DNA from: Cymodocea nodosa
Lineage: Eukaryota; Streptophyta; Magnoliopsida; Alismatales; Cymodoceaceae
NCBI GenBank assembly: GCA_036874045.1
Contig: CM072339.1
Span: 17,057,501 to 17,121,500, forward strand
DNA: 64,000 nt
Reading direction: 5' to 3'
This document shows positions 1-64,000 of the stretch, one piece after another; position 1 is the stretch's first letter, and each line of letters begins with the position of its first letter. The translations under genes were made by a program, and so were the position numbers. Under the pieces are notes generated by a model. It worked only from the letters and a program-made list of their open reading frames with translations. It did no database searches and had not been told where the DNA came from.

Positions 1-480
1 CAATCCAACAGATTCCCTCCTATGCTAAATTTCTAAAAGATTTTTCTATAAGGAAAAGGTCTAGAAAATTACCTAAGAAAGTTTATTTAGCTAAGATTAT
101 GAGTTCTTATTTTTATGATACCATTCTTAGAAAATATAGAGATCTTGGTACACCAACCATTTCTTATACAATAGGAAACAAATATTTTGCCAATATCTTA
201 ATAAACTTAGGAGCTAAGGTTAATGTAATGTCTTCTAATGTTTACGTAGATTTAAGATTGGATGGATTAGAATCTACTAATATTTTTATCTAACTAGTTG
301 ATAGGTCCATAAGAATCCTATTAGGTATAATAAAAAATCTATTAATTAAAATTAAAAACTTTATCTACCTTATAGATTTTATAATTTTAGAAAATCAACC
401 ATCACTTAAAAAAAATGATTTTATCCTTTTGATTTTAAAACGATCATTTTTATTGTCAGATATTATAATAGATTAGAGAG
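1..480 (+). pseudogene. Athila-type (Ty3/gypsy) protease-region fossil
   Basis: The plus strand encodes a degraded match to the aspartic-protease region of Athila elements. The stretch from the AKFLKDF motif through ILINLGAKVNVMSS to a trailing DRSIRI...IKNFIY...DFIIL pattern lines up residue by residue with the same region of element A (about 37950-38477), which reads FINLGAGINVMPS and DRSIRYPRGK. This part of Athila lies between gag and reverse transcriptase. Here it is isolated: no reverse transcriptase follows. The left edge is cut by the window. It is broken in a few places. Family assignment is by comparison within this window plus knowledge of Athila order. Confidence 0.75.
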
Positions 481-2216
481 ATGAATCGTTACATATTTAT
501 TGACAGAAAACTCTCAAGAGTCGACAATATTGATCGACCACGCAATCCTCATCAACCTCTACTGTCGGTTCACCGTTCCATTCACACGAGGGAATACAAC
601 CCCGTATGATTGATTTTATTCATAATGACAATTTACACGAAAATTAGATGTTGGACTACTTTATTTCAGTTCGCATGTAATTGTCGACATTAATCAATCA
701 ATTGATTCTCCGACAGTGTCATGCACGCCTTCCCCTACGTGGACAATAGTGGATCTGCTTTGGGCTCTGCATACACCATGCGCGAATCTTCAACTTTGTG
801 TCATCACATCATCGTTTACTTTAATTCATCTGGCCGTACGCACGAGATGCATCCTCCTCAACGGATCGGTTTCCTCTTTGCTTGGACGGGATGGATCTGT
901 GCACTAAACCCTGTATCGAATGTTGTGGTGATAGCTAGATCGACCCTACCCACAGTGCATAATATTTCGTGTGCACTGTTGAATAATATTGGTCTGCCAA
1001 TACTACGCTGTACACGATGGCAATGATGGGACGCGCCATCAAACGCCGACCCAACTGCCGTTCCCCGACCCAATCACTACCCATTAATTTTTATTATTAT
1101 CCGTGTTACCTACTGACTGATCCCTATTAGCTGTTTCGTTACCCAATGAAAAATCAAACTTACCGTTTTGAAGAAGGGTTACGGTGATTCATAGGAACAA
1201 ACGTGGTTGACGTCAGATCAAAAGACTCATTCCCCTAGGCCGACAATTTCCACCGTCATTCTGTTCAAAGATAAAAAACAACGAAATGTCTTGAAAGTAA
1301 AGCTAGCAGCAGTATAATAGAAATTCATGAAAATTACTAATAAACATGTAAAATAATTTTTATAGAATATTTACTTGTATGCCATTGAAAGAATATGATT
1401 TAAAAAATCATTTTGTAATGATATATAACGAAAAGGTAATTACATTTTGATCTAGACAATGCAATCAAAATATCTTTTTTTTAACTGTTCGGTTGCAATG
1501 TCCCAACCGAAAAGCTTAGCTTGTGTTCTTCCTTTTTCTTTTGCACACGAAAAAGAATCCGTGCCACGTTATCATTATATAAGTGTGTATTGGTAGGTAC
1601 TAGCTTATCATTATATTGTTTTTATATATATGTGTGTGTATATATATCATTGTGTATGTGGGTGATGTGCGTCGTTTCTTTAATTTCTTTCCTGGAATCC
1701 ACATCGTCGGGAACCCTTGATCTCCACAGGCACTAGTTAATTTCTCTCCACCAACGGCAAGAATTGGCAACTTTTGCCCTGGGTGGTTGGTTTGCTTATT
1801 TTGCGTACGTACGTTGTGATGCATGCTTTCGTGCCACAGAACAAGATCGCCTGTAGTGGAGTTTAATCAACAAGTGTGATCTTGTGATCACGGGCGGCTT
1901 TTATACATGATGATATATCGATGATGATCGTAACCATGACTTTAGGAGGCAGGGACAAAGCATTATGGAGCAGCTGCGTATAACGTACCGGCACCACCAC
2001 CACCACCTCCTTTTGCTGGAAAAGTATGATTTATGGTCTTCACATCAATGATTAAGGGTTCCATGTTTGGCAGAAGAGGAAACGAGAGGTTCTGTGTACA
2101 TTATAACATGGATCTGATGCTTAAATTTACGTATATTAATGTCAGATATGTGGTACTAGCTTTTGAAAATGACAGTAGATGACCATACTAAGACTTACAA
2201 TGAAAGAAAGAAAAAC
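481..2216. other. unassigned interval, richer in GC than its surroundings
   Basis: I recognise no coding sequence here. Short open frames exist (for example 721-1026) but have no recognisable domain and overlap each other on both strands. The interval has visibly more G+C than the rest of the window, a palindromic ACGT-core motif TGACGTCA at 1208-1215 (bZIP-type site) and a TATATAAG string at 1576-1583. No gene follows before the copia element at 2222. It may be old unique intergenic DNA or a decayed promoter and 5' region. It forms the left side of the target site into which element B inserted. Confidence 0.4.
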
Positions 2217-2221
2217 CTTAG

Positions 2222-2591
2222 TGTTATGCTGAGAGGTCACATGAAACAGGACATCCAAGGACACGTGGAGAAGAGAATCACGTGGGAAAGAGGTGAGCGA
2301 GTGGAGAATCAGAAGAAGAACAACAAATATATGTGGTATCCAACACGAGTACGTCCACAAGTGATCAATCATTTGCTTGCTGTATGGATGCTGGTACAAG
2401 AAATGAGGAAGATGAGAAAGCTAGGGATTTGACATCCCTCTCTTGGTCAGCCAACATTCCCTTTTATACTATGTTAGGAGCAACAATGAGTAATACCCAA
2501 AAGACAAGTTTGCCCCTTTACAAAATATCAAATAAATACAACCATATACAATGACAAATACATATACATGATGGAAGACACAAGCATCACA
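2222..2591 (-). repeat. Element B 3' LTR (left end)
   Basis: 370-bp direct repeat of 7159-7529. It starts TGTTATGCTG and ends CATCACA. Because the element lies on the minus strand, this is its 3' LTR. A purine-rich tract (minus-strand AATGTGGAGATT, 2592-2603) abuts it, as expected for copia. Differences from the other LTR are scattered and mostly transitions. Confidence 0.93.
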
Positions 2592-2611
2592 AATCTCCAC
2601 ATTGTCTTTCA

Positions 2612-4190
2612 TCAATTTTCATCACGATCAAGTGATAGATCATCAAGACCCAACGTGGGACAGCAGCAGCAATAGACATTGAGTAAGTCCAAGCAATGCT
2701 TGAGCTTGCTCTCCACAATGCCCTTTGTAAACATATCAGTCGGGTTGTCCTTTGTGTTGACTTTCATAATCTTTATCCTGTCTTCATTTCTAAGGAAGTG
2801 ATATTTAACATTAATATGTTTAGTTCTATCATGAAAGACATTATCTTTGGAGAGACAAATAGCGCTAAGACTATCACAAAAGATATCAGTTTTATCAATG
2901 CGCCAACCAAAATCTCCAAGTAAACCTTTCAACCAGATCCCTTCCTTTACAGCTTCTGTCATAGCCACATATTCAGCCTCAGTTGTAAACAAAGATACAA
3001 TAGGCTGAAGAGTTGATTTCCAACTCACAATAGAACCTACAAAAGTAAAGACATAACCAGATAATGATCTTCTTCTGTCAACATCTCCTACATAGTTGGA
3101 ATCTGTATAACCAGCCATAGTACAACCCTGATCTGTTGCATACATTAAATCAATGCCTGGAGTTCCTTTCAAATATCTGAATATCCTTTTTACTGCTCTC
3201 CAATGTTCCCTACCCGGATTGGACATGAACCTGCTAACAACACTCAAAGGATATGCCAAATCAGGCCTAGTGCATACCATAGCATACATAAGACTTCCAA
3301 CTGCTTGAGCATAAGGAACTCGCTGCATATCAAGCTTTTTAGATTCAATTTGAGGACACATAGCAAATGACAATTTAACATTTCTATCATAAGGCGTGCT
3401 AATGGCTTTGCATGAAGCCATACCAAATCTGCTAAGGATCTTTTCAATATACTTCTGTTGATTTAAAAATAGCTTACCAGAATTTCTTTCACGCCTAATC
3501 TCCATTCCAAGAATTTTGCCAGCTGGACCAAAATCCTTCATATCAAATTCTGATTTTAAAGTGTCCTTCAGCTCCTGTATTACTTTAATATTTTTTGCAG
3601 CTATAAGAATATCATCAACATACAATAACAAATAAACATGTGTATTCTTATCAAGAGTTTTAACATACACACATGAATCATAATTGCTGCGTCTAAAACC
3701 AACTTTAACTATAAAGGCATCAAACCTCTTGTACCATTGGTGTGGTGATTATTTAAGTCCATACAAGGACTTATTTAATTTGCACACCCAATCATATTTA
3801 CCTTTCACCACAAACCCTGTTGGTTGTTCCATCCAAATATTTTCTTCTAACTCACCATGCAAGAAGGCTGTCTTTACATCTAGCTGTTCTAACTCTAGAT
3901 TCTGCGCTATAGCAATAGATAACAAAATTCTAATAGATGTATGACATACAACAGGAGCAAATACCTCATTGAAGTCAATTCCTTCTTGTTGTGAATAACC
4001 TTTGGCGACTAATCTTGCCTTGTGCTGCACACCTACATTGCCTTGAGTCCCAATCTTCTTCTTGTAGACCCATTTGCAGCCAACAATGTTTGTGTTATTT
4101 GGACGTTTTACCAGTTCCCAAGTCTTGTTTTTATGAAGAGATTGGAGTTCCTCCTCCATAGCAGTCATCCAATGACCAACTTCTGAATTT
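2612..4190 (-). pseudogene. Element B reverse transcriptase and RNase H region
   Basis: The minus strand encodes a copia reverse transcriptase. It opens with WMTAMEEELQSL near 4165 and continues through KNKTWELV, KARLVAKGY, LDVKTAFLHG and LNKSLYGLK to YVDDILIAA near 3600. Next come VGSLMYAM and the RNase H part with AGYTDSNYVGD, TTEAEYVA, FCDSLSAI and the closing NPTDMFTKG near 2720. The region ends about 20 bp before the polypurine tract, the normal place for copia pol to end. It is a fossil with breaks. Confidence 0.92.
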
Positions 4191-4529
4191 TTTATTACAG
4201 CTTCATATGTAGGTGGATCAATAGAATCCTCCACCTCAACTACTACTTGTAAGGCAAAAGCAACCAAATTGTCGTAGCCATATCTACTAGGAGGTCTAAC
4301 GTCCCTTCTAGGACGATCTTTGCCAATGGTTCTTGGTGGTGGTTGCTCCACCTCTTCCTCCTTAACTTCATTTTCCTGAGTTTCAGATGAGTTTTCTCTA
4401 TTTTCAACCTGATCAGTGATAAGTGGCTGTTGTGCGTCATCTAACTCCATCTGTTCAGGAATGGTGTGCTCAGTTTCTGGTGATGTACTTGCTAGTCTAT
4501 CAGTTGCCTGCAAAAGAGAATTCTCATCA

Positions 4530-5689
4530 AAAGTAACATCACGGCTATATATTACTTTGTGAGATTCAATATCATATATCTTGTATCCCTTTACACCAAC
4601 ACCATAGCCCAAAAATATGCCTTTCTTTACACGTGATTCCAGCTTGCCATTATTCACATGATAATAAGCTGGACACCCAAAAACTCTGAGCTTTGAATAA
4701 CTAGCAGATCTTTTCAGCCATACCTCAAGTGGTATCTTCCCATCTAAGGCACTAGAAGGGGACCTGTTCACTAGATAGGAAGTTGTGTTAACAGCTTCTA
4801 CCCAAAATTTCTTGCTCAAACCTACATGAGACAGCATACGACATGCCTTTTCTAGGAGTGTTCTATTCAATCTTTCAACCACTCCATTTTGCTAAGGGGT
4901 ATATCTAACTGTGTTGTGTCGTGTAATGCCTTCATCTCTACAAAAATTATCAAATTCTTGAGAACAAAACTCAAGACCATTATTAGTTCTAAGATATTTT
5001 ACCTTTCTGTCTGTTTGGTTTTCTACCTACTTCTTCCAATGTTTGAAGCTAGTAAAAGCTTCACTTTTGTGCGTCAAAAAGAAAACCTAGTTCATTCTTG
5101 AATGACAATCAATGATAGAAAGAAAATATCTAGAACCTGCAATAGAAGGCTGACGTGAAGGTCCCCCACAATCAGCATGAATATAATCAAGAACTCCCTT
5201 GGAGTTGTGCTGACTGCGTGCAAATGACACCCTTTTTTGTTTACCAAAAACAGAATACTTGCACATTTCAATGCAAGTAACCTTGTGTCCATCAAACTTG
5301 CCCAGACTACTCAATTTCTACATTCCTTTTTGTCCCAAATGACCCATCCTTGAGTGCCACATGATAGAAAGATCCTGCTGACCAGATATAGCTGATATAG
5401 CTGCGCCAACAATTGGAGTGCACTACAAAATGTATAAGGGACCAGATTTGGTTCCTTTCATGACAACCAAAGAACCTTTCAGTATAGAAATTTTCCCCTC
5501 ACCACCTGTATACCTGTAGCCCTTAGAATCAAGAGCCATCAACGAGATCAGACTTTTGCCAAGCTTTGGGACGTGCCAAACGTCCTCCAGAATTCTAACT
5601 GTGCCATCATGTAGTTTAAACTTTATAGTGCCTACACCAACTCTAAAACACACATCATCATTGGCCAATGTCACTTGACCACCCTCCAC
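4530..5689 (-). pseudogene. Element B GAG-pre-integrase and integrase region
   Basis: The GAG-pre-integrase domain (about 5423-5689) contains VWHVPKLGKSLISL. It is followed by the integrase core, with ILDYIHADCGGPSR near 5180 and VERLNRTLLEKACRM near 4860 carrying the last catalytic Glu, and by the C-terminal GIFLGYGVGVKGYKIYD near 4580. Sequence and order match Tork copia integrases. It is the middle part of the same broken polyprotein as the flanking regions of element B. Confidence 0.88.
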
Positions 5690-5699
5690 CTACTCGTAG

Positions 5700-6592
5700 G
5701 TGTCAAAATACTCCTTAGTAGGAGTCATATGATGTGAAGCTCCTAAGTCCATAATCCACTGATCATCTGAATAGTCACTGCAACAAATTGTAAGTGAGAA
5801 GTCATCACCTGATGCAGAACTAGTTTTTGCCACTGTAGCCTTTCCTTTGTTTATCAACTTGGGACAATGTGATTTCCAATGTCCTTTCTCCTTACAGTAA
5901 TTGCAAGTATCCCTAGAATACTTGCCCTTTGACTTGCTTCTACTTCTATTTTTCCCTCCACCTTGTCTTTAGCTTCTTCTGTTCTCTTGCTGTTGAGCTG
6001 AGAGGCCAACACCACTTGCCTCATTTCTTCCTTGCACCATGTGCTTGAGCTCCCTGATATGAAGACTGGACCTCACCTCTTCTAGTGTAATTGTGTCTCT
6101 TCCAACTACATAGGATTGAATAAAAGTTTCATAACTCAATGGAAGTGAACAAAGCAAGATAAGAGCTGCATCTTCATCTTCTATGATCACTCCAATATTC
6201 TTGAGTTCCATTAGAATAGCATTTAGTTGATCTAAATGTTGCTTGAGAGGTACACCTTCCTTCATCTTTAAGGAGAACAGTCTTTGCTTTAACAACAATT
6301 TGTTTGTTAAAGACTTAGTCATATACAATGACTCAAGTTTCTGCCAAAGACCTGACGAGGTAGATTCATTTGCAACTTTTATTATGACTTCATCAAACAA
6401 ACACAACAAGATGGTGGAGTGAGCCTTCTTCTCCTGCAATTCAAATTCTGGCGAATTTATGTTCAAAGTGGTTTCCTTATTCAAAGGAGCCCAAATACCT
6501 TGTTGCTTTAAAAGTGTTTTTATTTTAATTTACCATAAGCTGAAGCTATTCTTACCATCAAACTTTTCTATCTTCAACCTCGAAGTATTCAT
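5700..6592 (-). pseudogene. Element B gag, zinc knuckle and protease start
   Basis: Gag begins at the minus-strand ATG at 6590-6592 (MNTSRLKIEKFDG) and has a UBN2-type core with LLKQRLFSLKM and LCSLPLSYETF. A CX2CX4HX4C zinc knuckle (CNYCKEKGHWKSHC) lies near 5880-5925. The protease active-site region (WIMDLGASHHM) lies near 5725-5760. This is the standard copia order gag, nucleocapsid, protease. The gene is a broken fossil. Confidence 0.88.
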
Positions 6593-7158
6593 ATTTTTTA
6601 AATCAATAAACAACCAGCAATACACACAATATATAGTCTGATTTCAACAATCACAATTCTACAGCAAGATACACAATGGCAAGCAATATTTTGACAACAA
6701 TATGCTACTGAAAACTACTGATTTCAACGAAATAGAATCAGCCACAAGCCAAGTACAATACTCAACACAAAATAGTAGCAAATACTCACACAAATCAAGC
6801 ACAAAAATCACAATCACAAAATGCCCAAAATCTGACAATCAAGAGTCACTTGTCTAGAAAATTGTTGTGCCCTAGGTAGACGCCTCCTACTGTATCTCTC
6901 TGAATATGAAACTTCTGACTACGAAATTTTAAACGTAGGAAGTTCAGGAAGCTTACAACACGTCCTCAAAATTTGAGATGCAACGAAGCACGGACAAGGA
7001 AGGCGCACGAGTTGGCGTCAGAGTGTGCAGATTGGCGCCGACGATGACGGTAGTTGCGGCAATGGTGGAATACCTTGTGGAAATGGCTTGATCCTTGATG
7101 AAACTCTTCGAAACTTCAGATGCACGTCTAAAGATGTCCAACCAGCTTTGATACTAGT

Positions 7159-7529
7159 TGTTATGCTGAGAGGTCACACGAAACAGGACATCCAAGGATG
7201 TATGGAGAAGAGAATCACGTGGGAAAGAGGTGAGCGAGTGGAGAATCAGAAGAAGAACAATGAATATACGTGGTTCCCCAACACGGGTATGTCCACAGGT
7301 GATCAATCCTTTGCTTGCTGTATGGCTACTGGTACAAGAAGGGAGGAAGACGAGAAAGCTAGGGATTTGGTATCCCTCTCTTGGTCGGCCAACATTCCCT
7401 TTTATACTATGTTAGGAGCAACAATGGGTAATACCCAAAAGACAAGTTTTCCCATTTACAAAATATCAAATAAATACAACCATATACAATGACAAATACA
7501 TATACATGATGGAAGACACAAGCATCACA
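7159..7529 (-). repeat. Element B 5' LTR (right end) with adjacent primer-binding site
   Basis: Direct repeat of 2222-2591, 371 bp. It is the 5' LTR because the element is on the minus strand. Immediately inside, minus-strand TAGTATCAAAGC (about 7145-7157) resembles the TGGTATCAGAGC primer-binding site that copia elements pair with initiator tRNA-Met. Confidence 0.92.
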
Positions 7530-7534
7530 CTTAG

Positions 7535-8574
7535 AATCAAAATAACCTACGAAAAAGCAATACTAACATAAAAAAGAGAAAGATATGCACCTCATTTTAT
7601 ACATTCACATGTGGGTAGGGTTTGTGTACTCGAAATCTGACAGAATTAAAATTTTTTTCCATCAGATTCTATGTCATGATGTGTTTATACATCTTGAAAT
7701 TTGAATTCCTTGAGGAAATGAATTTCAAGCATGTGTAAAGGTTGGGAAAATGAATTCTTAACCTAAAAGGTTAGAATTCAATTTCCCAAACTTCTCCTAA
7801 CGTATGATGCTTATCTCCTCATAGTCTATCATCACTCGTCCGTCATCCCTCATCTATTGTCATGGTCTTCTTGTAGTTTGTCATCGCTCGTCCGTCATCG
7901 CAATCTATCGTCACGATCTCCTTGCAGTCTGTCGTTGCAATCCTTGTAGTCTATCATCACTTGTCCCTCGTCTATCGTCATAGTCTCGTCGCAGTCCATC
8001 ATCGTTGTCCATTGTTGCAGTCTATCATCATAGTTTGTCATCATTATCTATCATCATCATCCGTTGTCGTAGTCTTCTTACCGTCATCGACGTGCACCTA
8101 CGTTCGTTTGCCTATGCCTCCACCCGAAACTCCTACAAAGGTCCATCATTTGCCTCCACCCAAAAATCCTACATAGGTCGCCTAACACTCCTCCACAAGG
8201 TAAATTGTCATTTTATTTGTAATTTCATAGTATTTTAGTTTAGTTTATGATCAATGCAAATGTTTTGATAACTTGTATATTTTTTATTAATAATGATATA
8301 TTTAATTAATAATATTTATTAAAAAATATACAAGGGTGATATACTTAATTAATAAGTTGTATATTAACAAGTTGGAATGATATATTTAATTAATTGATAA
8401 ATGATATGTAAAGATTTAAATTAATAATATGTTAATTTATTAATGTAATTAATTCATTACTTGATTAATTATATTTTCACTAATTACTTTAATTTGTTAC
8501 TTAACTTCATCAAAAATTAATTCAATTCAATTCTATTTGCACAAACACTTAAATTTTAATTTCTGTTAAATTCC
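7535..8574. other. non-coding interval with TCATC/GTC low-complexity tract
   Basis: This continues the sequence interrupted by element B. From about 7805 to 8065 it is an imperfect simple-sequence tract built from TCATCGTC, TCATCACT and TCATTGTC variants on the plus strand. The open frames across it (7922-8176, 8005-8238) are compositional and give Ser/Val/His-rich low-complexity translations, so I do not call them genes. From about 8220 to 8570 it is very AT-rich with TTAATTAA-like strings. I see nothing else. Confidence 0.6.
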
Positions 8575-8810
8575 TGAACATGCACAAACACCCAAATTTC
8601 GAATTCTTTCCATGGACAAGTCCTTATATTGTTAAATGTGTGTACTCTTATGGAATAGTAGATATTGAAAATCCTGAAAACAATATGATCTTTAAAGTTA
8701 ATGGCCAAAGATTAATACATTTTATAAATGCATTAGATATAAAAGATTTAGAGTGTATTAATTTTGAGGTTAGTCAAAACTTTAAAATATATATAAAAAA
8801 GTTACTCTAA
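8575..8810 (+). pseudogene. Athila integrase C-terminal tail fossil
   Basis: The translation runs MHKHPNFEFF...SPYIVKCVYSYGIVDIENPEN...[12 protein letters not shown]. It matches the C-terminal tail of the integrase in element A, where the same segment reads [21 protein letters not shown] and [13 protein letters not shown]. No catalytic core precedes it in this window. It is a relic of an Athila pol end, on the same strand as the F-box copy and gag that follow. Confidence 0.8.
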
Positions 8811-8963
8811 GCTATTTTTGTCAATTAAGTTATTGGTTTTAATTAATGCACTTGTTTTAGTATTTTAAGAATAGTAGCGTAAAAAAAAAATTTGGGTTAA
8901 GTTAAATAAAATTTGTTTATAATTTTTATTTTTTACTTTATTTTATTTTCAGAGGTTACATGC

Positions 8964-10029
8964 ATGGAGTTGCCAATAGATGTATTACAACAAGTGCTTA
9001 CTTATTTGTCAACTAAAGAAGTTTGCAAGCTTAGATATTTATCAAAGGAAATTTATGTATGCATTTCTGAGTACTACTTTTACTCACTTCAAGCTTATCA
9101 AAATAATCAAATTAAAGGATTCATTTGGTATAATTAGTTTTTAAGTACATTCGTTGTAGAGTATTCATATTATAGATTAGATTCTGATGTAGGAATACCA
9201 CCTAGATCATTAAGAGAAATTGAAAGCATCTTGGAATATGATGGAGGCTTAATTATTCACAGATACAGAGCATTCATTTGTGGCTAGTATTGGAATAAGA
9301 AACTCTACTACAAATGAAGAAATACAAATCTCTACACCAAATAAAGACAAATATTTTATGATAAATGATGGAGTAGTCTTAACATTTACTAAATCTAAGA
9401 AAAAAAAGTTATACAAGTTATTTTGTTGGGAAGAAACTACTAAAAATTGGACAAATTATAAACACTTCAATGTTTATAATTTTCTAAAAAAATCATGGAA
9501 ATTGGGAAAAATGGTATCTTTTGGAGGAAGACCAATTGATAGCAGTCATGTGGTATTAGAAGATACTATTTATTTATTATCTAATTGTACACTTGCCTAT
9601 ACATCTGAATTAAATATACTAGCCATTGACATTGAATATGAAATAGTAAAGACTTTACCTTTGCCACTACCAATGGGAGCATTATCAACAACTTTCTATG
9701 ACAAAGTTGAAGTTGCTTTGTGTGGCAATAATCATAGTGGTCAATCTTTATGTTTAATTCAATGGTGGGACACAGAGATGACATTTGAAATATGGATTAT
9801 GAAAGATTCAAGAAAATGGGAGTGGAGAGAATCTTATATTAAGTTGCAATTAAATGATGTTCAACCATTTTGGAATTCAGAAGGGAGAATTAAAGTACTT
9901 TCATTTATAAATGGTGAAAATCTTATTTACAGTCCTGGGAATATAATTCATGTATATAGGATAAAGTTAGAAGAAGAATTGGAGGTGGAAGTAATTAAAA
10001 TGAAAACAATGCCTAGATGCATGTTGTAG
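8964..10029 (+). pseudogene. F-box protein with F-box-associated (FBA-like) domain, disrupted copy
   Basis: The ATG at 8964 opens an N-terminal F-box (MELPIDVLQQVLTYLSTKEV, then CKLRYLSKEIYVCISEYYF), the motif that binds SKP1 in SCF ubiquitin ligases. The C-terminal part (about 9280-10029) has FBA/kelch-like features: VASIGIRNSTTNEEIQI, EDTIYLLSNC, IDIEYEIVKTLPLPLP and CLIQWWDTEMTFEIWIMK. The two halves are not in one frame. The F-box frame stops at 9135-9137, the following codons to about 9275 still look F-box-like, and a frameshift near 9265-9280 then leads into the C-terminal frame. A GT (9128) and an AG (9286-9287) flank this stretch in compatible phase, so splicing past it is conceivable; decay is simpler. 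A pyrimidine tract ending TTTTCAG (8946-8952) just before the ATG looks like a 3' splice site. The start at 8964 is chosen over 8913 because the earlier residues are low-complexity and precede that site. Confidence 0.72.
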
Positions 10030-10428
10030 ATAAATAATTTCATTCCTTACTCCAATACTTTACAACCTTGTATTTACTTTATTATGTATCTTCATTATGT
10101 TTTATAAGCAATCTACCCACCTATGAATAAGATAAGGGTAGAGATTCCTAATGAAATTATTGTTAAATATTTATATATAAAAAAAAAACTAGTAGTTATG
10201 AAATATTTATGTTTTTAGTTGAGTTATTAAGTTATTTTTACTACAATTGTTTCAATTATGGTTTGCAAGAGTGACAACTGATAAACACAAGGATTAAATA
10301 AAAGTTTCAAGCACATGACAATACACGTAATCACATTTACTTTCTTTTAATGTTTCATGTCAGTTTGGACTAGGGATAAAACTAATAGATTAATTCATTC
10401 CCCTAAGAAAAACATTTCTAAACCAAAT
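10030..10428. other. AT-rich spacer before gag
   Basis: No gene is visible. The tail (10357-10428) is open in frame with gag (TRDKTNRLIHSPKK) and may be the decayed leader of that reading frame. No LTR end or primer-binding site is recognisable here. Confidence 0.4.
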
Positions 10429-13410
10429 ATGGCTGAACAACAACTACCTCATGTGACTATAGGAAATCTATTTTACCCAAACTTAGTATATGAACCATCA
10501 TGCATAGCACTTCTTGAATGTACAAGTGATAAATTTGAACTGAACTCAAATTATATCAATTGCCTAAGTTTCATGGATTTGAAAAAGAAGATGTTTATTG
10601 GTTTCTAAAGGAATTTAATGAAGTATGTAATATGATGAAGGTACCTAATATGACTGTTGATGCTATTAAGTTAAGATATATACCTTTTACTTTAAAAGAT
10701 GTATAAAAAAGATGGTTATATAACTTACCACCTAACTCTATTACTAATTGGACTAAATTCTACTTTGAATTTTTAGAGAAATATTATCCAATGCATGTTA
10801 CAATTAAAAGGAAAAATGAGATTCTAAATTGTAGACAAAAGGTAGGAGAACCCTTTTGGACTTATTTTGCAAAATTTCGTGATCTCTTGGCCCAATGTCC
10901 ACATCATGGAATTGAAAAAGCTACTCAAATTAGAACAATCTATGAAGGAGTTGATTATCAAACAAAAACACTTTTAGAATCTTTATGTCATAATGGATTT
11001 TTAAATCTAGATATAGAAGAAGCTTGGAGATTTCTAGAGGATCTATTAAAGAGAATAGCACAATGGAAAAGTTTTGCTGAAATTTGTCAAGACTAAAATC
11101 CTATGATGCACAAGTACATGCTATTGAACCCTATAAAGCATTAGAAGCAAAATTATCAAGTATGATGCATAAAATTGAGGAACTACATACTAAACCACAA
11201 AAAATTGAAACTAATGTTCCTAAATGCTTAACTTGTTATGCTATTAGCCATGTAGTGGAAGATTGTCCTTGTTAGGATTGGTAGGCTCACTAGAGGGAGG
11301 GTGAATGGTGAAAGTGTGTAGTTTTTAAAATTCTTTTGATGTTGAATCGAATGATTCAATAGAAATGCAATGAGATGAAATTAAATGAATGCAAATCAAA
11401 GAGAAAAGAAACACACAACAAATTTTTAGGTGGTTCACCAACTTGGCTAGTCCACCCCCAAGAATCACTTAGGCTTCACTAAGTGTTTCAACACTTACAC
11501 ACTTGCTTTCAGGTCAAAGCAATAACCAACTACATAGAAGTTTTCAAGTATAAACTTCAGTAAACCAACTTTTAGAGTTTTCAAGTTGAAACTCAAACCA
11601 ACACTTAATGTAGCTTTCAAGTTGAAGCCATGAACCAACAGTTTGAATCTTTCAATCAGAGTTTTAGCGCACAAAGCTTTTACTGCAATAGGTCTTTAGA
11701 ATATTCTTCACTGTTTGTAGACTTGAGTGTAATTAGAATTGGAGTGTAGCTCACTGTATGTGGTATATCCGTTATCTCTCTCTTTTCCTTTCTTAAACTC
11801 CTCATATTTATACCAAAGGTATAACGATCATATTTCTCTATCAACGGATGTATTCTGCTGTACTTGATTAGACACCAGTCAAATACGGTAAGTTACCATT
11901 CAGAAAGTTATTTCAAGATGTCTTACTGATTTTCCTAACCTTTCGGATAGTTAGCTGTGTAACTCTCCGAAGAATATCTGTAACTCACCGAAAGATCACT
12001 TAAACCTTTCTGCTAGGTAGGATTCCAGAATATTTACTGCGAGCTGTCATTTAGTTGGATACTTATAACTGTAACTCACCGAACAGTTATATAATTGTCG
12101 GATAGTTGGCTACAGTAACCCTCTGCTAACTTTCTGATTGCTTCAATTCAGCATGTGCATAAAAGGCTGACTTAAGTTTCGGATGGTTATCCTTGTAACT
12201 CATCGAAACGCTTCAGGATTTTGAATAGTTATCTTTCTAACTCTCCGAAAACTTATTTGAGCTTCTTTCTAGAATTCTGCACATGAGAAATTCAATGACT
12301 TAAGTTTCAGATAGTTAAACTGTAACTCACCGAAACTCTCTTAAAATTTCAGATAGTTATTTTTCTAACTCTCTGAAAACTTAAATGATCTTCTTTCCGG
12401 AATTCTACATGTGGCAATTTCAATAACTTAAGTTTCGGATAATTAAATTGTAACTTACTGAAACTCTCTTTGAAATTTCAGATAGTTATCTAACTCTCCA
12501 ATTTTCCCTTTTAAGCTTTCAACTACTAGCTTCCCCATTTTGCACATGCGTAATAAAATGACTTAAGTTTTGGAAAGTTATACTTGTAACTTACCGAAAA
12601 ACTCAAATAGTTATCTAACTCTCCGACAAGTCCTTTAAGCTTCCGTTCTGTATTTCTACACGTGATTTATTGAATGACTTAAGTTTTGGATAGTTAGCCT
12701 TTCTAACTTTCCGATTTTCCTTTTTCTTTCGGATAGTTAACTCATTAACTCTCCGATCATTTAACCAACTTAACTGTCCAATTATTTAACTCTCCAAAGG
12801 CTTTGAAAAATTCAGATAGTTAACCTTCTAACTGTCCGATAGTCTTGCAGCTATTTTACTCTTCGGATACTTGGACCTGTAACTGTCCGATTTTCCTGAA
12901 GCTTTAAGGCAGTATCTTCTAAAACTTCCTCCATCTGTTTGTTTGTTTGGAATTTGTTCTATCTGCCTTCTGATCTAATGCTGCTCTGACTTAACTGTGA
13001 AATACAATATGTTTCCTCACATAGGTTTTGCATTATCAAAATACTCGAGTTTTAACAGTCATCACTTAAGTGGAACTGAAGATTTGAATGCTATTTTTCA
13101 TAACCAACGTAATAACCCTATTTTTAGTTTGACTTATAACCCTACTTGGAGAAATCATCCTAACTTTTCATGGAGGAATCAAGAGCAACAATCTAATGCA
13201 CTTGTAGGAGGACAACAATACAATGGAAATTTGCCAAGATCTAATCAAAACCAATTTAGCAATGACTTTACTCATCTAGAGAATCACTTAGAAAATTTAG
13301 CACAAGGAATAGATTCTTTATTAAAAGTAAGTGTACAAGTTTCAGGGCATGATCAAGCAATTAAACAAATTGAAACTCAACTAAATCAAATTAGAAGTGC
13401 TTTGAATTGA
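10429..13410 (+). pseudogene. Athila gag fossil, split by a solo LTR
   Basis: The frame beginning MAEQQLPHVTIGNLFYPN at 10429 leads into a retrotransposon gag core (about 10700-11060: WLYNLPPNSITNWTKF, YYPMHVTIKRK, EPFWTYFAKFRDLLAQCPHHG, EAWRFLEDL). A zinc-knuckle-like CLTCYAISHVVEDC follows just before 11270. After the inserted LTR (11270-13057) the typical Athila Gag C-terminus continues: PIFSLTYNPTWRNHPNFSWRN near 13110-13170, ending with a coiled-coil-like tail. The N-terminus is homologous to the gag-like fragment at 45438-45701. The gene is broken apart from the insertion. It follows the F-box copy directly on the same strand. Confidence 0.85.
11270..13057 (-). repeat. Solo LTR of copia family C inserted in Athila gag
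   Basis: The sequence starts TGTTAGGATTGGTAGGCTCA and ends TTTTAACA. It is homologous along its length to the LTRs of element C (17136-18569 and 53406-54842), including the CTCACTAGAGGG box, the TTTTTAGGTGGTTCACCAAC segment, the inverted-repeat array and CATTATCAAAATAC near the end. Flanks GTCCT (11265-11269) and GTCAT (13058-13062) fit a decayed 5-bp target duplication. At 1788 bp it is longer than the C LTRs because its array is longer. No internal domain adjoins it, so it is a solo LTR. Strand is given by the orientation of element C. Confidence 0.88.
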
Positions 13411-13597
13411 AGAAATAAAGGTAATTTTCCAAGCCAATCTGTTTAGAATCCCTAAATTCAAGAATCAAATGTAGAGAACAAGGGGGTTGGACCTAGCAAC
13501 ATCACTTAGTAAAGCGATAACATAGTTTGATGGTGTCTATTCTGTCAAACCATTTAGCTTGCTTATAAGTCATTAAAGGTTTAGGAACCTTACAAGA

Positions 13598-13622
13598 ATA
13601 TATATATATATATATATATATA
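13598..13622. repeat. (TA)n microsatellite
   Basis: A perfect TA dinucleotide run of about 25 bp lies between the end of gag and the small ORF relic. Confidence 0.95.
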
Positions 13623-13757
13623 AAATTTCATTTCAGTTTATATTATTGTATTTCTTTATCAACGAGCTAGTTTGTTAGTTTTTATTTTTCAATTGTGTAT
13701 TATCTTTCTAATGGTATTTTCTTTCTTTTCTAACTATCATTTGCTATTTAGTTGTTA

Positions 13758-14140
13758 TGGGTTTTTTAGTAAAGAAAAAAATTAGAAAAATAGGTAAAAA
13801 GCCATGAAAACTCATGAATGATAGAGAGTATCATAGATGGTGGGTAATACAATTGAAGAGTCAACTTGAAGACAAAGGAAAAACTCCATTGATCACATCA
13901 CTATTTGAGAAGGGAAGTACTTCAAAAGTTCTAATTGAAAAAAATATTGTTACTATGGAAAAAAAGACTAATTAGGATTTTATGAGATATTATGTTAGAG
14001 CTCTTGATGGAGTGAGTGGAAAACTAACTCACACTATTGATATGGAAGGATGGATCAATGCTATTGCTCTTCCCAATGTTGATAGATATATGACTATATT
14101 GCCAACAATACTAGAGGAAAATGAATCAAAGGAAGAGTAA
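13758..14140 (+). pseudogene. small unrecognised ORF relic near the Athila 3' end
   Basis: The plus-strand frame starts at an ATG (MGFLVKKKIRKIGKKP) and keeps a protein-like composition for about 127 codons, with segments such as HRWWVIQLKSQLEDKGK, VRALDGVSGKLTHTI and MEGWINAIALPNVDRYM. It is disrupted by a small number of breaks. I do not recognise the family. It lies between Athila gag and the polypurine-type motif at 14381, so it may be an element-encoded accessory gene. Confidence 0.4.
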
Positions 14141-14380
14141 CTTTTATTAATCTTTCACAAAATTCTTATCTACTTATGTTATTCCTTTCAATGAATTAAA
14201 TTGAACAAATTATTACAACATGTTGTGCTTCTATCTTTTATTCTTTAATATGTATCCACAATATTATTAAATCAATAGTGTCTCTATTATTAGAGAAATA
14301 GGTTATCATTTTACTTTCTAGTTGTGAACTTATACTTGTCTTCATGCATATTTCTTTTTATGCCTAAACGAATTCCTTTT

Positions 14381-14413
14381 ACATTGAAGACAATGCAAAG
14401 TTTAAGTATGGGG
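14381..14413 (+). other. Athila-type polypurine motif (ACATTGAAGACAATG...TATGGGG)
   Basis: The string ACATTGAAGACAATGCAAAG followed by TTTAAGTATGGGG is the conserved motif found near the 3' end of Athila-group elements, upstream of a long 3' untranslated region. A near-identical string occurs at 45872-45911 in element A. It marks the sequence from 8575 to 15266 as the 3' part of an old Athila-related element. Confidence 0.6.
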
Positions 14414-15266
14414 CGAAGGCATTTGAGGATAGTTTATTATTATTAAGTTTTTATATGCTTTTAGGTCCTAGTGGATAAAGTATTATTAGGTATAGTTGAG
14501 ACCTAAAAGTGAAATCTTTAGGAAAGAACCCTTGAACCTTAAAGGGAGGAGAAGAAGAAAAATCATGACTATCCATATTTTGGCACTTATATGTAACATT
14601 GCATTTACATAAGACCTTGGCTAGGAAGGAATCACTCCTCTTGAAGGGAAACTTAAGCAAAAACTTAGAAATATACATTGGGGGTTGTCCCATGAGAAGG
14701 GTAGAATAAAAAGGGTTAAGGTTAAATTGTTTGTTCCTATACAATGATATGGGAGGCACTCTTAAGGGTAGGGGGCTAGGGTGAGAAATGCTAAAAAAAA
14801 AAAAACACACACACTCACACACAAAAAAAGAAAGAAGAAAAGAAAAAGAGAGAGAAAAAAATGAAAAAGGAAGAAGAAAAGGGAATAAAAATAAAAGGGC
14901 AATGTACTCAAGTATAGACTTTTGGGATTACTTTAGTGACTTGAATGAAGTTGTGCAGGTTATTTCTTATTCTTGGCCATTTTCATATACACTTATTTAT
15001 ATGAGACTCTACTTTCTTAGGATGGAAATTGAATGAGTATTTGGATCCAAACTAGAAAGGTAAGAGGGTGATTGAATAAAAGTGAAGCCAATAGGTCAAG
15101 GCTACTTAAGAATACTTTATCCATGTTTAGGAAACTAATTGCATATTTTTCTTTATCTTTTATTTGTGTTTGCTTTGTGTTTTATCTTGAATTTTGTGGG
15201 CATATCCGATGCAAACCCTTCGGAGACAACTTCGCCACTAAGGTGACCTAGAGGTTTAAAAGCTTG
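14414..15266 (+). other. Athila-type 3' untranslated region with A, CA and purine tracts
   Basis: Non-coding. It contains an A13 run (14793-14805), a short CA run (14805-14823) and an AG-rich purine tract (14824-14905). The open frames over these tracts are compositional. The end near 15200-15250 (CCCTTCGGAGACAACTTCGC, AAGGTGACCTAGAGG) looks like retroelement non-coding sequence, but I cannot place an LTR boundary. D1 inserted at its right edge, with left flank GCTTG (15262-15266). Confidence 0.45.
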
Positions 15267-17115
15267 TGTTGAGTATTTTGTTTTGATGATGTGTGCTAAA
15301 CGAATGTAATCATATTTACTCAATTACTATTTTTTGTGAAAGTAAATTAAGAACATCAATTAATACAGAAAAAGTTTACTGATATAAATACTTGTCTGTA
15401 ATGGATCTGAAATTATGCCAAGTTAAATAACTAGTCATTAAGTTATATTAACTTTTCATTTAACAAAACGTTAAGTTAATGTGTGTTTTTATTGTAAAGC
15501 ATGATGTGTTTTAAAGTTATATTGTTGTATCATATATAGTGCACGTTAAGACAACTTGTTGAGTTAGTACTTTATTTGTAAAAAGGTCACGTGAGAACTC
15601 ATTGAGTTATAGGCTTAAAGGTTAAAATAGGTCACGCGAGAACTCGTTGAGTTAGTGAACAAAAGGTTAAAATGAAGAGACGAACTCGTTAAGTTAGTCT
15701 TATGCACATGGTGAAATTAAAGTTTACGAATGTTATATTGTATCACGTGAGTTGCACATGTTTAACTCATTAAGTTAACATAACTACACGCGTTGGGTTG
15801 CTATATTGAACACTAAGGCAACGTTAGGTTAGTGTTATAAACTTAAAGTTATTATTATTACGCGTGGTAAATACCTTATTGTAAAAATATTTATTTTTTA
15901 CTAGATCGGTGAGTTATCAGGAGTTTTTCGAAGACTTATTACCATAACTATCTAAAACTCAAACTCATTTCGGATAGTTAACATCTAACCTTCTAAAAGA
16001 TAACTTAAGTCACATTTCCAGGTCACGACACGTGTCTCATTAGTTTTATGGTAAAAAGGTATTTCACATACTTTGAAAACTTAACTATCCGATACTTAAA
16101 TACTTTTCAGTGAGTTAGCATCTAACCTTCTGAAAGACAAGTTAAGCTGGTTCGTTGAGTTATCAGTAACACCATAAAGTTAGTTCATTGAGTTAATTGT
16201 AACACCACAAAGCTAGTTCGTTGAGTTATCATAACACCACAAAGCTGGTTCATTGAGTTAACTATAACACTATGAACTTAGTTCATTTAGTTAGCTATAA
16301 TACTTGTCACGTGAATTGGTACATGATGAACTCGTTGAGTTAGATATGTTAAGTTATAAATATACTTGTTTTACTTGTTTAGTTAACATTAACACAACGA
16401 CTTATTATTACATTTGATGAAAAATTTTAGACGAGAAAGTTTATTTTGCAGGAAATTTTTCAGAGATCTAGGATTGATGATTAAAGAAAATTCGAGAGGA
16501 AAACATGGGTCAGAATGTGTGTATTTTGATGAAGGAAAAAGAGAAGACATGAAAAGTGGAAAACTAATTATGGTTAAACATGGAGGATATGCATGAAATG
16601 AAGATACAGTATAAATGGCTTAGAATTCTCATTGATTAATCATCCTTGCATAGCAAACGAAATATATTTTTAGGGATCAAAACACCTCTCTAGGGAAAAG
16701 CTCTCAGATAGAAAAAAATTTGATGAAGAAGAGAAAGTTAGATATATGTCACTAAAGAATTGAAGAATCATAAGAAAGAAAATTCGGTGAAGTAGAGAAA
16801 GTCAGAAATTAGTCACTGAAGATTTGTAGAAGAAGAAGAAGAAAAATCTCAAACAGGGAGAAATGTTTTAAATTCTACAAAATTAGTTTTTTCTATTTAT
16901 AGTTATGAAATTGATTAGATGAAACATGGTATCGTTATATAATTGCATCTACAATTTCTAAAGAGAATTGAATTGTATATTATAATTAAAACATTGAATA
17001 AAATGATTTGATTAAAATAGTGTCTCAACTTGTTTTTAATTTTGAAGTTTCAATTATAATTGAAAATGTTGAAAAATACAATTCACCTCCTCTTGTGTAG
17101 CCATTCGATCCTACA
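15267..17115 (+). repeat. D1 5' LTR
   Basis: Runs from TGTTGAGTATTTTGTTTTGA to CGATCCTACA, 1849 bp. Homologous to 18997-20577 (+), 21011-21896 (-) and 33734-35486 (-). It is longer than the D2 copy because it carries an extra block of inverted-repeat units at about 15905-16200. It contains several CACGTG palindromes and CGTTAAGTTA or CGTTGAGTTA units. The 3' end carries the Sirevirus-type CCTCTTGTGTAGCCATTCGA string. Confidence 0.9.
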
Positions 17116-17135
17116 AGTGGTATTAGAACTTGTTC
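17116..17135 (+). other. D1 primer-binding site and start of leader
   Basis: TGGTATTAGAAC at 17118-17129 resembles the copia initiator-tRNA-Met primer site TGGTATCAGAGC, one or two bases after the LTR end. TGTTC (17131-17135) is the left copy of the target duplication of element C; the right copy is at 54843-54847, where the D1 leader resumes. Confidence 0.85.
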
Positions 17136-18569
17136 TGTTAGGATCGATAGACTCACTAGAGGGGGGGTGAATGGTGTGTGTGCGTGAATTTGACTTTTTT
17201 TAGAACTTAATTTGTTGACTGAATTTATCTGTGAGCTAAATTAATCAATATGCATGCAAAATAGTAAATAGTAATGAACATAAGAAGATTTTTAGGTGGT
17301 TCACCAACTTGGCTAGTCCATCCCCAAGATTCACTTGGGCTTCACTAAGTATATAAATACTTACAACACTTGCTTTCAAGTTGAAGCAAGAACCAACACT
17401 TGAGCTTTCAGGTTGAAGCTCAGCAATCAACCTTTCTTCGAGCTTTTAGGTACAAGCTCTTAACCAACAGAGAGTTTTCAGATAGAAACTCATGAATCGA
17501 CACTTTGAACTTTGAAGCAGAGTTTGAGCGCAGGGAGCTTTTGTGCTGTAGTGAACTTGAGAATATTTTTGTATTTTGTAGCCTTGAGCATGTTGTTGGA
17601 ATTTTTGAGTAGCTCACAATATTTTCTGATCGTTGTTTCAATCTTCTCTTTACTACTCATATTTATACCAAGAGGTATAATGATCATATTTGATTCTAAT
17701 GGATGTTTTCTATTGTACTTACTATGTAGTCAGTCCCAAAAATAGTAAGTTACCATTCTATATACTGTCCAACTTGTAATCTTCTGATTCCTTTGATTTT
17801 CAGATGGTTAGCTCTATAATTCTCTGAAGAATAGCTTTAACTCACCGAAAATCCACTTAAGTCCTTTTGTCTATGTCAGGTGGGATTTTTAAGTCATACA
17901 TGTGAAGAGTCTTAAGTCCGAATGGTTATAACTGTTAACTTACCGAAACTTTTTTGCTTTCGGATAGTTAGCTACAGTAACCTCCCAATTCTTTTTAAGC
18001 TTCTGATTGCTATCTTCTTATTTCTACACATGCATAATAGAGTGACATAAGTTTCAAATAGTTAAATCTGTATCCTTCCGAAACCTTTTGTTTTTTGGAT
18101 AATTAGCTTTCTAACTCTCCAAAAAATCCTTTTAAGCTTCTGTTCTGGATTTCTACACGTGGGAAATTTACTAACTTAAGTTTTGGATAGTTAGCTTTCC
18201 TAACTTTTCGATTTCCTTGAATATTTGGATAGTTATCGCCTTAACTTTCCGATCATTCACCCAGCTATCTTAAAAACTCTCCGAAGTCCTTGTACTTTTA
18301 GATAGTTATTTTTCTAACTGTCCAATGGTGTTTCTATTGCTTAAATTGACTCATCAGATACTTAAGTTTGTAATTCATTGAAGATTTATTTCTTCTGAAT
18401 ACTTAAGCCTAATAACCTTCTGATTTCCTATTTATCTCTTGCAGCAATTTCTAAACTATTTATATCGACTTATCTACCTTCTAAGCTTTTGTTGAACTAT
18501 CTTAACTATGAAATACAATTTGTTTCCTCACACAGGTTTTTGTATTATTAAAATACAAGGGTCCTAACA
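17136..18569 (-). repeat. Element C 3' LTR
   Basis: 1434 bp, starting TGTTAGGATCGATAGACTCA and ending GGGTCCTAACA on the plus strand. The right half (about 17800-18430) is an array of TTTCGGATAGTTA / TAACTCTCCGAAA-type inverted repeats. The polypurine tract adjoins on the right (plus-strand ATCTCCCCCTTTTT). Confidence 0.92.
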
Positions 18570-18991
18570 ATCTCCCCCTTTTTGATAATGACAAAATCCT
18601 TTACATTTAATTACATGTATTTCACTCCCTAGTTTATTGCTATACATTCAGTCACACCAAAAACAATTAAAACAGATTTCTGGAGTTTATAGAGAATAAG
18701 TACAACATGATTTAGACAATATCTCCCCCTGTCTATGTACTAGGGAATTCTGCCCCTGTCTTCCATGTAATTTCTCTTTATACTTCTCTCTTTTTTGTCA
18801 TTAGATAAAAGGAGACTTTTGATATCTGTAATTTTCGATATCTGATATCTTATAAAAGGAGACTTCTGATAAGTCCTGCATGAGTACACGTTAGCAGAAA
18901 ACAAGATCCCTTATGGTGAGCTTGAGGGATTATAATCATAAATCAAATATGAATGCTTTATAAGTCATGCAAAGAACATATGCCTAGATTT
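18570..18991 (-). other. Element C polypurine tract and 3' non-coding part
   Basis: The plus-strand ATCTCCCCCTTTTTGATAAT at 18570 is the complement of the AAAAAGGGGGAGAT tract typical of Sirevirus 3' ends. A second ATCTCCCCCTG occurs near 18721. The rest is AT-rich and non-coding. CTTCT at 18992-18996 is the left duplication of solo LTR D2. Confidence 0.8.
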
Positions 18992-18996
18992 CTTCT

Positions 18997-20577
18997 TGTT
19001 GAGTATTTTTGTTTTGATGATGTGTGCTGAATGAAAATAATCATATTTGCTCAATTACTATTGCTTGTGAAAAGAAATTTAAATCATCAATTAATACAGA
19101 AAAAGCTTACTGATATAAATACTTGTCTATATTGGATTTGAAGTTAATAACTAGTCATTTCGTTGCATTAATTTCTCATTTAGCTAAACGTTAAGTTAAC
19201 GTGTGTTTTTATTGAAAAGCATGATATGTTTTAATGTTATATCTTCTATATCATGAACAATGCACGTTTAGACAACTCGTTAAGTTAGAGTTTTGTTTGT
19301 ATAGAGGTCACATGAGAACTCGTTAAGTTAGAGGCTTAAAGGTTAAAATAGGTCACGTGATAACTCGTTAAGTTAGTGAGTAAAAGAAGAGACGAACTCG
19401 TTAAGTTAGTGTTATACACGTGGTGAAATTATAAGTTGCGAATGTTGTATTGTATCACGTGAGGTACACATGTTTAACTCGTTAAGTTAACATAACTAAA
19501 CGCGTAGAGTTGCTATATTGAACACTAAGGCAACGCGTTAGGTTAGCGTTATAAACTTAAGTTGTTATTTTTGCACGTGGTAAAATTCTTATTATAAAAA
19601 CATTTGTTTATTACTGGTTCGTTGAGTTATCATAACACAACGGAGATGGTTCGTTGAGATAGCATAACACCACAGACTTAGTTCGTTGAGTTAGCTACAG
19701 TACTTGTCACGTGAAATAGCACATGGTGAACTCGTTAAGTTAGAAACGTTAAGTTATATATATATACTTGTGTTACTCATTTAGTTAACATTAAAGTAAC
19801 GACTTCTTATTACACTAATGAAAAACTTTTGGACGAGAAAGTTTATTTTGCAGGAAAATTTTCAGAGATCCAAGACTGATGATTAAAGAAAATTCGAAAT
19901 ATAAACATGGGTTAGAACGTGTGTTTCGATGAAGGAAAAAGAAAAGACGTGGAGAAGTGGAAAACTGGTAGTGGTTAAACGTGAAGGATATGCATGAAAT
20001 GAAGATACAGTATAAAAGGCATAGAATTCTCGTTGATCAATTTATCCTTGCACACAAAAAGAAAAATCTTTTCAAGGATCAAACCATCCCTGCACACCAA
20101 AAGAAAAATCTTTTTCAGGGATCAAAAACACCTTCTCGGGGAAAATCTCTCAAGCGGAAGAAAGTTCAGTGAAGCATAAAAAGGTAAGATTTTCGTCACT
20201 GAAGATTTGAAGTATTAGAAGAAAGTAAATTCGGTGAAGCATGAAAAGGCAAGATATTCGTCACTGAAGAATTGCTGAAGAAGAAAAAGAAGAAGAAGAA
20301 AGATCTCAAACAGGGAGAAAAGTTTTAAATTCCGTAAATTAGTTTTCTCTGTTTGTAGTTATGAAATTGTTTAAATGATACATGGTATCGAAATATAATT
20401 GCATCTACAATTTTTGAGGAGAATTGAATTGTATATTGTAATTGAAACCTTGAATAAAAATGATTTTATGAAAACAATGTCTCGACTTGTTTTTGAGTTT
20501 TAAAGTTTCAATTATATTTCAGAAAATATTAAAAATACACAATTCACCCGCCTCTTGTGTAGCCATACGATCCTACA
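18997..20577 (+). repeat. D2: solo LTR of copia family D
   Basis: Starts TGTTGAGTATTTTTGTTTTG and ends ACGATCCTACA, 1581 bp. It is flanked by a perfect 5-bp duplication CTTCT (18992-18996, 20578-20582) and lies in the 3' part of element C. No internal sequence adjoins it. It has the 19139-19616 block shared with the LTRs of Athila A. Confidence 0.95.
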
Positions 20578-20582
20578 CTTCT

Positions 20583-21010
20583 AATATGATTAAATGATGA
20601 TTCATTTAAAGTTTTTGTGAAAATATCTGCAAGTTGATTTTCTGTTGGATCAAACTTAAGTGAGATGTGCCCTTTTTCCACATGATCTCTTAAGAAATGA
20701 TGTTTGATCTCGATATGCTTGACTCTTGAATGAAGTACTGTATTCTTGGATTAGCTTATTGCACTACTGTTATCACAAAATATATCTATATTCTAAATTT
20801 TCAATCTGTAATCTGCTAAAGCTTGCTGCATCCATAAAATTTGAGCACAACATAGACCTGCTGCAATATATTCTACCTCAATAGTGGATAGTGCAATACA
20901 ATTTTGTTTCCTACTAAACCAAGAAATTAAAGAATTTCCAAGTAGTTGGAATGTGCCACTTGTGCTTGTTCTATTTGATCTACTGCCTACATAATCTGCA
21001 TCACTATAAC
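20583..21010 (-). pseudogene. Element C RNase H region
   Basis: Minus-strand translation gives the copia RNase H pattern: AGYSDADYVGS near 20995, LISWFSRKQNCIALST near 20905, AAGLCCAQILWM near 20850, HHFLRDHVEKGHISLKF near 20675 and NQLADIFTK near 20620. It is the RNase H end of element C. It ends against the partial D-family LTR on the right. Broken fossil. Confidence 0.85.
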
Positions 21011-21896
21011 CTGCATAATCTACTGTAGCTAACTCAACGAATTAAGTCTGTGGTGTTATGCTAACTCAACGAACCAGCTTAAGCTTTCTTTCGGAAGGTT
21101 AAACGATAACTCACCGAAAACAATTTAAGTTTCGGATAGTTACGGTTGTAAGTCTCCAAAAAACTCTTTATATTATAAAACTAGTGAGACACGTGTCAAG
21201 ACCTGAAAACATGACTTAAGTTACCTTTTGGATAGTTACGACTGTAAGTCTCCGAAAAAACTTTAACTCACCGATTCAATAATAAACAAATGTTTGTATA
21301 ATAAGAATTTTACCACGTGCAAAAATAACAACTTAAGTTTATAACGCTAACCTAACGCGTTGCCTTAGTGTTTAATATAGCAACTCAACGCGTTTAGTTA
21401 TGTTAACTTAACGAGTTAAACATGTGCACCTCATGTGATACAATACAACATTCGTAACTTATAATTTCACCACGTGTATAACACTAACTTAACGAGTTCG
21501 TCTCTTCTTTTACTCACTAACTTAACGAGTTATCATGTGACCTATTTTAACCTTTAAGCCTCTAACTTAACGAGTTCTCACGTGACCTCTATACAAACAA
21601 AACTCTAACTTAACGAGTTGTCTAAATGTGCACTGTTTATGATACAGAAGATATAACTTTAAAACATATCATGCTTTTCAATAAAAACACACGTTAACTT
21701 AACGTTTAGCTAAATGAGAAATTAATACAACGAAATGACTAGTTATTAACTTCAGATCCAATACAAACAAGTATTTATATCAATAAGCTTTTTCTTTATT
21801 AATTGATGATTTTAATTTCTTTCCACAAGTAATAGTAATTGAGCAAATATGATTATTTTCATTCAGCACACATCATCAAAACAAAAATACTCAACA
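21011..21896 (-). repeat. Element D 3' LTR (partial)
   Basis: Homologous to 34613-35486 of the other LTR. The boundary with the polypurine tract reads TACTCAACA / ATCTCCCCCTTTTT. It contains the LTR block shared with Athila A at 21266-21753. Confidence 0.88.
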
Positions 21897-22169
21897 ATCT
21901 CCCCCTTTTTGATGATGACAAAACCATATTAAATCAATTATGACTTAAGCTTATTTCTATTGTTTGTGTAAATTTTACCTCTCAGAACTAAAACTCTCAG
22001 ATGTCAATAATTATATAAGTATCAGTTTTCTAATTATCATCTGTCAGATTACAATAATCATTTAAATAGCATCTCCTTTTATAATATATATATGCAATTA
22101 AGATCATAATCATCTTTTTATAATATTTCTCCTCCTTTTTGTCATTAATCAAAAAGATAATTACAGAGA

Positions 22170-22186
22170 ATATATATATATATATA
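22170..22186. repeat. (AT)n microsatellite
   Basis: A short perfect AT run in the non-coding part between the accessory ORF and the element D 3' LTR. Confidence 0.85.
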
Positions 22187-22319
22187 AGAGAATTACAACA
22201 ACGATATCTATAAACAAGAATAATAATTGAACACATTTACAGAAAAATGTATTGTTCAATGAATCAAACAAGTAATACAAACATTACATTTTGTATTCAG
22301 AAACAAACAAAAACAGTTA

Positions 22320-25300
22320 TCGACCCCTCCTAAGTATATCACTTATAGCATTACATATTTTATCTCCTAGATGCCTAATATCATTTCTGATGTTGTTAAA
22401 CACTACATCTAAGTCAAGAGGTAGCTGGGTTTGCTGTTCTGCTTGAATTGAATAACGTTGTTGTTGTATATGGTCTATATCAGGTTGTTGTTGTTGTTGT
22501 CATTGAGGTTTATGCATGGCTTGGAATTTTTGCAAATCCTTGACACTAAATGCTCTTATGCCTTTAGTTTCAGAGGGCTAGTCGGATAAAGTCAATTGGC
22601 TTGCAAGGATTCTACGTACATCATCACCATAAAATAACTTTGAACTCATATGCTGTAGTTGAGACATAAAAACATCAAACCAATTTATTTGAATTCTATT
22701 CAGCAGGCCATAAGTTGCATATAAACAGTTTCTGCTGACTTCCAAATTGTGTCCAACTCTCTGAAATAAATTTGCATGCAATATTTTTGCAATAAACCTT
22801 GCCTCTGTAGATTTTCCATTAATCTCATTTCAGAATATACATCTAGAATTTTTGATAAAGACTGAATGTTCCATTCTAATTGTCTTATCATGTCAAATCT
22901 ATTGGTAACAACAACACCTTCATTCTTTAATCCTAAAACTTCAAAAATTAACTCAAGAGACAATATAAACTCCTGTTCATTTATTTGAGTTTTTAGAAAA
23001 TTTTTATTCTCGACCAGATTGCTATAAAAAGCTGCAATAAGTTCTATGTGTTGCTTCCATTTCGTTCCTACTGGCAATAATTTAATGAGGCCTTGAAACT
23101 TAAACAGATCTCTTATTTCCATCAAATTTCTGAATTTTATTGGACGAGCATGCAGAATTTGACATGTAATCAGATTATTGTATTTCTGCAATGCTTCTTC
23201 AGATCTAAAATGAATTGCATTACCTTGAATTTTTAATATTGTACACAAAGAAGGTGATACCTGAAGTCGTGATTCAGAGTTTAATTCATCTTCAGGAACC
23301 TCTTCTTCAAAATGAATGTCATGTGGTTCCTCTTCTAACATATTATCTTGAAGCTTCTCAGGTAAGCTTGATTCTTCAGCTTCAATAGTGTTAGGAACAT
23401 TGCCAATATGCTCAACATTCATCTATTCAGTCTCTATAGAATGTTCAGAGTTTAATTTTTCCACAAATTCTACAGCTGGTGTTTCTATCTGTAGTTGTTC
23501 ATTTTGTTCAACAGATAATTCTATTGATTCATGCTGTGAATTCTCAAACTTTGCTTCTATAGATTCTGTAGAAGGCTGGTTAAGTTTTAGCTCTTCTAGA
23601 GTCTTAACATTTTCAATATCTACTATGTAAACACTTTTATGTGTTATTAAAATAATGGCAAAAGCGCAAATTTTACATTTATAACTGTAAGCGCATGGTG
23701 CCCATTGTAATAAGCATGTGCAAGTATGGGTCGAATCCACAAGGAGTTTGTCTTAAATAATTTTATTAAAATGATTATCCGATTAAATATCCACATTAAA
23801 CTAATTCATAATTAACCTCTAATTACTTAATATTAATATACAAAATTTGTAGCACAATTAAGATTTATAAGATTACCCCAAAATCCAGTTAGTTATGGTA
23901 AGATATTTAAGAAATCAATGAGTATTAATCCAGAAATTACAGAATTTACGCTCAACTTTTAACTCTAATAACTTCCAACTTGAACGTTTAAAAATCCAGA
24001 ATAAATAACGGTTGGAAAGATCCTTGGAATATCTTTCAAATGGTAGTGATTTCGTGGATTAACACAAATTAAAACGCTAGAAATATCTTATTTCAGAAAG
24101 GGGCGCAGACGGTTATGGAAACTTTCCAAAAACACACCTTCGGTTCAAAAATCAAATCTCCGTCAAATCTTCATGAAATGCTATGAAAAAATTGCACCTT
24201 GAAAGTAGATCCGTTACACTAACAAGAAAAATTTACAAAACTGAATTCCACAAAATACACGATGCAAGCACAGCATAGGTATCGAGCTAAAAACTAGCAA
24301 TCAACAGAGACTCAAAACCGTTGATACCTTCACAAAATAAAATCGAAAAGCTTCGAAAAACATTCTAAAAAATTCTAAAACTTTGTAAACTTGTTCTACA
24401 TTCATTATACTTACAAAACGAAATAAAAAATGGAATTTATAGATGACAAACAAGTAGATACAATTCGAAGAAAAACTACTAATAATCTGGCCATCTAAGA
24501 ACGGAAAACTGCCTTTACAATTCACATCATCACATTCATTCACACTAAACATATAATATGAACTTAATCCTGATATCAATTAACATCAAAACAGTATGTG
24601 ATCTTTAATATAGAACATTTGAAACAAAGATTTATGCATAGAATTTCGTCCTTCCACATACTCAAACTATACTCATACATATAAAATTGTAAAACATGAA
24701 AACTAGTATGAGGATCTCTCCTTTCCATCATACCTTTTAATCCTCCACGTTTTTTCAAGCAATGACTCCCCAAAGTCCTTGAAATCGATGCTCCACACGG
24801 CTGTCACCACCTGTAGCACGTCCAAGTGAAGCTTCTAAGGTTGCCTTGAAGAAGAGTCGTGCACGTCCTCAAGATCTTGCCTCCGAGACCCACAACTTTG
24901 GCTTCCACATCTAAGAATGGTACTTCCAATGACTCAACCCTAAAGATCCTAACCTTTTGCTCCACTCCAAATCAGTCACACGAGCCTCCCAATCCACCAA
25001 GATGAATGCCCAAGGAGATCCTAACGTATGGCCGTCTGAATTGAAGAGAAGGTGTCTTCTAGGAGGAGTGGAAGACGCTAAATAAAGCTCACCATTCTTG
25101 AAGGGAGCTTGTTCAAGATCAAGGGGAAGATGGGACTTTCCAGATGGAGATGCTAGAATGGCTAGAACTGCCGGCTGCAATGTGTTGGAAGAGGAGGAGA
25201 TAGCCTAGAATTGAGTGGTCAAACACTTTAAATACTCTAGGCTTTTGTTGCTTGGGCTCCAATAAGTTGCATCCAATGGCCCACGTTTTTTCCTCTTTAA

Positions 25301-26598
25301 TCCACCTTGATTTCATGATTTATTGACCTATAAAACTCAAAACCAAGTTGGATGCACATATACATTGAATATAAATCATATGATGCAAATATAGTATACA
25401 TGCATGCATGAGTTGCCATATATGGAAAGTTGCCAAATTAGGAAGGTTTTGGTCTACAACTTTTTCACATGTACATACATGAATTACTTAAAGTTCTTTA
25501 GTTTAACATCATATTTAAGTGATTTGGCAATCATACAATGTATATAAAGTCATACATTGAAGAATTATAAGAATTATGTCTAATACAAGGGCTAAAAATT
25601 TGTACATTATCAACTATTTAATCCCTAATTCATGCATATGTCTAAAAATATGATTTTCATGTAATCCTTTATAAGAACATATATAATGATGACTTATAAT
25701 CCTTAACATGCATGAATTAACATATATAAAATGCACAAATTGAAACTTTACATGCTACTCCAGACAATTCAGCCTTTGAACTAGTTACTACTTCAACATT
25801 GCCAATTATATTTGCAATAACTTGTTTAATGTCAGGTGCTTGATGCTCTGATTTGTCAATTTCTGCATCATCAGGACTTGTACTAATAGAAAAACTTGAG
25901 CTCATATTTGACTTGTATTTCTTCTCAAGCTTTCTAGCAAGGGAAAATAAAGTCTCATTATCTTCATCAGTTTCAGTGTGTTCGGAACTGATGAGTTTAT
26001 TAGATGCACAATAAGGTACATTGTCTAGACATACATTGTCCTTTGGAAATAAATTTTCATCTAATTTTCCTTTTTCAATAGACTTTGTTTCCTTAGACAT
26101 AATTTTTCTAACTTTTCTTCTTCTATAACATTTTTGTTTCTCCTTTTCAAGTATTGCTGTTTTCTTTTCAAATTGCTCCATAAAATTTTTCTGCTTTAAT
26201 TCTTCTAAGGTACTTTCTATTGCAACGGCCTTTCGAAGACTGTCAACTTTTGTTTTGTCTACAGCAATATTTGATTCTACTTGTTTTGAATATAAAGGAG
26301 TAAAGATAGCTAATTCATGCTCTTCCTCAAATGCATGTAGTCTTGTACCATTTATAGGAGTTTGAGGAGTTCTATTTGATGAACCTACACCTTTTTCCAA
26401 ATATTTTGCATACTGTTCTAAAAATGCAATCTCACCACACTTCATTATGTATTCTCTATCAAATTTACTTTTGTCCACTCGAAATATTTTCTTGAACCAA
26501 GTACGTGGAACTTCATCATTCTCTATTTCTTTTCCTTTTGCATCTCTTCTGCTTTTGCCTTTTCCTCTGCTACGACCTTTGTAGAACTTGGAGACCAT
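22320..26598 (-). pseudogene. Element D accessory ORF (post-pol), split by solo LTR F1
   Basis: The minus-strand ATG at 26596-26598 opens a basic N-terminus (MVSKFYKGRSRGKGKSRRDA), then acidic, coiled-coil-like sequence. Beyond the inserted LTR F1 (23626-25752) a conserved core reads MEIRDLFKFQGLIKLL near 23115, AAFYSNLVENKNFL near 23010, GLKNEGVVV near 22920 and NRIQINWFDVF near 22690. A glutamine-rich tail ends ILRRGR at 22320. The core is homologous to the accessory ORF of Athila A (42192-44348). It resembles the 'putative plant transposon protein' family (PF20167), an assignment I hold only tentatively. I see no signal peptide or membrane segment, so it does not look like an envelope. It is broken besides the insertion. 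An array and a TATTTAAA box precede it. Confidence 0.7.
23626..25752 (-). repeat. F1: solo LTR of a gypsy-type element inside the element D accessory ORF
   Basis: 2127 bp with terminal TGTAAA...TTTACA and flanks TACTA (23621-23625) and TGCTA (25753-25757), a target duplication with one difference. Minus-strand features are those of Athila-group LTRs: a TATA box (TATTTAAAG, 25227-25235), a GC-richer leader with a short open frame (about 24911-25180), and a 3' part with CCTTGTGGATTCGACCC then ACCATGCGCTTAC. No internal domain adjoins it. Related in layout to F2 (about 58113-60165). Confidence 0.82.
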
Positions 26599-26680
26599 CG
26601 TCGCAGGTTATAACAGCAACAAGCGGGAAAGATTTTCTTGACAAAGTTTACAAATAACCTAAGTCCCCGTGTAATAAGTG

Positions 26681-26688
26681 TTTAAATA
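26681..26688 (-). promoter_or_regulatory. TATA-box candidate upstream of the element D accessory ORF
   Basis: Minus-strand TATTTAAA lies 83 bp before the accessory ATG and downstream of the short inverted-repeat units at 26700-26870. The same order is seen in Athila A (42055-42062). Inferred only; no transcript evidence is available. Confidence 0.45.
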
Positions 26689-26699
26689 GGGTTTTTAGG

Positions 26700-26870
26700 C
26701 GTATAACTCAACGTGAAGAGAAGTCGGGTTTAGAAATTAAATAAATATTGAATAAAGTTTTTTCAGTCAAGGTACCTGAAATATTCAAGTATAACTCATT
26801 GAGTTAACTAACCTAACGAGTAAAACGCTGTATAGAGGTAGTTTTACACGTTACCTTATCTAACATAACG
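26700..26870. repeat. short inverted-repeat units (TAACTCAACG / CATTGAGTTA / CTAACGAG)
   Basis: Contains ATAACTCAACGTG near 26703, TAACTCATTGAGTTAACTAA near 26801 and CTAACGAGTAAAACG near 26813. These are the same units that form arrays inside the LTRs of C, D, A and H, here outside any LTR. Confidence 0.7.
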
Positions 26871-27049
26871 TCTAGTTAGTACACTTAAAACAATTTTTGG
26901 ATGCTTCCAACTGAAACGTTTCTAAAACCACACACATGCTAAACTTAACATTATCTTGAGAGCATTGTAAACTATTTGAACATTTTGTCCTTTGAATCTA
27001 AAATAGTTTATTTGTCTTTTTAAATTATTTCATCAAGATTTTAAGAGGA

Positions 27050-28010
27050 CATTAATTCAGATTAACTAAGATTTGTATTCTAAAATATATTAATCTGTTT
27101 TCGACATTGTTAATCCTCCCTCTACAAATATACTTCAAATATATTCAATCAAAATACAAAATATACTTGTAGTGACAATAGATGTTAAGTATAACTATAC
27201 TTTTAAATTTTCTTTTCAGAGACTTCTGTTATCTTGACATCATCAAAAATGATTTCCAGAATCAATTCCTACTGTATATGAATCAAAACACAACTTTGAA
27301 CTTAATGTGATTAATTCAAGGAGAATAAAAGAATGTATCTCAAATAAACGTTTACAAAAGTACTAATGTTGATTCAATAAATCAGTAGTCATATTGGTAG
27401 AAACTATATGCGATTCAAAAATATCTGTAATTAATGAAACAACTTTTTCTTTTCAAAATAGTAAATATTGATAATTTTCTTTAAAAGTTAGTTTGAAAAG
27501 CTTGAATCATACAAGAGCTTTCTAATGTACCCGTGTAATGAGCTTTCAGTCAACAATCCTAGATTTGATCAGGACCTTAGGTTGCCAGATTTAAAGAATC
27601 CTTTTTTAGGACAACAATCCTTACATACCTATCTGCTCAAGTACAAAAGGCTTGTGATCAAACTGATCAGTAAACTCTCAAAGATTTTCACTTTGTAAGC
27701 ACTTTTCATTTTAAGCACAGTATATATGTATTCCATTAATACAGATGCAATAAAACACAAATCTCATACAATTTTTACTTCTATGATTGTACTGAGAATA
27801 TGAATTAGTTTCAATAAGCTTATACTTTTGATTAACAGTTTAAGATGAGTTACATATAACTTATTCTACAAGTTTAATCAATTAAGTCAAATTTATGCAT
27901 GATCATATGCATTTTCCTTGATTCAAAGAAAACATTTAATCAAAATTTTAGAATGTCAAAAGTATTTAATGTTTTTCATTTACACTTCCACTTAAAATCG
28001 TAAAAACCAT
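27050..28010 (-). repeat. Athila 3'-UTR-like block in copia element D
   Basis: On the minus strand this block is homologous to 46150-47130 of Athila A and to the reverse complement of about 62970-63900 in Athila H. The best conserved part is about 27515-27690. It lies between the RNase H end (28187) and the accessory ORF. It is non-coding in the sense direction. It implies sequence exchange between gypsy and copia elements or an old insertion of an Athila fragment. Confidence 0.75.
27525..27698 (+). other. small antisense ORF in the conserved block (57 codons)
   Basis: The open frame reads MYPCNELSVNNPRFDQDLRL... and includes GQQSLHTYLLKYKRLVIK. It is antisense to element D. The same frame is open at 46428-46679 (minus) in A and 63490-63720 (plus) in H. 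Differences among copies include about as many amino-acid-changing as silent ones, so conservation looks nucleotide-level. I do not claim a protein. Confidence 0.35.
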
Positions 28011-28186
28011 TAAAATTGATAAACTACTTAAAATCAATAAGATACTACTATGATTTTACAACAAATACATAGTATCTTAAGCAGCAGTTTAGATATTACT
28101 TTAGATATTTATAATAAGTATATAATATCTATGAGGTGAACAACATCATCAATAATATTTATCTTTTTATGTGGAGTTTAAGCATT

Positions 28187-29730
28187 TTACACATCACATA
28201 GCCTACAAATACCTAAATTTAATCTAATGTTGCAGAATGTATTTTCGTCTAGAGGTTTTGTAAATATATCAGCTAATTGATTTTTACTAGACACAAATTC
28301 TAATTTAATTTTTCCTTTAATTACGTTATCTCTTAGAAAATGATGTCTAACCTCTATATGTTTTGCTCGTGAATGTAATATAGGATTTTTGGAAAGATTT
28401 ATTGTAGAACTACTGTCACAATAAATCTTAGTTGTATCATAAGATAATCCAAAATCTTCTAAAGTTTGCCTTATCCATAGAATCTGTGTGCAACATAGTG
28501 CAGCAACAACATATTCAACTTCTATAGTAGAAAGTGCTACACAGTTTTGCTTTTTACTAAACCATGACACCAAATTATTTCCCAATAATTGACATGTGCC
28601 ACTAGTACTCTTTCTATCAAATTTAAATCCTACATAATTAGCATCAGTATATCCTATAAGATCTATTGAACTATCCTTAGAATAATACAATCCAAAATTT
28701 TTAGTTCCTTGTATATATCTAAATATTCTTTTAACTACAATTAAGTGTGATTCTTTAGGATTAGATTGAAATCTAGCACAAACACACACACCAAACATAA
28801 TATCAGGTCTACTAGCAGTCAAATAAAGTAAAGAACCAATCATACTTCTGTATTTTCTTTGATCTATGGATTTTCCTATGTCATGAATATCTAACTTTAA
28901 AGTAGTACTCATAGGAGTTCCTCGAATCCTTGTATCATTAAAATTAAATTTCTTAAGCATTTCATCTGCATATTTTTCTTGATTTAAAAATATACCTTTC
29001 TCCATTTGCTTAATTTGAAGTCCTAAAAAATATGAAAGTTCTCCTATCATACTCATTTCAAACTGATTAGTCATCTCTTCAAAGAATATTTCTATCAACT
29101 TATCAGAGGTTGCTCCAAAGATTATATCATCTACGTATATTTGAACAACAATCTGATCTTTACCATCTCTCTTAATAAATAGAGTATGATCCACTTTTCC
29201 CATAATATAGCCTTTTTCTATTAAAAAAGTAGACAATCTTTCATACCATGATCTAGGTGCTTGCTTCAAACCATATAAGGCTTTCTTCAATTTATACACA
29301 GTCAGGATTTTTAATATCTTCAAATCCAGGTGGTTGTTTTACTTCTTCATTAATTAAACCATTTAGAAATGCACTCTTTACATCCATTTGATATAATTTA
29401 AAATCCATATAACAAGCATAGGCCAATAATATTCTAATACTTTCTAACCTAGTCATAGGAGCAAATGTTTCATCATAATCTAGTCCTTCTTCATGTGTAT
29501 ACCCTTGTGCAACTAATCTAGCTTTGTTCCTTATAACTTGACTAGTTTCGTTAGTTTTGTTTCTAAAGATCCACTTTGTACCTATTATGGACTGATTTTC
29601 TGGTGGAGAGACTAATTCCCATACATCATTTTTGATGAATTGATTTAGTTCTTCTTGCATTACCACTATCCAATTTTCATCAGATAATGCTTCTTGTATA
29701 TTCCTTGGTTCCGCCATAGAAACAAACATA
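28187..29730 (-). pseudogene. Element D reverse transcriptase and RNase H
   Basis: Minus-strand reverse transcriptase: WIVVMQEELNQFIKNDVWEL near 29660, IIGTKWIFRNKT, NKARLVAQGYTHEEGLDY near 29490, YQMDVKSAFLNGLI, LKKALYGLKQAPRSWYERL near 29260 and VQIYVDDIIFGAT near 29130. RNase H follows: GYTDANYVGFKFDRKST, LSTIEVEYVVAALCCTQILW, KIYCDSSSTINLSKNP, HHFLRDNV, NQLADIFTKPLDE. It ends at 28187. Sequence and order fit Sirevirus pol. Much of it remains open, but it is broken. Confidence 0.93.
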
Positions 29731-31300
29731 CACATACTATTTAAATTTACTAAAGCTCTAGTTTTAACTCCCTCATTAATATTACCAATGACTTGAGTGA
29801 TGGGATGTGATGAAGAATAACGCCAATTTCTTTGATTTTCCTCAATATTCTCATCAACATCTGAAGGTACATCACTTTCATCATTAGTTTGATCATTTAA
29901 GGTCATATTTTTGATTTTCTCAGATAAATCATCAATCTCTCTATTGATCTCTAACTCATTTGGAAAATTGATCATATCATCATTATTAGCTTTAGATTGA
30001 GATTCTCTAAGAGAATTTTCATTGAAGCTTACATGGAGGGTTTTTTCAATAGTCTTAGAAGTCTTGTTATATAGTTTATAGACTTTACTTCTAGTAGAGT
30101 AACCTACAAAAATTCCTTCATCCGATTTGGCTTGAAATTTATCCGTTTTATCCTTAGTATTTAAAATAAAACACTTGCAGCCAAATGGTTTCATATAGGA
30201 AATTTTTGGAACCCTATTAAACATAATTCCAAAAGGAGTTTTATTAACATGATGTCTTAAATGACTTCTGTTAATAACATAACAAGCTGTATTTACTACT
30301 TCAGCCCAAAGATTTTGAGGTAACTTATATTCATTCAACATAGTTCTGGCCATTTCTTGAAGTGATCTATTCTTTCTCTCAACAACACCATTTTGACACA
30401 ATGCTCTTGGAAAAGAAAACTTGTGATCAATGCCATGCTCATTACAATAGTTATCCATTTGATCATTATCAAATTCAGTTCCTTGATCACTCCTAAGTTT
30501 TTGAATAGAGACACTCTGCTCATTTTGAATAAAATTGTAAAACATTTTAAATTTTTCAAAAACTTCTGTCTTAGATGCTAGAAAATATACCCAAGTGTAT
30601 CTAGAGAAGTCATCTACTAAAACGAATGCATACCGTTTACCAACAAGACTCATGATTCTTGTTGGTCCAAATAGATCCATATGTATAAGTTCTAAGACTC
30701 TCTTGCTTGAAATATCAGTTTTGGATTTAAAAGAGTTTTTGTGAAGTTTACCTAACTCACATGCATCACACATAAAGTCCTTTGAGTATTTAATCTTTGG
30801 TAAACCTCTCACTAAATGTTTTCTAGATAGTTTATGTAACAGTTTCATATTTATATGCCCAATCCTTCTATGCCATAGATATGCATCACTAGTTTCAGCT
30901 AGCAAACTTGAATTTAAATCAACTGCACCAGAAGGTAAAGATAAAATACATACAGAACATTTTCTTTTAGCAATAAACTTAATTTCATCTATATGTTTAT
31001 CAATTATTTTGCATACATTATCTTCAAACACTACATAATATCCATTTTCAGTTAGTTTTATGACAGTCATCAAATTAAATCCTAGGTTTTCTACATATAG
31101 TACATTCGAAATAACACAAGTAGGAGTTATTTAAACATTGCCCATACCTATGATTTTATCTTTGCTTTTGTTTCCAAATGTTATACTTCCTTTCATGGTA
31201 TTTGTAAAATTTTGTAATAGACTTTTCTGTCCGATCATGTGAATTGACGCTCCACTGTTCAAGATCCATTTTGATGTTGTTTCCTCCTACAACACAAATT
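29731..31300 (-). pseudogene. Element D protease end, GAG-pre-integrase and integrase
   Basis: The protease active-site region (WILNSGASIHMIG) lies near 31225-31270. GAG-pre-integrase and the zinc-binding part (YLWHRRIGHINMKLLHKL and CDACELGKLHKNSF) span about 30740-30900. The integrase core has LIHMDLFGPTRIMSL near 30680, LRSDQGTEF near 30480 and NGVVERKNRSLQEMART near 30370. The C-terminal part has DEGIFVGYSTRSKVYKLYN near 30090. The order is the copia one. It lies directly upstream of reverse transcriptase in the same element. Confidence 0.92.
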
Positions 31301-33534
31301 AAGAAAAACTTTTTCTTAGTACCTAATGTTGTTGAGGACCAAGTTCATTAAACGCATAATTCTTCTTTTTGTTTAAAAATAGTTTAACATTATCATTTAT
31401 TTTCTTATTAGTTGTAAGTACTATTGATTTATCATTAGCTTCATACTCACATATAGCATTATTGCTTTTACAATCATTCTTTTTGTTTTCAGATGTAGTA
31501 TATTCAAGACCAAACCGATTTTTATCAGATGTTAATTTATTTCGGTCATGCTCATACATTTTAGTAAGTTCATACCAAGATTTTGTACTTGTATTAACAT
31601 TTTCTGTACATACAAAATCTTTTTTTGCATAAGAATTTTTAGTTTTATCACATGCATAATGAGTAATTGGTTTAATACCAGTGTATTGAATTACATGCTC
31701 AGGTTTCTAAATTTTCAGTTTACTACAATTGTCTGAAATTTTAGAAACATTAGAAACTGAATTTCTAGAACAAGAAACAAGATTTTTAGAAACATTTATA
31801 GTCATGTTAGAAGTACAATTTGACAAATCACATTGATTTATATTATTACTCCATAATTCATCCCTTGAAGTACCTACTTCTACATATTTATTACCTTGTT
31901 TCATAATAAAAGGAATTTTAGTCTTAGATTTACTTGAACTGCAACTAATAAATCCTTTATTGGCTTGAGATTCAGGATATTCAGGATAATCAAATCCTAA
32001 GCCAAATTTATAAGACATCGCAGGGGTACTAGTTAGTTTGTCTAACTTAGTTTGACTTAAATTCCATTTCTTAATGGTAGAATTTAAATCTTGCTCTCTC
32101 AGTTTTAATTTATCTATCTCTAATTCAAGTTCATTTATATTGTTTCTCAACATTTCATTTTCAGCATTTATATTCTGTATTTGTTCATGCAAGATACATT
32201 CATTAAATCTAAATTTTTGCAAATCACTAGCATGATTTTCATTATCACATTTAAACTTTTCTAAAGTAGTAGACAGGAAACAATTTTCTTCTTCCATAAT
32301 GGATGAAGATTTTCTAATTTTCTTATTTTCCAGTTTACATACTTTAAGTTTTTGTAATAATGTATGATAAGCACATAATAATTCATCAAAGTTGAAATCT
32401 GAATGACTTTCAGGATCAAATATTACCTCAGACTCATCTACCATGAAGCACACATGAGCAACGTATTCTAACTCTTGTTCTCCTTCTGAATGTGAAGATT
32501 TTGATGCTGATTCCTTAGATTCAGACTCTTCAGACGTGTCATCCCAAGTGACCTTCAAAGCCTTTTTCTTGTAAAACTTTTTCTGAGTTTTCTAAGCCAT
32601 CTTTTTTTGATTTGTCCTACTATGCTTTTCATTTTTCCTCATAGGATAGTTTGGAGAAAGATGTCCAGGTTTTTTACAGTTGTAACATACATACTTTCTG
32701 GATGAAGAATTCTTGTCATTTAGTGATTTTGACGTTGAGGGTTTATCATTTTTGTTCATTTGCTGTTTCCTAGCTTTCCATGCTTTCTTGAATTTCCTAG
32801 TTAGTAAAATCAAATCCTCGTCAGAATCAGTAGATATATCAGAATCTGAATTAATTTCGAAGGTTATTTCTTTCTTTATTTTTAGTTTGTTGTGACTCAA
32901 TGATTCATTTAATTGAACTTCATAAGCTATTAAATTTCCTATAAGTTCATTCATAGTATAAACATTTAAATCTCGTGATTCCTTAATTGATGTTACTTCT
33001 AAGACCATTTAGAACTTAGGGATCTAAGAATTTTCCTCACCAAATCCTTCTGTTCAAAATTCTTTCCTAAACATTTTAAAGAGTTTATGATATCAAGAAA
33101 TCTGGAAAACATCTCAGAAACATTTTCGTCTTCATGCATCTTAAAGAGTTCATACTTAAGAATCAACATGTTTATTTTAGTCTCTTTAACTTGAGAAGTA
33201 CCTTCATGTGAAACTTCTAATGCATACCACACCTCATAAGCAGATTTATATGCCGACACTTTACTGAACTGTTCATAACTCAATGCACAAAATAAAATAT
33301 TTAAGATCTTAGCATTTAGAGTTTCATTTTCTTTTTCAGTAATTGTCCAAGTATTATAAGGAGTAGTTAACAGAGTATATGGTTTAGAAATCATGAACCA
33401 CAACTTATGATCTATACTTTGAAGAAAAAAGTCATTTTATATTTCCAATATTCAAAATGTATTCCATCAAATAAAGGAGGACGATTAAGATTTTGGCCTT
33501 CATATAAAGAAAAATTACCATTTCCAATAGCCAT
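31301..33534 (-). pseudogene. Element D gag and gag-protease linker
   Basis: Gag starts at the minus-strand ATG 33532-33534 (MAIGNGNFSLYEGQ). Its core has LSYEQFSKVSAYKSAYEVWY near 33240, TSQVKETKINMLILKYELF and DIINSLKCLGKNFEQ near 33040. A CX2CX4H knuckle (CYNCKKPGHL) lies near 32670. A long coiled-coil-rich acidic segment (about 31710-32560) leads to protease. Long Gag proteins with an extended tail are usual for Sireviruses. Broken fossil, homologous to the D1 gag at 54976-57180. Confidence 0.88.
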
Positions 33535-33719
33535 CTTACCTTAGATTTTTCAACCTATTTGATTTTAAACAGTCTAAAACTTTAAAACAACTTGAGCCTT
33601 AAATCAAGAAAGTTAAACGTATGCTCAGATATTAATTTCTGTCTAAAAACAAGGAAGGTAGAATAAGCAATGATATTAAATAAGTTGGTATCAATTTTAT
33701 ATCAAAGATTATTGACAAA

Positions 33720-33731
33720 GCTCTGATACCA
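33720..33731 (-). other. Element D primer-binding site
   Basis: Minus-strand TGGTATCAGAGC is an exact match to the initiator-tRNA-Met primer site of copia elements, two bases inside the 5' LTR. Confidence 0.95.
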
Positions 33732-33733
33732 CT

Positions 33734-35486
33734 TGAAGGATCGTATGGCTATACAAGAGGGGGGTGAATTGTGTATTTTTAATATTTTCTAAAATATAAT
33801 TGAAACTTTAAAACTCAAAAACAAGTCGAGACATTGTTTTCATAAAATCATTTTTATTCAAGTTTTCAATTACAATATACAATTCAATTCTCCTTAGAAA
33901 TTGTAGATGCAATTATAACTCGATACCATGTATCATCTAAACAATTTCATAACTACAAATAGAGAAAACTAATTTGCAGAATTTAAAACATTTCTCCCTA
34001 TTTGAGATCTTTATTCTTCTTCTTTTTCTTCTTCAGCAATTCTTCAGTGACGAATATCTTGTCTTTCTCTGCTTCACCGAATTTGCTTTTTCTTTATACT
34101 TCAAATCTTCAGCGACATAAATCTAACCTTTTTTGCTTCACTGAATTTTCTTCCACTTGAGAGATTTTCCCCGAAGAGGTGTTTTCGATCCCTGAAAAAG
34201 ATTTTTCTTTTGGTGTGCAAGGATGGTTTGATCCTTGAAAAGATTTTCGTTTTGTGTGCAAGGATGGTTTGATCAACGAGAATTCTATGCCTTTTATACT
34301 GTATCTTCATTTCATGCATATCTTTCACATTTAACCACTACCAGTTTTCCACTTCTCCACATCTTTTCTTTTTCCTTCATCGAAACACACACGTTCTAAC
34401 CCACGTTTATATTTCAAATTTTCTTTAAACATCAGTCCTAGATCTCTGAAAAATCTCCTGCAAAATAAACTTTCTTGTCCAAAAATTTTTCATCAGTGTA
34501 ATAAGAAGTCGTTACTTTAATGTTAACTAAATGAGTAACACAAGTATATATATATATAACTTAACGTTTCTAACTTAATGAGTTCCTCATGTGCCATTTC
34601 ACGTGACAAGTACTGTAGCTAACTCAACGAACTAAGTCAATGGTGCTATGCTAACTTAACGAACCAGTTTAACCTTTCTTTCGAAAGGTTAAATGATAAC
34701 TCACCGAAAATAGTTTAAGTTTCAGATAGTTACGGTTGTAAGTCTCTGAAAAACTCTTTATATTATAAAACTAGTGAGACACGTGTCAAGACCTGAAAAC
34801 ATGACTTAAGTTACCTTTCGGATAGTTACGACTATAAGTCTCCGAAAAAACTTTAACTCACCGATTCAATAATAAACAAATGTTTTTATAATAAGATTTT
34901 TACCATGTGAAAAAATAACAACTTAAGTTTATAACGCTAACCTAACGTGTTGCCTTAGTGTTCAATATAGCAACTCAACGCGTTTAGTTATGTTAACTTA
35001 ACGAGTTATGCATGTGCACCTCACGTGATACAATACAACATTCGTAACTTATAATTTCATCACGTGTATAATACTAACTTAACGAGTTCGTCTCTTCTTT
35101 TACTCACTAACTTAACGAGTTATCACGTGACCTATTTTAACCTTTAAGCCTCTAACTTAACGAGTTCTCATGTGACCTCTATACAAACAAAACTCTAACT
35201 TAACGAGTTGTCTAAACGTGCACTGTTCATGATACAGAAGATATAACTTTAAGACATATCATGCTTTTCAATAAAAACTCACGTAAACTTAACGTCTAGC
35301 TAAATGAGAAATTAATACAACAAAACGACTAGTTATTAACTTCAGATCCAATACAAACAAGTATTTATATCAGTAAGCTTTTTCTGTATTAATTGATGAT
35401 TTTAATTTCTTTTCACAAGCAATAGTAATTGAGCAAATATGATTATTTTCATTCAGCACACATCATCAAAACAAAAATACTCAACA
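33734..35486 (-). repeat. Element D 5' LTR
   Basis: 1753 bp. Minus-strand ends are TGTTGAGTATTTTTGTTTTG and ATACGATCCTTCA. It carries the inverted-repeat array at about 34555-34870 and the Athila-shared block at about 34851-35343, with several CACGTG palindromes. Confidence 0.93.
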
Positions 35487-35673
35487 ACTTTTCATCAAAT
35501 TCTAAAAATCAGGATAGCTTTCTGATGTAGCCCCAAACACATTATCATCAACATAGATTTGTATAATCAACATGTGTAAATCAAAAGTTTTGATAAACAA
35601 AGTGTTGTCTACGTTGCTTAAGATAAAATCATTATCAGTTAAAAACTTTTTCAATTTTTCATACCATGCCTTA
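35487..35673 (-). pseudogene. Element C reverse transcriptase, second part
   Basis: Minus-strand motifs are QAPKAWYEKLKKFL near 35670 and QIYVDDNVFGATSES near 35545. It belongs to element C: element D has its own complete reverse transcriptase region, and 49821-50185 ends at the matching ALYGLK motif on the far side of Athila A. GTGCC at 35674-35678 is the left target duplication of A. Confidence 0.9.
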
Positions 35674-35678
35674 GGTGC

Positions 35679-36946
35679 CTGTTTAGAATGAAAAAGTGCA
35701 TATTATTAATGGTTAAATGATGATTAATTGCATAATATTTAGCTTATCATATAAGAATTAAGCCATTATGTTATAATTGCATTGTTATATGCTTTAATTG
35801 AAGAATCTACTTAATTTTAGGGAATTAATGTTAATTTAGTACATTTCTGAACTGTCGGTGAGTTGTAGGCTATGAAATTCTTAAGTATCCAAATTTTCTG
35901 ATAATTCGAACAGTTATGTTTAACAGACTGAACATGTAAGATAGTTATGTTTAAATTACCGAGCAGTTATGTTTTGAAAGTTTCCTGAAGTTAATAACTA
36001 GTCGTTTCGTTGCATTAATTTCTCATTTAGCTAAACATTAAGTTAACTTGTGTTTTTATTGAAAAGCATGATATGTTTTAAAGTTATATCTTCTGTATCA
36101 TTAACAGTGCACATTTTGATAACTTGTTAAGTTAGTGAGTAAAAGAAGAGATGAACTCATTAAGTTAGTGTTATACACGTGGTGAAATTATAAGTTACGA
36201 ATGTTGTATTGTATCACGCGAGGTGCACATGTTTAACTCGTTAAGTTAACATAACTAAATGCGTTGAGTTGCTATATTGAACACTAAGGAAACACGTTAG
36301 GTTAGCGTTATAAACTTAAGTTGTTATTTTTGCACTTGGTAAAATTCTTATTATAAAAACATTTGTTTATTACTGAATCGGTGAGTTATCTATAACTATC
36401 CGAAATTGTAGCTGGGCATCGGATAGTTATATGTATAACTCTCCAAAATCTCTTTTTATTTATAAAATAGCTAAGGACACGTGTCATGTTCTAGTAAAGT
36501 GACTTAAGTGGATTTTCGGTGAGTTAGGTGTAACTATCCGAAATGCATCTGAGCATCAGATAGTTAGACCTGTAACTCTCCGAAATGTTATTTTATGATT
36601 AAACTGCTGCTGACACGTGTCGATATCTAGTAGATTTACTTAAGTTATATATCGGTGAGTTAGTTGTAACTATCCGAAATGCATCTAAGCATCAGATAGT
36701 TAAGTTTATAACTATCCGAAATGCATCTGAGCATTGGATAGTTAAGTTTATAAGTATCCGAAATGCACCTGAGCATCAGATAGTTAAGTTTATGCACGTG
36801 TTTTATAGTTAAATCAATGAAGAAAGTCCGTTGAGTTATCTGTAACTCCATAGACTATTTATTTTCTAATATACCACTATAGCGGTTGTAGAAATAGGAT
36901 AGTTGGAAGAAAAACAACAATTGCATGTATCACGCAGGGAGAAGAA
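35679..36946 (+). repeat. Element A left LTR (incomplete)
   Basis: Homologous to the first half of the right LTR (47253 to about 48515) and only about half its length. It contains the copia-shared block (about 35987-36388) followed by an array of TCGGATAGTTA / TAACTATCCGAAATGCATC repeats (36383-36850). Confidence 0.9.
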
Positions 36947-36947
36947 T

Positions 36948-37990
36948 ATGGCATATGCTTATGCTCAAAGATTTCTGAAACCTGTAATTAGCATATGTGA
37001 ATTCTGCAATTCTAAAGGACATGACATTTCTGACTATTTGAAACTGAGACGTTTACAGATGGTTAGATCCCATGAACAACAAATGAATTATCCTCAATAT
37101 AATAGAGATGAGTATGAGAATCCTATCGTTTACCTAACTGATGGTCAGTATAGAATGTGTAATATGTTGAGAGACACAGAAGTTTGGGATAGGTATGACA
37201 GACTAGAGCGTAGTATAGAGCAAAACCTTGAAAAACTGGAATAATTTATGTGTCAGCAATAAGAAGTCAACCAATTAAATTATAAAGAAGCATATTCAAA
37301 ACCTAAAAAGGATATAATTTATGAAACTAAAAAAACCATAATGAAAATTGATCAAAAATTGAATGCAATGAAATTAGATGATCTAGAAAGAAAATTAAAA
37401 GCATTAGACGAATATACAATGAAAATACAAGTTATGTAACAGGATAATGAAAATTATAATGTTATAAACCTACATAATTTGCAAAATATATAGCAAACAG
37501 AGAATATTAATGCAAGAGAATTTAAAGAATGCACTTTAAAACTAGAAACAATTGAAGATCATAATTATGAAAATGACATACAAAAACATCATAAGAGTAA
37601 TGAAAATCTGGAAGATGTTTGTGTAACATTAAAATCTGGAACTGATATACCACCAAGAACTCAAAATGAAAATGATATGAAGGTGAATAAGAGTAAAAAT
37701 CAAAATGATAATGAAAATGTAATAGCTGAAAATCTAGAAATCACTAAAGAACAATCTGAATCTGCTAATGAAGCTAAAAATGATCAAACAAATCAACTGA
37801 AAGAAAAAGAATCTTTGAAATCAAAATCTTTAGCACCCTATCCTAAAAGATTACAACAAACAATACCTGAAAAATAAGAAAAAATCAGAGAAATTTTTGA
37901 AAAAGTACAAGTTAACATTCCTTTGTTAGATATATTGCAGAAAATGCCACCTTGTGCTAAATTTTTGAAGGATTGGTGTACTAAGAAAAG
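36948..37990 (+). pseudogene. Element A gag 3' part and linker
   Basis: A zinc-knuckle-like segment (CEFCNSKGHDISDYLK near 36995) is followed by a long Lys/Glu/Asn-rich coiled-coil-type stretch (about 37260-37870). This corresponds to the end of Athila gag and the linker to protease. The N-terminal gag core is not present here. Broken fossil. Confidence 0.7.
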
Positions 37991-38477
37991 AGAGTGAAAA
38001 GTTCTTAGAAAGGTCTTTTTAGCTGAGCAAAGTAGTTCCCTATTTCTGCCACAAATTCCTAAAAAGTTATCTGATCCTGGAATCCCTGTTATATCATGCA
38101 CCATAGGAAATAGCATTCTAGAAAGAACCTTTATAAACTTAGGTGCAGGTATAAATGTTATGCCAAGTGATATATTTGCATCCTTAGGATTAGAAGGCTT
38201 AACTCCTACTAGTACAGTTATTCAATTAGCTGATAGAAGTATAAGATACCCTAGAGGAAAAATAGAGGATGTGTTAATTAAAATCAAAAATTTTATATAT
38301 CCTATTGATATTGTAATTTTGGATTCCCAACAAATTAAGCATAAAAATAGTGATACATCTTTAATTTTGGGAAGGCCATTTTTAGCAACATCAGGGGCTG
38401 TTATAAATTGTAAAACTGGAGTAATGAAGTTAGCATATGGTAATGAGGATACTCAATTAAATATTTTCAAACCATAA
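37991..38477 (+). pseudogene. Element A aspartic protease region
   Basis: Retropepsin-like segment with TFINLGAGINVMPSDIF near 38130, ADRSIRYPRGKIEDVLIKI near 38230 and LILGRPFLATSGAVI near 38365. LGRPFLAT is the typical Athila flap-to-C-terminal motif. Homologous to the fossil at 1-480. Confidence 0.85.
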
Positions 38478-38754
38478 AGGTTTAAGGAATTAGAAATGTC
38501 CTTACATACCATAGACTTTTTAGAGGATGAAGGAGATATGTTAGATGATGTGATTCAAGAAGAATTAAATGGGAAAATCAATTTTGAAACTTTAGAGGAA
38601 AGTGAAAGCATAAATATAGAAGGAGATCTAGAAGAAATTAATTTAGAAAATGATGATGTTCAATTAGGAGTTTTAGCTTCTGATGGGCAGCATTTAGAAT
38701 TAAAACCTTTACCTCCTGAATTAACCTATATATTTTTGGAAGATAAATGAACCT

Positions 38755-40268
38755 ATCCAATCATTATTGCTTCAGATTTAAAAGAGGATCAAATAGCTAA
38801 ATTAAAAGATGTAGTAAAAAGTTATAAAGAAGCAATAGGATGGACTATGACTGATATAAAAGGGTTAAGTTCAACTTTATGCTGTCACCACATATATTTA
38901 GAAGAAAATGCTAAACCTATTAGAATTCCTGAGAGGAGATTAAATCCAAACCTTAAAGAAGTAGTCAGGAAGGAAATAGTTAAATGGTTAGATAATGACA
39001 TAATTTATCCGATTTTTGATAGCTCGTGGGTTAGCCCAATCCATGTAGTTCCCAAGAAATCAGGATTAACAGTTATTAGGAATGAAAGTCAAGACTTGAT
39101 ACCTACTAGAATTAAATCAGGCTGGAGAGTATGTATAGACTATAGAAAGTTGAATGCTATGACTAGGAAAGATCATTTTCCCTTACCTTTTATAGATCAA
39201 ATGTTGGAAAGATTAGCAGGGCAAGAATATTTTTGTTTCCTAAACGGGTATTCAGGTTATAATAAAATTCCAGTAGCATTAGAGGATCAAGAGAAAACAA
39301 CGTTCACATGTCCTAATGGAACTTATGCTTTTAAAAGAATGCCATTCGGATTATGTAATGCACTAACTACCTTTCAAAGGTGTATGCAGGGCATATTTAC
39401 TAGAATGATTGAAGATTTCTTAGAAATATTTATGGATAATTTTACTGTATATGGCAACTCATATGAAGTTTGTTTAAGCAATTTAGACCAAATATTAAAA
39501 CACTGTGTGAAAAAAAATCTAGTTTTAAATTGGGAAAAATGTCACTTCATGGTTAAACAAGGAATAGTCTTAGGGCATGTTGTTTCTAAGAAAGGGTTGG
39601 AAGTAGATAAAGCTAAAATAGAAGTAATTTCTAATCTACTAGAACCTAAATCAGTAAAAGATATTAGATCATTTCTTGGACATGTTGGTTTTTATAGAAG
39701 ATTTATTAAAGACTTTAGCAAAATAGCTAGACCTTTAACTAATCTATTAAAAGATGTCCTATTTAACTTTGATAAAAATTGTAAGAAATCATTTTTCAGA
39801 CTTAAGACTAGCTTAATTTCAACTCCTATAATTCAAGCACCTGATTGTAACCATCCATTTGAATTAATGTGCGATGCATCTAATTTTACTATAGGAGTAG
39901 TGTTGGGACAGAAAATAGAAAAATCTCCTAAAGTGATTCATTATGCAAGCAAAACCTTAAATGATGCTCAAGTTAATTACACAACTACTGAAAAGGAATT
40001 ATTAGCTGTTGTGTTTGCCTTAGAAAAGTTTAGATCATATCTGATTGGAGCTAAAGTAATAGTATACACAGATCATTCAACTCTAAAACATCTAATAAAG
40101 AAAAAAGAAACTAAACCTAGATTGATCCGATGGATATTATTATTACAAGAATTTGATCTAGAAATTAAAGATAAAAAAGGTTGTGAGAATGTAGTAGCAG
40201 ATCATTTATCAAGATTACAAATAGAAAAATCAAATATTGAAATTAAGGATAATTTTCCTGATGAATAA
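38755..40268 (+). pseudogene. Element A reverse transcriptase and RNase H
   Basis: The Athila reverse transcriptase opens near 38847 with [19 protein letters not shown] and continues with [20 protein letters not shown] near 39020, [20 protein letters not shown] near 39120, [20 protein letters not shown] near 39340 and [15 protein letters not shown] near 39595. RNase H (about 39830-40210) has [38 protein letters not shown] and [11 protein letters not shown]. The frame is long and open, ending shortly before integrase. It is part of a broken element; I give it as a fossil, not as an active gene. Confidence 0.94.
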
Positions 40269-40271
40269 TTA

Positions 40272-41594
40272 ATGACCATCAACACAATGCCTTGGTATGC
40301 AGACATAGTTAATTACTTAGTTACTGGTTTAACACCTAAGGATTGGAATAGACAAGATAAGAAATTATTTTTCTCAAGAGTAAAATATTACTATTGGGAA
40401 GACCCATACTTATTTAAGAAATGTCCTTATCTAGTTTTAAGGAGGTGTGTTCCAGAAACTGAATATCCGAGCATATTGTCTTTTTGTCATGACCAAGCTT
40501 ATGGACGGCATTTTGGTTTAGGGAAAACTACTGTAAAAATTTTGCAATGTGGGTTTTATTGGCCAACACTATTCAAAGATGCTCATAAATATTGCTTAAG
40601 TTGTTTACGATGTCAACAAATAGGAAGAATATCAAAGAGGAATATGATGCCTCTTAATCCTATTGTTGAGGTTGAAATCTTTGATGTGTGGGGAATAGAT
40701 TTTATGGGTCCATTTCCTATGCCTAGTCAATTTAATTACATATTGTTGGGGGTAGATTATGTATCTAAATGGATAGAAGCTATTCCCACAAAAACTAATG
40801 ACAACAAAGTCGTAATACAATTTATAAGAACAAATATATTTGCCAGATTTGGAATACCTAAAGCTATTATCAGTGATAGAGAAACTCATTTCTGTAATAG
40901 AAGTTTTGAAGCCTTAATGAAGAAATATGGAGTAAACCACAAAATTGCAACATCATATCATCCGCAAACAAGTGGACAAGTAGAAAGTGCAAACAAACAA
41001 ATTAAGTTAATCTTAGAAAAAGTAGTAAATCCTACTAGAATAGATTGGGCTAATAGATTGATAGATGCACTTTGGGCTTATAGAACTGCTTATAAAACGA
41101 GCTTAGGTATGTCACCTTTTAGGCTAGTATATGGAAAAAGTTGTCATTTACTTGCTGAAATAGAACATAAAGCTTATTGGGCATTAAAAACTCTGAACAC
41201 TAATTTAAATCAAGCTGCTGAAAATAGAAAAATGCAACTAATTGAATTAGAAGAATTTAGAAATGAAGCTTATTCGAAGACTGTAAGAGAAAAAGAGAAA
41301 ATTAAATTCTGGCATGATAGAAAAATTATTCCAAAAAGCTTTGAAATAGGACAAGAAGTATATCTTTATATGGCTAGATTCCATAACCATCCAGGAAAAT
41401 TAAGATCTAGATGGGCAGTACCTTACATAGTTCGAAATATTTATCCTTATGGAGCTATTGAAATTGAAAATCCTAAAAATCAGAATATATTTAAAGTAAA
41501 TGGACAAAGACTGAAACCTATTTTGAAAACACCAAAAAGCTCCTTTGGAAATATGGAAGAAGTCAGAGTAGAGGACTACTCGAGCTTTACTTAG
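40272..41594 (+). pseudogene. Element A integrase
   Basis: Zinc-binding HHCC region near 40485-40625 ([10 protein letters not shown], then [11 protein letters not shown]), core with [20 protein letters not shown] near 40680, [18 protein letters not shown] near 40865 and [19 protein letters not shown] near 40960. The C-terminal tail has [20 protein letters not shown] near 41410. No chromodomain is present, as expected for Athila. It is followed by non-coding DNA and the accessory ORF, the position where Athila elements carry an env-like gene. Confidence 0.94.
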
Positions 41595-42191
41595 TAGAAA
41601 ATCAGTTTTTTTTGTTGATATAAAAAATAAATAAATATATATATATATAATATAAAAATTGTTGCGGTTCAACCGATCGGATCCATCGGTATGAGTGGAA
41701 CATAAAAAAATATGTATATTAATTTTCAGAAAAAATGTTGGTTTTACCGAAACATAGTATCGATTCAACTGGAAAAATATTTAGGTCTGACCGAAACATA
41801 ATATCGATTAAACCGATAAAAGAAGAAGAAGAAAAACTATTATCTATAGTATTTTTATTATTATATATGTTTGTACAGGGAGTCCGTTGAGTACACTTAA
41901 CTCAATGAGCTTACTCTGTTGAGTCTTGAGTTAGTCAACGAGCTTATTCCATTGAGTTAACTGTAACTCAACGAAGTACTGTAGCTAAGACCGTGGATAA
42001 AATAGTAATAGTTGGTTTGGGAAATGACCCGATTACCTGCCTAAACTTAGGGCTTATTTAAACTAAAACCTAGGGTTTTGGGAGCATTATCCGGCAAATC
42101 ATTTAGGATCTAGAACAGTAGAAATCAGAGCGATTCCATGCCATTGGGTAACTCCATGATGAGGAAAATGACGCCTGAATTCTGAGAAACA
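41595..42191 (+). promoter_or_regulatory. spacer with inverted-repeat array and TATA candidate before the accessory ORF
   Basis: The first part has repeated ACCGATC / TATCGATT strings (41668-41820). An array of CCGTTGAGTTA / TAACTCAACGAA units lies at 41881-41988, then TATTTAAA at 42055-42062, 130 bp before the accessory ATG at 42192. The layout (array, TATTTAAA, leader, ORF) repeats that of element D. A role as an internal promoter is inferred. Confidence 0.45.
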
Positions 42192-44348
42192 ATGGACACC
42201 GCACAATTTTTGAAGGAATCTGAAGAATGGCACACGCAGCAAAAGATCTGGAATATAATAATAGAGAAAGAGCTACAAAAGGTAGAATCAGAATTCTTTA
42301 ACTTGAGGAAAGTTTTAGTTGAGTTAGAAATACAAATACCACAGATAATGGAGACACAGATCAGAGTGGCAACTGAAATTGCAGTTAGCAAAGAAAGAAA
42401 AATCCGGCCAAACAATGAAGTAGCCCTAGAGCTAATTCAACGTAAAGCCAGATTGTGGTTTAAGAAACGCATTGCTAGTCGAGGAAGCTGGGCAATATGG
42501 GAGCAACAACAAGTAAGAGAATAGGAAGAACCAACTGCTGAAAGACCTATTCCTAAGGAACAGCAGTTAGGACCTCTAGTTTAGCCAACAAAGCCATTAC
42601 CACGAGTTGCATTTGCTTGGCCGAGAATTGAAGAAGAAGAGAAAGAATTTACTAGCTTGATCAAAACAGCAAGAGACCAAGGTGATACTCAAGAGATAGC
42701 TACGGCTAAGGCACATATTTTATCTGATGCCATTAAGAAAAAAAGGGTCGAAGAAAGGATAAGGGCCCAATACAAAATAAAAGTTGAATAGTATCAAGCA
42801 GCAACTAAATCAAGTGCTGTAGGAGAGGCTGGTCCTTCGAGACCAGTAATTATAGAAAAAGTTAAACAGAAAGAGCTAGTACCTGTGGCTCGAAGGCTTG
42901 CAGAGCCTACTTTTGTAGATTTAATTTCAGAAGATGAAGAGGAAGAATAGGCACAATTAATTAGAAAAAAGAAAGAAAAAGAAAAAGTGTTTGAATATGA
43001 AGAAATTAAATCTGAGATACCATTGTCAACAGGGCCTATGGAGCAAATTTTTATAAACCTGCTATCCGATTCTGAGGAGGAGTAGGAGCTGTAGTAGCAG
43101 GAGCAAAGAAAAGAAGAAAATTAGGCTGAAATTAGTCTACAGCTTGTACAAGAAGAAACAGAAATTAAGGCAGAAACTGAATTGCCCGTGACTCCATCCC
43201 AATCTGTTACAAAATCAGAAAGAACAGTAACAGAATAGATTGGTAGTCAGGAGGAAGAAGAAAGAGCAGAAAATGAAGAGGCTGAAAGAAGCCATTTAGA
43301 CAAAAATAATTTCATAGATTCTACTGAAGAGCAAGAAACTCTTCAGCAATTTATGGAAAGAATTCAAGATAGAGTGGAAAGTTCTGCCGGCTCACCACCA
43401 CAAATAGAAATAGAAATTCAAGAATCTGTTGAAAATGTTCAAATGCAGCCTATAGAAGAGGAAGAGCAAATCCCTCTGGAACAACAAAGTCACCTTTCTG
43501 ACCCGACTGAAACAACAATTTTGAATAAAGTACATTTTTGTAGTCAGGAAGCTTATACCAAATAACAACAAAAAAGGGGTTATGACATTATTTACAGTAG
43601 ACCAGTAAATTGGGATGGAATGCAAGAAATCAAAGATCTATTTGAATTCCAAGGTCTACTGCAATTCATTTCTCAAGAGAGAGGGCATGCAATATATGAG
43701 AATTTAGTGCCCTGTTTTTATGCAAATTTAAGAGAAAGAGAAGGAAGATTAATTTCAAACGTGAAGGAAGCTGATGTACAGATAACACTAGAGCTTCTCC
43801 ACAACATTTTTGGTTTAAAGAATGAAGGAATAAAAATTTTGGAAGATACAACTGCCGTCGAGTGGACTAAACAGGAAATCAAAGATTGTTTAGCTATCAA
43901 TCCTAGTGTACCTTTATTAAACAGATTGAAGCATTTAAGTGGTAAAGCACACATGGTAGCTAACATTCTGATTAAAAATGTCTATCAACGACGGGGCCAT
44001 GACATAGAATTAAGTCAATTTGTCAAATGGGCCACATATGCAGTTGTAAATAAGATTCAAATAAATTGGTCAGTAGTTTTTATCTCCAAGTTGAAAGTAG
44101 TAAAGAAAAAATTGTTTTATGGAGATTTGATTCCACTACTAATGGTGGACTGTATCGATTTCACTAAACGGACATCAAAAAGGATCAGATCAAGAACCAT
44201 TTCAGTGAAAGAATACAGAAATTTTGTAGCTGCAGAGATAGCTATACCTTCTGGAGGAATTACAGGAGATGTAGAAAGAATTAATCAATTAGAACTTCAA
44301 TTAGAAAAACTCCAGAAGGAAGTAGATGAACTTAGGAATAGAGATTAA
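42192..44348 (+). pseudogene. Element A accessory ORF (post-integrase)
   Basis: The N-terminus (MDTAQFLKESEEWHTQQKIW) is coiled-coil-like. The middle is very acidic (Glu-rich, about 42950-43560). The C-terminal core (43620-44348) is open: MQEIKDLFEFQGLLQFI, LVPCFYANLREREG, FGLKNEGIKIL, VYQRRGHDIELSQFVKWATY, NKIQINWSVVF and a closing coiled coil (INQLELQLEKLQKEVDELRN). The core is clearly homologous to the element D accessory ORF and tentatively like the 'putative plant transposon protein' family PF20167. No membrane segment or signal peptide is seen, so despite its env position it is not recognisably an envelope. The total span (about 2.15 kb) is close to that in D once F1 is set aside. Broken in its first part. 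Confidence 0.72.
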
Positions 44349-45437
44349 ATTGTATTGTTCGTCTACTTGTGTAAAATTGTATGATGTACTTGTAATGTAA
44401 TTGATTCATATTAATGAATATAATTTTTCAGATGCAATTTTCATACATGTTTTGGATGTGAAATGAATGGAATTTATTGAATATTATGTAATTTGTGGAA
44501 CTTTATGAATGAATATATAACAGATTTACAATTTGCTGAATGACAGGATAAATGCTTAAAAATTTCTGCATGTTGCAAGGTAAAATGTAAATTCTGCATA
44601 ACATAAAATGACCTGCAAGTTAAATCCTTATATAATGTTCAGATTTAAACGAATTTTAATCAGAATGATGCATTAATGACATAGATTTAACTTTATTTCA
44701 GTTAGCAGAATAAACAAAGAAAAGAACAGAGAGGAACTTACGAGAGTAAAACTTAGAAGTTGCCAAGTGTTAACTCAATGAAGTAAGTCCGTTGAGTTAA
44801 ACGTAACTCCACGAGGTCAGTAATATAATATAAGGTCACTCCGTTGAGTTATCTGTAACTCAACGAAGTTAGTCTGTGGAGTTAGCAATAGTAACTGACT
44901 ATGTTCCATTGAGTAATCTGTAACTCAACGAGGTTAGTTCGTGGATTAAGCAGAACGGTTATTCTTTTAACTAGGAACGAAACTTCGTCGGTTAGTAGTT
45001 ACCAAAATTTGAAATTAGTAGTGGTACACGTACCCATAAAAATAGGAACCACGATGCACATTGCAAGACACGTTCTTGCAACAAGATTTATTCACTTTAT
45101 GGAAGTGCAGTATATATATAAAACAAAATGCTATTTACGAGTTACCAGCACTTTTAAAAGAAAGGAGAATGCGTTGGAGGAACTAGAAGGAGAAGTAGCT
45201 GATTCAACTTCATCCGACAACAAATATTTATTGAATGGAAAGCTTCAGAGTGGTATGTAATTAATCTTCTGCTATTTATTTATGAGCACATGGACCCGTT
45301 CTCTAAGCACTAAACGATTAGTAAGAATACCTACCTAGGAATTTTCATTATAGAGGAGCATTGAAAAATTTTCTGAACTGAACTTTAACAAAATTCCTTA
45401 GGGTGTAGCTAACATTTCTTTAAAAGAGAATGTAGAG
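44349..45437 (+). promoter_or_regulatory. non-coding segment with second array and TATA candidate upstream of a gag-like fragment
   Basis: An AT-rich tail of the accessory ORF is followed by an array at about 44767-44960 (TCCGTTGAGTTATCTGTAAC then TCAACGAAG and variants). A TATATATATAAAA string lies at 45111-45125 and a leader leads to the ATG at 45438. The open frame 45009-45260 has no recognisable domain. The layout resembles the end of an LTR and the 5' leader of another Athila-like unit. Confidence 0.4.
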
Positions 45438-45701
45438 ATGGCTGCTCTAGTAGAAAAACCATTAGGAGAGATTTTGTATCCTGAATTAGTTGATAAACCT
45501 TCTTGTATTCGATTGCCAACCTTTGAGGGAGATAGGTTTGAACTGAAATCTAATTATATTAGTCAATTGCCACATTTTCATGGATTAGAAAGAGAGGATG
45601 CCTATTATTTCCTTAGAGAATTTAATGAAGTTTGTCAAATGATGAAAATGCCAAACATGACTATAGATGCTATTAAACTTAGATATGTCCCTTTTTTTTA
45701 G
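45438..45701 (+). pseudogene. gag-like N-terminal fragment near the 3' end of element A
   Basis: MAALVEKPLGEILYPELVDK, then FELKSNYISQLPHFHG, FLREFNEVCQMMKMPNMTID and AIKLRYVPF. Homologous to the start of the Athila gag at 10429-10690. Gag belongs at the other end of an Athila element, so its position between the accessory ORF and the 3' untranslated region is out of place and suggests a rearranged or captured 5' portion. Only a fragment. Confidence 0.75.
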
Positions 45702-45871
45702 ATATATCCCTTTTATCTGTGAATGAAAAGTTTTTCAGAATCAAAAATCGGAATATGTAGAAGGAGATACAAGCGGAACAAGGTATGTAACCAATTACTT
45801 ACCCTGAATTTTAAATCAAATAAAACTGTATTCATGCCTACTACAATTACTATACTTATTGTCAAATCTTT

Positions 45872-45911
45872 TACATTGAGGACAATGCAAAATGTAGGTA
45901 TGGGGGGGAGG
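45872..45911 (+). other. Athila polypurine-type motif (internal)
   Basis: ACATTGAGGACAATGCAAAA then TGTAGGTATGGGGGGGAGG, nearly identical to 14381-14413. It lies about 1.3 kb before the LTR, separate from the LTR-adjacent tract at 47230-47252. Confidence 0.65.
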
Positions 45912-46149
45912 TAATTAAAGTAACAACTATGTAAGTTTGTTAATTAAAGAAATTAAAATGGTACTGCAAAGTTGTGGAAATTGAAAATTTTTATGAACTT
46001 GCTGTAACTATCCGATAATTGAGACTGTAAAATTTATATAAACTGCAACTGCTTGAATGTTATATTTAGAAGGCTATATAAGATGCTATAGAATTTACTA
46101 TTTATGCAAATCTAGATATAGTATCTTATGTTTTTTCTAAATTTCATGA

Positions 46150-47130
46150 GTTTAATAGTTTCACGATTTTAAAATGAAATCAGAATGCTTAAAAAAAAAA
46201 AAAAAAAATTTATTTGAAGTCGTAAAGGAGCTGAGATGTGAATTCTAGATTAAATGAAACACATATGATTAAAGATATATTTAATTTAACTGATTAAACT
46301 TGTAGAATGATTTATGTGTAGATCTTATTAAATTATAGAAAAGGTATGAGCTTATTGTTATGAATTCATATTTTCAGTAAATGATAGAAACAGGACTATA
46401 TGAGATTGGTGTTTTACTGCATCTGTATTAATGAAATACGTACATATACAGTATGTGATTAATGTTTTGTGTGTGTATTTTGATTGAAAAAAAAAAAGAA
46501 AGAAAAGAAAAGAGAGAAAATTTTGAGAGTTTGTTGACTTGTTTGATCACGAGCCTTTTGTACTTGAGCAGATAGGTATGTAAGGATTGTTGACCTGAAA
46601 AAGGACTCTTGAAATCTGGCAACCTAAGATCCTGATCAGATCTGGGATTGTTGACTGAAAGCTCGTTACATGGGTACATTAGAAAGCTCTTGTATGATTC
46701 AAGCCTATCAAATTAATTTTTAAAGTACGAAAAAAAAAAGAGAAAAAAAAGAAAGAAAAAAAAATATATACATATACTGTTCTGAAAAGATACAAGTGTT
46801 TTGTGAAATACAGATATCTTATGAATCAAGTATATTTTCTGTTATCTAGAATTGCTGTAATATGAATCTAGAATTGACTTTTGAAGTTGTTTAATAGAGA
46901 TACAATTCTTTATTCTACTTGTCTTAATCATATTGAATTGGATTGTATTTTGATTCATATGTTATTGAAATTTCTTCTAGAAATCTTATTGGAAAATTCA
47001 AGATGGCAAATGATGAAAAGAAAAACAAACGATAATATAATTAACACCTATGTGATGATGATATACTTTGTATGTACTTGACATATATTCTAAGTATATT
47101 TGTAGGTTGATTACTGAAACATACAGAATA
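46150..47130 (+). repeat. conserved 3'-untranslated block of Athila A
   Basis: Homologous to about 62970-63900 (reverse) in Athila H and to 27050-28010 (reverse) in copia D. It includes a poly(A) run (46191-46208) and A/G-rich strings (46485-46520, 46730-46763). Its best-conserved core is about 46525-46695, containing GATAGGTATGTAAGGATTG, which resembles a plant 5' splice site. The antisense strand is open at 46428-46679 (MYPCNELSVNNPRSDQD...). Confidence 0.75.
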
Positions 47131-47229
47131 TATTTTTATGCTAAACAGAAGAAAAAAAGAAAGAAGAAGAATTAATTCTAGCACTTTTAGAAAGACCAAT
47201 TAATTAGATCTTAGTTTGCTAAGGGACTA

Positions 47230-47252
47230 GCAAAATTTAGGTATAGGGGAAG
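47230..47252 (+). other. Element A polypurine tract at the right LTR
   Basis: GCAAAATTTAGGTATAGGGG followed by AAG directly precedes the LTR start TGTTTAGAATG. The H copy (reverse strand, 62922-62945) reads AAATTTAAGTATGGGGGAAG. Confidence 0.8.
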
Positions 47253-49815
47253 TGTTTAGAATGAAAAAGTGCATATTATTAACGGTTAAATGATGGTTAA
47301 TTGTATAATATTTAGTTTATCATATAAGAATTAAGTCATTATGTTATAATTGCACTATTATATGCTTTAATTGAAGAATTTGCTTAATTTTGGGGAATTA
47401 ATGTTAATTTAGTACATTTCTGAATTGTCGGTAAGTTGTAGGCTGTGAAATTCTTAAGTATCCGAATTTTCTGATAATTTGGATAGTTATGTTTAACAGA
47501 CCGAACATGTCGGATAGTTATGTTTAAATTGCCGAGCAGTTATGTTTTGAAAGTTTCCTGAAGTTAATAACTAGTCGTTTCGTTGCATTAATTTCTCATT
47601 TAGCTAAACGTTAAGTTAACGTGTGTTTTTATTGAAAAGCATGATATGTTTTAAAGTTATATCTTCTGTATCATGAACAGCGCACGTTTTGATAACTCGT
47701 TAAGTTAGTGAGTAAAAGAAGAGACGAACTCGTTAAGTTAATGTTATACACGTGGTGAAATTATAAGTTACGAATGTTGTATTGTATCACGCGAGGTGCA
47801 CATGTTTAACTCGTTAAGTTAACATAACTAAACACGTTGAGTTGCTATATTGAACACTAAGGCAACGCGTTAGGTTAGCGTTATAAACTTAAGTTGTTAT
47901 TTTTGCACGTGGTAAAATTCTTATTATAAAAACATTTGTTTATTACTGAATCGGTGAATTATCTATAACTATCCGAAATTGTAGCTAGGAATCGGACAGT
48001 TATATGTATAACTCTCCGAAATCTCTTTTTATTTATAAAATAGCTAAGGACACGTGTCATGTTCTGGTAAAGTGACTTAAGTGGATTTTCGGTGAGTTAG
48101 CTGTAACTATCCGAAATGCATCTGAGCATCGGATAGTTAGACTTGTAACTCTTCGAAATGTTATTTTATGATTAAAATGCTGCCGACACATGTCGATATC
48201 TGGTAGATTTACTTAAGTTATATATCGGTAAGTTAGCTGTAACTATTCGAAATGCATTTGAGCATTGGATAGTTAAGTCTATAACTATCCGAAATGCATC
48301 TGAGCATTTGATAGTTAAGTTTATAAGTATCTGAAATGCACCTAAGCATCAGATAGTTAAGTTTATGCATGTGTTTTATAGTTAAATCAACAAAGAAACT
48401 CCGTTGAGTTATCTGTAACTCCACGGACTATTTATTTTCTAATATGCCACTGTAGCGGTTGCAGAAACAGGACAGTTGGAAGAAAAACCACGATTGCATG
48501 TATTGCGTAGGGAGAAGAAATCATCGCCGTTGATATGAATGAAGGAAATACAGCCGACCATTCAAGCAGAAGCAGTTACTACTAAAGAAATATAAAAGAA
48601 AAGAAGAAAAAGAAGAAAGGGTGTGATCGATGGACGGCGAGTGTATACAGAGGAGGAGCACTGAGCTTTCTGTAGACAATATCAACGATTCTTCGAAGTA
48701 TCACACCAACCATTGTTACCACCACCATAATCACCAACCATCAGAGGTCTGTGAGAATACTTTCTTGATTTCGGGTCGATTTCGAGCCAAGTACAGTGTC
48801 TAACAACCACTATGAGGAGTGATCACGCCGTAGGAAGGGAAGCCATTTTCACTAAGCGCTGACTCATATTTCAGGAGATCGTAAAGCTTTTAGCCTTAGC
48901 TTCGGGTTGATGCCTATATGCTGAAGAGAAGATTATCTTGCAATTTTGGACTCGCGATTCTATAGGGAGAGGAGACAAAATTATAAGTGGTTTAATTTTC
49001 AGTGGTGTAATCACGTTGCAAGTAGTGTCGGAAGTATTTACTATCGAGTGAGATTACTTTACATTTCACCTTTCGCCCATTTCCATGTTCATATTAAAAC
49101 AAAAATACCAAAAACAATTTATCTATGTTTGTATGTTGTATTTGAGTGTTGTATTGTTTGTGTTATATCGTGATTAATGTTATCTTTGTTAGTGTTGTGA
49201 TTGTTTTATGTTGTTTTAGTTTTACAGTTTACTAAAATTGGTTCGTTCAAAAGACTTCAAGATTTTAATGGTTACTATTTGAATTATCTAAATGTTAGTA
49301 TTGCTTAATGATAAATCCAATGTTAACTAACATTAAAGAGCTTAATTGATGTTATTTACAATCTGTGGAATCGCCTAATGGTTGGCCAAATTCCTTTGTA
49401 AATAGCAATATTAAAAAGAAAAGACAGGCTTGTGGAGTTAACTTAAGTCCACAAGGTTAGTCCGTTGAGTTAGCCATAACTCAACAAACTTTGTCCGTTG
49501 AGTTAACTATAATTCAATGGAGAGCTTATTGAATATATAAATTTGATTGTTAACAAACGAATAGTTCTCAAATTCCCTGTGGGATCGACCTGTACTTGCA
49601 TACTGATACAATAGATACTGTGCACTTGCAGTTAAAGTACAAATTGGACTTAATATCTAAATTGTATTAAAGGTTGTTTGTTTACTTCTAAAAGAAAGAA
49701 TAGGCATAAAGATAAATTAACTCAGTAAAAACAGAAGTAACAAATCTAAGTTTTTCTGGTACGTTATTGGAGATCTAACCAGATATTCTGGTGTCGTGCT
49801 GGGAAAACACAAACA
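47253..49815 (+). repeat. Element A right LTR
   Basis: Starts TGTTTAGAATGAAAAAGTGC and ends GGGAAAACACAAACA, directly before the duplication GTGCC. It contains the copia-shared block (about 47559-47960), a TCGGATAGTTA array (47948-48425), a GC-richer leader-like part (about 48500-48960), CCTGTGGGATCGACC near 49576 and a late array of CCGTTGAGTTA units (49436-49530). The H LTR (60960-62921) is homologous on the other strand. A primer-site-like string (49789-49803) lies near the end. Confidence 0.88.
49789..49803 (+). other. primer-binding-site-like string near the end of the element A right repeat
   Basis: TGGTGTCGTGCTGGG resembles the TGGCGCCGTTGCCGGGG primer site that Athila-group elements carry just after their 5' LTR. 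Here it lies inside the target duplication at the right end, where no primer site is expected. Confidence 0.5.
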
Positions 49816-49820
49816 GTGCC

Positions 49821-50400
49821 TATTTCAGACCATACAATGCTTTGTTTAGTTTGTAGACATGATCTAAATTGACTTCATCTTCAAATTTGAGGGGTTGCTT
49901 GACAAATACTTCTTCTTGTATTTCTCCATTCAAAAAGGCACTTTTTACATCCATTTGAAACAATTTTATCCTCATACTACTTGCAAAAGCAAGCAACATT
50001 CTGATAGCTTCAATTCTAGCTATAGGTGCAAAATTTTCTTCATAATCAATGCCTTTTTGTTGATTATATCCTTGTGCAACTAGTCGAGCATTATTCCTGA
50101 GTATGTTTCCTTCTTCATCTAATTTATTTCTGAAAATCCATTTAGTCCCAATGATGGATTTTCCTACAGGTTTCTTCACTAATTCCTAGACATTATTTTT
50201 TTGGAACTGATTTAATTCTTCCTGCATAGCCATTGTCTAGTAAATATCCTTACAAGCTTCAACTACTGATTTTGGCTCAATTCTGACACAAATGCACAAT
50301 AATTGCAAATATCTTGTGTTTTGCTTCTAGTCTGTACCCCTTTGGTTATATTTTCAATTATTTATTCCATGGGATGGTCTGGTTTGAATTTTCAACTATT
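49821..50400 (-). pseudogene. Element C reverse transcriptase, first part
   Basis: Minus-strand motifs: SIIGTKWIFRNKLDEEGN near 50155, NNARLVAQGYNQQKGIDYEE near 50090, MLLAFASSM, LFQMDVKSAFLNGEI near 49955 and YKLNKALYGLK at 49825. The rest of the domain lies beyond Athila A at 35487-35673. Copia type, broken. Confidence 0.88.
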
Positions 50401-51800
50401 TTGATTCTGATTTGATGCTTGGGATCCGAGATTTTGCTTGTAGTTATCTTTTTCATAATTTTCATTTTTACTCTCACTATCAATCTTCAAATTTCTAGGA
50501 TTCTATATCAAATCTTCATCAAACTGAACATTTATACTTTCCTCTACTCTTCTGTCTTTAGCAATATACTCTGTAAGCTTTGCTTCTAGATGAGTATCCA
50601 ACTAGTATGGCAGGTTCAAATTTTGAATCAAACTTGTCTTTAACATATCTAGTGTTTAAGACAAAATATTTGCATCCGAATGTCTTAAAATATCCAATAT
50701 TTGGAGTCTTATCAAACCAGAGTTCAAATGATGTCTTATTCTACATAGATCTGATATGAGTTCTATTGGAGATGTGACAAGCTATACCAATAGCTTCAGC
50801 CCAAAGGGACTTTGGTAGATCAGTGGTATTCAACATAGTTCTAGCCATTTCTTATAATGTTCTATTCTTTCTTTCCACAACTTTATTTTGGGTTGGAGTT
50901 CTAGGACAAGAGAATTCATGTAAGATTCCAAAAGTATTGCAAAGATTTTCGAATTCATAATTTTCAAATTCTCCTCTATGATCACTTTTGATTTTCTTCA
51001 CTATCAGTTCCTTCTGATTTTGAACTCTTATGTAGAAATTTCTAAACTCATAGCATGTCTCATTTTTATGTGTCAAAAATATTACCCAAGTTAATCTAGA
51101 AAAATCATCTACAATAACAAGAGTATATTTTCGACTCTCAAGACTTGATATTTGAGTTGGGCCAAAAAGATCTAGATGTAAAAGTTCTAGTGCCTTTTTG
51201 GTGGTAAAATCATTTTTGCTATGTAAAGAAGTTCTCTTTTACTTGACTAACATACAATCACTACACAGCTTGTCTTTCTTAAATTCAAGTTTAGGCAGTC
51301 CCTGACTAGATCATTCTTGGATAACTTTCTGAGAATCTTCATACTAATATGACCAAGTCTTTTATGCCACAACCAATCATCTTCACTAGATGCTACCAAA
51401 CAGGAATTATTTGCAGAATTTTCACATGGAAAGTTTAGTGTATATATTGAATAATTTCTAAAACTAGTAATTTTTATTTCATTTGTAGCTTGATCAGTGA
51501 TGTAACAATTTTCAACAGTAAATGAAACATTATAACCTTTATCACACAATTGTCCTACACTTAATAAGTTTTGTTTTAGTCCATTAACATGCAAGACATT
51601 CTCAATTCTACCATTTTCAGATGTTATATTTCCTATTGCAATAATTTTACATTTTTCGTTATTACCAAAATTAACAGATCCTAAACTTAAGTTTTTAACT
51701 AAATCAAAAAACCTTTTCTTACCTGTCATATGCTTTGAGCATCCACTATCTACAATCCATTTTGTTGTACGTGCTTGAAGCTCATTGTTATCCTACAATT
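50401..51800 (-). pseudogene. Element C protease end, GAG-pre-integrase and integrase
   Basis: Protease active-site region (WIVDSGCSKHMTG) near 51725-51765, GAG-pre-integrase (VLHVNGLKQNLLSVGQLCDK near 51580), zinc-binding start (DWLWHKRLGHISMKIL near 51350) and integrase core with LHEFSCPRTPTQNKVVERKN near 50895. Copia order. The wording differs from the D family, so C is a separate family. Broken fossil. Confidence 0.85.
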
Positions 51801-53390
51801 TATACTAAAATTAAGGCTTTTGGTACCTAAATCTTCTTGGGTCCAATAGAGTTAGTCCTTAAAACATTAAATTTATTGCTTCTTGGTAGCCACATATGAC
51901 CCGATCTTCTTCAAATAGAAAAAACAGTGGTGCCATCTCTATATGATCGAATCATGCCACCACAATAAGGTATTTCTTGTGGTGTAGCATACCCTAGGCT
52001 AAATTTAATTCCATTTGGTCGTTGAGATCCTATAATTTTATCTAGCCCTTTTTGACCTTATGTAAATTTGCAAATAGTACTTTTTAGATAAGAGATTTCA
52101 GTTAATAAATTTTTATTTTCTTCGCTTATCCCATAGTTATCACAGCTATATTTATCCATGTTAGTTTTCAAATTTCTATTTTCAACTATAGATTTTTCTA
52201 ACTCAACAAAAGAATCTTCTAAACAATTATTCAAACTTTTAATCTCTTTCTTATATTCTCTACATTTAACATATAGACTATCTACTATACATAGAAGACT
52301 ATTTACATCTAAATCATCATGCTCATTTTTTGAACAATAAAGAGAAGTGGAGCATACCTCTTGTGCTGCAAAGCACATATTGGCTGTAGCTTCATTTGCA
52401 AAATCTGAAGAACTGTTTGAGGAGCTACTATCATCCCAAGTAGCTTTAAGAGCCATTTTCTTTTTGTTCTTCCATCTTTTCTTCTTATCCATCTGATCTT
52501 CTTTTGTCTGTAATGGACAAAAGGTTTGTATATGCCCTTGCATTTTGCATTTAAAGCATGTAGGGATTGTTCTTTTGAAGGAGCTGGTCTTATTGTTTTT
52601 CTTTAAGAATTTTCTGAAATTCTTTGCCAATAGTATAATCTCATCATTATCCAAGCTCACAACTTCTTCTGTTGAAGGAAATGCAACTTCCTTTTTCTTC
52701 TCAACTTTCTTTTCAACAGTTCCCTCCTATTCCTTTCAGTCTTTTATTTGAACTTCATAGGCCAGTAGATTGCCCAATAGCTCTTCAATAGTGTAGTTGT
52801 TGAGATCTTTGGAGTCTTGAATGGAGGTGGATTTTTGTTTCCACTCAATAGTTAAATTTCTAAAAATCTTTTGTACACCTGTTCACATGAAGAGAATTCC
52901 TTTCCCAAGCCTTTAAGACTGTTAATAATCTTTGTAAATCTTGAAAACATTTCAGTTATGCTTTCATTATCATTCATTTTAAATAATTCTAGTTTTTTTA
53001 ACTGAATGCTGATTTTTGTGTCCTTTACTTGGCTTGTACCTTCGTGTGTAACTTGAAGGATTTTCCAAGCTTCATGTGTAGATTTACATGTAGAAACTTT
53101 ATTATATTGTTTAGCTGTTAATGCACAGTATATAACATTCAGCCCTCGAGCATCTAACTAGATGATTCTCTCATCCTCCTTAGTCCAATCCATAACATTA
53201 CTAGTAGGAAGTGTAATTCCAAGAACAACAATCTTCTAGAGTTTTACATCAGAACTCTTGAGAAAACACTCCATTCTATTCTTCCAATAATTATAGTTGG
53301 AACCATCGAATAGAGGAGGTCTGTGGATGTTTTGCCCCTCAACAAATTATGTCATAATCTAGATGGTTAAATCTTTAAATGGATTAACCA
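51801..53390 (-). pseudogene. Element C gag
   Basis: A CX2CX4HX4C zinc knuckle (CFKCKMQGHIQTFC) lies near 52515-52560. A gag core to the right of it encodes, in decayed form, the pattern of copia Gag (about 52860-53380). Left of the knuckle is a Ser/Asn-rich and coiled-coil-type segment (YVKCREYKKEIKSLNNCLED near 52250). The gene starts near the primer site at 53391. Broken in several places. Confidence 0.82.
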
Positions 53391-53403
53391 GGCTCTGATA
53401 CCA
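53391..53403 (-). other. Element C primer-binding site
   Basis: Minus-strand TGGTATCAGAGCC, the copia initiator-tRNA-Met primer site, two bases inside the LTR. Confidence 0.95.
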
Positions 53404-53405
53404 AT

Positions 53406-54842
53406 TGTTAAGATCAATAGGCTCACTAGAGGGGGGGTGAATGGTGTGTGTGAATTTGACTTCTTTTAGAACTTAATTTGTTGATTCAATTTATCTGTGA
53501 GCTAAATTAATCGATATGCATGCAAAACAGTAAATAGTAAAGAACATAAGAAGATTTTTAGGTGGTTCACCAACTTGGCTAGTCCACCCCCAAGATTCAC
53601 TTAGGCTTCACTAAGTATATAAATACTTACAACACTTGCTTTTAGGTTGAAGCAAGAACCAACACTTGAGCTTTCAGGTTGAAGCTTAGCAACCAACCTT
53701 TCTTTGAGCTTTCAGGTACAAGCTCTTAACCAACAGAGAGTTTTCAGGTAGAAACTCACGAACCAACACTTTGAACTTTGAACTTTGAAGCAGAGTTTGA
53801 GTGCAGGGAGCTTTTGTGTTGTAGTGAACTTGAGAATATTTCTATATTTTGTAGGCTTGAGCGTGTTGTTGGAATTTTTGAGTAGCTCACAATATTTTCT
53901 GATCGTTGTTTCAATCTTCTCTTTACTTCTCATATTTATACCAAGAGGTATAACGATCATATTCGATTCTAACAGATGTTTTCTATTGTTCTTACTATGT
54001 AGTCAGTCCCAAAAATAGTAAGTTACCATTCTGTATATTGTCCAGATTGTAACCTTTCGATTCCTTTGATTTTTGGATGGTTAGCTCTGTAATTCTCCGA
54101 AGAACAGTCGTAACTCACCGAAAATCCACTTAAGTTCTTTTGTCTGTTTCACGTGGGAGTTTTAAGTCATACACGTGATGAGTCTTAAGTTCGAATGGTT
54201 ATAACTGTCAACTTACTGAAACTTTTTTGCTTTCAGATAGTTAGCTACAGTAACCTTTCGATTCTTTTTAAGCTTTTGACTGCTATCTTCTTATTTCTAC
54301 ATGTGCATAATAGAGTGACTTAAGTTTCGAATAGTTAAATCTGTATCCTTCCGAAACCTCTTATTTTTCAGATAGTTAGCTTTCTAACTTTCTGAAAAAT
54401 CCTTTTAAGCTTCTGTTCTGGATTTTTGCACAAGGGAAATTTACTGACTTAAGTTTTAGATAGTTAGCTTTCCTAACTTTCTGATTTCCTTGAACATCTG
54501 GATAGTTATCGCCTTAACTTTCCAATCATTCACCCAGCTATCTTAAAAACTCTCTAAAGTCCTTGTATTTTCGAATAGTTATTTTTCTAATTGTTTGATG
54601 GTGTTTCTGTTGCTTAAACTGATTCATCGGATACTTAAGCCTATAATTCACCGAAGATTTATTTCTTCCAGATACTTAAGCCTGATAACCTTCTAATTTC
54701 CTATTTATCTCTTGCAGTAATTTTTGAACTATTTGTATTGACTTATCTGCCTTCTAAGCTTTTACTAAACTATCTTAACTGTGAAATACAATTTGTTTCC
54801 TCACACAAGTTTTTGCATTATCAAAATACAAGGGTCCTAACA
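53406..54842 (-). repeat. Element C 5' LTR
   Basis: 1437 bp, TGTTAAGATC...GGGTCCTAACA. Pair of 17136-18569 and homologue of the solo LTR at 11270-13057. Array of inverted repeats at about 54055-54690. Right flank TGTTC (54843-54847). Confidence 0.93.
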
Positions 54843-54975
54843 TGTTCTACCTTCCTTGTTTTTAAACAAAAATTAATATTTGAGCATACATTTAACTTTG
54901 TTGATTTTAGGCTCAAGTTGTTTTCGAAAGTTTTAAACTATTTAAAATCTTATAGGTTGAAAAATCTAAGGTAAT

Positions 54976-57240
54976 ATGGCTATTGGAAATGGTAATTTTT
55001 CTTTATATGAAGGCTAGAATCTTAACCGTCCTCCTTTATTTGATGGAATACATTTTGAATATTGGAAATATAGGATGACAATCTTTCTTTAAAGTATAGA
55101 TCTCAAGTTGTGGTTCATGATTTCTAAACCATATAATCCGTTAACTACTCCTTATAATACTTGGATAGTTACTAAAAAAGAAAATGAAACTCTAAATGCA
55201 AAAAACTTAAATATCTTATTTTGTGCATTGAGTTATGAACAGTTTAGTAAAGTGTTGGCATATAAATCTGCTTATGAGGTGTGGCATGCATTAGAAGTTT
55301 CATATGAAGGTACTTCTCAAGTTAAAGAGACTAAGATTAATATGTTAATTCATAAGTATGAACTCTTTAAGATGTATGAAGATGAAAGTATTTCTGAGAT
55401 GTTTTTCAGATTCCTAGATATCATAAATTCTTTAAAATGCTTAGGAAAGAATTTTGAACAAAAGGATTTAGTGAGAAAAATTCTCAAATCCCTAAGTTCT
55501 AAAAGGTCTTAGAAAGTGACATCAATTGAGGAATCATGAGACATAAATGTTTATACTATAAATGAACTTATAGGAAATTTAACTGCTTATGAAGTTCAAC
55601 TAAATGATTCACTAGGTCACAACAAATTAAAAATGAAGAAAGAAATAGCTTTTGAAATTAATTCAGATTCTGAAATATCTACTGATTCTAACGAGGATTT
55701 GATTTTGCTGACTAAGAAATTCAAGAAAACATGGAAAGCTAGGAAACAGCAAAGGAATAGAAATGACAAACCCTTAATGTTAAAGTTACTGAATAAAAAG
55801 AATTCTTCATCTAGAAAGTATGTGTGTTACAACCTAGATATCTTTCTCTAGATTGTCCTATAAGGAAAAATAAAAAGCAAAGTAGGACAAATAAGAAGAA
55901 GAAGGCTCAAAAAACTTAGAAAAAGTTTTACAAGGAAAAGACTTTGAAAGTCACTTGGGATGACATGTCAGAAGAGTCTGGATCTAAGGAATCGTCATCA
56001 AAATCTTCATATTTAGAAGAAGAACAAGAGTTAGAAGATGTTGCTCATGTGTGCTTCATGGCAAATGAGTCTGAGATAATATTTGATCCTGAAAGTCATT
56101 CAGATTTTAACTTTGATGAATTATTATGTGCTTATCATATATTATTACAAAAACTTAAAGCTTGAAAACTAGAAAATAAGAATATTAGAAACTCTTTGTC
56201 CATTATGGAAGAAGAAAATTGTTTCCTATCTATTACTTTAGAAAAGTTTAAATGTGATAATGAAAATCATGCTATAGATTTGCATAAATTTAGATTTAAT
56301 GAATGTGTCTTGCATGAACAAATATAAAATATAAATGCTGAAAAATTAAAAATAGAATCTAAAAATAAAAAGTTGAGAAATAACATAAATGATCTTGAGT
56401 TAGAGATTGATAAATTAAAAATGAGAGAGCTAGATTTAAATTCCACCATTGAGAAATAGAATTTAAGTCAAACTAAGTTAGACAAGTTAACTAGTACCCC
56501 TGCGATGTCATATAAATTTGGCTTAGGATTTGATTATCCTAAATATCCTAAATCTCAAGGCAACAAAGGATTTATTAGTTGCAGTTCAAGTAAATCTAAG
56601 ACTAAAATTCCTTTTATTATGAAACAAGGTAATAAATATGTAGTAGGTACTTCAAGGGATGAGTCATGCAGTAATAATATAAACTAATGTGATTTATCTA
56701 AATGTACTTCTAACATGAATATCAATGTTTCTAAAACTCTTGTTTCTTATTCTGGAAATTCAGTTACTAATGTTTCTAAAATTTCAAACAATTGTAGTAA
56801 ACTGGAAATTTAGAAACCTGAGCATGAAATTCAAAACATTGGTATTAGACCAATTACTAGTTTTGCATGTTCTTTATCTGAAAATTCATGTATAGAAAAG
56901 GATTTTGTATGTACTAAAAATTTAAATACAAGTACAAAATCTTAGTACGATCTTATTGAAATGTATGAGCATGACCAAAATAAATTAACATCTGATAAAA
57001 ATCAATTTGGTCTTGGTTATATTACATCTGGAAATAAAAAGAATATTAATAAGAGCAATAATTCTATAAGTATGAAGCTAATGATAAATCAGTAGTACTT
57101 ACAACTAATAAGAATATAAATGATAATGTTAGACTATTTTTAAACAAAAAGAAGAAATATGCTTTAATGAACTTGGTCCTCAAAGACATTGGGTACCAAG
57201 AAACAGTTCTTCTTCTTAACTTGTTTTGTAGGAGAAAACA
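54976..57240 (+). pseudogene. D1 gag and linker
   Basis: The ATG at 54976 (MAIGNGNFSLYEG) is followed by the core LSYEQFSKVLAYKSAYEVWH near 55235, TSQVKETKINMLIHKYELF near 55315 and NSLKCLGKNFEQKDLVRKIL near 55430. A decayed knuckle (KYVCYN) lies near 55820. An acidic coiled-coil-type segment (55944-56460) and a linker with MSYKFGLGFDYPKYPKS (56505) follow. Homologous throughout to element D gag (31301-33534). Broken in many places. Confidence 0.85.
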
Positions 57241-58112
57241 ACATCAAAATGGATTTTGGATAGTGGAGCATCAAGTCACATGACCGAACAGAAAAGCCTA
57301 CTAAAAAATTTTACAAATACCAAGAAAGAAAGTGTAATATTTGGCAATAGAAGCAAAGATAAAATCATAGGTATGGGCAATGTTCAAATAACTCCTACTT
57401 GTATTATTTGAAATGTACTGTATATAGAAAACCTAGGATTTAATTTGCTAAGTGTTATAAAATTAATTGATAATGGATACTATGTATTGTTTGAAGATAA
57501 TATATGCAAAATTATTGATAAAATTACAGATGAACTTAAGTTTATTGCTAAAAGAAAAGGTTCTGTATGTATTTTATCTTTACCTTCTAGTGCAGTTGAT
57601 TTAAATTCATGTTTACTAGTTGAAACTAGTGATGCATATCTTTGGCATAGAAGGATCGGGCATATAAATATGAAACTATTGCATAAATTATCTAGAAAAA
57701 ATTTAGTGAGAGGTTTACCAAAGATTAAATACTTAAAGGATTTCATGTGTGATATATGTGCGTTAGGTAAACTTCATAAAAACTCTTTTAAATCCAAAAA
57801 TGATATATCAAGCAAGAGAGTATTAGAACTTATACATATGGATCTATTTGGACCAACAAGAATCATGAGTCTTGGTGGTAAACAGTATATATTAGTTTTA
57901 GTAGATGACTTCTCTAGATACACTTGGGTATATTTTCTAGCAACTAAGATAGAAGTTTTTGAAACGTTTAAAATGTATTGCAATCTTATTCAAAATGAAT
58001 AAAGTGTCTCTATTTAAAAACTTAGGAGTGATCATGGTACTAAATTTGAAAATGATCAAATGGATAATTATTGTAAAGATCATGACATTAATCATAGATA
58101 TTCTTTTCCTAG
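57241..58112 (+). pseudogene. D1 protease end and integrase N-terminal half
   Basis: Protease motif WILDSGASSHMTEQ near 57256, GAG-pre-integrase (NLLSVIKLIDNGYYVLFEDN near 57445), zinc-binding region (YLWHRRIGHINMKLLHKL near 57640, then CDICALGKLHKNSF) and integrase core (LIHMDLFGPTRIMSLGGKQY near 57830). The coding match stops near 58112, where solo LTR F2 is inserted, and resumes near 60166. Confidence 0.9.
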
Positions 58113-60165
58113 AGCTGTAGAGTCATAATTTATGCATATTTCATATACTTAATGGATGCGTTTTATGCTTTTAAAGATCCATATTTAGATGTGCTTAAGT
58201 GAAATTTAATTTATTGATTCATTTTTTATTATCTATTTGAACATGTGCTTAAATGGAAATATATTGCATAAATGAGACTCTATCTTAATTTTGTACTTCA
58301 TGGAAACACAATTGTATATTGGCTGGCCTTACATATGTTATTAATATAGTTTTATTAACTAGGACAATTTCATTTTAACACTTAGGTTAATTAGGGTGAA
58401 TAAAGTCCATGGGTATTTTTGGAATGTAATGATATTAAACTTTATTAGTTACTCATGTATCTTAGTTCATTTAAATTTATTCCTTAAATGTTTTGATGTT
58501 TTTAATTGAGTTTTGTAGGTTAAAAAAAAGTTAATAAAGGAGAAAAAATGGTGGCCCTTGGATCAAAGGTGTTGGAGATCAACTCCAACACTCAACTTCC
58601 TATTTAAGCACACCTTCTCTCCTCTTTCACCCCTCTCTTCACTAACTCAATTTTGTGCCCTAGAAGCAGCCAACATCCTCCTCTCCTCTTGCATCCAAGG
58701 TGCTCCTCTCCCCTCTAGTGAAGCTTCCATTCGTGAAGAAGGCAAGGACGACCTCTCTTTTTTGGCTTGGAGCTTGGTTTCTCATGAAGGACGACTAGGT
58801 GGTGGCTTGGGAACTCGTGGAAGGTTGAAGGTTGCTGTCCTCCAAGCTTTGAAAACCTCCCTCCCTTGGTGTGGACCTCCACTCATGAGGAAAGGCTAGA
58901 GAATCAAGCTCAGTGGAGTTTGCAGCTACAATAGTGGAGATTGGTGGGTTGCATGACCTTCCTTCTTTGGTGGAACTTCCTTGGGTGACAGCCATGGAAG
59001 CATCTTCGTGAGGAATGGCTAGGATCAACTCGTGCAGCAACATTCTCCTCCATTAGTTGCTGATTCTTCATGGTAAAAGGGTTGGAGTGCTTTGGTTATA
59101 TTAGTTTTAGGTTTTTACATTCATTTTGTAGTTATATTGGCATGTAGGTTAGATTTCTAGTCTTGCATTTGTAATGTTATGTTTTAATGTGCAAAAACTT
59201 TAGGATTTCATTTAGAACTTTATATTTTAGTAGATGTAATATTACTTTTATTGTTGATGTTAAAGCAACTCTCATATTTGGTTAAATCTTGTGCATATGT
59301 GAATGTTCGCATGCTAACAAAGCTAACTTGGAGTTGTTTATCGTCGATTTAGAATCCTGTGATTTTGACAATTTTGTTTATAACTCAATGATCCAGTGAT
59401 GTTTTACTTTATTTTTTGATTCTGTTTTATAGAGCTTCGAGTGTACTTTACTCTTGTATAGTTTTTAGAATTTTTCCAATCGATTTGTATAGGTTTTCCA
59501 ATTTATTTCGTTGATGTCGCATCTAGCACATCTTGGCATTTTTCACCTAATTTTTTCTTTAGTGCCGAACTTGATTCCTTATTATCTACAGCATGAAATC
59601 GACCTCTATAAATTTTCTCTGTTAGATGAACGAGTTAAGTTTCGAAGCATGCTAATTTTGCAGACTTTCATGATGATTTGAAAATCTTATGCCATTTTTA
59701 GCAACTATGCGCAATTTAGGAATGTTAGTTGCCAGTCTACGTGCCTGCAGGAAAAGTGTTGCTGAAACTTTGCTATTTCATAATTTTTGACAAAATCAGT
59801 GGGGTTGTAAAGTTAATCCAATGAGTACTCATTATGGTATTTTTACTGTATTTTACCGTTGACATACTTAGAGGAGGATATGTGTGAATCTGACTGAATT
59901 TTGAGATTCTGTGCTGTAGTGATTTAGTGTTTTATGAATGGAAATGAGGAATTTACACTTCAATGAGTGAAGTTTTGATAAATTTTGAATCACTTGTATT
60001 TATTATTATTTTTGCATCTTAGAAATATTTTGTAAAAGCCAAATTCTTGTGGATTTGACTCGTACTCGCCGAAGTAAATTATAATTACACCATGCGCTTG
60101 TGGTTATTTATTTTAAAACATGGTTTTCAGATATGAGTTTATTTTTCTATCAATCAAAACTGTAA
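58113..60165 (+). repeat. F2: solo gypsy-type LTR inside D1 integrase (boundaries approximate)
   Basis: About 2 kb of non-copia sequence separates PRA (left) from NGVVQRKNRSLQEMARTML (right) of the D1 integrase. It has the layout of an Athila-group LTR: a TATTTAAG box (58601-58608), a GC-richer leader with a short open frame (58558-58899), and a 3' part with CTTGTGGATTTGACTCGTAC and ACACCATGCGCTTG near 60050-60100. Comparable to F1. I could not fix a target duplication, so the ends are uncertain by some tens of bases. Confidence 0.7.
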
Positions 60166-60959
60166 CCTTCTCAAAATGGTGTTGTTCAAAGAAAGAATCG
60201 ATCACTTCAGGAAATGGCCAGAACTATGCTAAATGAACATAATTTACCTCAAAACCTTTGGGCTAAAGTAGTGAATACAGCTTATTATATTATTAATAGA
60301 AGTCACTTAAGACTTCTTGTTAATAAAACTCATTTTGAAATTTTTTATGATAGGGTTCCAAAAATTTCCTATATGAAACCATTTCGCTGTAAGTGTTTTA
60401 TTCTTAACACTAGGGATAAAAGAGATAAATTTCAAGCCAAAGCGGATGAAGGAATTGTTGTAGGTTACTATACTAGAAGTAAAGCCTATAGAGTTTATAA
60501 TAAGACTTCTAGAACCATTGAAGAAACCCTTCATGTAAGCTTCAATGAAAATTCTTTTAGAGAATCAAAATCTAAAGATGATAATGATGATATGATCAAT
60601 TTTCCAAAAGAATTAGAGATTAATAGAGAGATTGAAGATTTATCTAAGAAAATCAAAAATATGAACTTAAATGATCAAACTAATGATTAAAGTGATGTAC
60701 TTTTAGATGTTGATGAGAATATTAAGGAAAATCATAGAAATTGGTGTAATTCTTTATCACATCCCATCACTCAAGTCATTGGTAATTTTAATGAGGGAGT
60801 TAAAACTAGAGCTTTAGTAAATTTGAATAGTATGTATATGTTTGTTTCTATGGTGGAATCAAAAAATATAAAGGAAGCATTATCTGATGAAAATTGGATA
60901 GTGGCAATGCAAGATGAACTAAATCAATTCATAAGAAATGATGTTTGAGAATTAATTTC
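60166..60959 (+). pseudogene. D1 integrase C-terminal half and start of reverse transcriptase
   Basis: NGVVQRKNRSLQEMARTMLN near 60180, LWAKVVNTAYYIINRSHLR near 60258, YMKPFRCKCFILNTRDK near 60370 and EGIVVGYYTRSKAYRVYN near 60450. An acidic linker leads to the reverse transcriptase start (NWIVAMQDELNQFIRND near 60894). The match stops at 60959, where Athila H begins. Homologous to 29600-30400 of element D. Confidence 0.9.
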
Positions 60960-62921
60960 TGGTTGAGTTTGTTAACTTCTATTTGTAACTTAGTTAATTT
61001 GTCTTTATGCTTATAAGTAATTCCTTTTTAGAAGTAAACAAACAATCTTTCACACAAATTAGATATTAATTCTAATTTGTATTTTAACTGCAAGTGCATA
61101 GTGTATATTGTATTTGTGTGCAAGTACAGGTCGATCCTACAAAGAATTGAGCAAGAATTGTGTACTATTCCATTTTTATTAATGAAATTTATATATTCAG
61201 TAAGCACTCCGTTGAGTTATAGCTAACTCAACGAACTAACTTCGTGGAATTGAATTAACTCAATGAAACTATCTATCCAGTTTAATACTGCTATTTACAA
61301 AGGAATTCGGCCAACCATTGGGTGGTTCCATAGATTGTAAATAACATTAATTAAGCTCTTTAATGCTAGTTAATAATATTAGATTTATCATTTAGCAACA
61401 CTAACATTCAGATCTTTCAAACAGTAACCATTAAAATCTTTAAGTAACAGGAATGATTCAATTTCAGTAAACTGTAAAACTATTTTCTATTTTCTAAATC
61501 GAACAAACATGAAACATTCACAATACTGACAATGATAACATTAATCACGATACAAAACAAACAATACAACACTCAAATACTAACTATAAACATAGATAAG
61601 TTGTTTTTGATATGGTCATGAAAATGGGTGAAAGGTGAAATGCAAAAGTAATCTTTATCGATAGTAAAAACTTTCATCACTACATGCAACGCAATTACAC
61701 CACTGAAAATTTAACCACTTACAATTCTATCTCCTCTCCCTATAGAATCGCGAGTCCAGAATTGCAAGTTGATCTCCTCTTCAGCATATTGGCATCAACC
61801 CGAAACCAAGGCTAGAAGCTTTACAATCTCCTGAGATATGAGTCGGTGCTTGGTGAAAATAGCTTCAATTCTCGCGACGCGATCACTCCTCACAGTGGTT
61901 GTTAGGCACTGTGTTTGGCTCAGAATCGACCCGACATCAGGAAAGTATCCTCATAGACCTCTGATGGTTGGTGATTATGGTGATGGTGGTGATGGTAGTA
62001 TGGAACTTCAGGGAACTTCCGATGCTGCCTGCAGTTAGCGCGGTCCTCCTCCTCTACACACACACTGGCCACACACTTCTTCGTTTTTTTTTCCTTTTCT
62101 TTTATATTTCTTAGTAGTAACTGCTTCTACTTCGATGATCGGTTGGATTTCCTTTGTTCATATCAACGATGGTGATTTCTTCTTCCTTCCACGAGTGATT
62201 TCCTGCGTGATACGTGCAATCGTGGTTTTCCTTCGAATGTCCTATTTCTGTAACCGCTATAGTGGCATATTAGAAAATAAATGGTTTGTGGAGTTACAAA
62301 TAACTCAATGGACTTACTTCGTTGATTTAACTATAAAAAACGTGCACTAAAGAAATAAGCTACTAACTTAACGCGTTACCTTAGTGTGTATTCATGTAAC
62401 TCAATGCACACAGTTATGCTAACTTAACGAGTTATACATGTGCATCTCACGTGATATACAAAAACATTTAAATTCAACACGTGCATAATTCTAACTTAAC
62501 AAGTTCAAATATTTCAGATACTTATGGACCTATCTATCCAATGCTTAGATACATTTCGGATAGTTAACAGATAACTTATCGAAAATCCACTTAAGTCATG
62601 CATTGTAGTTTCAACACGTGTAATCCAAGAAATAATAAAATATTTTTTAAGCATTTAAAACATAACTGTCCGGTACATTAAACATAACTCTCCAAAATAA
62701 CAGAAAATTTGGATACTAAAGAATTTCATAGCCTGCAATTTACTAACAGTTCAGAAATGTACTAAATTAACGCTAATTTCCCGAAATTATGCAGATTCTT
62801 TCATTAAAGCATATAACAGTGCAATTATAACATAATGGCTTAATTTTCATATGATAAGCTAAAAATTATGTAATTAACCATCATTTAACTGTTAATATTA
62901 TGCACTTTTTCATTCTAAACA
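60960..62921 (-). repeat. Element H 3' LTR
   Basis: 1962 bp. Minus-strand ends are TGTTTAGAATGAAAAAGTGC and ACAAACTCAACCA. Homologous to the element A right LTR but shorter. It has a reduced, more diverged version of the copia-shared block at about 62350-62520 and inverted-repeat units at 61195-61265 and 62270-62700. The leader-like part (about 61740-62240) has a short open frame, 61838-62038, that I read as compositional. Confidence 0.88.
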
Positions 62922-62945
62922 CTTCCCCCATACTTAAATTTTGCT

Positions 62946-64000
62946 AGTCCCTTAGCAAACTAAGATCTAACTAGTTGGTCTTTCTAAAGTGCTAGATTTA
63001 ATTCTTTATTTCGTTCTTCTTTAGAATAATAAATTAGATTACTATATAGATCTTCTGTATGTTTCATTAATCTATTTTAACTTTATTTTCTCCTCTTCAA
63101 CCTACAAATATATTTAGAATATATGTAAATTACATACAAGATATATCAGCATCACATAGGTGTTAATTATATTATCATTTTTTCTTTTCAGCATTTGTCA
63201 TCCTGAATTTTCCAATATGATTTCTAGAATAAATTTCAAGTACATATGAATCAAAACACAATCCAATTCAATATGATTAAGACAAGTAGAATAAAGAATT
63301 GTATCTCAAATAAACAACTTCAAAAGTCTATTCTAGATTCAAACTTCAGCAATTTTAGATAACAGAACATATACTCAATTCAAAAAATATTTGTATTTCA
63401 CAAAACACTTGTATCTTTTCAGAACATTATATGCATATTTGTACTTTAAAAGTTAATTTGACAAGCTTGAATCATACAAGAGCTTTCTAGTGTACCCATG
63501 TATCGAGCTTTCAGTCAACAATTCCAGATCTAATCAGGATCTTAGGTTGCCAGATTTAAAGAGTCCTTTTTCAGGTCAACAATCCTTACATACCTATCTA
63601 CTCAAGTACAAAAGGCTTGTGATCAAACAAGTCAATAAACTCTCAAAGTTTTTCTCTTCTTTTTTTTTTTTTCTTTTCAACACAGTATATGTACATATTT
63701 CATTAATACAGATGCAATGAAACACAAATCTCGTATAGTCCTGCTTTTATTATTTACTGAAAATATGAATCCATATCAATAAGCTCATACTTTTTCTATA
63801 GTTTAATAAGATCTACATATAAATCATTCTACAAGTTTAATCAATCAAATTAAATGTATCATTGATCATATGTATTTCATTTAATCCAAAAATCAACATT
63901 TCAGCTCTTTTAGGATTTCAGCTAATTTACTGAGTTTCAGTTAAACATTCTGATTTCTTTTTAAAATCGTGAAACTGTTAAACTCATAAATTTTAGCAAA
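62946..64000 (-). repeat. conserved 3'-untranslated block of Athila H
   Basis: Reverse-strand homologue of 46130-47225 in A and 27050-28010 in copia D. The core at about 63470-63650 is best conserved, and its plus strand is open at 63490-63720 (MYPCIELSVNNSRSNQD...). No other feature is seen to the window edge. Confidence 0.78.

Follow-up and report, generated by a model that had tools for sequence, protein, structure and literature searches.

An LTR segment common to Sirevirus-like Ty1/copia and Athila-like Ty3/gypsy retrotransposons of Cymodocea nodosa

The LTRs of an Athila-like Ty3/gypsy retrotransposon in a 64,000-nucleotide stretch of Cymodocea nodosa DNA (the window) contain a block of 402 bp (35987–36388; 47560–47961) that is 91–97% identical to part of the LTRs of a Ty1/copia family, here called D, which is assigned to the Sireviruses. 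Athila LTRs in the empty state are present in the host genome, and the junctions of the block can be read against them; the block stands in both LTRs of the Athila-like element, its bearers have spread, and hybrid LTRs that enter the block from Athila and leave it into D are found. We infer, with fair confidence, that a segment of a Sirevirus D LTR was copied into an Athila LTR by template switching, that this first exchange took place during reverse transcription and happened once, and that the captured block then spread and served as a bridge between the two families.

Elements of the window and their classification

The window is a nest of LTR retrotransposons, whose limits were set by self-BLAST and inspection of the flanks. 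The copia element E (plus strand) has its 5' LTR at about 15267–17115, followed by a PBS, and its internal part runs from 54843. E is split by the copia element F (minus strand; LTRs 54842–53405 and 18569–17136; duplication TGTTC) and, from about 60940 to past the window end, by H, a minus-strand relative of Athila. Three elements lie inside F, namely A (Athila-like, plus strand), D1 (solo LTR, plus strand), and D3 (copia, minus strand). Element A (35680–49815) sits in the reverse transcriptase region of F, between target duplications GTGCC at 35675–35679 and 49816–49820. Its 3' LTR (47253–49815; 2563 bp) starts with TGTTTAG after a purine tract and ends with CAAACA before GTGCC; its 5' LTR (35680–36946) is 94.0% identical to 47253–48519 by BLAST, and this similarity ends at 36946, where gag-like sequence starts. 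An internal deletion in A removed the second half of the 5' LTR, the PBS, and the start of gag, and the target duplication was retained. D1 (18997–20577) is a solo LTR of copia family D of 1581 bp with the duplication CTTCT on both sides. D3 (21021–35486), of the same family, has its 5' LTR at 35486–33734, the adjoining PBS TGGTATCAGAGC, an internal part to 28187, then a linker, and a truncated 3' LTR at 21896–21021. Elsewhere in the window, direct repeats of about 370 bp (2222–2591 and 7159–7529; 93% identical) flank minus-strand copia pol ORFs, and these together are one further copia element.

On their sequence features, family D is classed as Ty1/copia Sirevirus and A as Athila-like Ty3/gypsy. 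The domains rve, SH3, and RVT_2 of D3 lie in 31130–29292 (minus strand), with RVT_2 again in 29338–28187 (minus strand); the integrase precedes the reverse transcriptase, which is the Ty1 domain order. The PBS TGGTATCAGAGC at the D3 LTR end is what we take to be a match to the tRNA-Met PBS. It has been reported, in the available text of PMC6317226, that a tRNA-Met PBS is common to most Ty1 groups and that 74% of SIRE elements have an extra ORF between RNase H and the 3' LTR; the linker of D3 contains an extra ORF at 22700–23422 (minus strand), which over 118 aa shares 30% identity with the one in A. The Sirevirus PPT is given as AGGGGGAG, followed by AT and then by the LTR start TG, with several PPT copies in the linker, in the accessible part of PMC2829016. 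In C. nodosa, AAAAAGGGGGAGAT-TGTTGAG is present in D3 and in the D element of host-genome locus L029, and F too has the Sirevirus PPT/attachment 12-mer, AGGGGGAG-AT-TG standing at the 3' LTR of both D and F; three PPT copies occur in the L029 linker and only the terminal one in D3. The D linker is similar across three D elements, D3 and those of the L007 and L029 regions. In A, RVT_1 and RNase H (38751–40268) are followed by the integrase (40269–41594), the Ty3 order, and an extra ORF downstream of pol (43566–44348) gives a weak Transposase_32 match (19.7 bits vs. a cut-off of 45). For A, the best 120 of 7981 database matches are 53–68% identical and mostly plant Ty3-type pol proteins without lineage names. 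A relative of A at L029 has ATGCCGCCGTTGTCAGGGA after its 5' LTR, presumably a likeness of the Athila tRNA-Asp PBS; the corresponding PBS is deleted in A. As far as the available text of PMC2410132 goes, an extra ORF downstream of pol is not found in every Athila element.

The block, its empty site, and its junctions

The first-pass annotation had claimed that a block of about 90–95% identity is common to Athila and D LTRs with unrelated sequence on both sides. A BLAST search of the window with 35987–36388 as query bears this out at the 91–97% given above; the flanks of the A and D blocks are unrelated, and on the right the aligned similarity reaches through TCGGTGAGTTA and then ends. The block lies in the A 5' LTR at 35987–36388 (plus strand; BLAST and alignment) and in the A 3' LTR at 47560–47961 (plus strand; 96.3% to the 5' copy; 386 bp between CTGAAGT and TCGGTGAATTA), the second copy having been rightly recognized but placed one base off, at 47559–47960. 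A long block is present in D1 (19140–19617, plus strand; BLAST and alignment), in the D3 5' LTR (34866–35343, minus strand), and in the D3 3' LTR (21276–21753, minus strand), the two D3 copies being found by BLAST, alignment, and nhmmer. All three match the A block as two pieces flanking an insert, which to the A 5' block are 92.6% and 94.9% identical in D1 (19140–19288 and 19358–19629), 94.6% and 95.6% in the D3 3' LTR (21753–21605 and 21535–21264), and 91.3% and 94.9% in the D3 5' LTR (35343–35195 and 35125–34854); the top identity, between the second Athila copy and a D piece, is 97.1%. An older copy, C, which the earlier annotation did not contain, lies in the D-type 5' LTR of E (15420–15906, plus strand) and is about 83% (82.7–82.9%) identical to A. 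A shorter and more diverged form had been assigned to H; a partial block-like piece of 145 bp does exist there (62363–62507, minus strand; 76%; nhmmer E 3e-28), but it sits elsewhere in the LTR. Chance similarity was ruled out as the origin of the block by nhmmer on 10 simulated windows, the best chance match having E 1.4 vs. E ≤3e-28 for nine real pieces.

The block begins 307 bp into the A LTR (2563 bp) and 143 bp into the D1 LTR (1581 bp); since the Athila LTR is 2563 bp long, the block is a segment of its upstream part. The two A copies are 96.4% identical, and A and D copies 93.9–96.9% (392 compared columns); the three D copies are 94.8–96.3% identical among themselves (480 columns), so the A block is as close to those of D as these are to one another, and copy C is 85.1–87.0% identical to all A and D copies. 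Among the window copies, one substitution only sets both A copies apart from the three D copies and C, and the transfer appears to have occurred shortly before the window copies arose. ACGTG cores are in excess in most block copies, no simulation of 500 reaching the count in four of six copies (40 of 500 for the A 5' copy and 7 of 500 for C). TATA-like words occur downstream of the block in both LTRs, one occurs inside it, and in D one lies upstream; in our judgement the block is upstream of the strongest TATA-like words in both LTRs. The words inside the block and upstream in D make a position in the U3-like part of the LTR likely only, and the block may be regarded as a putative regulatory segment. 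If it carries regulatory sites, a single step would have given Athila part of a Sirevirus control region.

Block-less Athila LTRs of the same group stand beside a D copy at two loci, L028 and L024. The empty site of L028 reads CCTGAAGT, 39 bp of native sequence, and TCAGTGAGTTATCTATAA; in L024, TTGAAGT flanks the site on the left and TCGGTGAGTTATCTATAA flanks it on the right; LTRs of block-bearing Athila read CCTGAAGTTAATAAC...CTGAATCGGTGAGTTATCTATAA, and D reads TCTGAAGTTAATAAC...CTGAATCGGTGAGTTAAAG. The native stretch is thus bounded by CTGAAGT and TC(A/G)GTGAGTTA, the same words that D has at both block ends, and the 39 bp of L028 are replaced by 386 bp (474 bp in long D forms). Extra repeat units in D had been described beforehand, and in the window they stand, with 474 vs. 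386 bp between the same two short words, but they do not separate the families; both forms are found in both families in the genome, where the short form is the one to which 25 D loci align and the long one occurs in some Athila copies. Native Athila and D overlap by 7 nt on the left (6 in L024) and by 8 nt (L028) or 11 nt (TCGGTGAGTTA; L024) on the right, and when A and D were joined at random, overlaps of 7 nt or more arose in 0.18% of trials, of 8 nt or more in 0.10%, and of 11 nt or more in 0.015%. The block-bearing copies that were compared have also lost about 12 bp immediately to the left of the left joint. All 12 loci with Athila sequence on both sides, which were chosen by block identity, have both junctions in common save single substitutions; the same left junction is found in 28 further Athila rows (8 + 20) that were selected by a pattern for it, and all 40 Athila-left rows and the three hybrid rows have it with the same small loss beside it.

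A native stretch lying between words common to D was swapped for the block, which indicates replacement at short homologies. The exchange between superfamilies that the first-pass annotation had put forward is supported by this empty site and by replacement between words common to D without target duplication. The alternative named there was a mobile unit or satellite in its own right that entered each LTR independently; the block does have internal repeats and does occur in two families, but it replaces native sequence where an insertion would add to it, it has neither ends nor duplication of its own, and its junctions are the same in 12 loci. Independent insertion of a small element is ruled out by the empty site, and we give the mobile-unit explanation practically no credence. 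It is also very improbable that the block is what two later deletions left of a D element or solo LTR that had inserted into Athila LTR sequence: nested insertions are common here, and at L028 a D LTR directly adjoins the Athila LTR, but neither D LTR end nor a target duplication is present, and both deletion ends would have to hit words common to native Athila and D, with the native stretch lost.

Template switching in reverse transcription is favoured by the two short-homology joints, the replacement, and the presence of the same U3 in both LTRs. Athila RNA, presumably packaged together with Sirevirus RNA, would have been reverse transcribed, and the growing DNA would have switched template and back within U3, so that a piece of the upstream (U3-like) LTR part of a family D Sirevirus took the place of about 39 bp of native Athila LTR through a double exchange directed by two short homologies, CTGAAGT at the left end and TC(A/G)GTGAGTTA at the right end. 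Strand transfer would then have placed the same U3 in both LTRs, the hybrid Athila would have made new copies (the 147 block-bearing left junctions counted below), and the block would later have acted as a homology bridge from which hybrid Athila/Sirevirus LTRs arose by DNA recombination. Such a course requires Athila and Sirevirus RNA in one particle.

The exchange might instead have been a DNA-level conversion or double crossover between integrated D and Athila LTRs, the block being copied to both LTRs by later retrotransposition, which we consider the main rival, though less likely. Divergence between the two LTRs of A is lower within the block (K2P 0.037) than in the remainder (0.076), as DNA conversion might produce, and three independent hybrid LTRs show DNA-level recombination inside the block. 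In addition, Athila LTRs have a 136-bp repeat that is detectably similar, mostly in inverted orientation, to segments of LTRs of the D type (nhmmer E 1e-13 to 2e-11) and to a segment of an F-type LTR (E 3e-7), the best of 10 simulated windows giving E 5.3, with matches at 36378–36793, 47951–48366, 15999–16118, 21103–21223, 34696–34813, and 12186–12305, so that Athila, D, and F LTRs have more motifs in common than the block. However, homology before the capture amounted to only 7 and 8–11 nt at the two points, conversion normally needs longer homology than 7–11 nt, and the observed hybrids exploit a block already in place.

Spread, direction, and later recombination

The host genome (374.6 Mb) was searched with the block, and 41 places were found, 40 of them full length; as scoring covered the best 40 of 4545 candidates, these are a sample of the top matches. 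The flanks of these 40 loci, read as 30 and 10 loci and without the partial 41st match, are Athila on both sides in 12, D on both sides in 25, and Athila on the left and D on the right in three; the 12 include the two from the window itself and L008, whose right side is truncated by another LTR. Junctions were counted with up to 3 mismatches, and reversed-pattern controls gave 0. The patterns were built on few copies, so the numbers are those of copies like these rather than of whole families, and one element may count twice: 6433 block-less Athila left junctions, 147 block-bearing ones (about 2% of those counted for this Athila group), and 4220 D left junctions with the block. A two-ended pattern of the exact window form has 13 matches in the genome. 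Of 20 rows hand-picked from 100 listed block-bearing left junctions, 19 run into an Athila LTR and one (L074) into D. At least 40 places are at least 98% identical to D1 18994–19400 (own copy included; best 40 of 4074 scored; the 41st is 90%), and such matches to the D1 LTR start with the long block mean that long-block D copies include young ones. One pattern each in the virus and prokaryote collections found no block copies.

The direction of transfer was most likely from D to Athila, since the block is present in each of the four D-type LTRs of the window, even in the old one of E, and is absent from its place in H, from the empty Athila copies, and from most of the Athila left junctions counted; for D this call rests on a sample of block-bearing copies, the only ones that D-LTR searches recover. 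Both A LTRs carry the block, which was therefore acquired before A inserted. Three close LTR pairs (K2P 0.062, 0.044, and 0.049), each assigned to a single element solely from spacing and similarity, have the block in both members, as does a fourth (L056/L057; K2P 0.101), whose left side is rearranged and partly inverted and which may not be one element. Presence in both members of these pairs and in both A LTRs indicates that the bearers were mobile.

The genome scan and block trees suggested in the first-pass annotation yielded many bearers in Athila and in D, and the trees did not settle on one Athila clade. In a 34-row tree, a clade (98/84) nested in the D rows united the 12 Athila rows with the L029 hybrid; this clear single clade was lost at 56 rows (22 added, 9 Athila and 13 D, long Athila blocks included), where Athila rows need 5 changes and four long Athila blocks fall among D rows, and the test neither favours nor rejects a single Athila clade (p-AU 0.45). 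There may have been two captures, or the block may have been copied from D again at a later time, and later exchange via the block would blur the block tree. Several captures, or a continuing flow from D to Athila, would overlap with both mechanisms discussed above and have, in our judgement, rather less than even chances: besides the long and short Athila blocks and the long ones among D rows in the 56-row tree, there are different inner deletions and two right-hand continuations, TCTATAAC and GCTGTAAC. Against it stand the single clade that is not rejected on 56 rows and the one left junction kept by the 40 Athila-left rows (28 of them chosen by it) and the 3 hybrids, a common junction that argues for one capture.

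It was also considered that the Athila short form derives from the D short form, and this idea was set aside because the deletion points differ. At the deletion mark, CACGTTTTGATAACT, intact or decayed, is found in the 12 Athila rows, and the D rows, 12 of 25 being readable, are all of the GTTTAGA(C/T)AACT or GTTAAGACAACT kind; in the alignment, all 12 Athila rows have T at the deciding position, and all 31 D rows have A.

Once Ty1 and Ty3 LTRs both have the block, they recombine at it. Three of the 40 loci are hybrids with Athila on the left, the block, and D on the right (L007, L011, and L029). Since L007 and L011 lie inside one 19.8-kb stretch that is present twice at 99.5% identity, they count as one event, and with L029 there are two independent hybrids; L074, whose block continues into a D LTR and has a 67-bp deletion that the L029 hybrid lacks, is a third. 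The reciprocal form, with D on the left and Athila on the right, was found at none of the 25 D-left loci. L029 keeps a decayed Athila deletion mark in its block and L007 has the D mark, so the crossovers did not fall at the same point of the block. At L029, LTRs of two forms border an Athila internal region, on the left Athila–block–Athila and on the right Athila–block–D, the latter of which leads into a D internal region from its first base. The outer flanks differ (ACACA vs. CCTTG), as is expected where two insertions recombine by the criterion in the available text of PMC1950507, and the D end on which this comparison relies may be that of another D copy. In the two Athila LTRs at L029, the left parts are 85% and 92% identical to A, more divergent than those of a young pair should be, and only one of the two has the 67-bp block deletion, which points to more than one event there. 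Two stretches on C14 (10938000–10957800 and 11527500–11547300; L033–L036), 0.6 Mb apart, are 99.5% identical over at least 19.8 kb and are a recent segmental duplication or an assembly duplicate.

Three independent hybrid LTRs indicate that recombination inside the block continued. It may be proposed, tentatively, that the block is a homology bridge through which exchange of regulatory DNA goes on by homologous recombination, and that older signs of traffic are earlier rounds of the same process; if so, lineages with separate proteins evolve a partly common promoter region. Among these signs, a block-like piece is also found downstream in several block-bearing Athila LTRs, and a stretch of 816 bp in the D3 linker (27122–27937, minus strand) shares 77% identity with the 3' region of H and 71% with the 3' region of A, the order of this stretch and the extra ORF being reversed in D. 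The block-like piece of H, the 816-bp stretch, and the related extra ORF look like earlier exchanges between the same two lineages.

Meaning and comparison with known systems

Ty1 and Ty3 LTRs are used as markers on the premise that they are independent; with them elements are defined and dated and annotation libraries are fed. With donor, recipient, empty site, and junctions resolved, the present case indicates that an LTR segment can cross the superfamily line and spread, and that classification and dating based on LTRs can be misled by shared blocks. It also makes testable whether copia and gypsy RNAs meet in one particle. In a literature search that covered subscription papers poorly and is weak evidence on this point, no report was found in which a segment of an LTR had passed between Ty1 and Ty3 elements.

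Published accounts already cover recombination within families and among Athila families, as seen in the available parts of PMC5668417, PMC2410132, and PMC1950507. Marco and Marin (2008, PMC2410132) reported that Athila families in Arabidopsis recombine; as here, parts including the LTR and part of gag were swapped with distant relatives and then persisted, but the partners there were Athila families (the word copia is absent from the available text), whereas here the partner belongs to another superfamily and a piece of LTR moved. Similarly, in the bursts of ONSEN/Copia78 (Sanchez et al. 2017, PMC5668417), LTR elements active together recombine as they do here, with the difference that, in the text available, the partners are within one family. 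Neumann et al. (2019, PMC6317226) found SIRE extra ORFs of many kinds and discordant trees of Ty1 domains; the accessible part of that study suggests ancient Ty1 recombination and a possible origin of SIRE extra ORFs from different sources, which is in line with the present case, but neither an LTR segment nor Athila as donor or recipient figures in that part. Sabot and Schulman (2007, PMC1950507) described, in the portion available, complex insertions sharing an LTR that arise by DNA recombination or template switching. L029 resembles their DNA-recombination form in its chimeric inner LTR and perhaps in the lack of a matching flanking duplication; the elements in that study are closely related, whereas the chimeric LTR of L029 joins a Ty3 and a Ty1 element.
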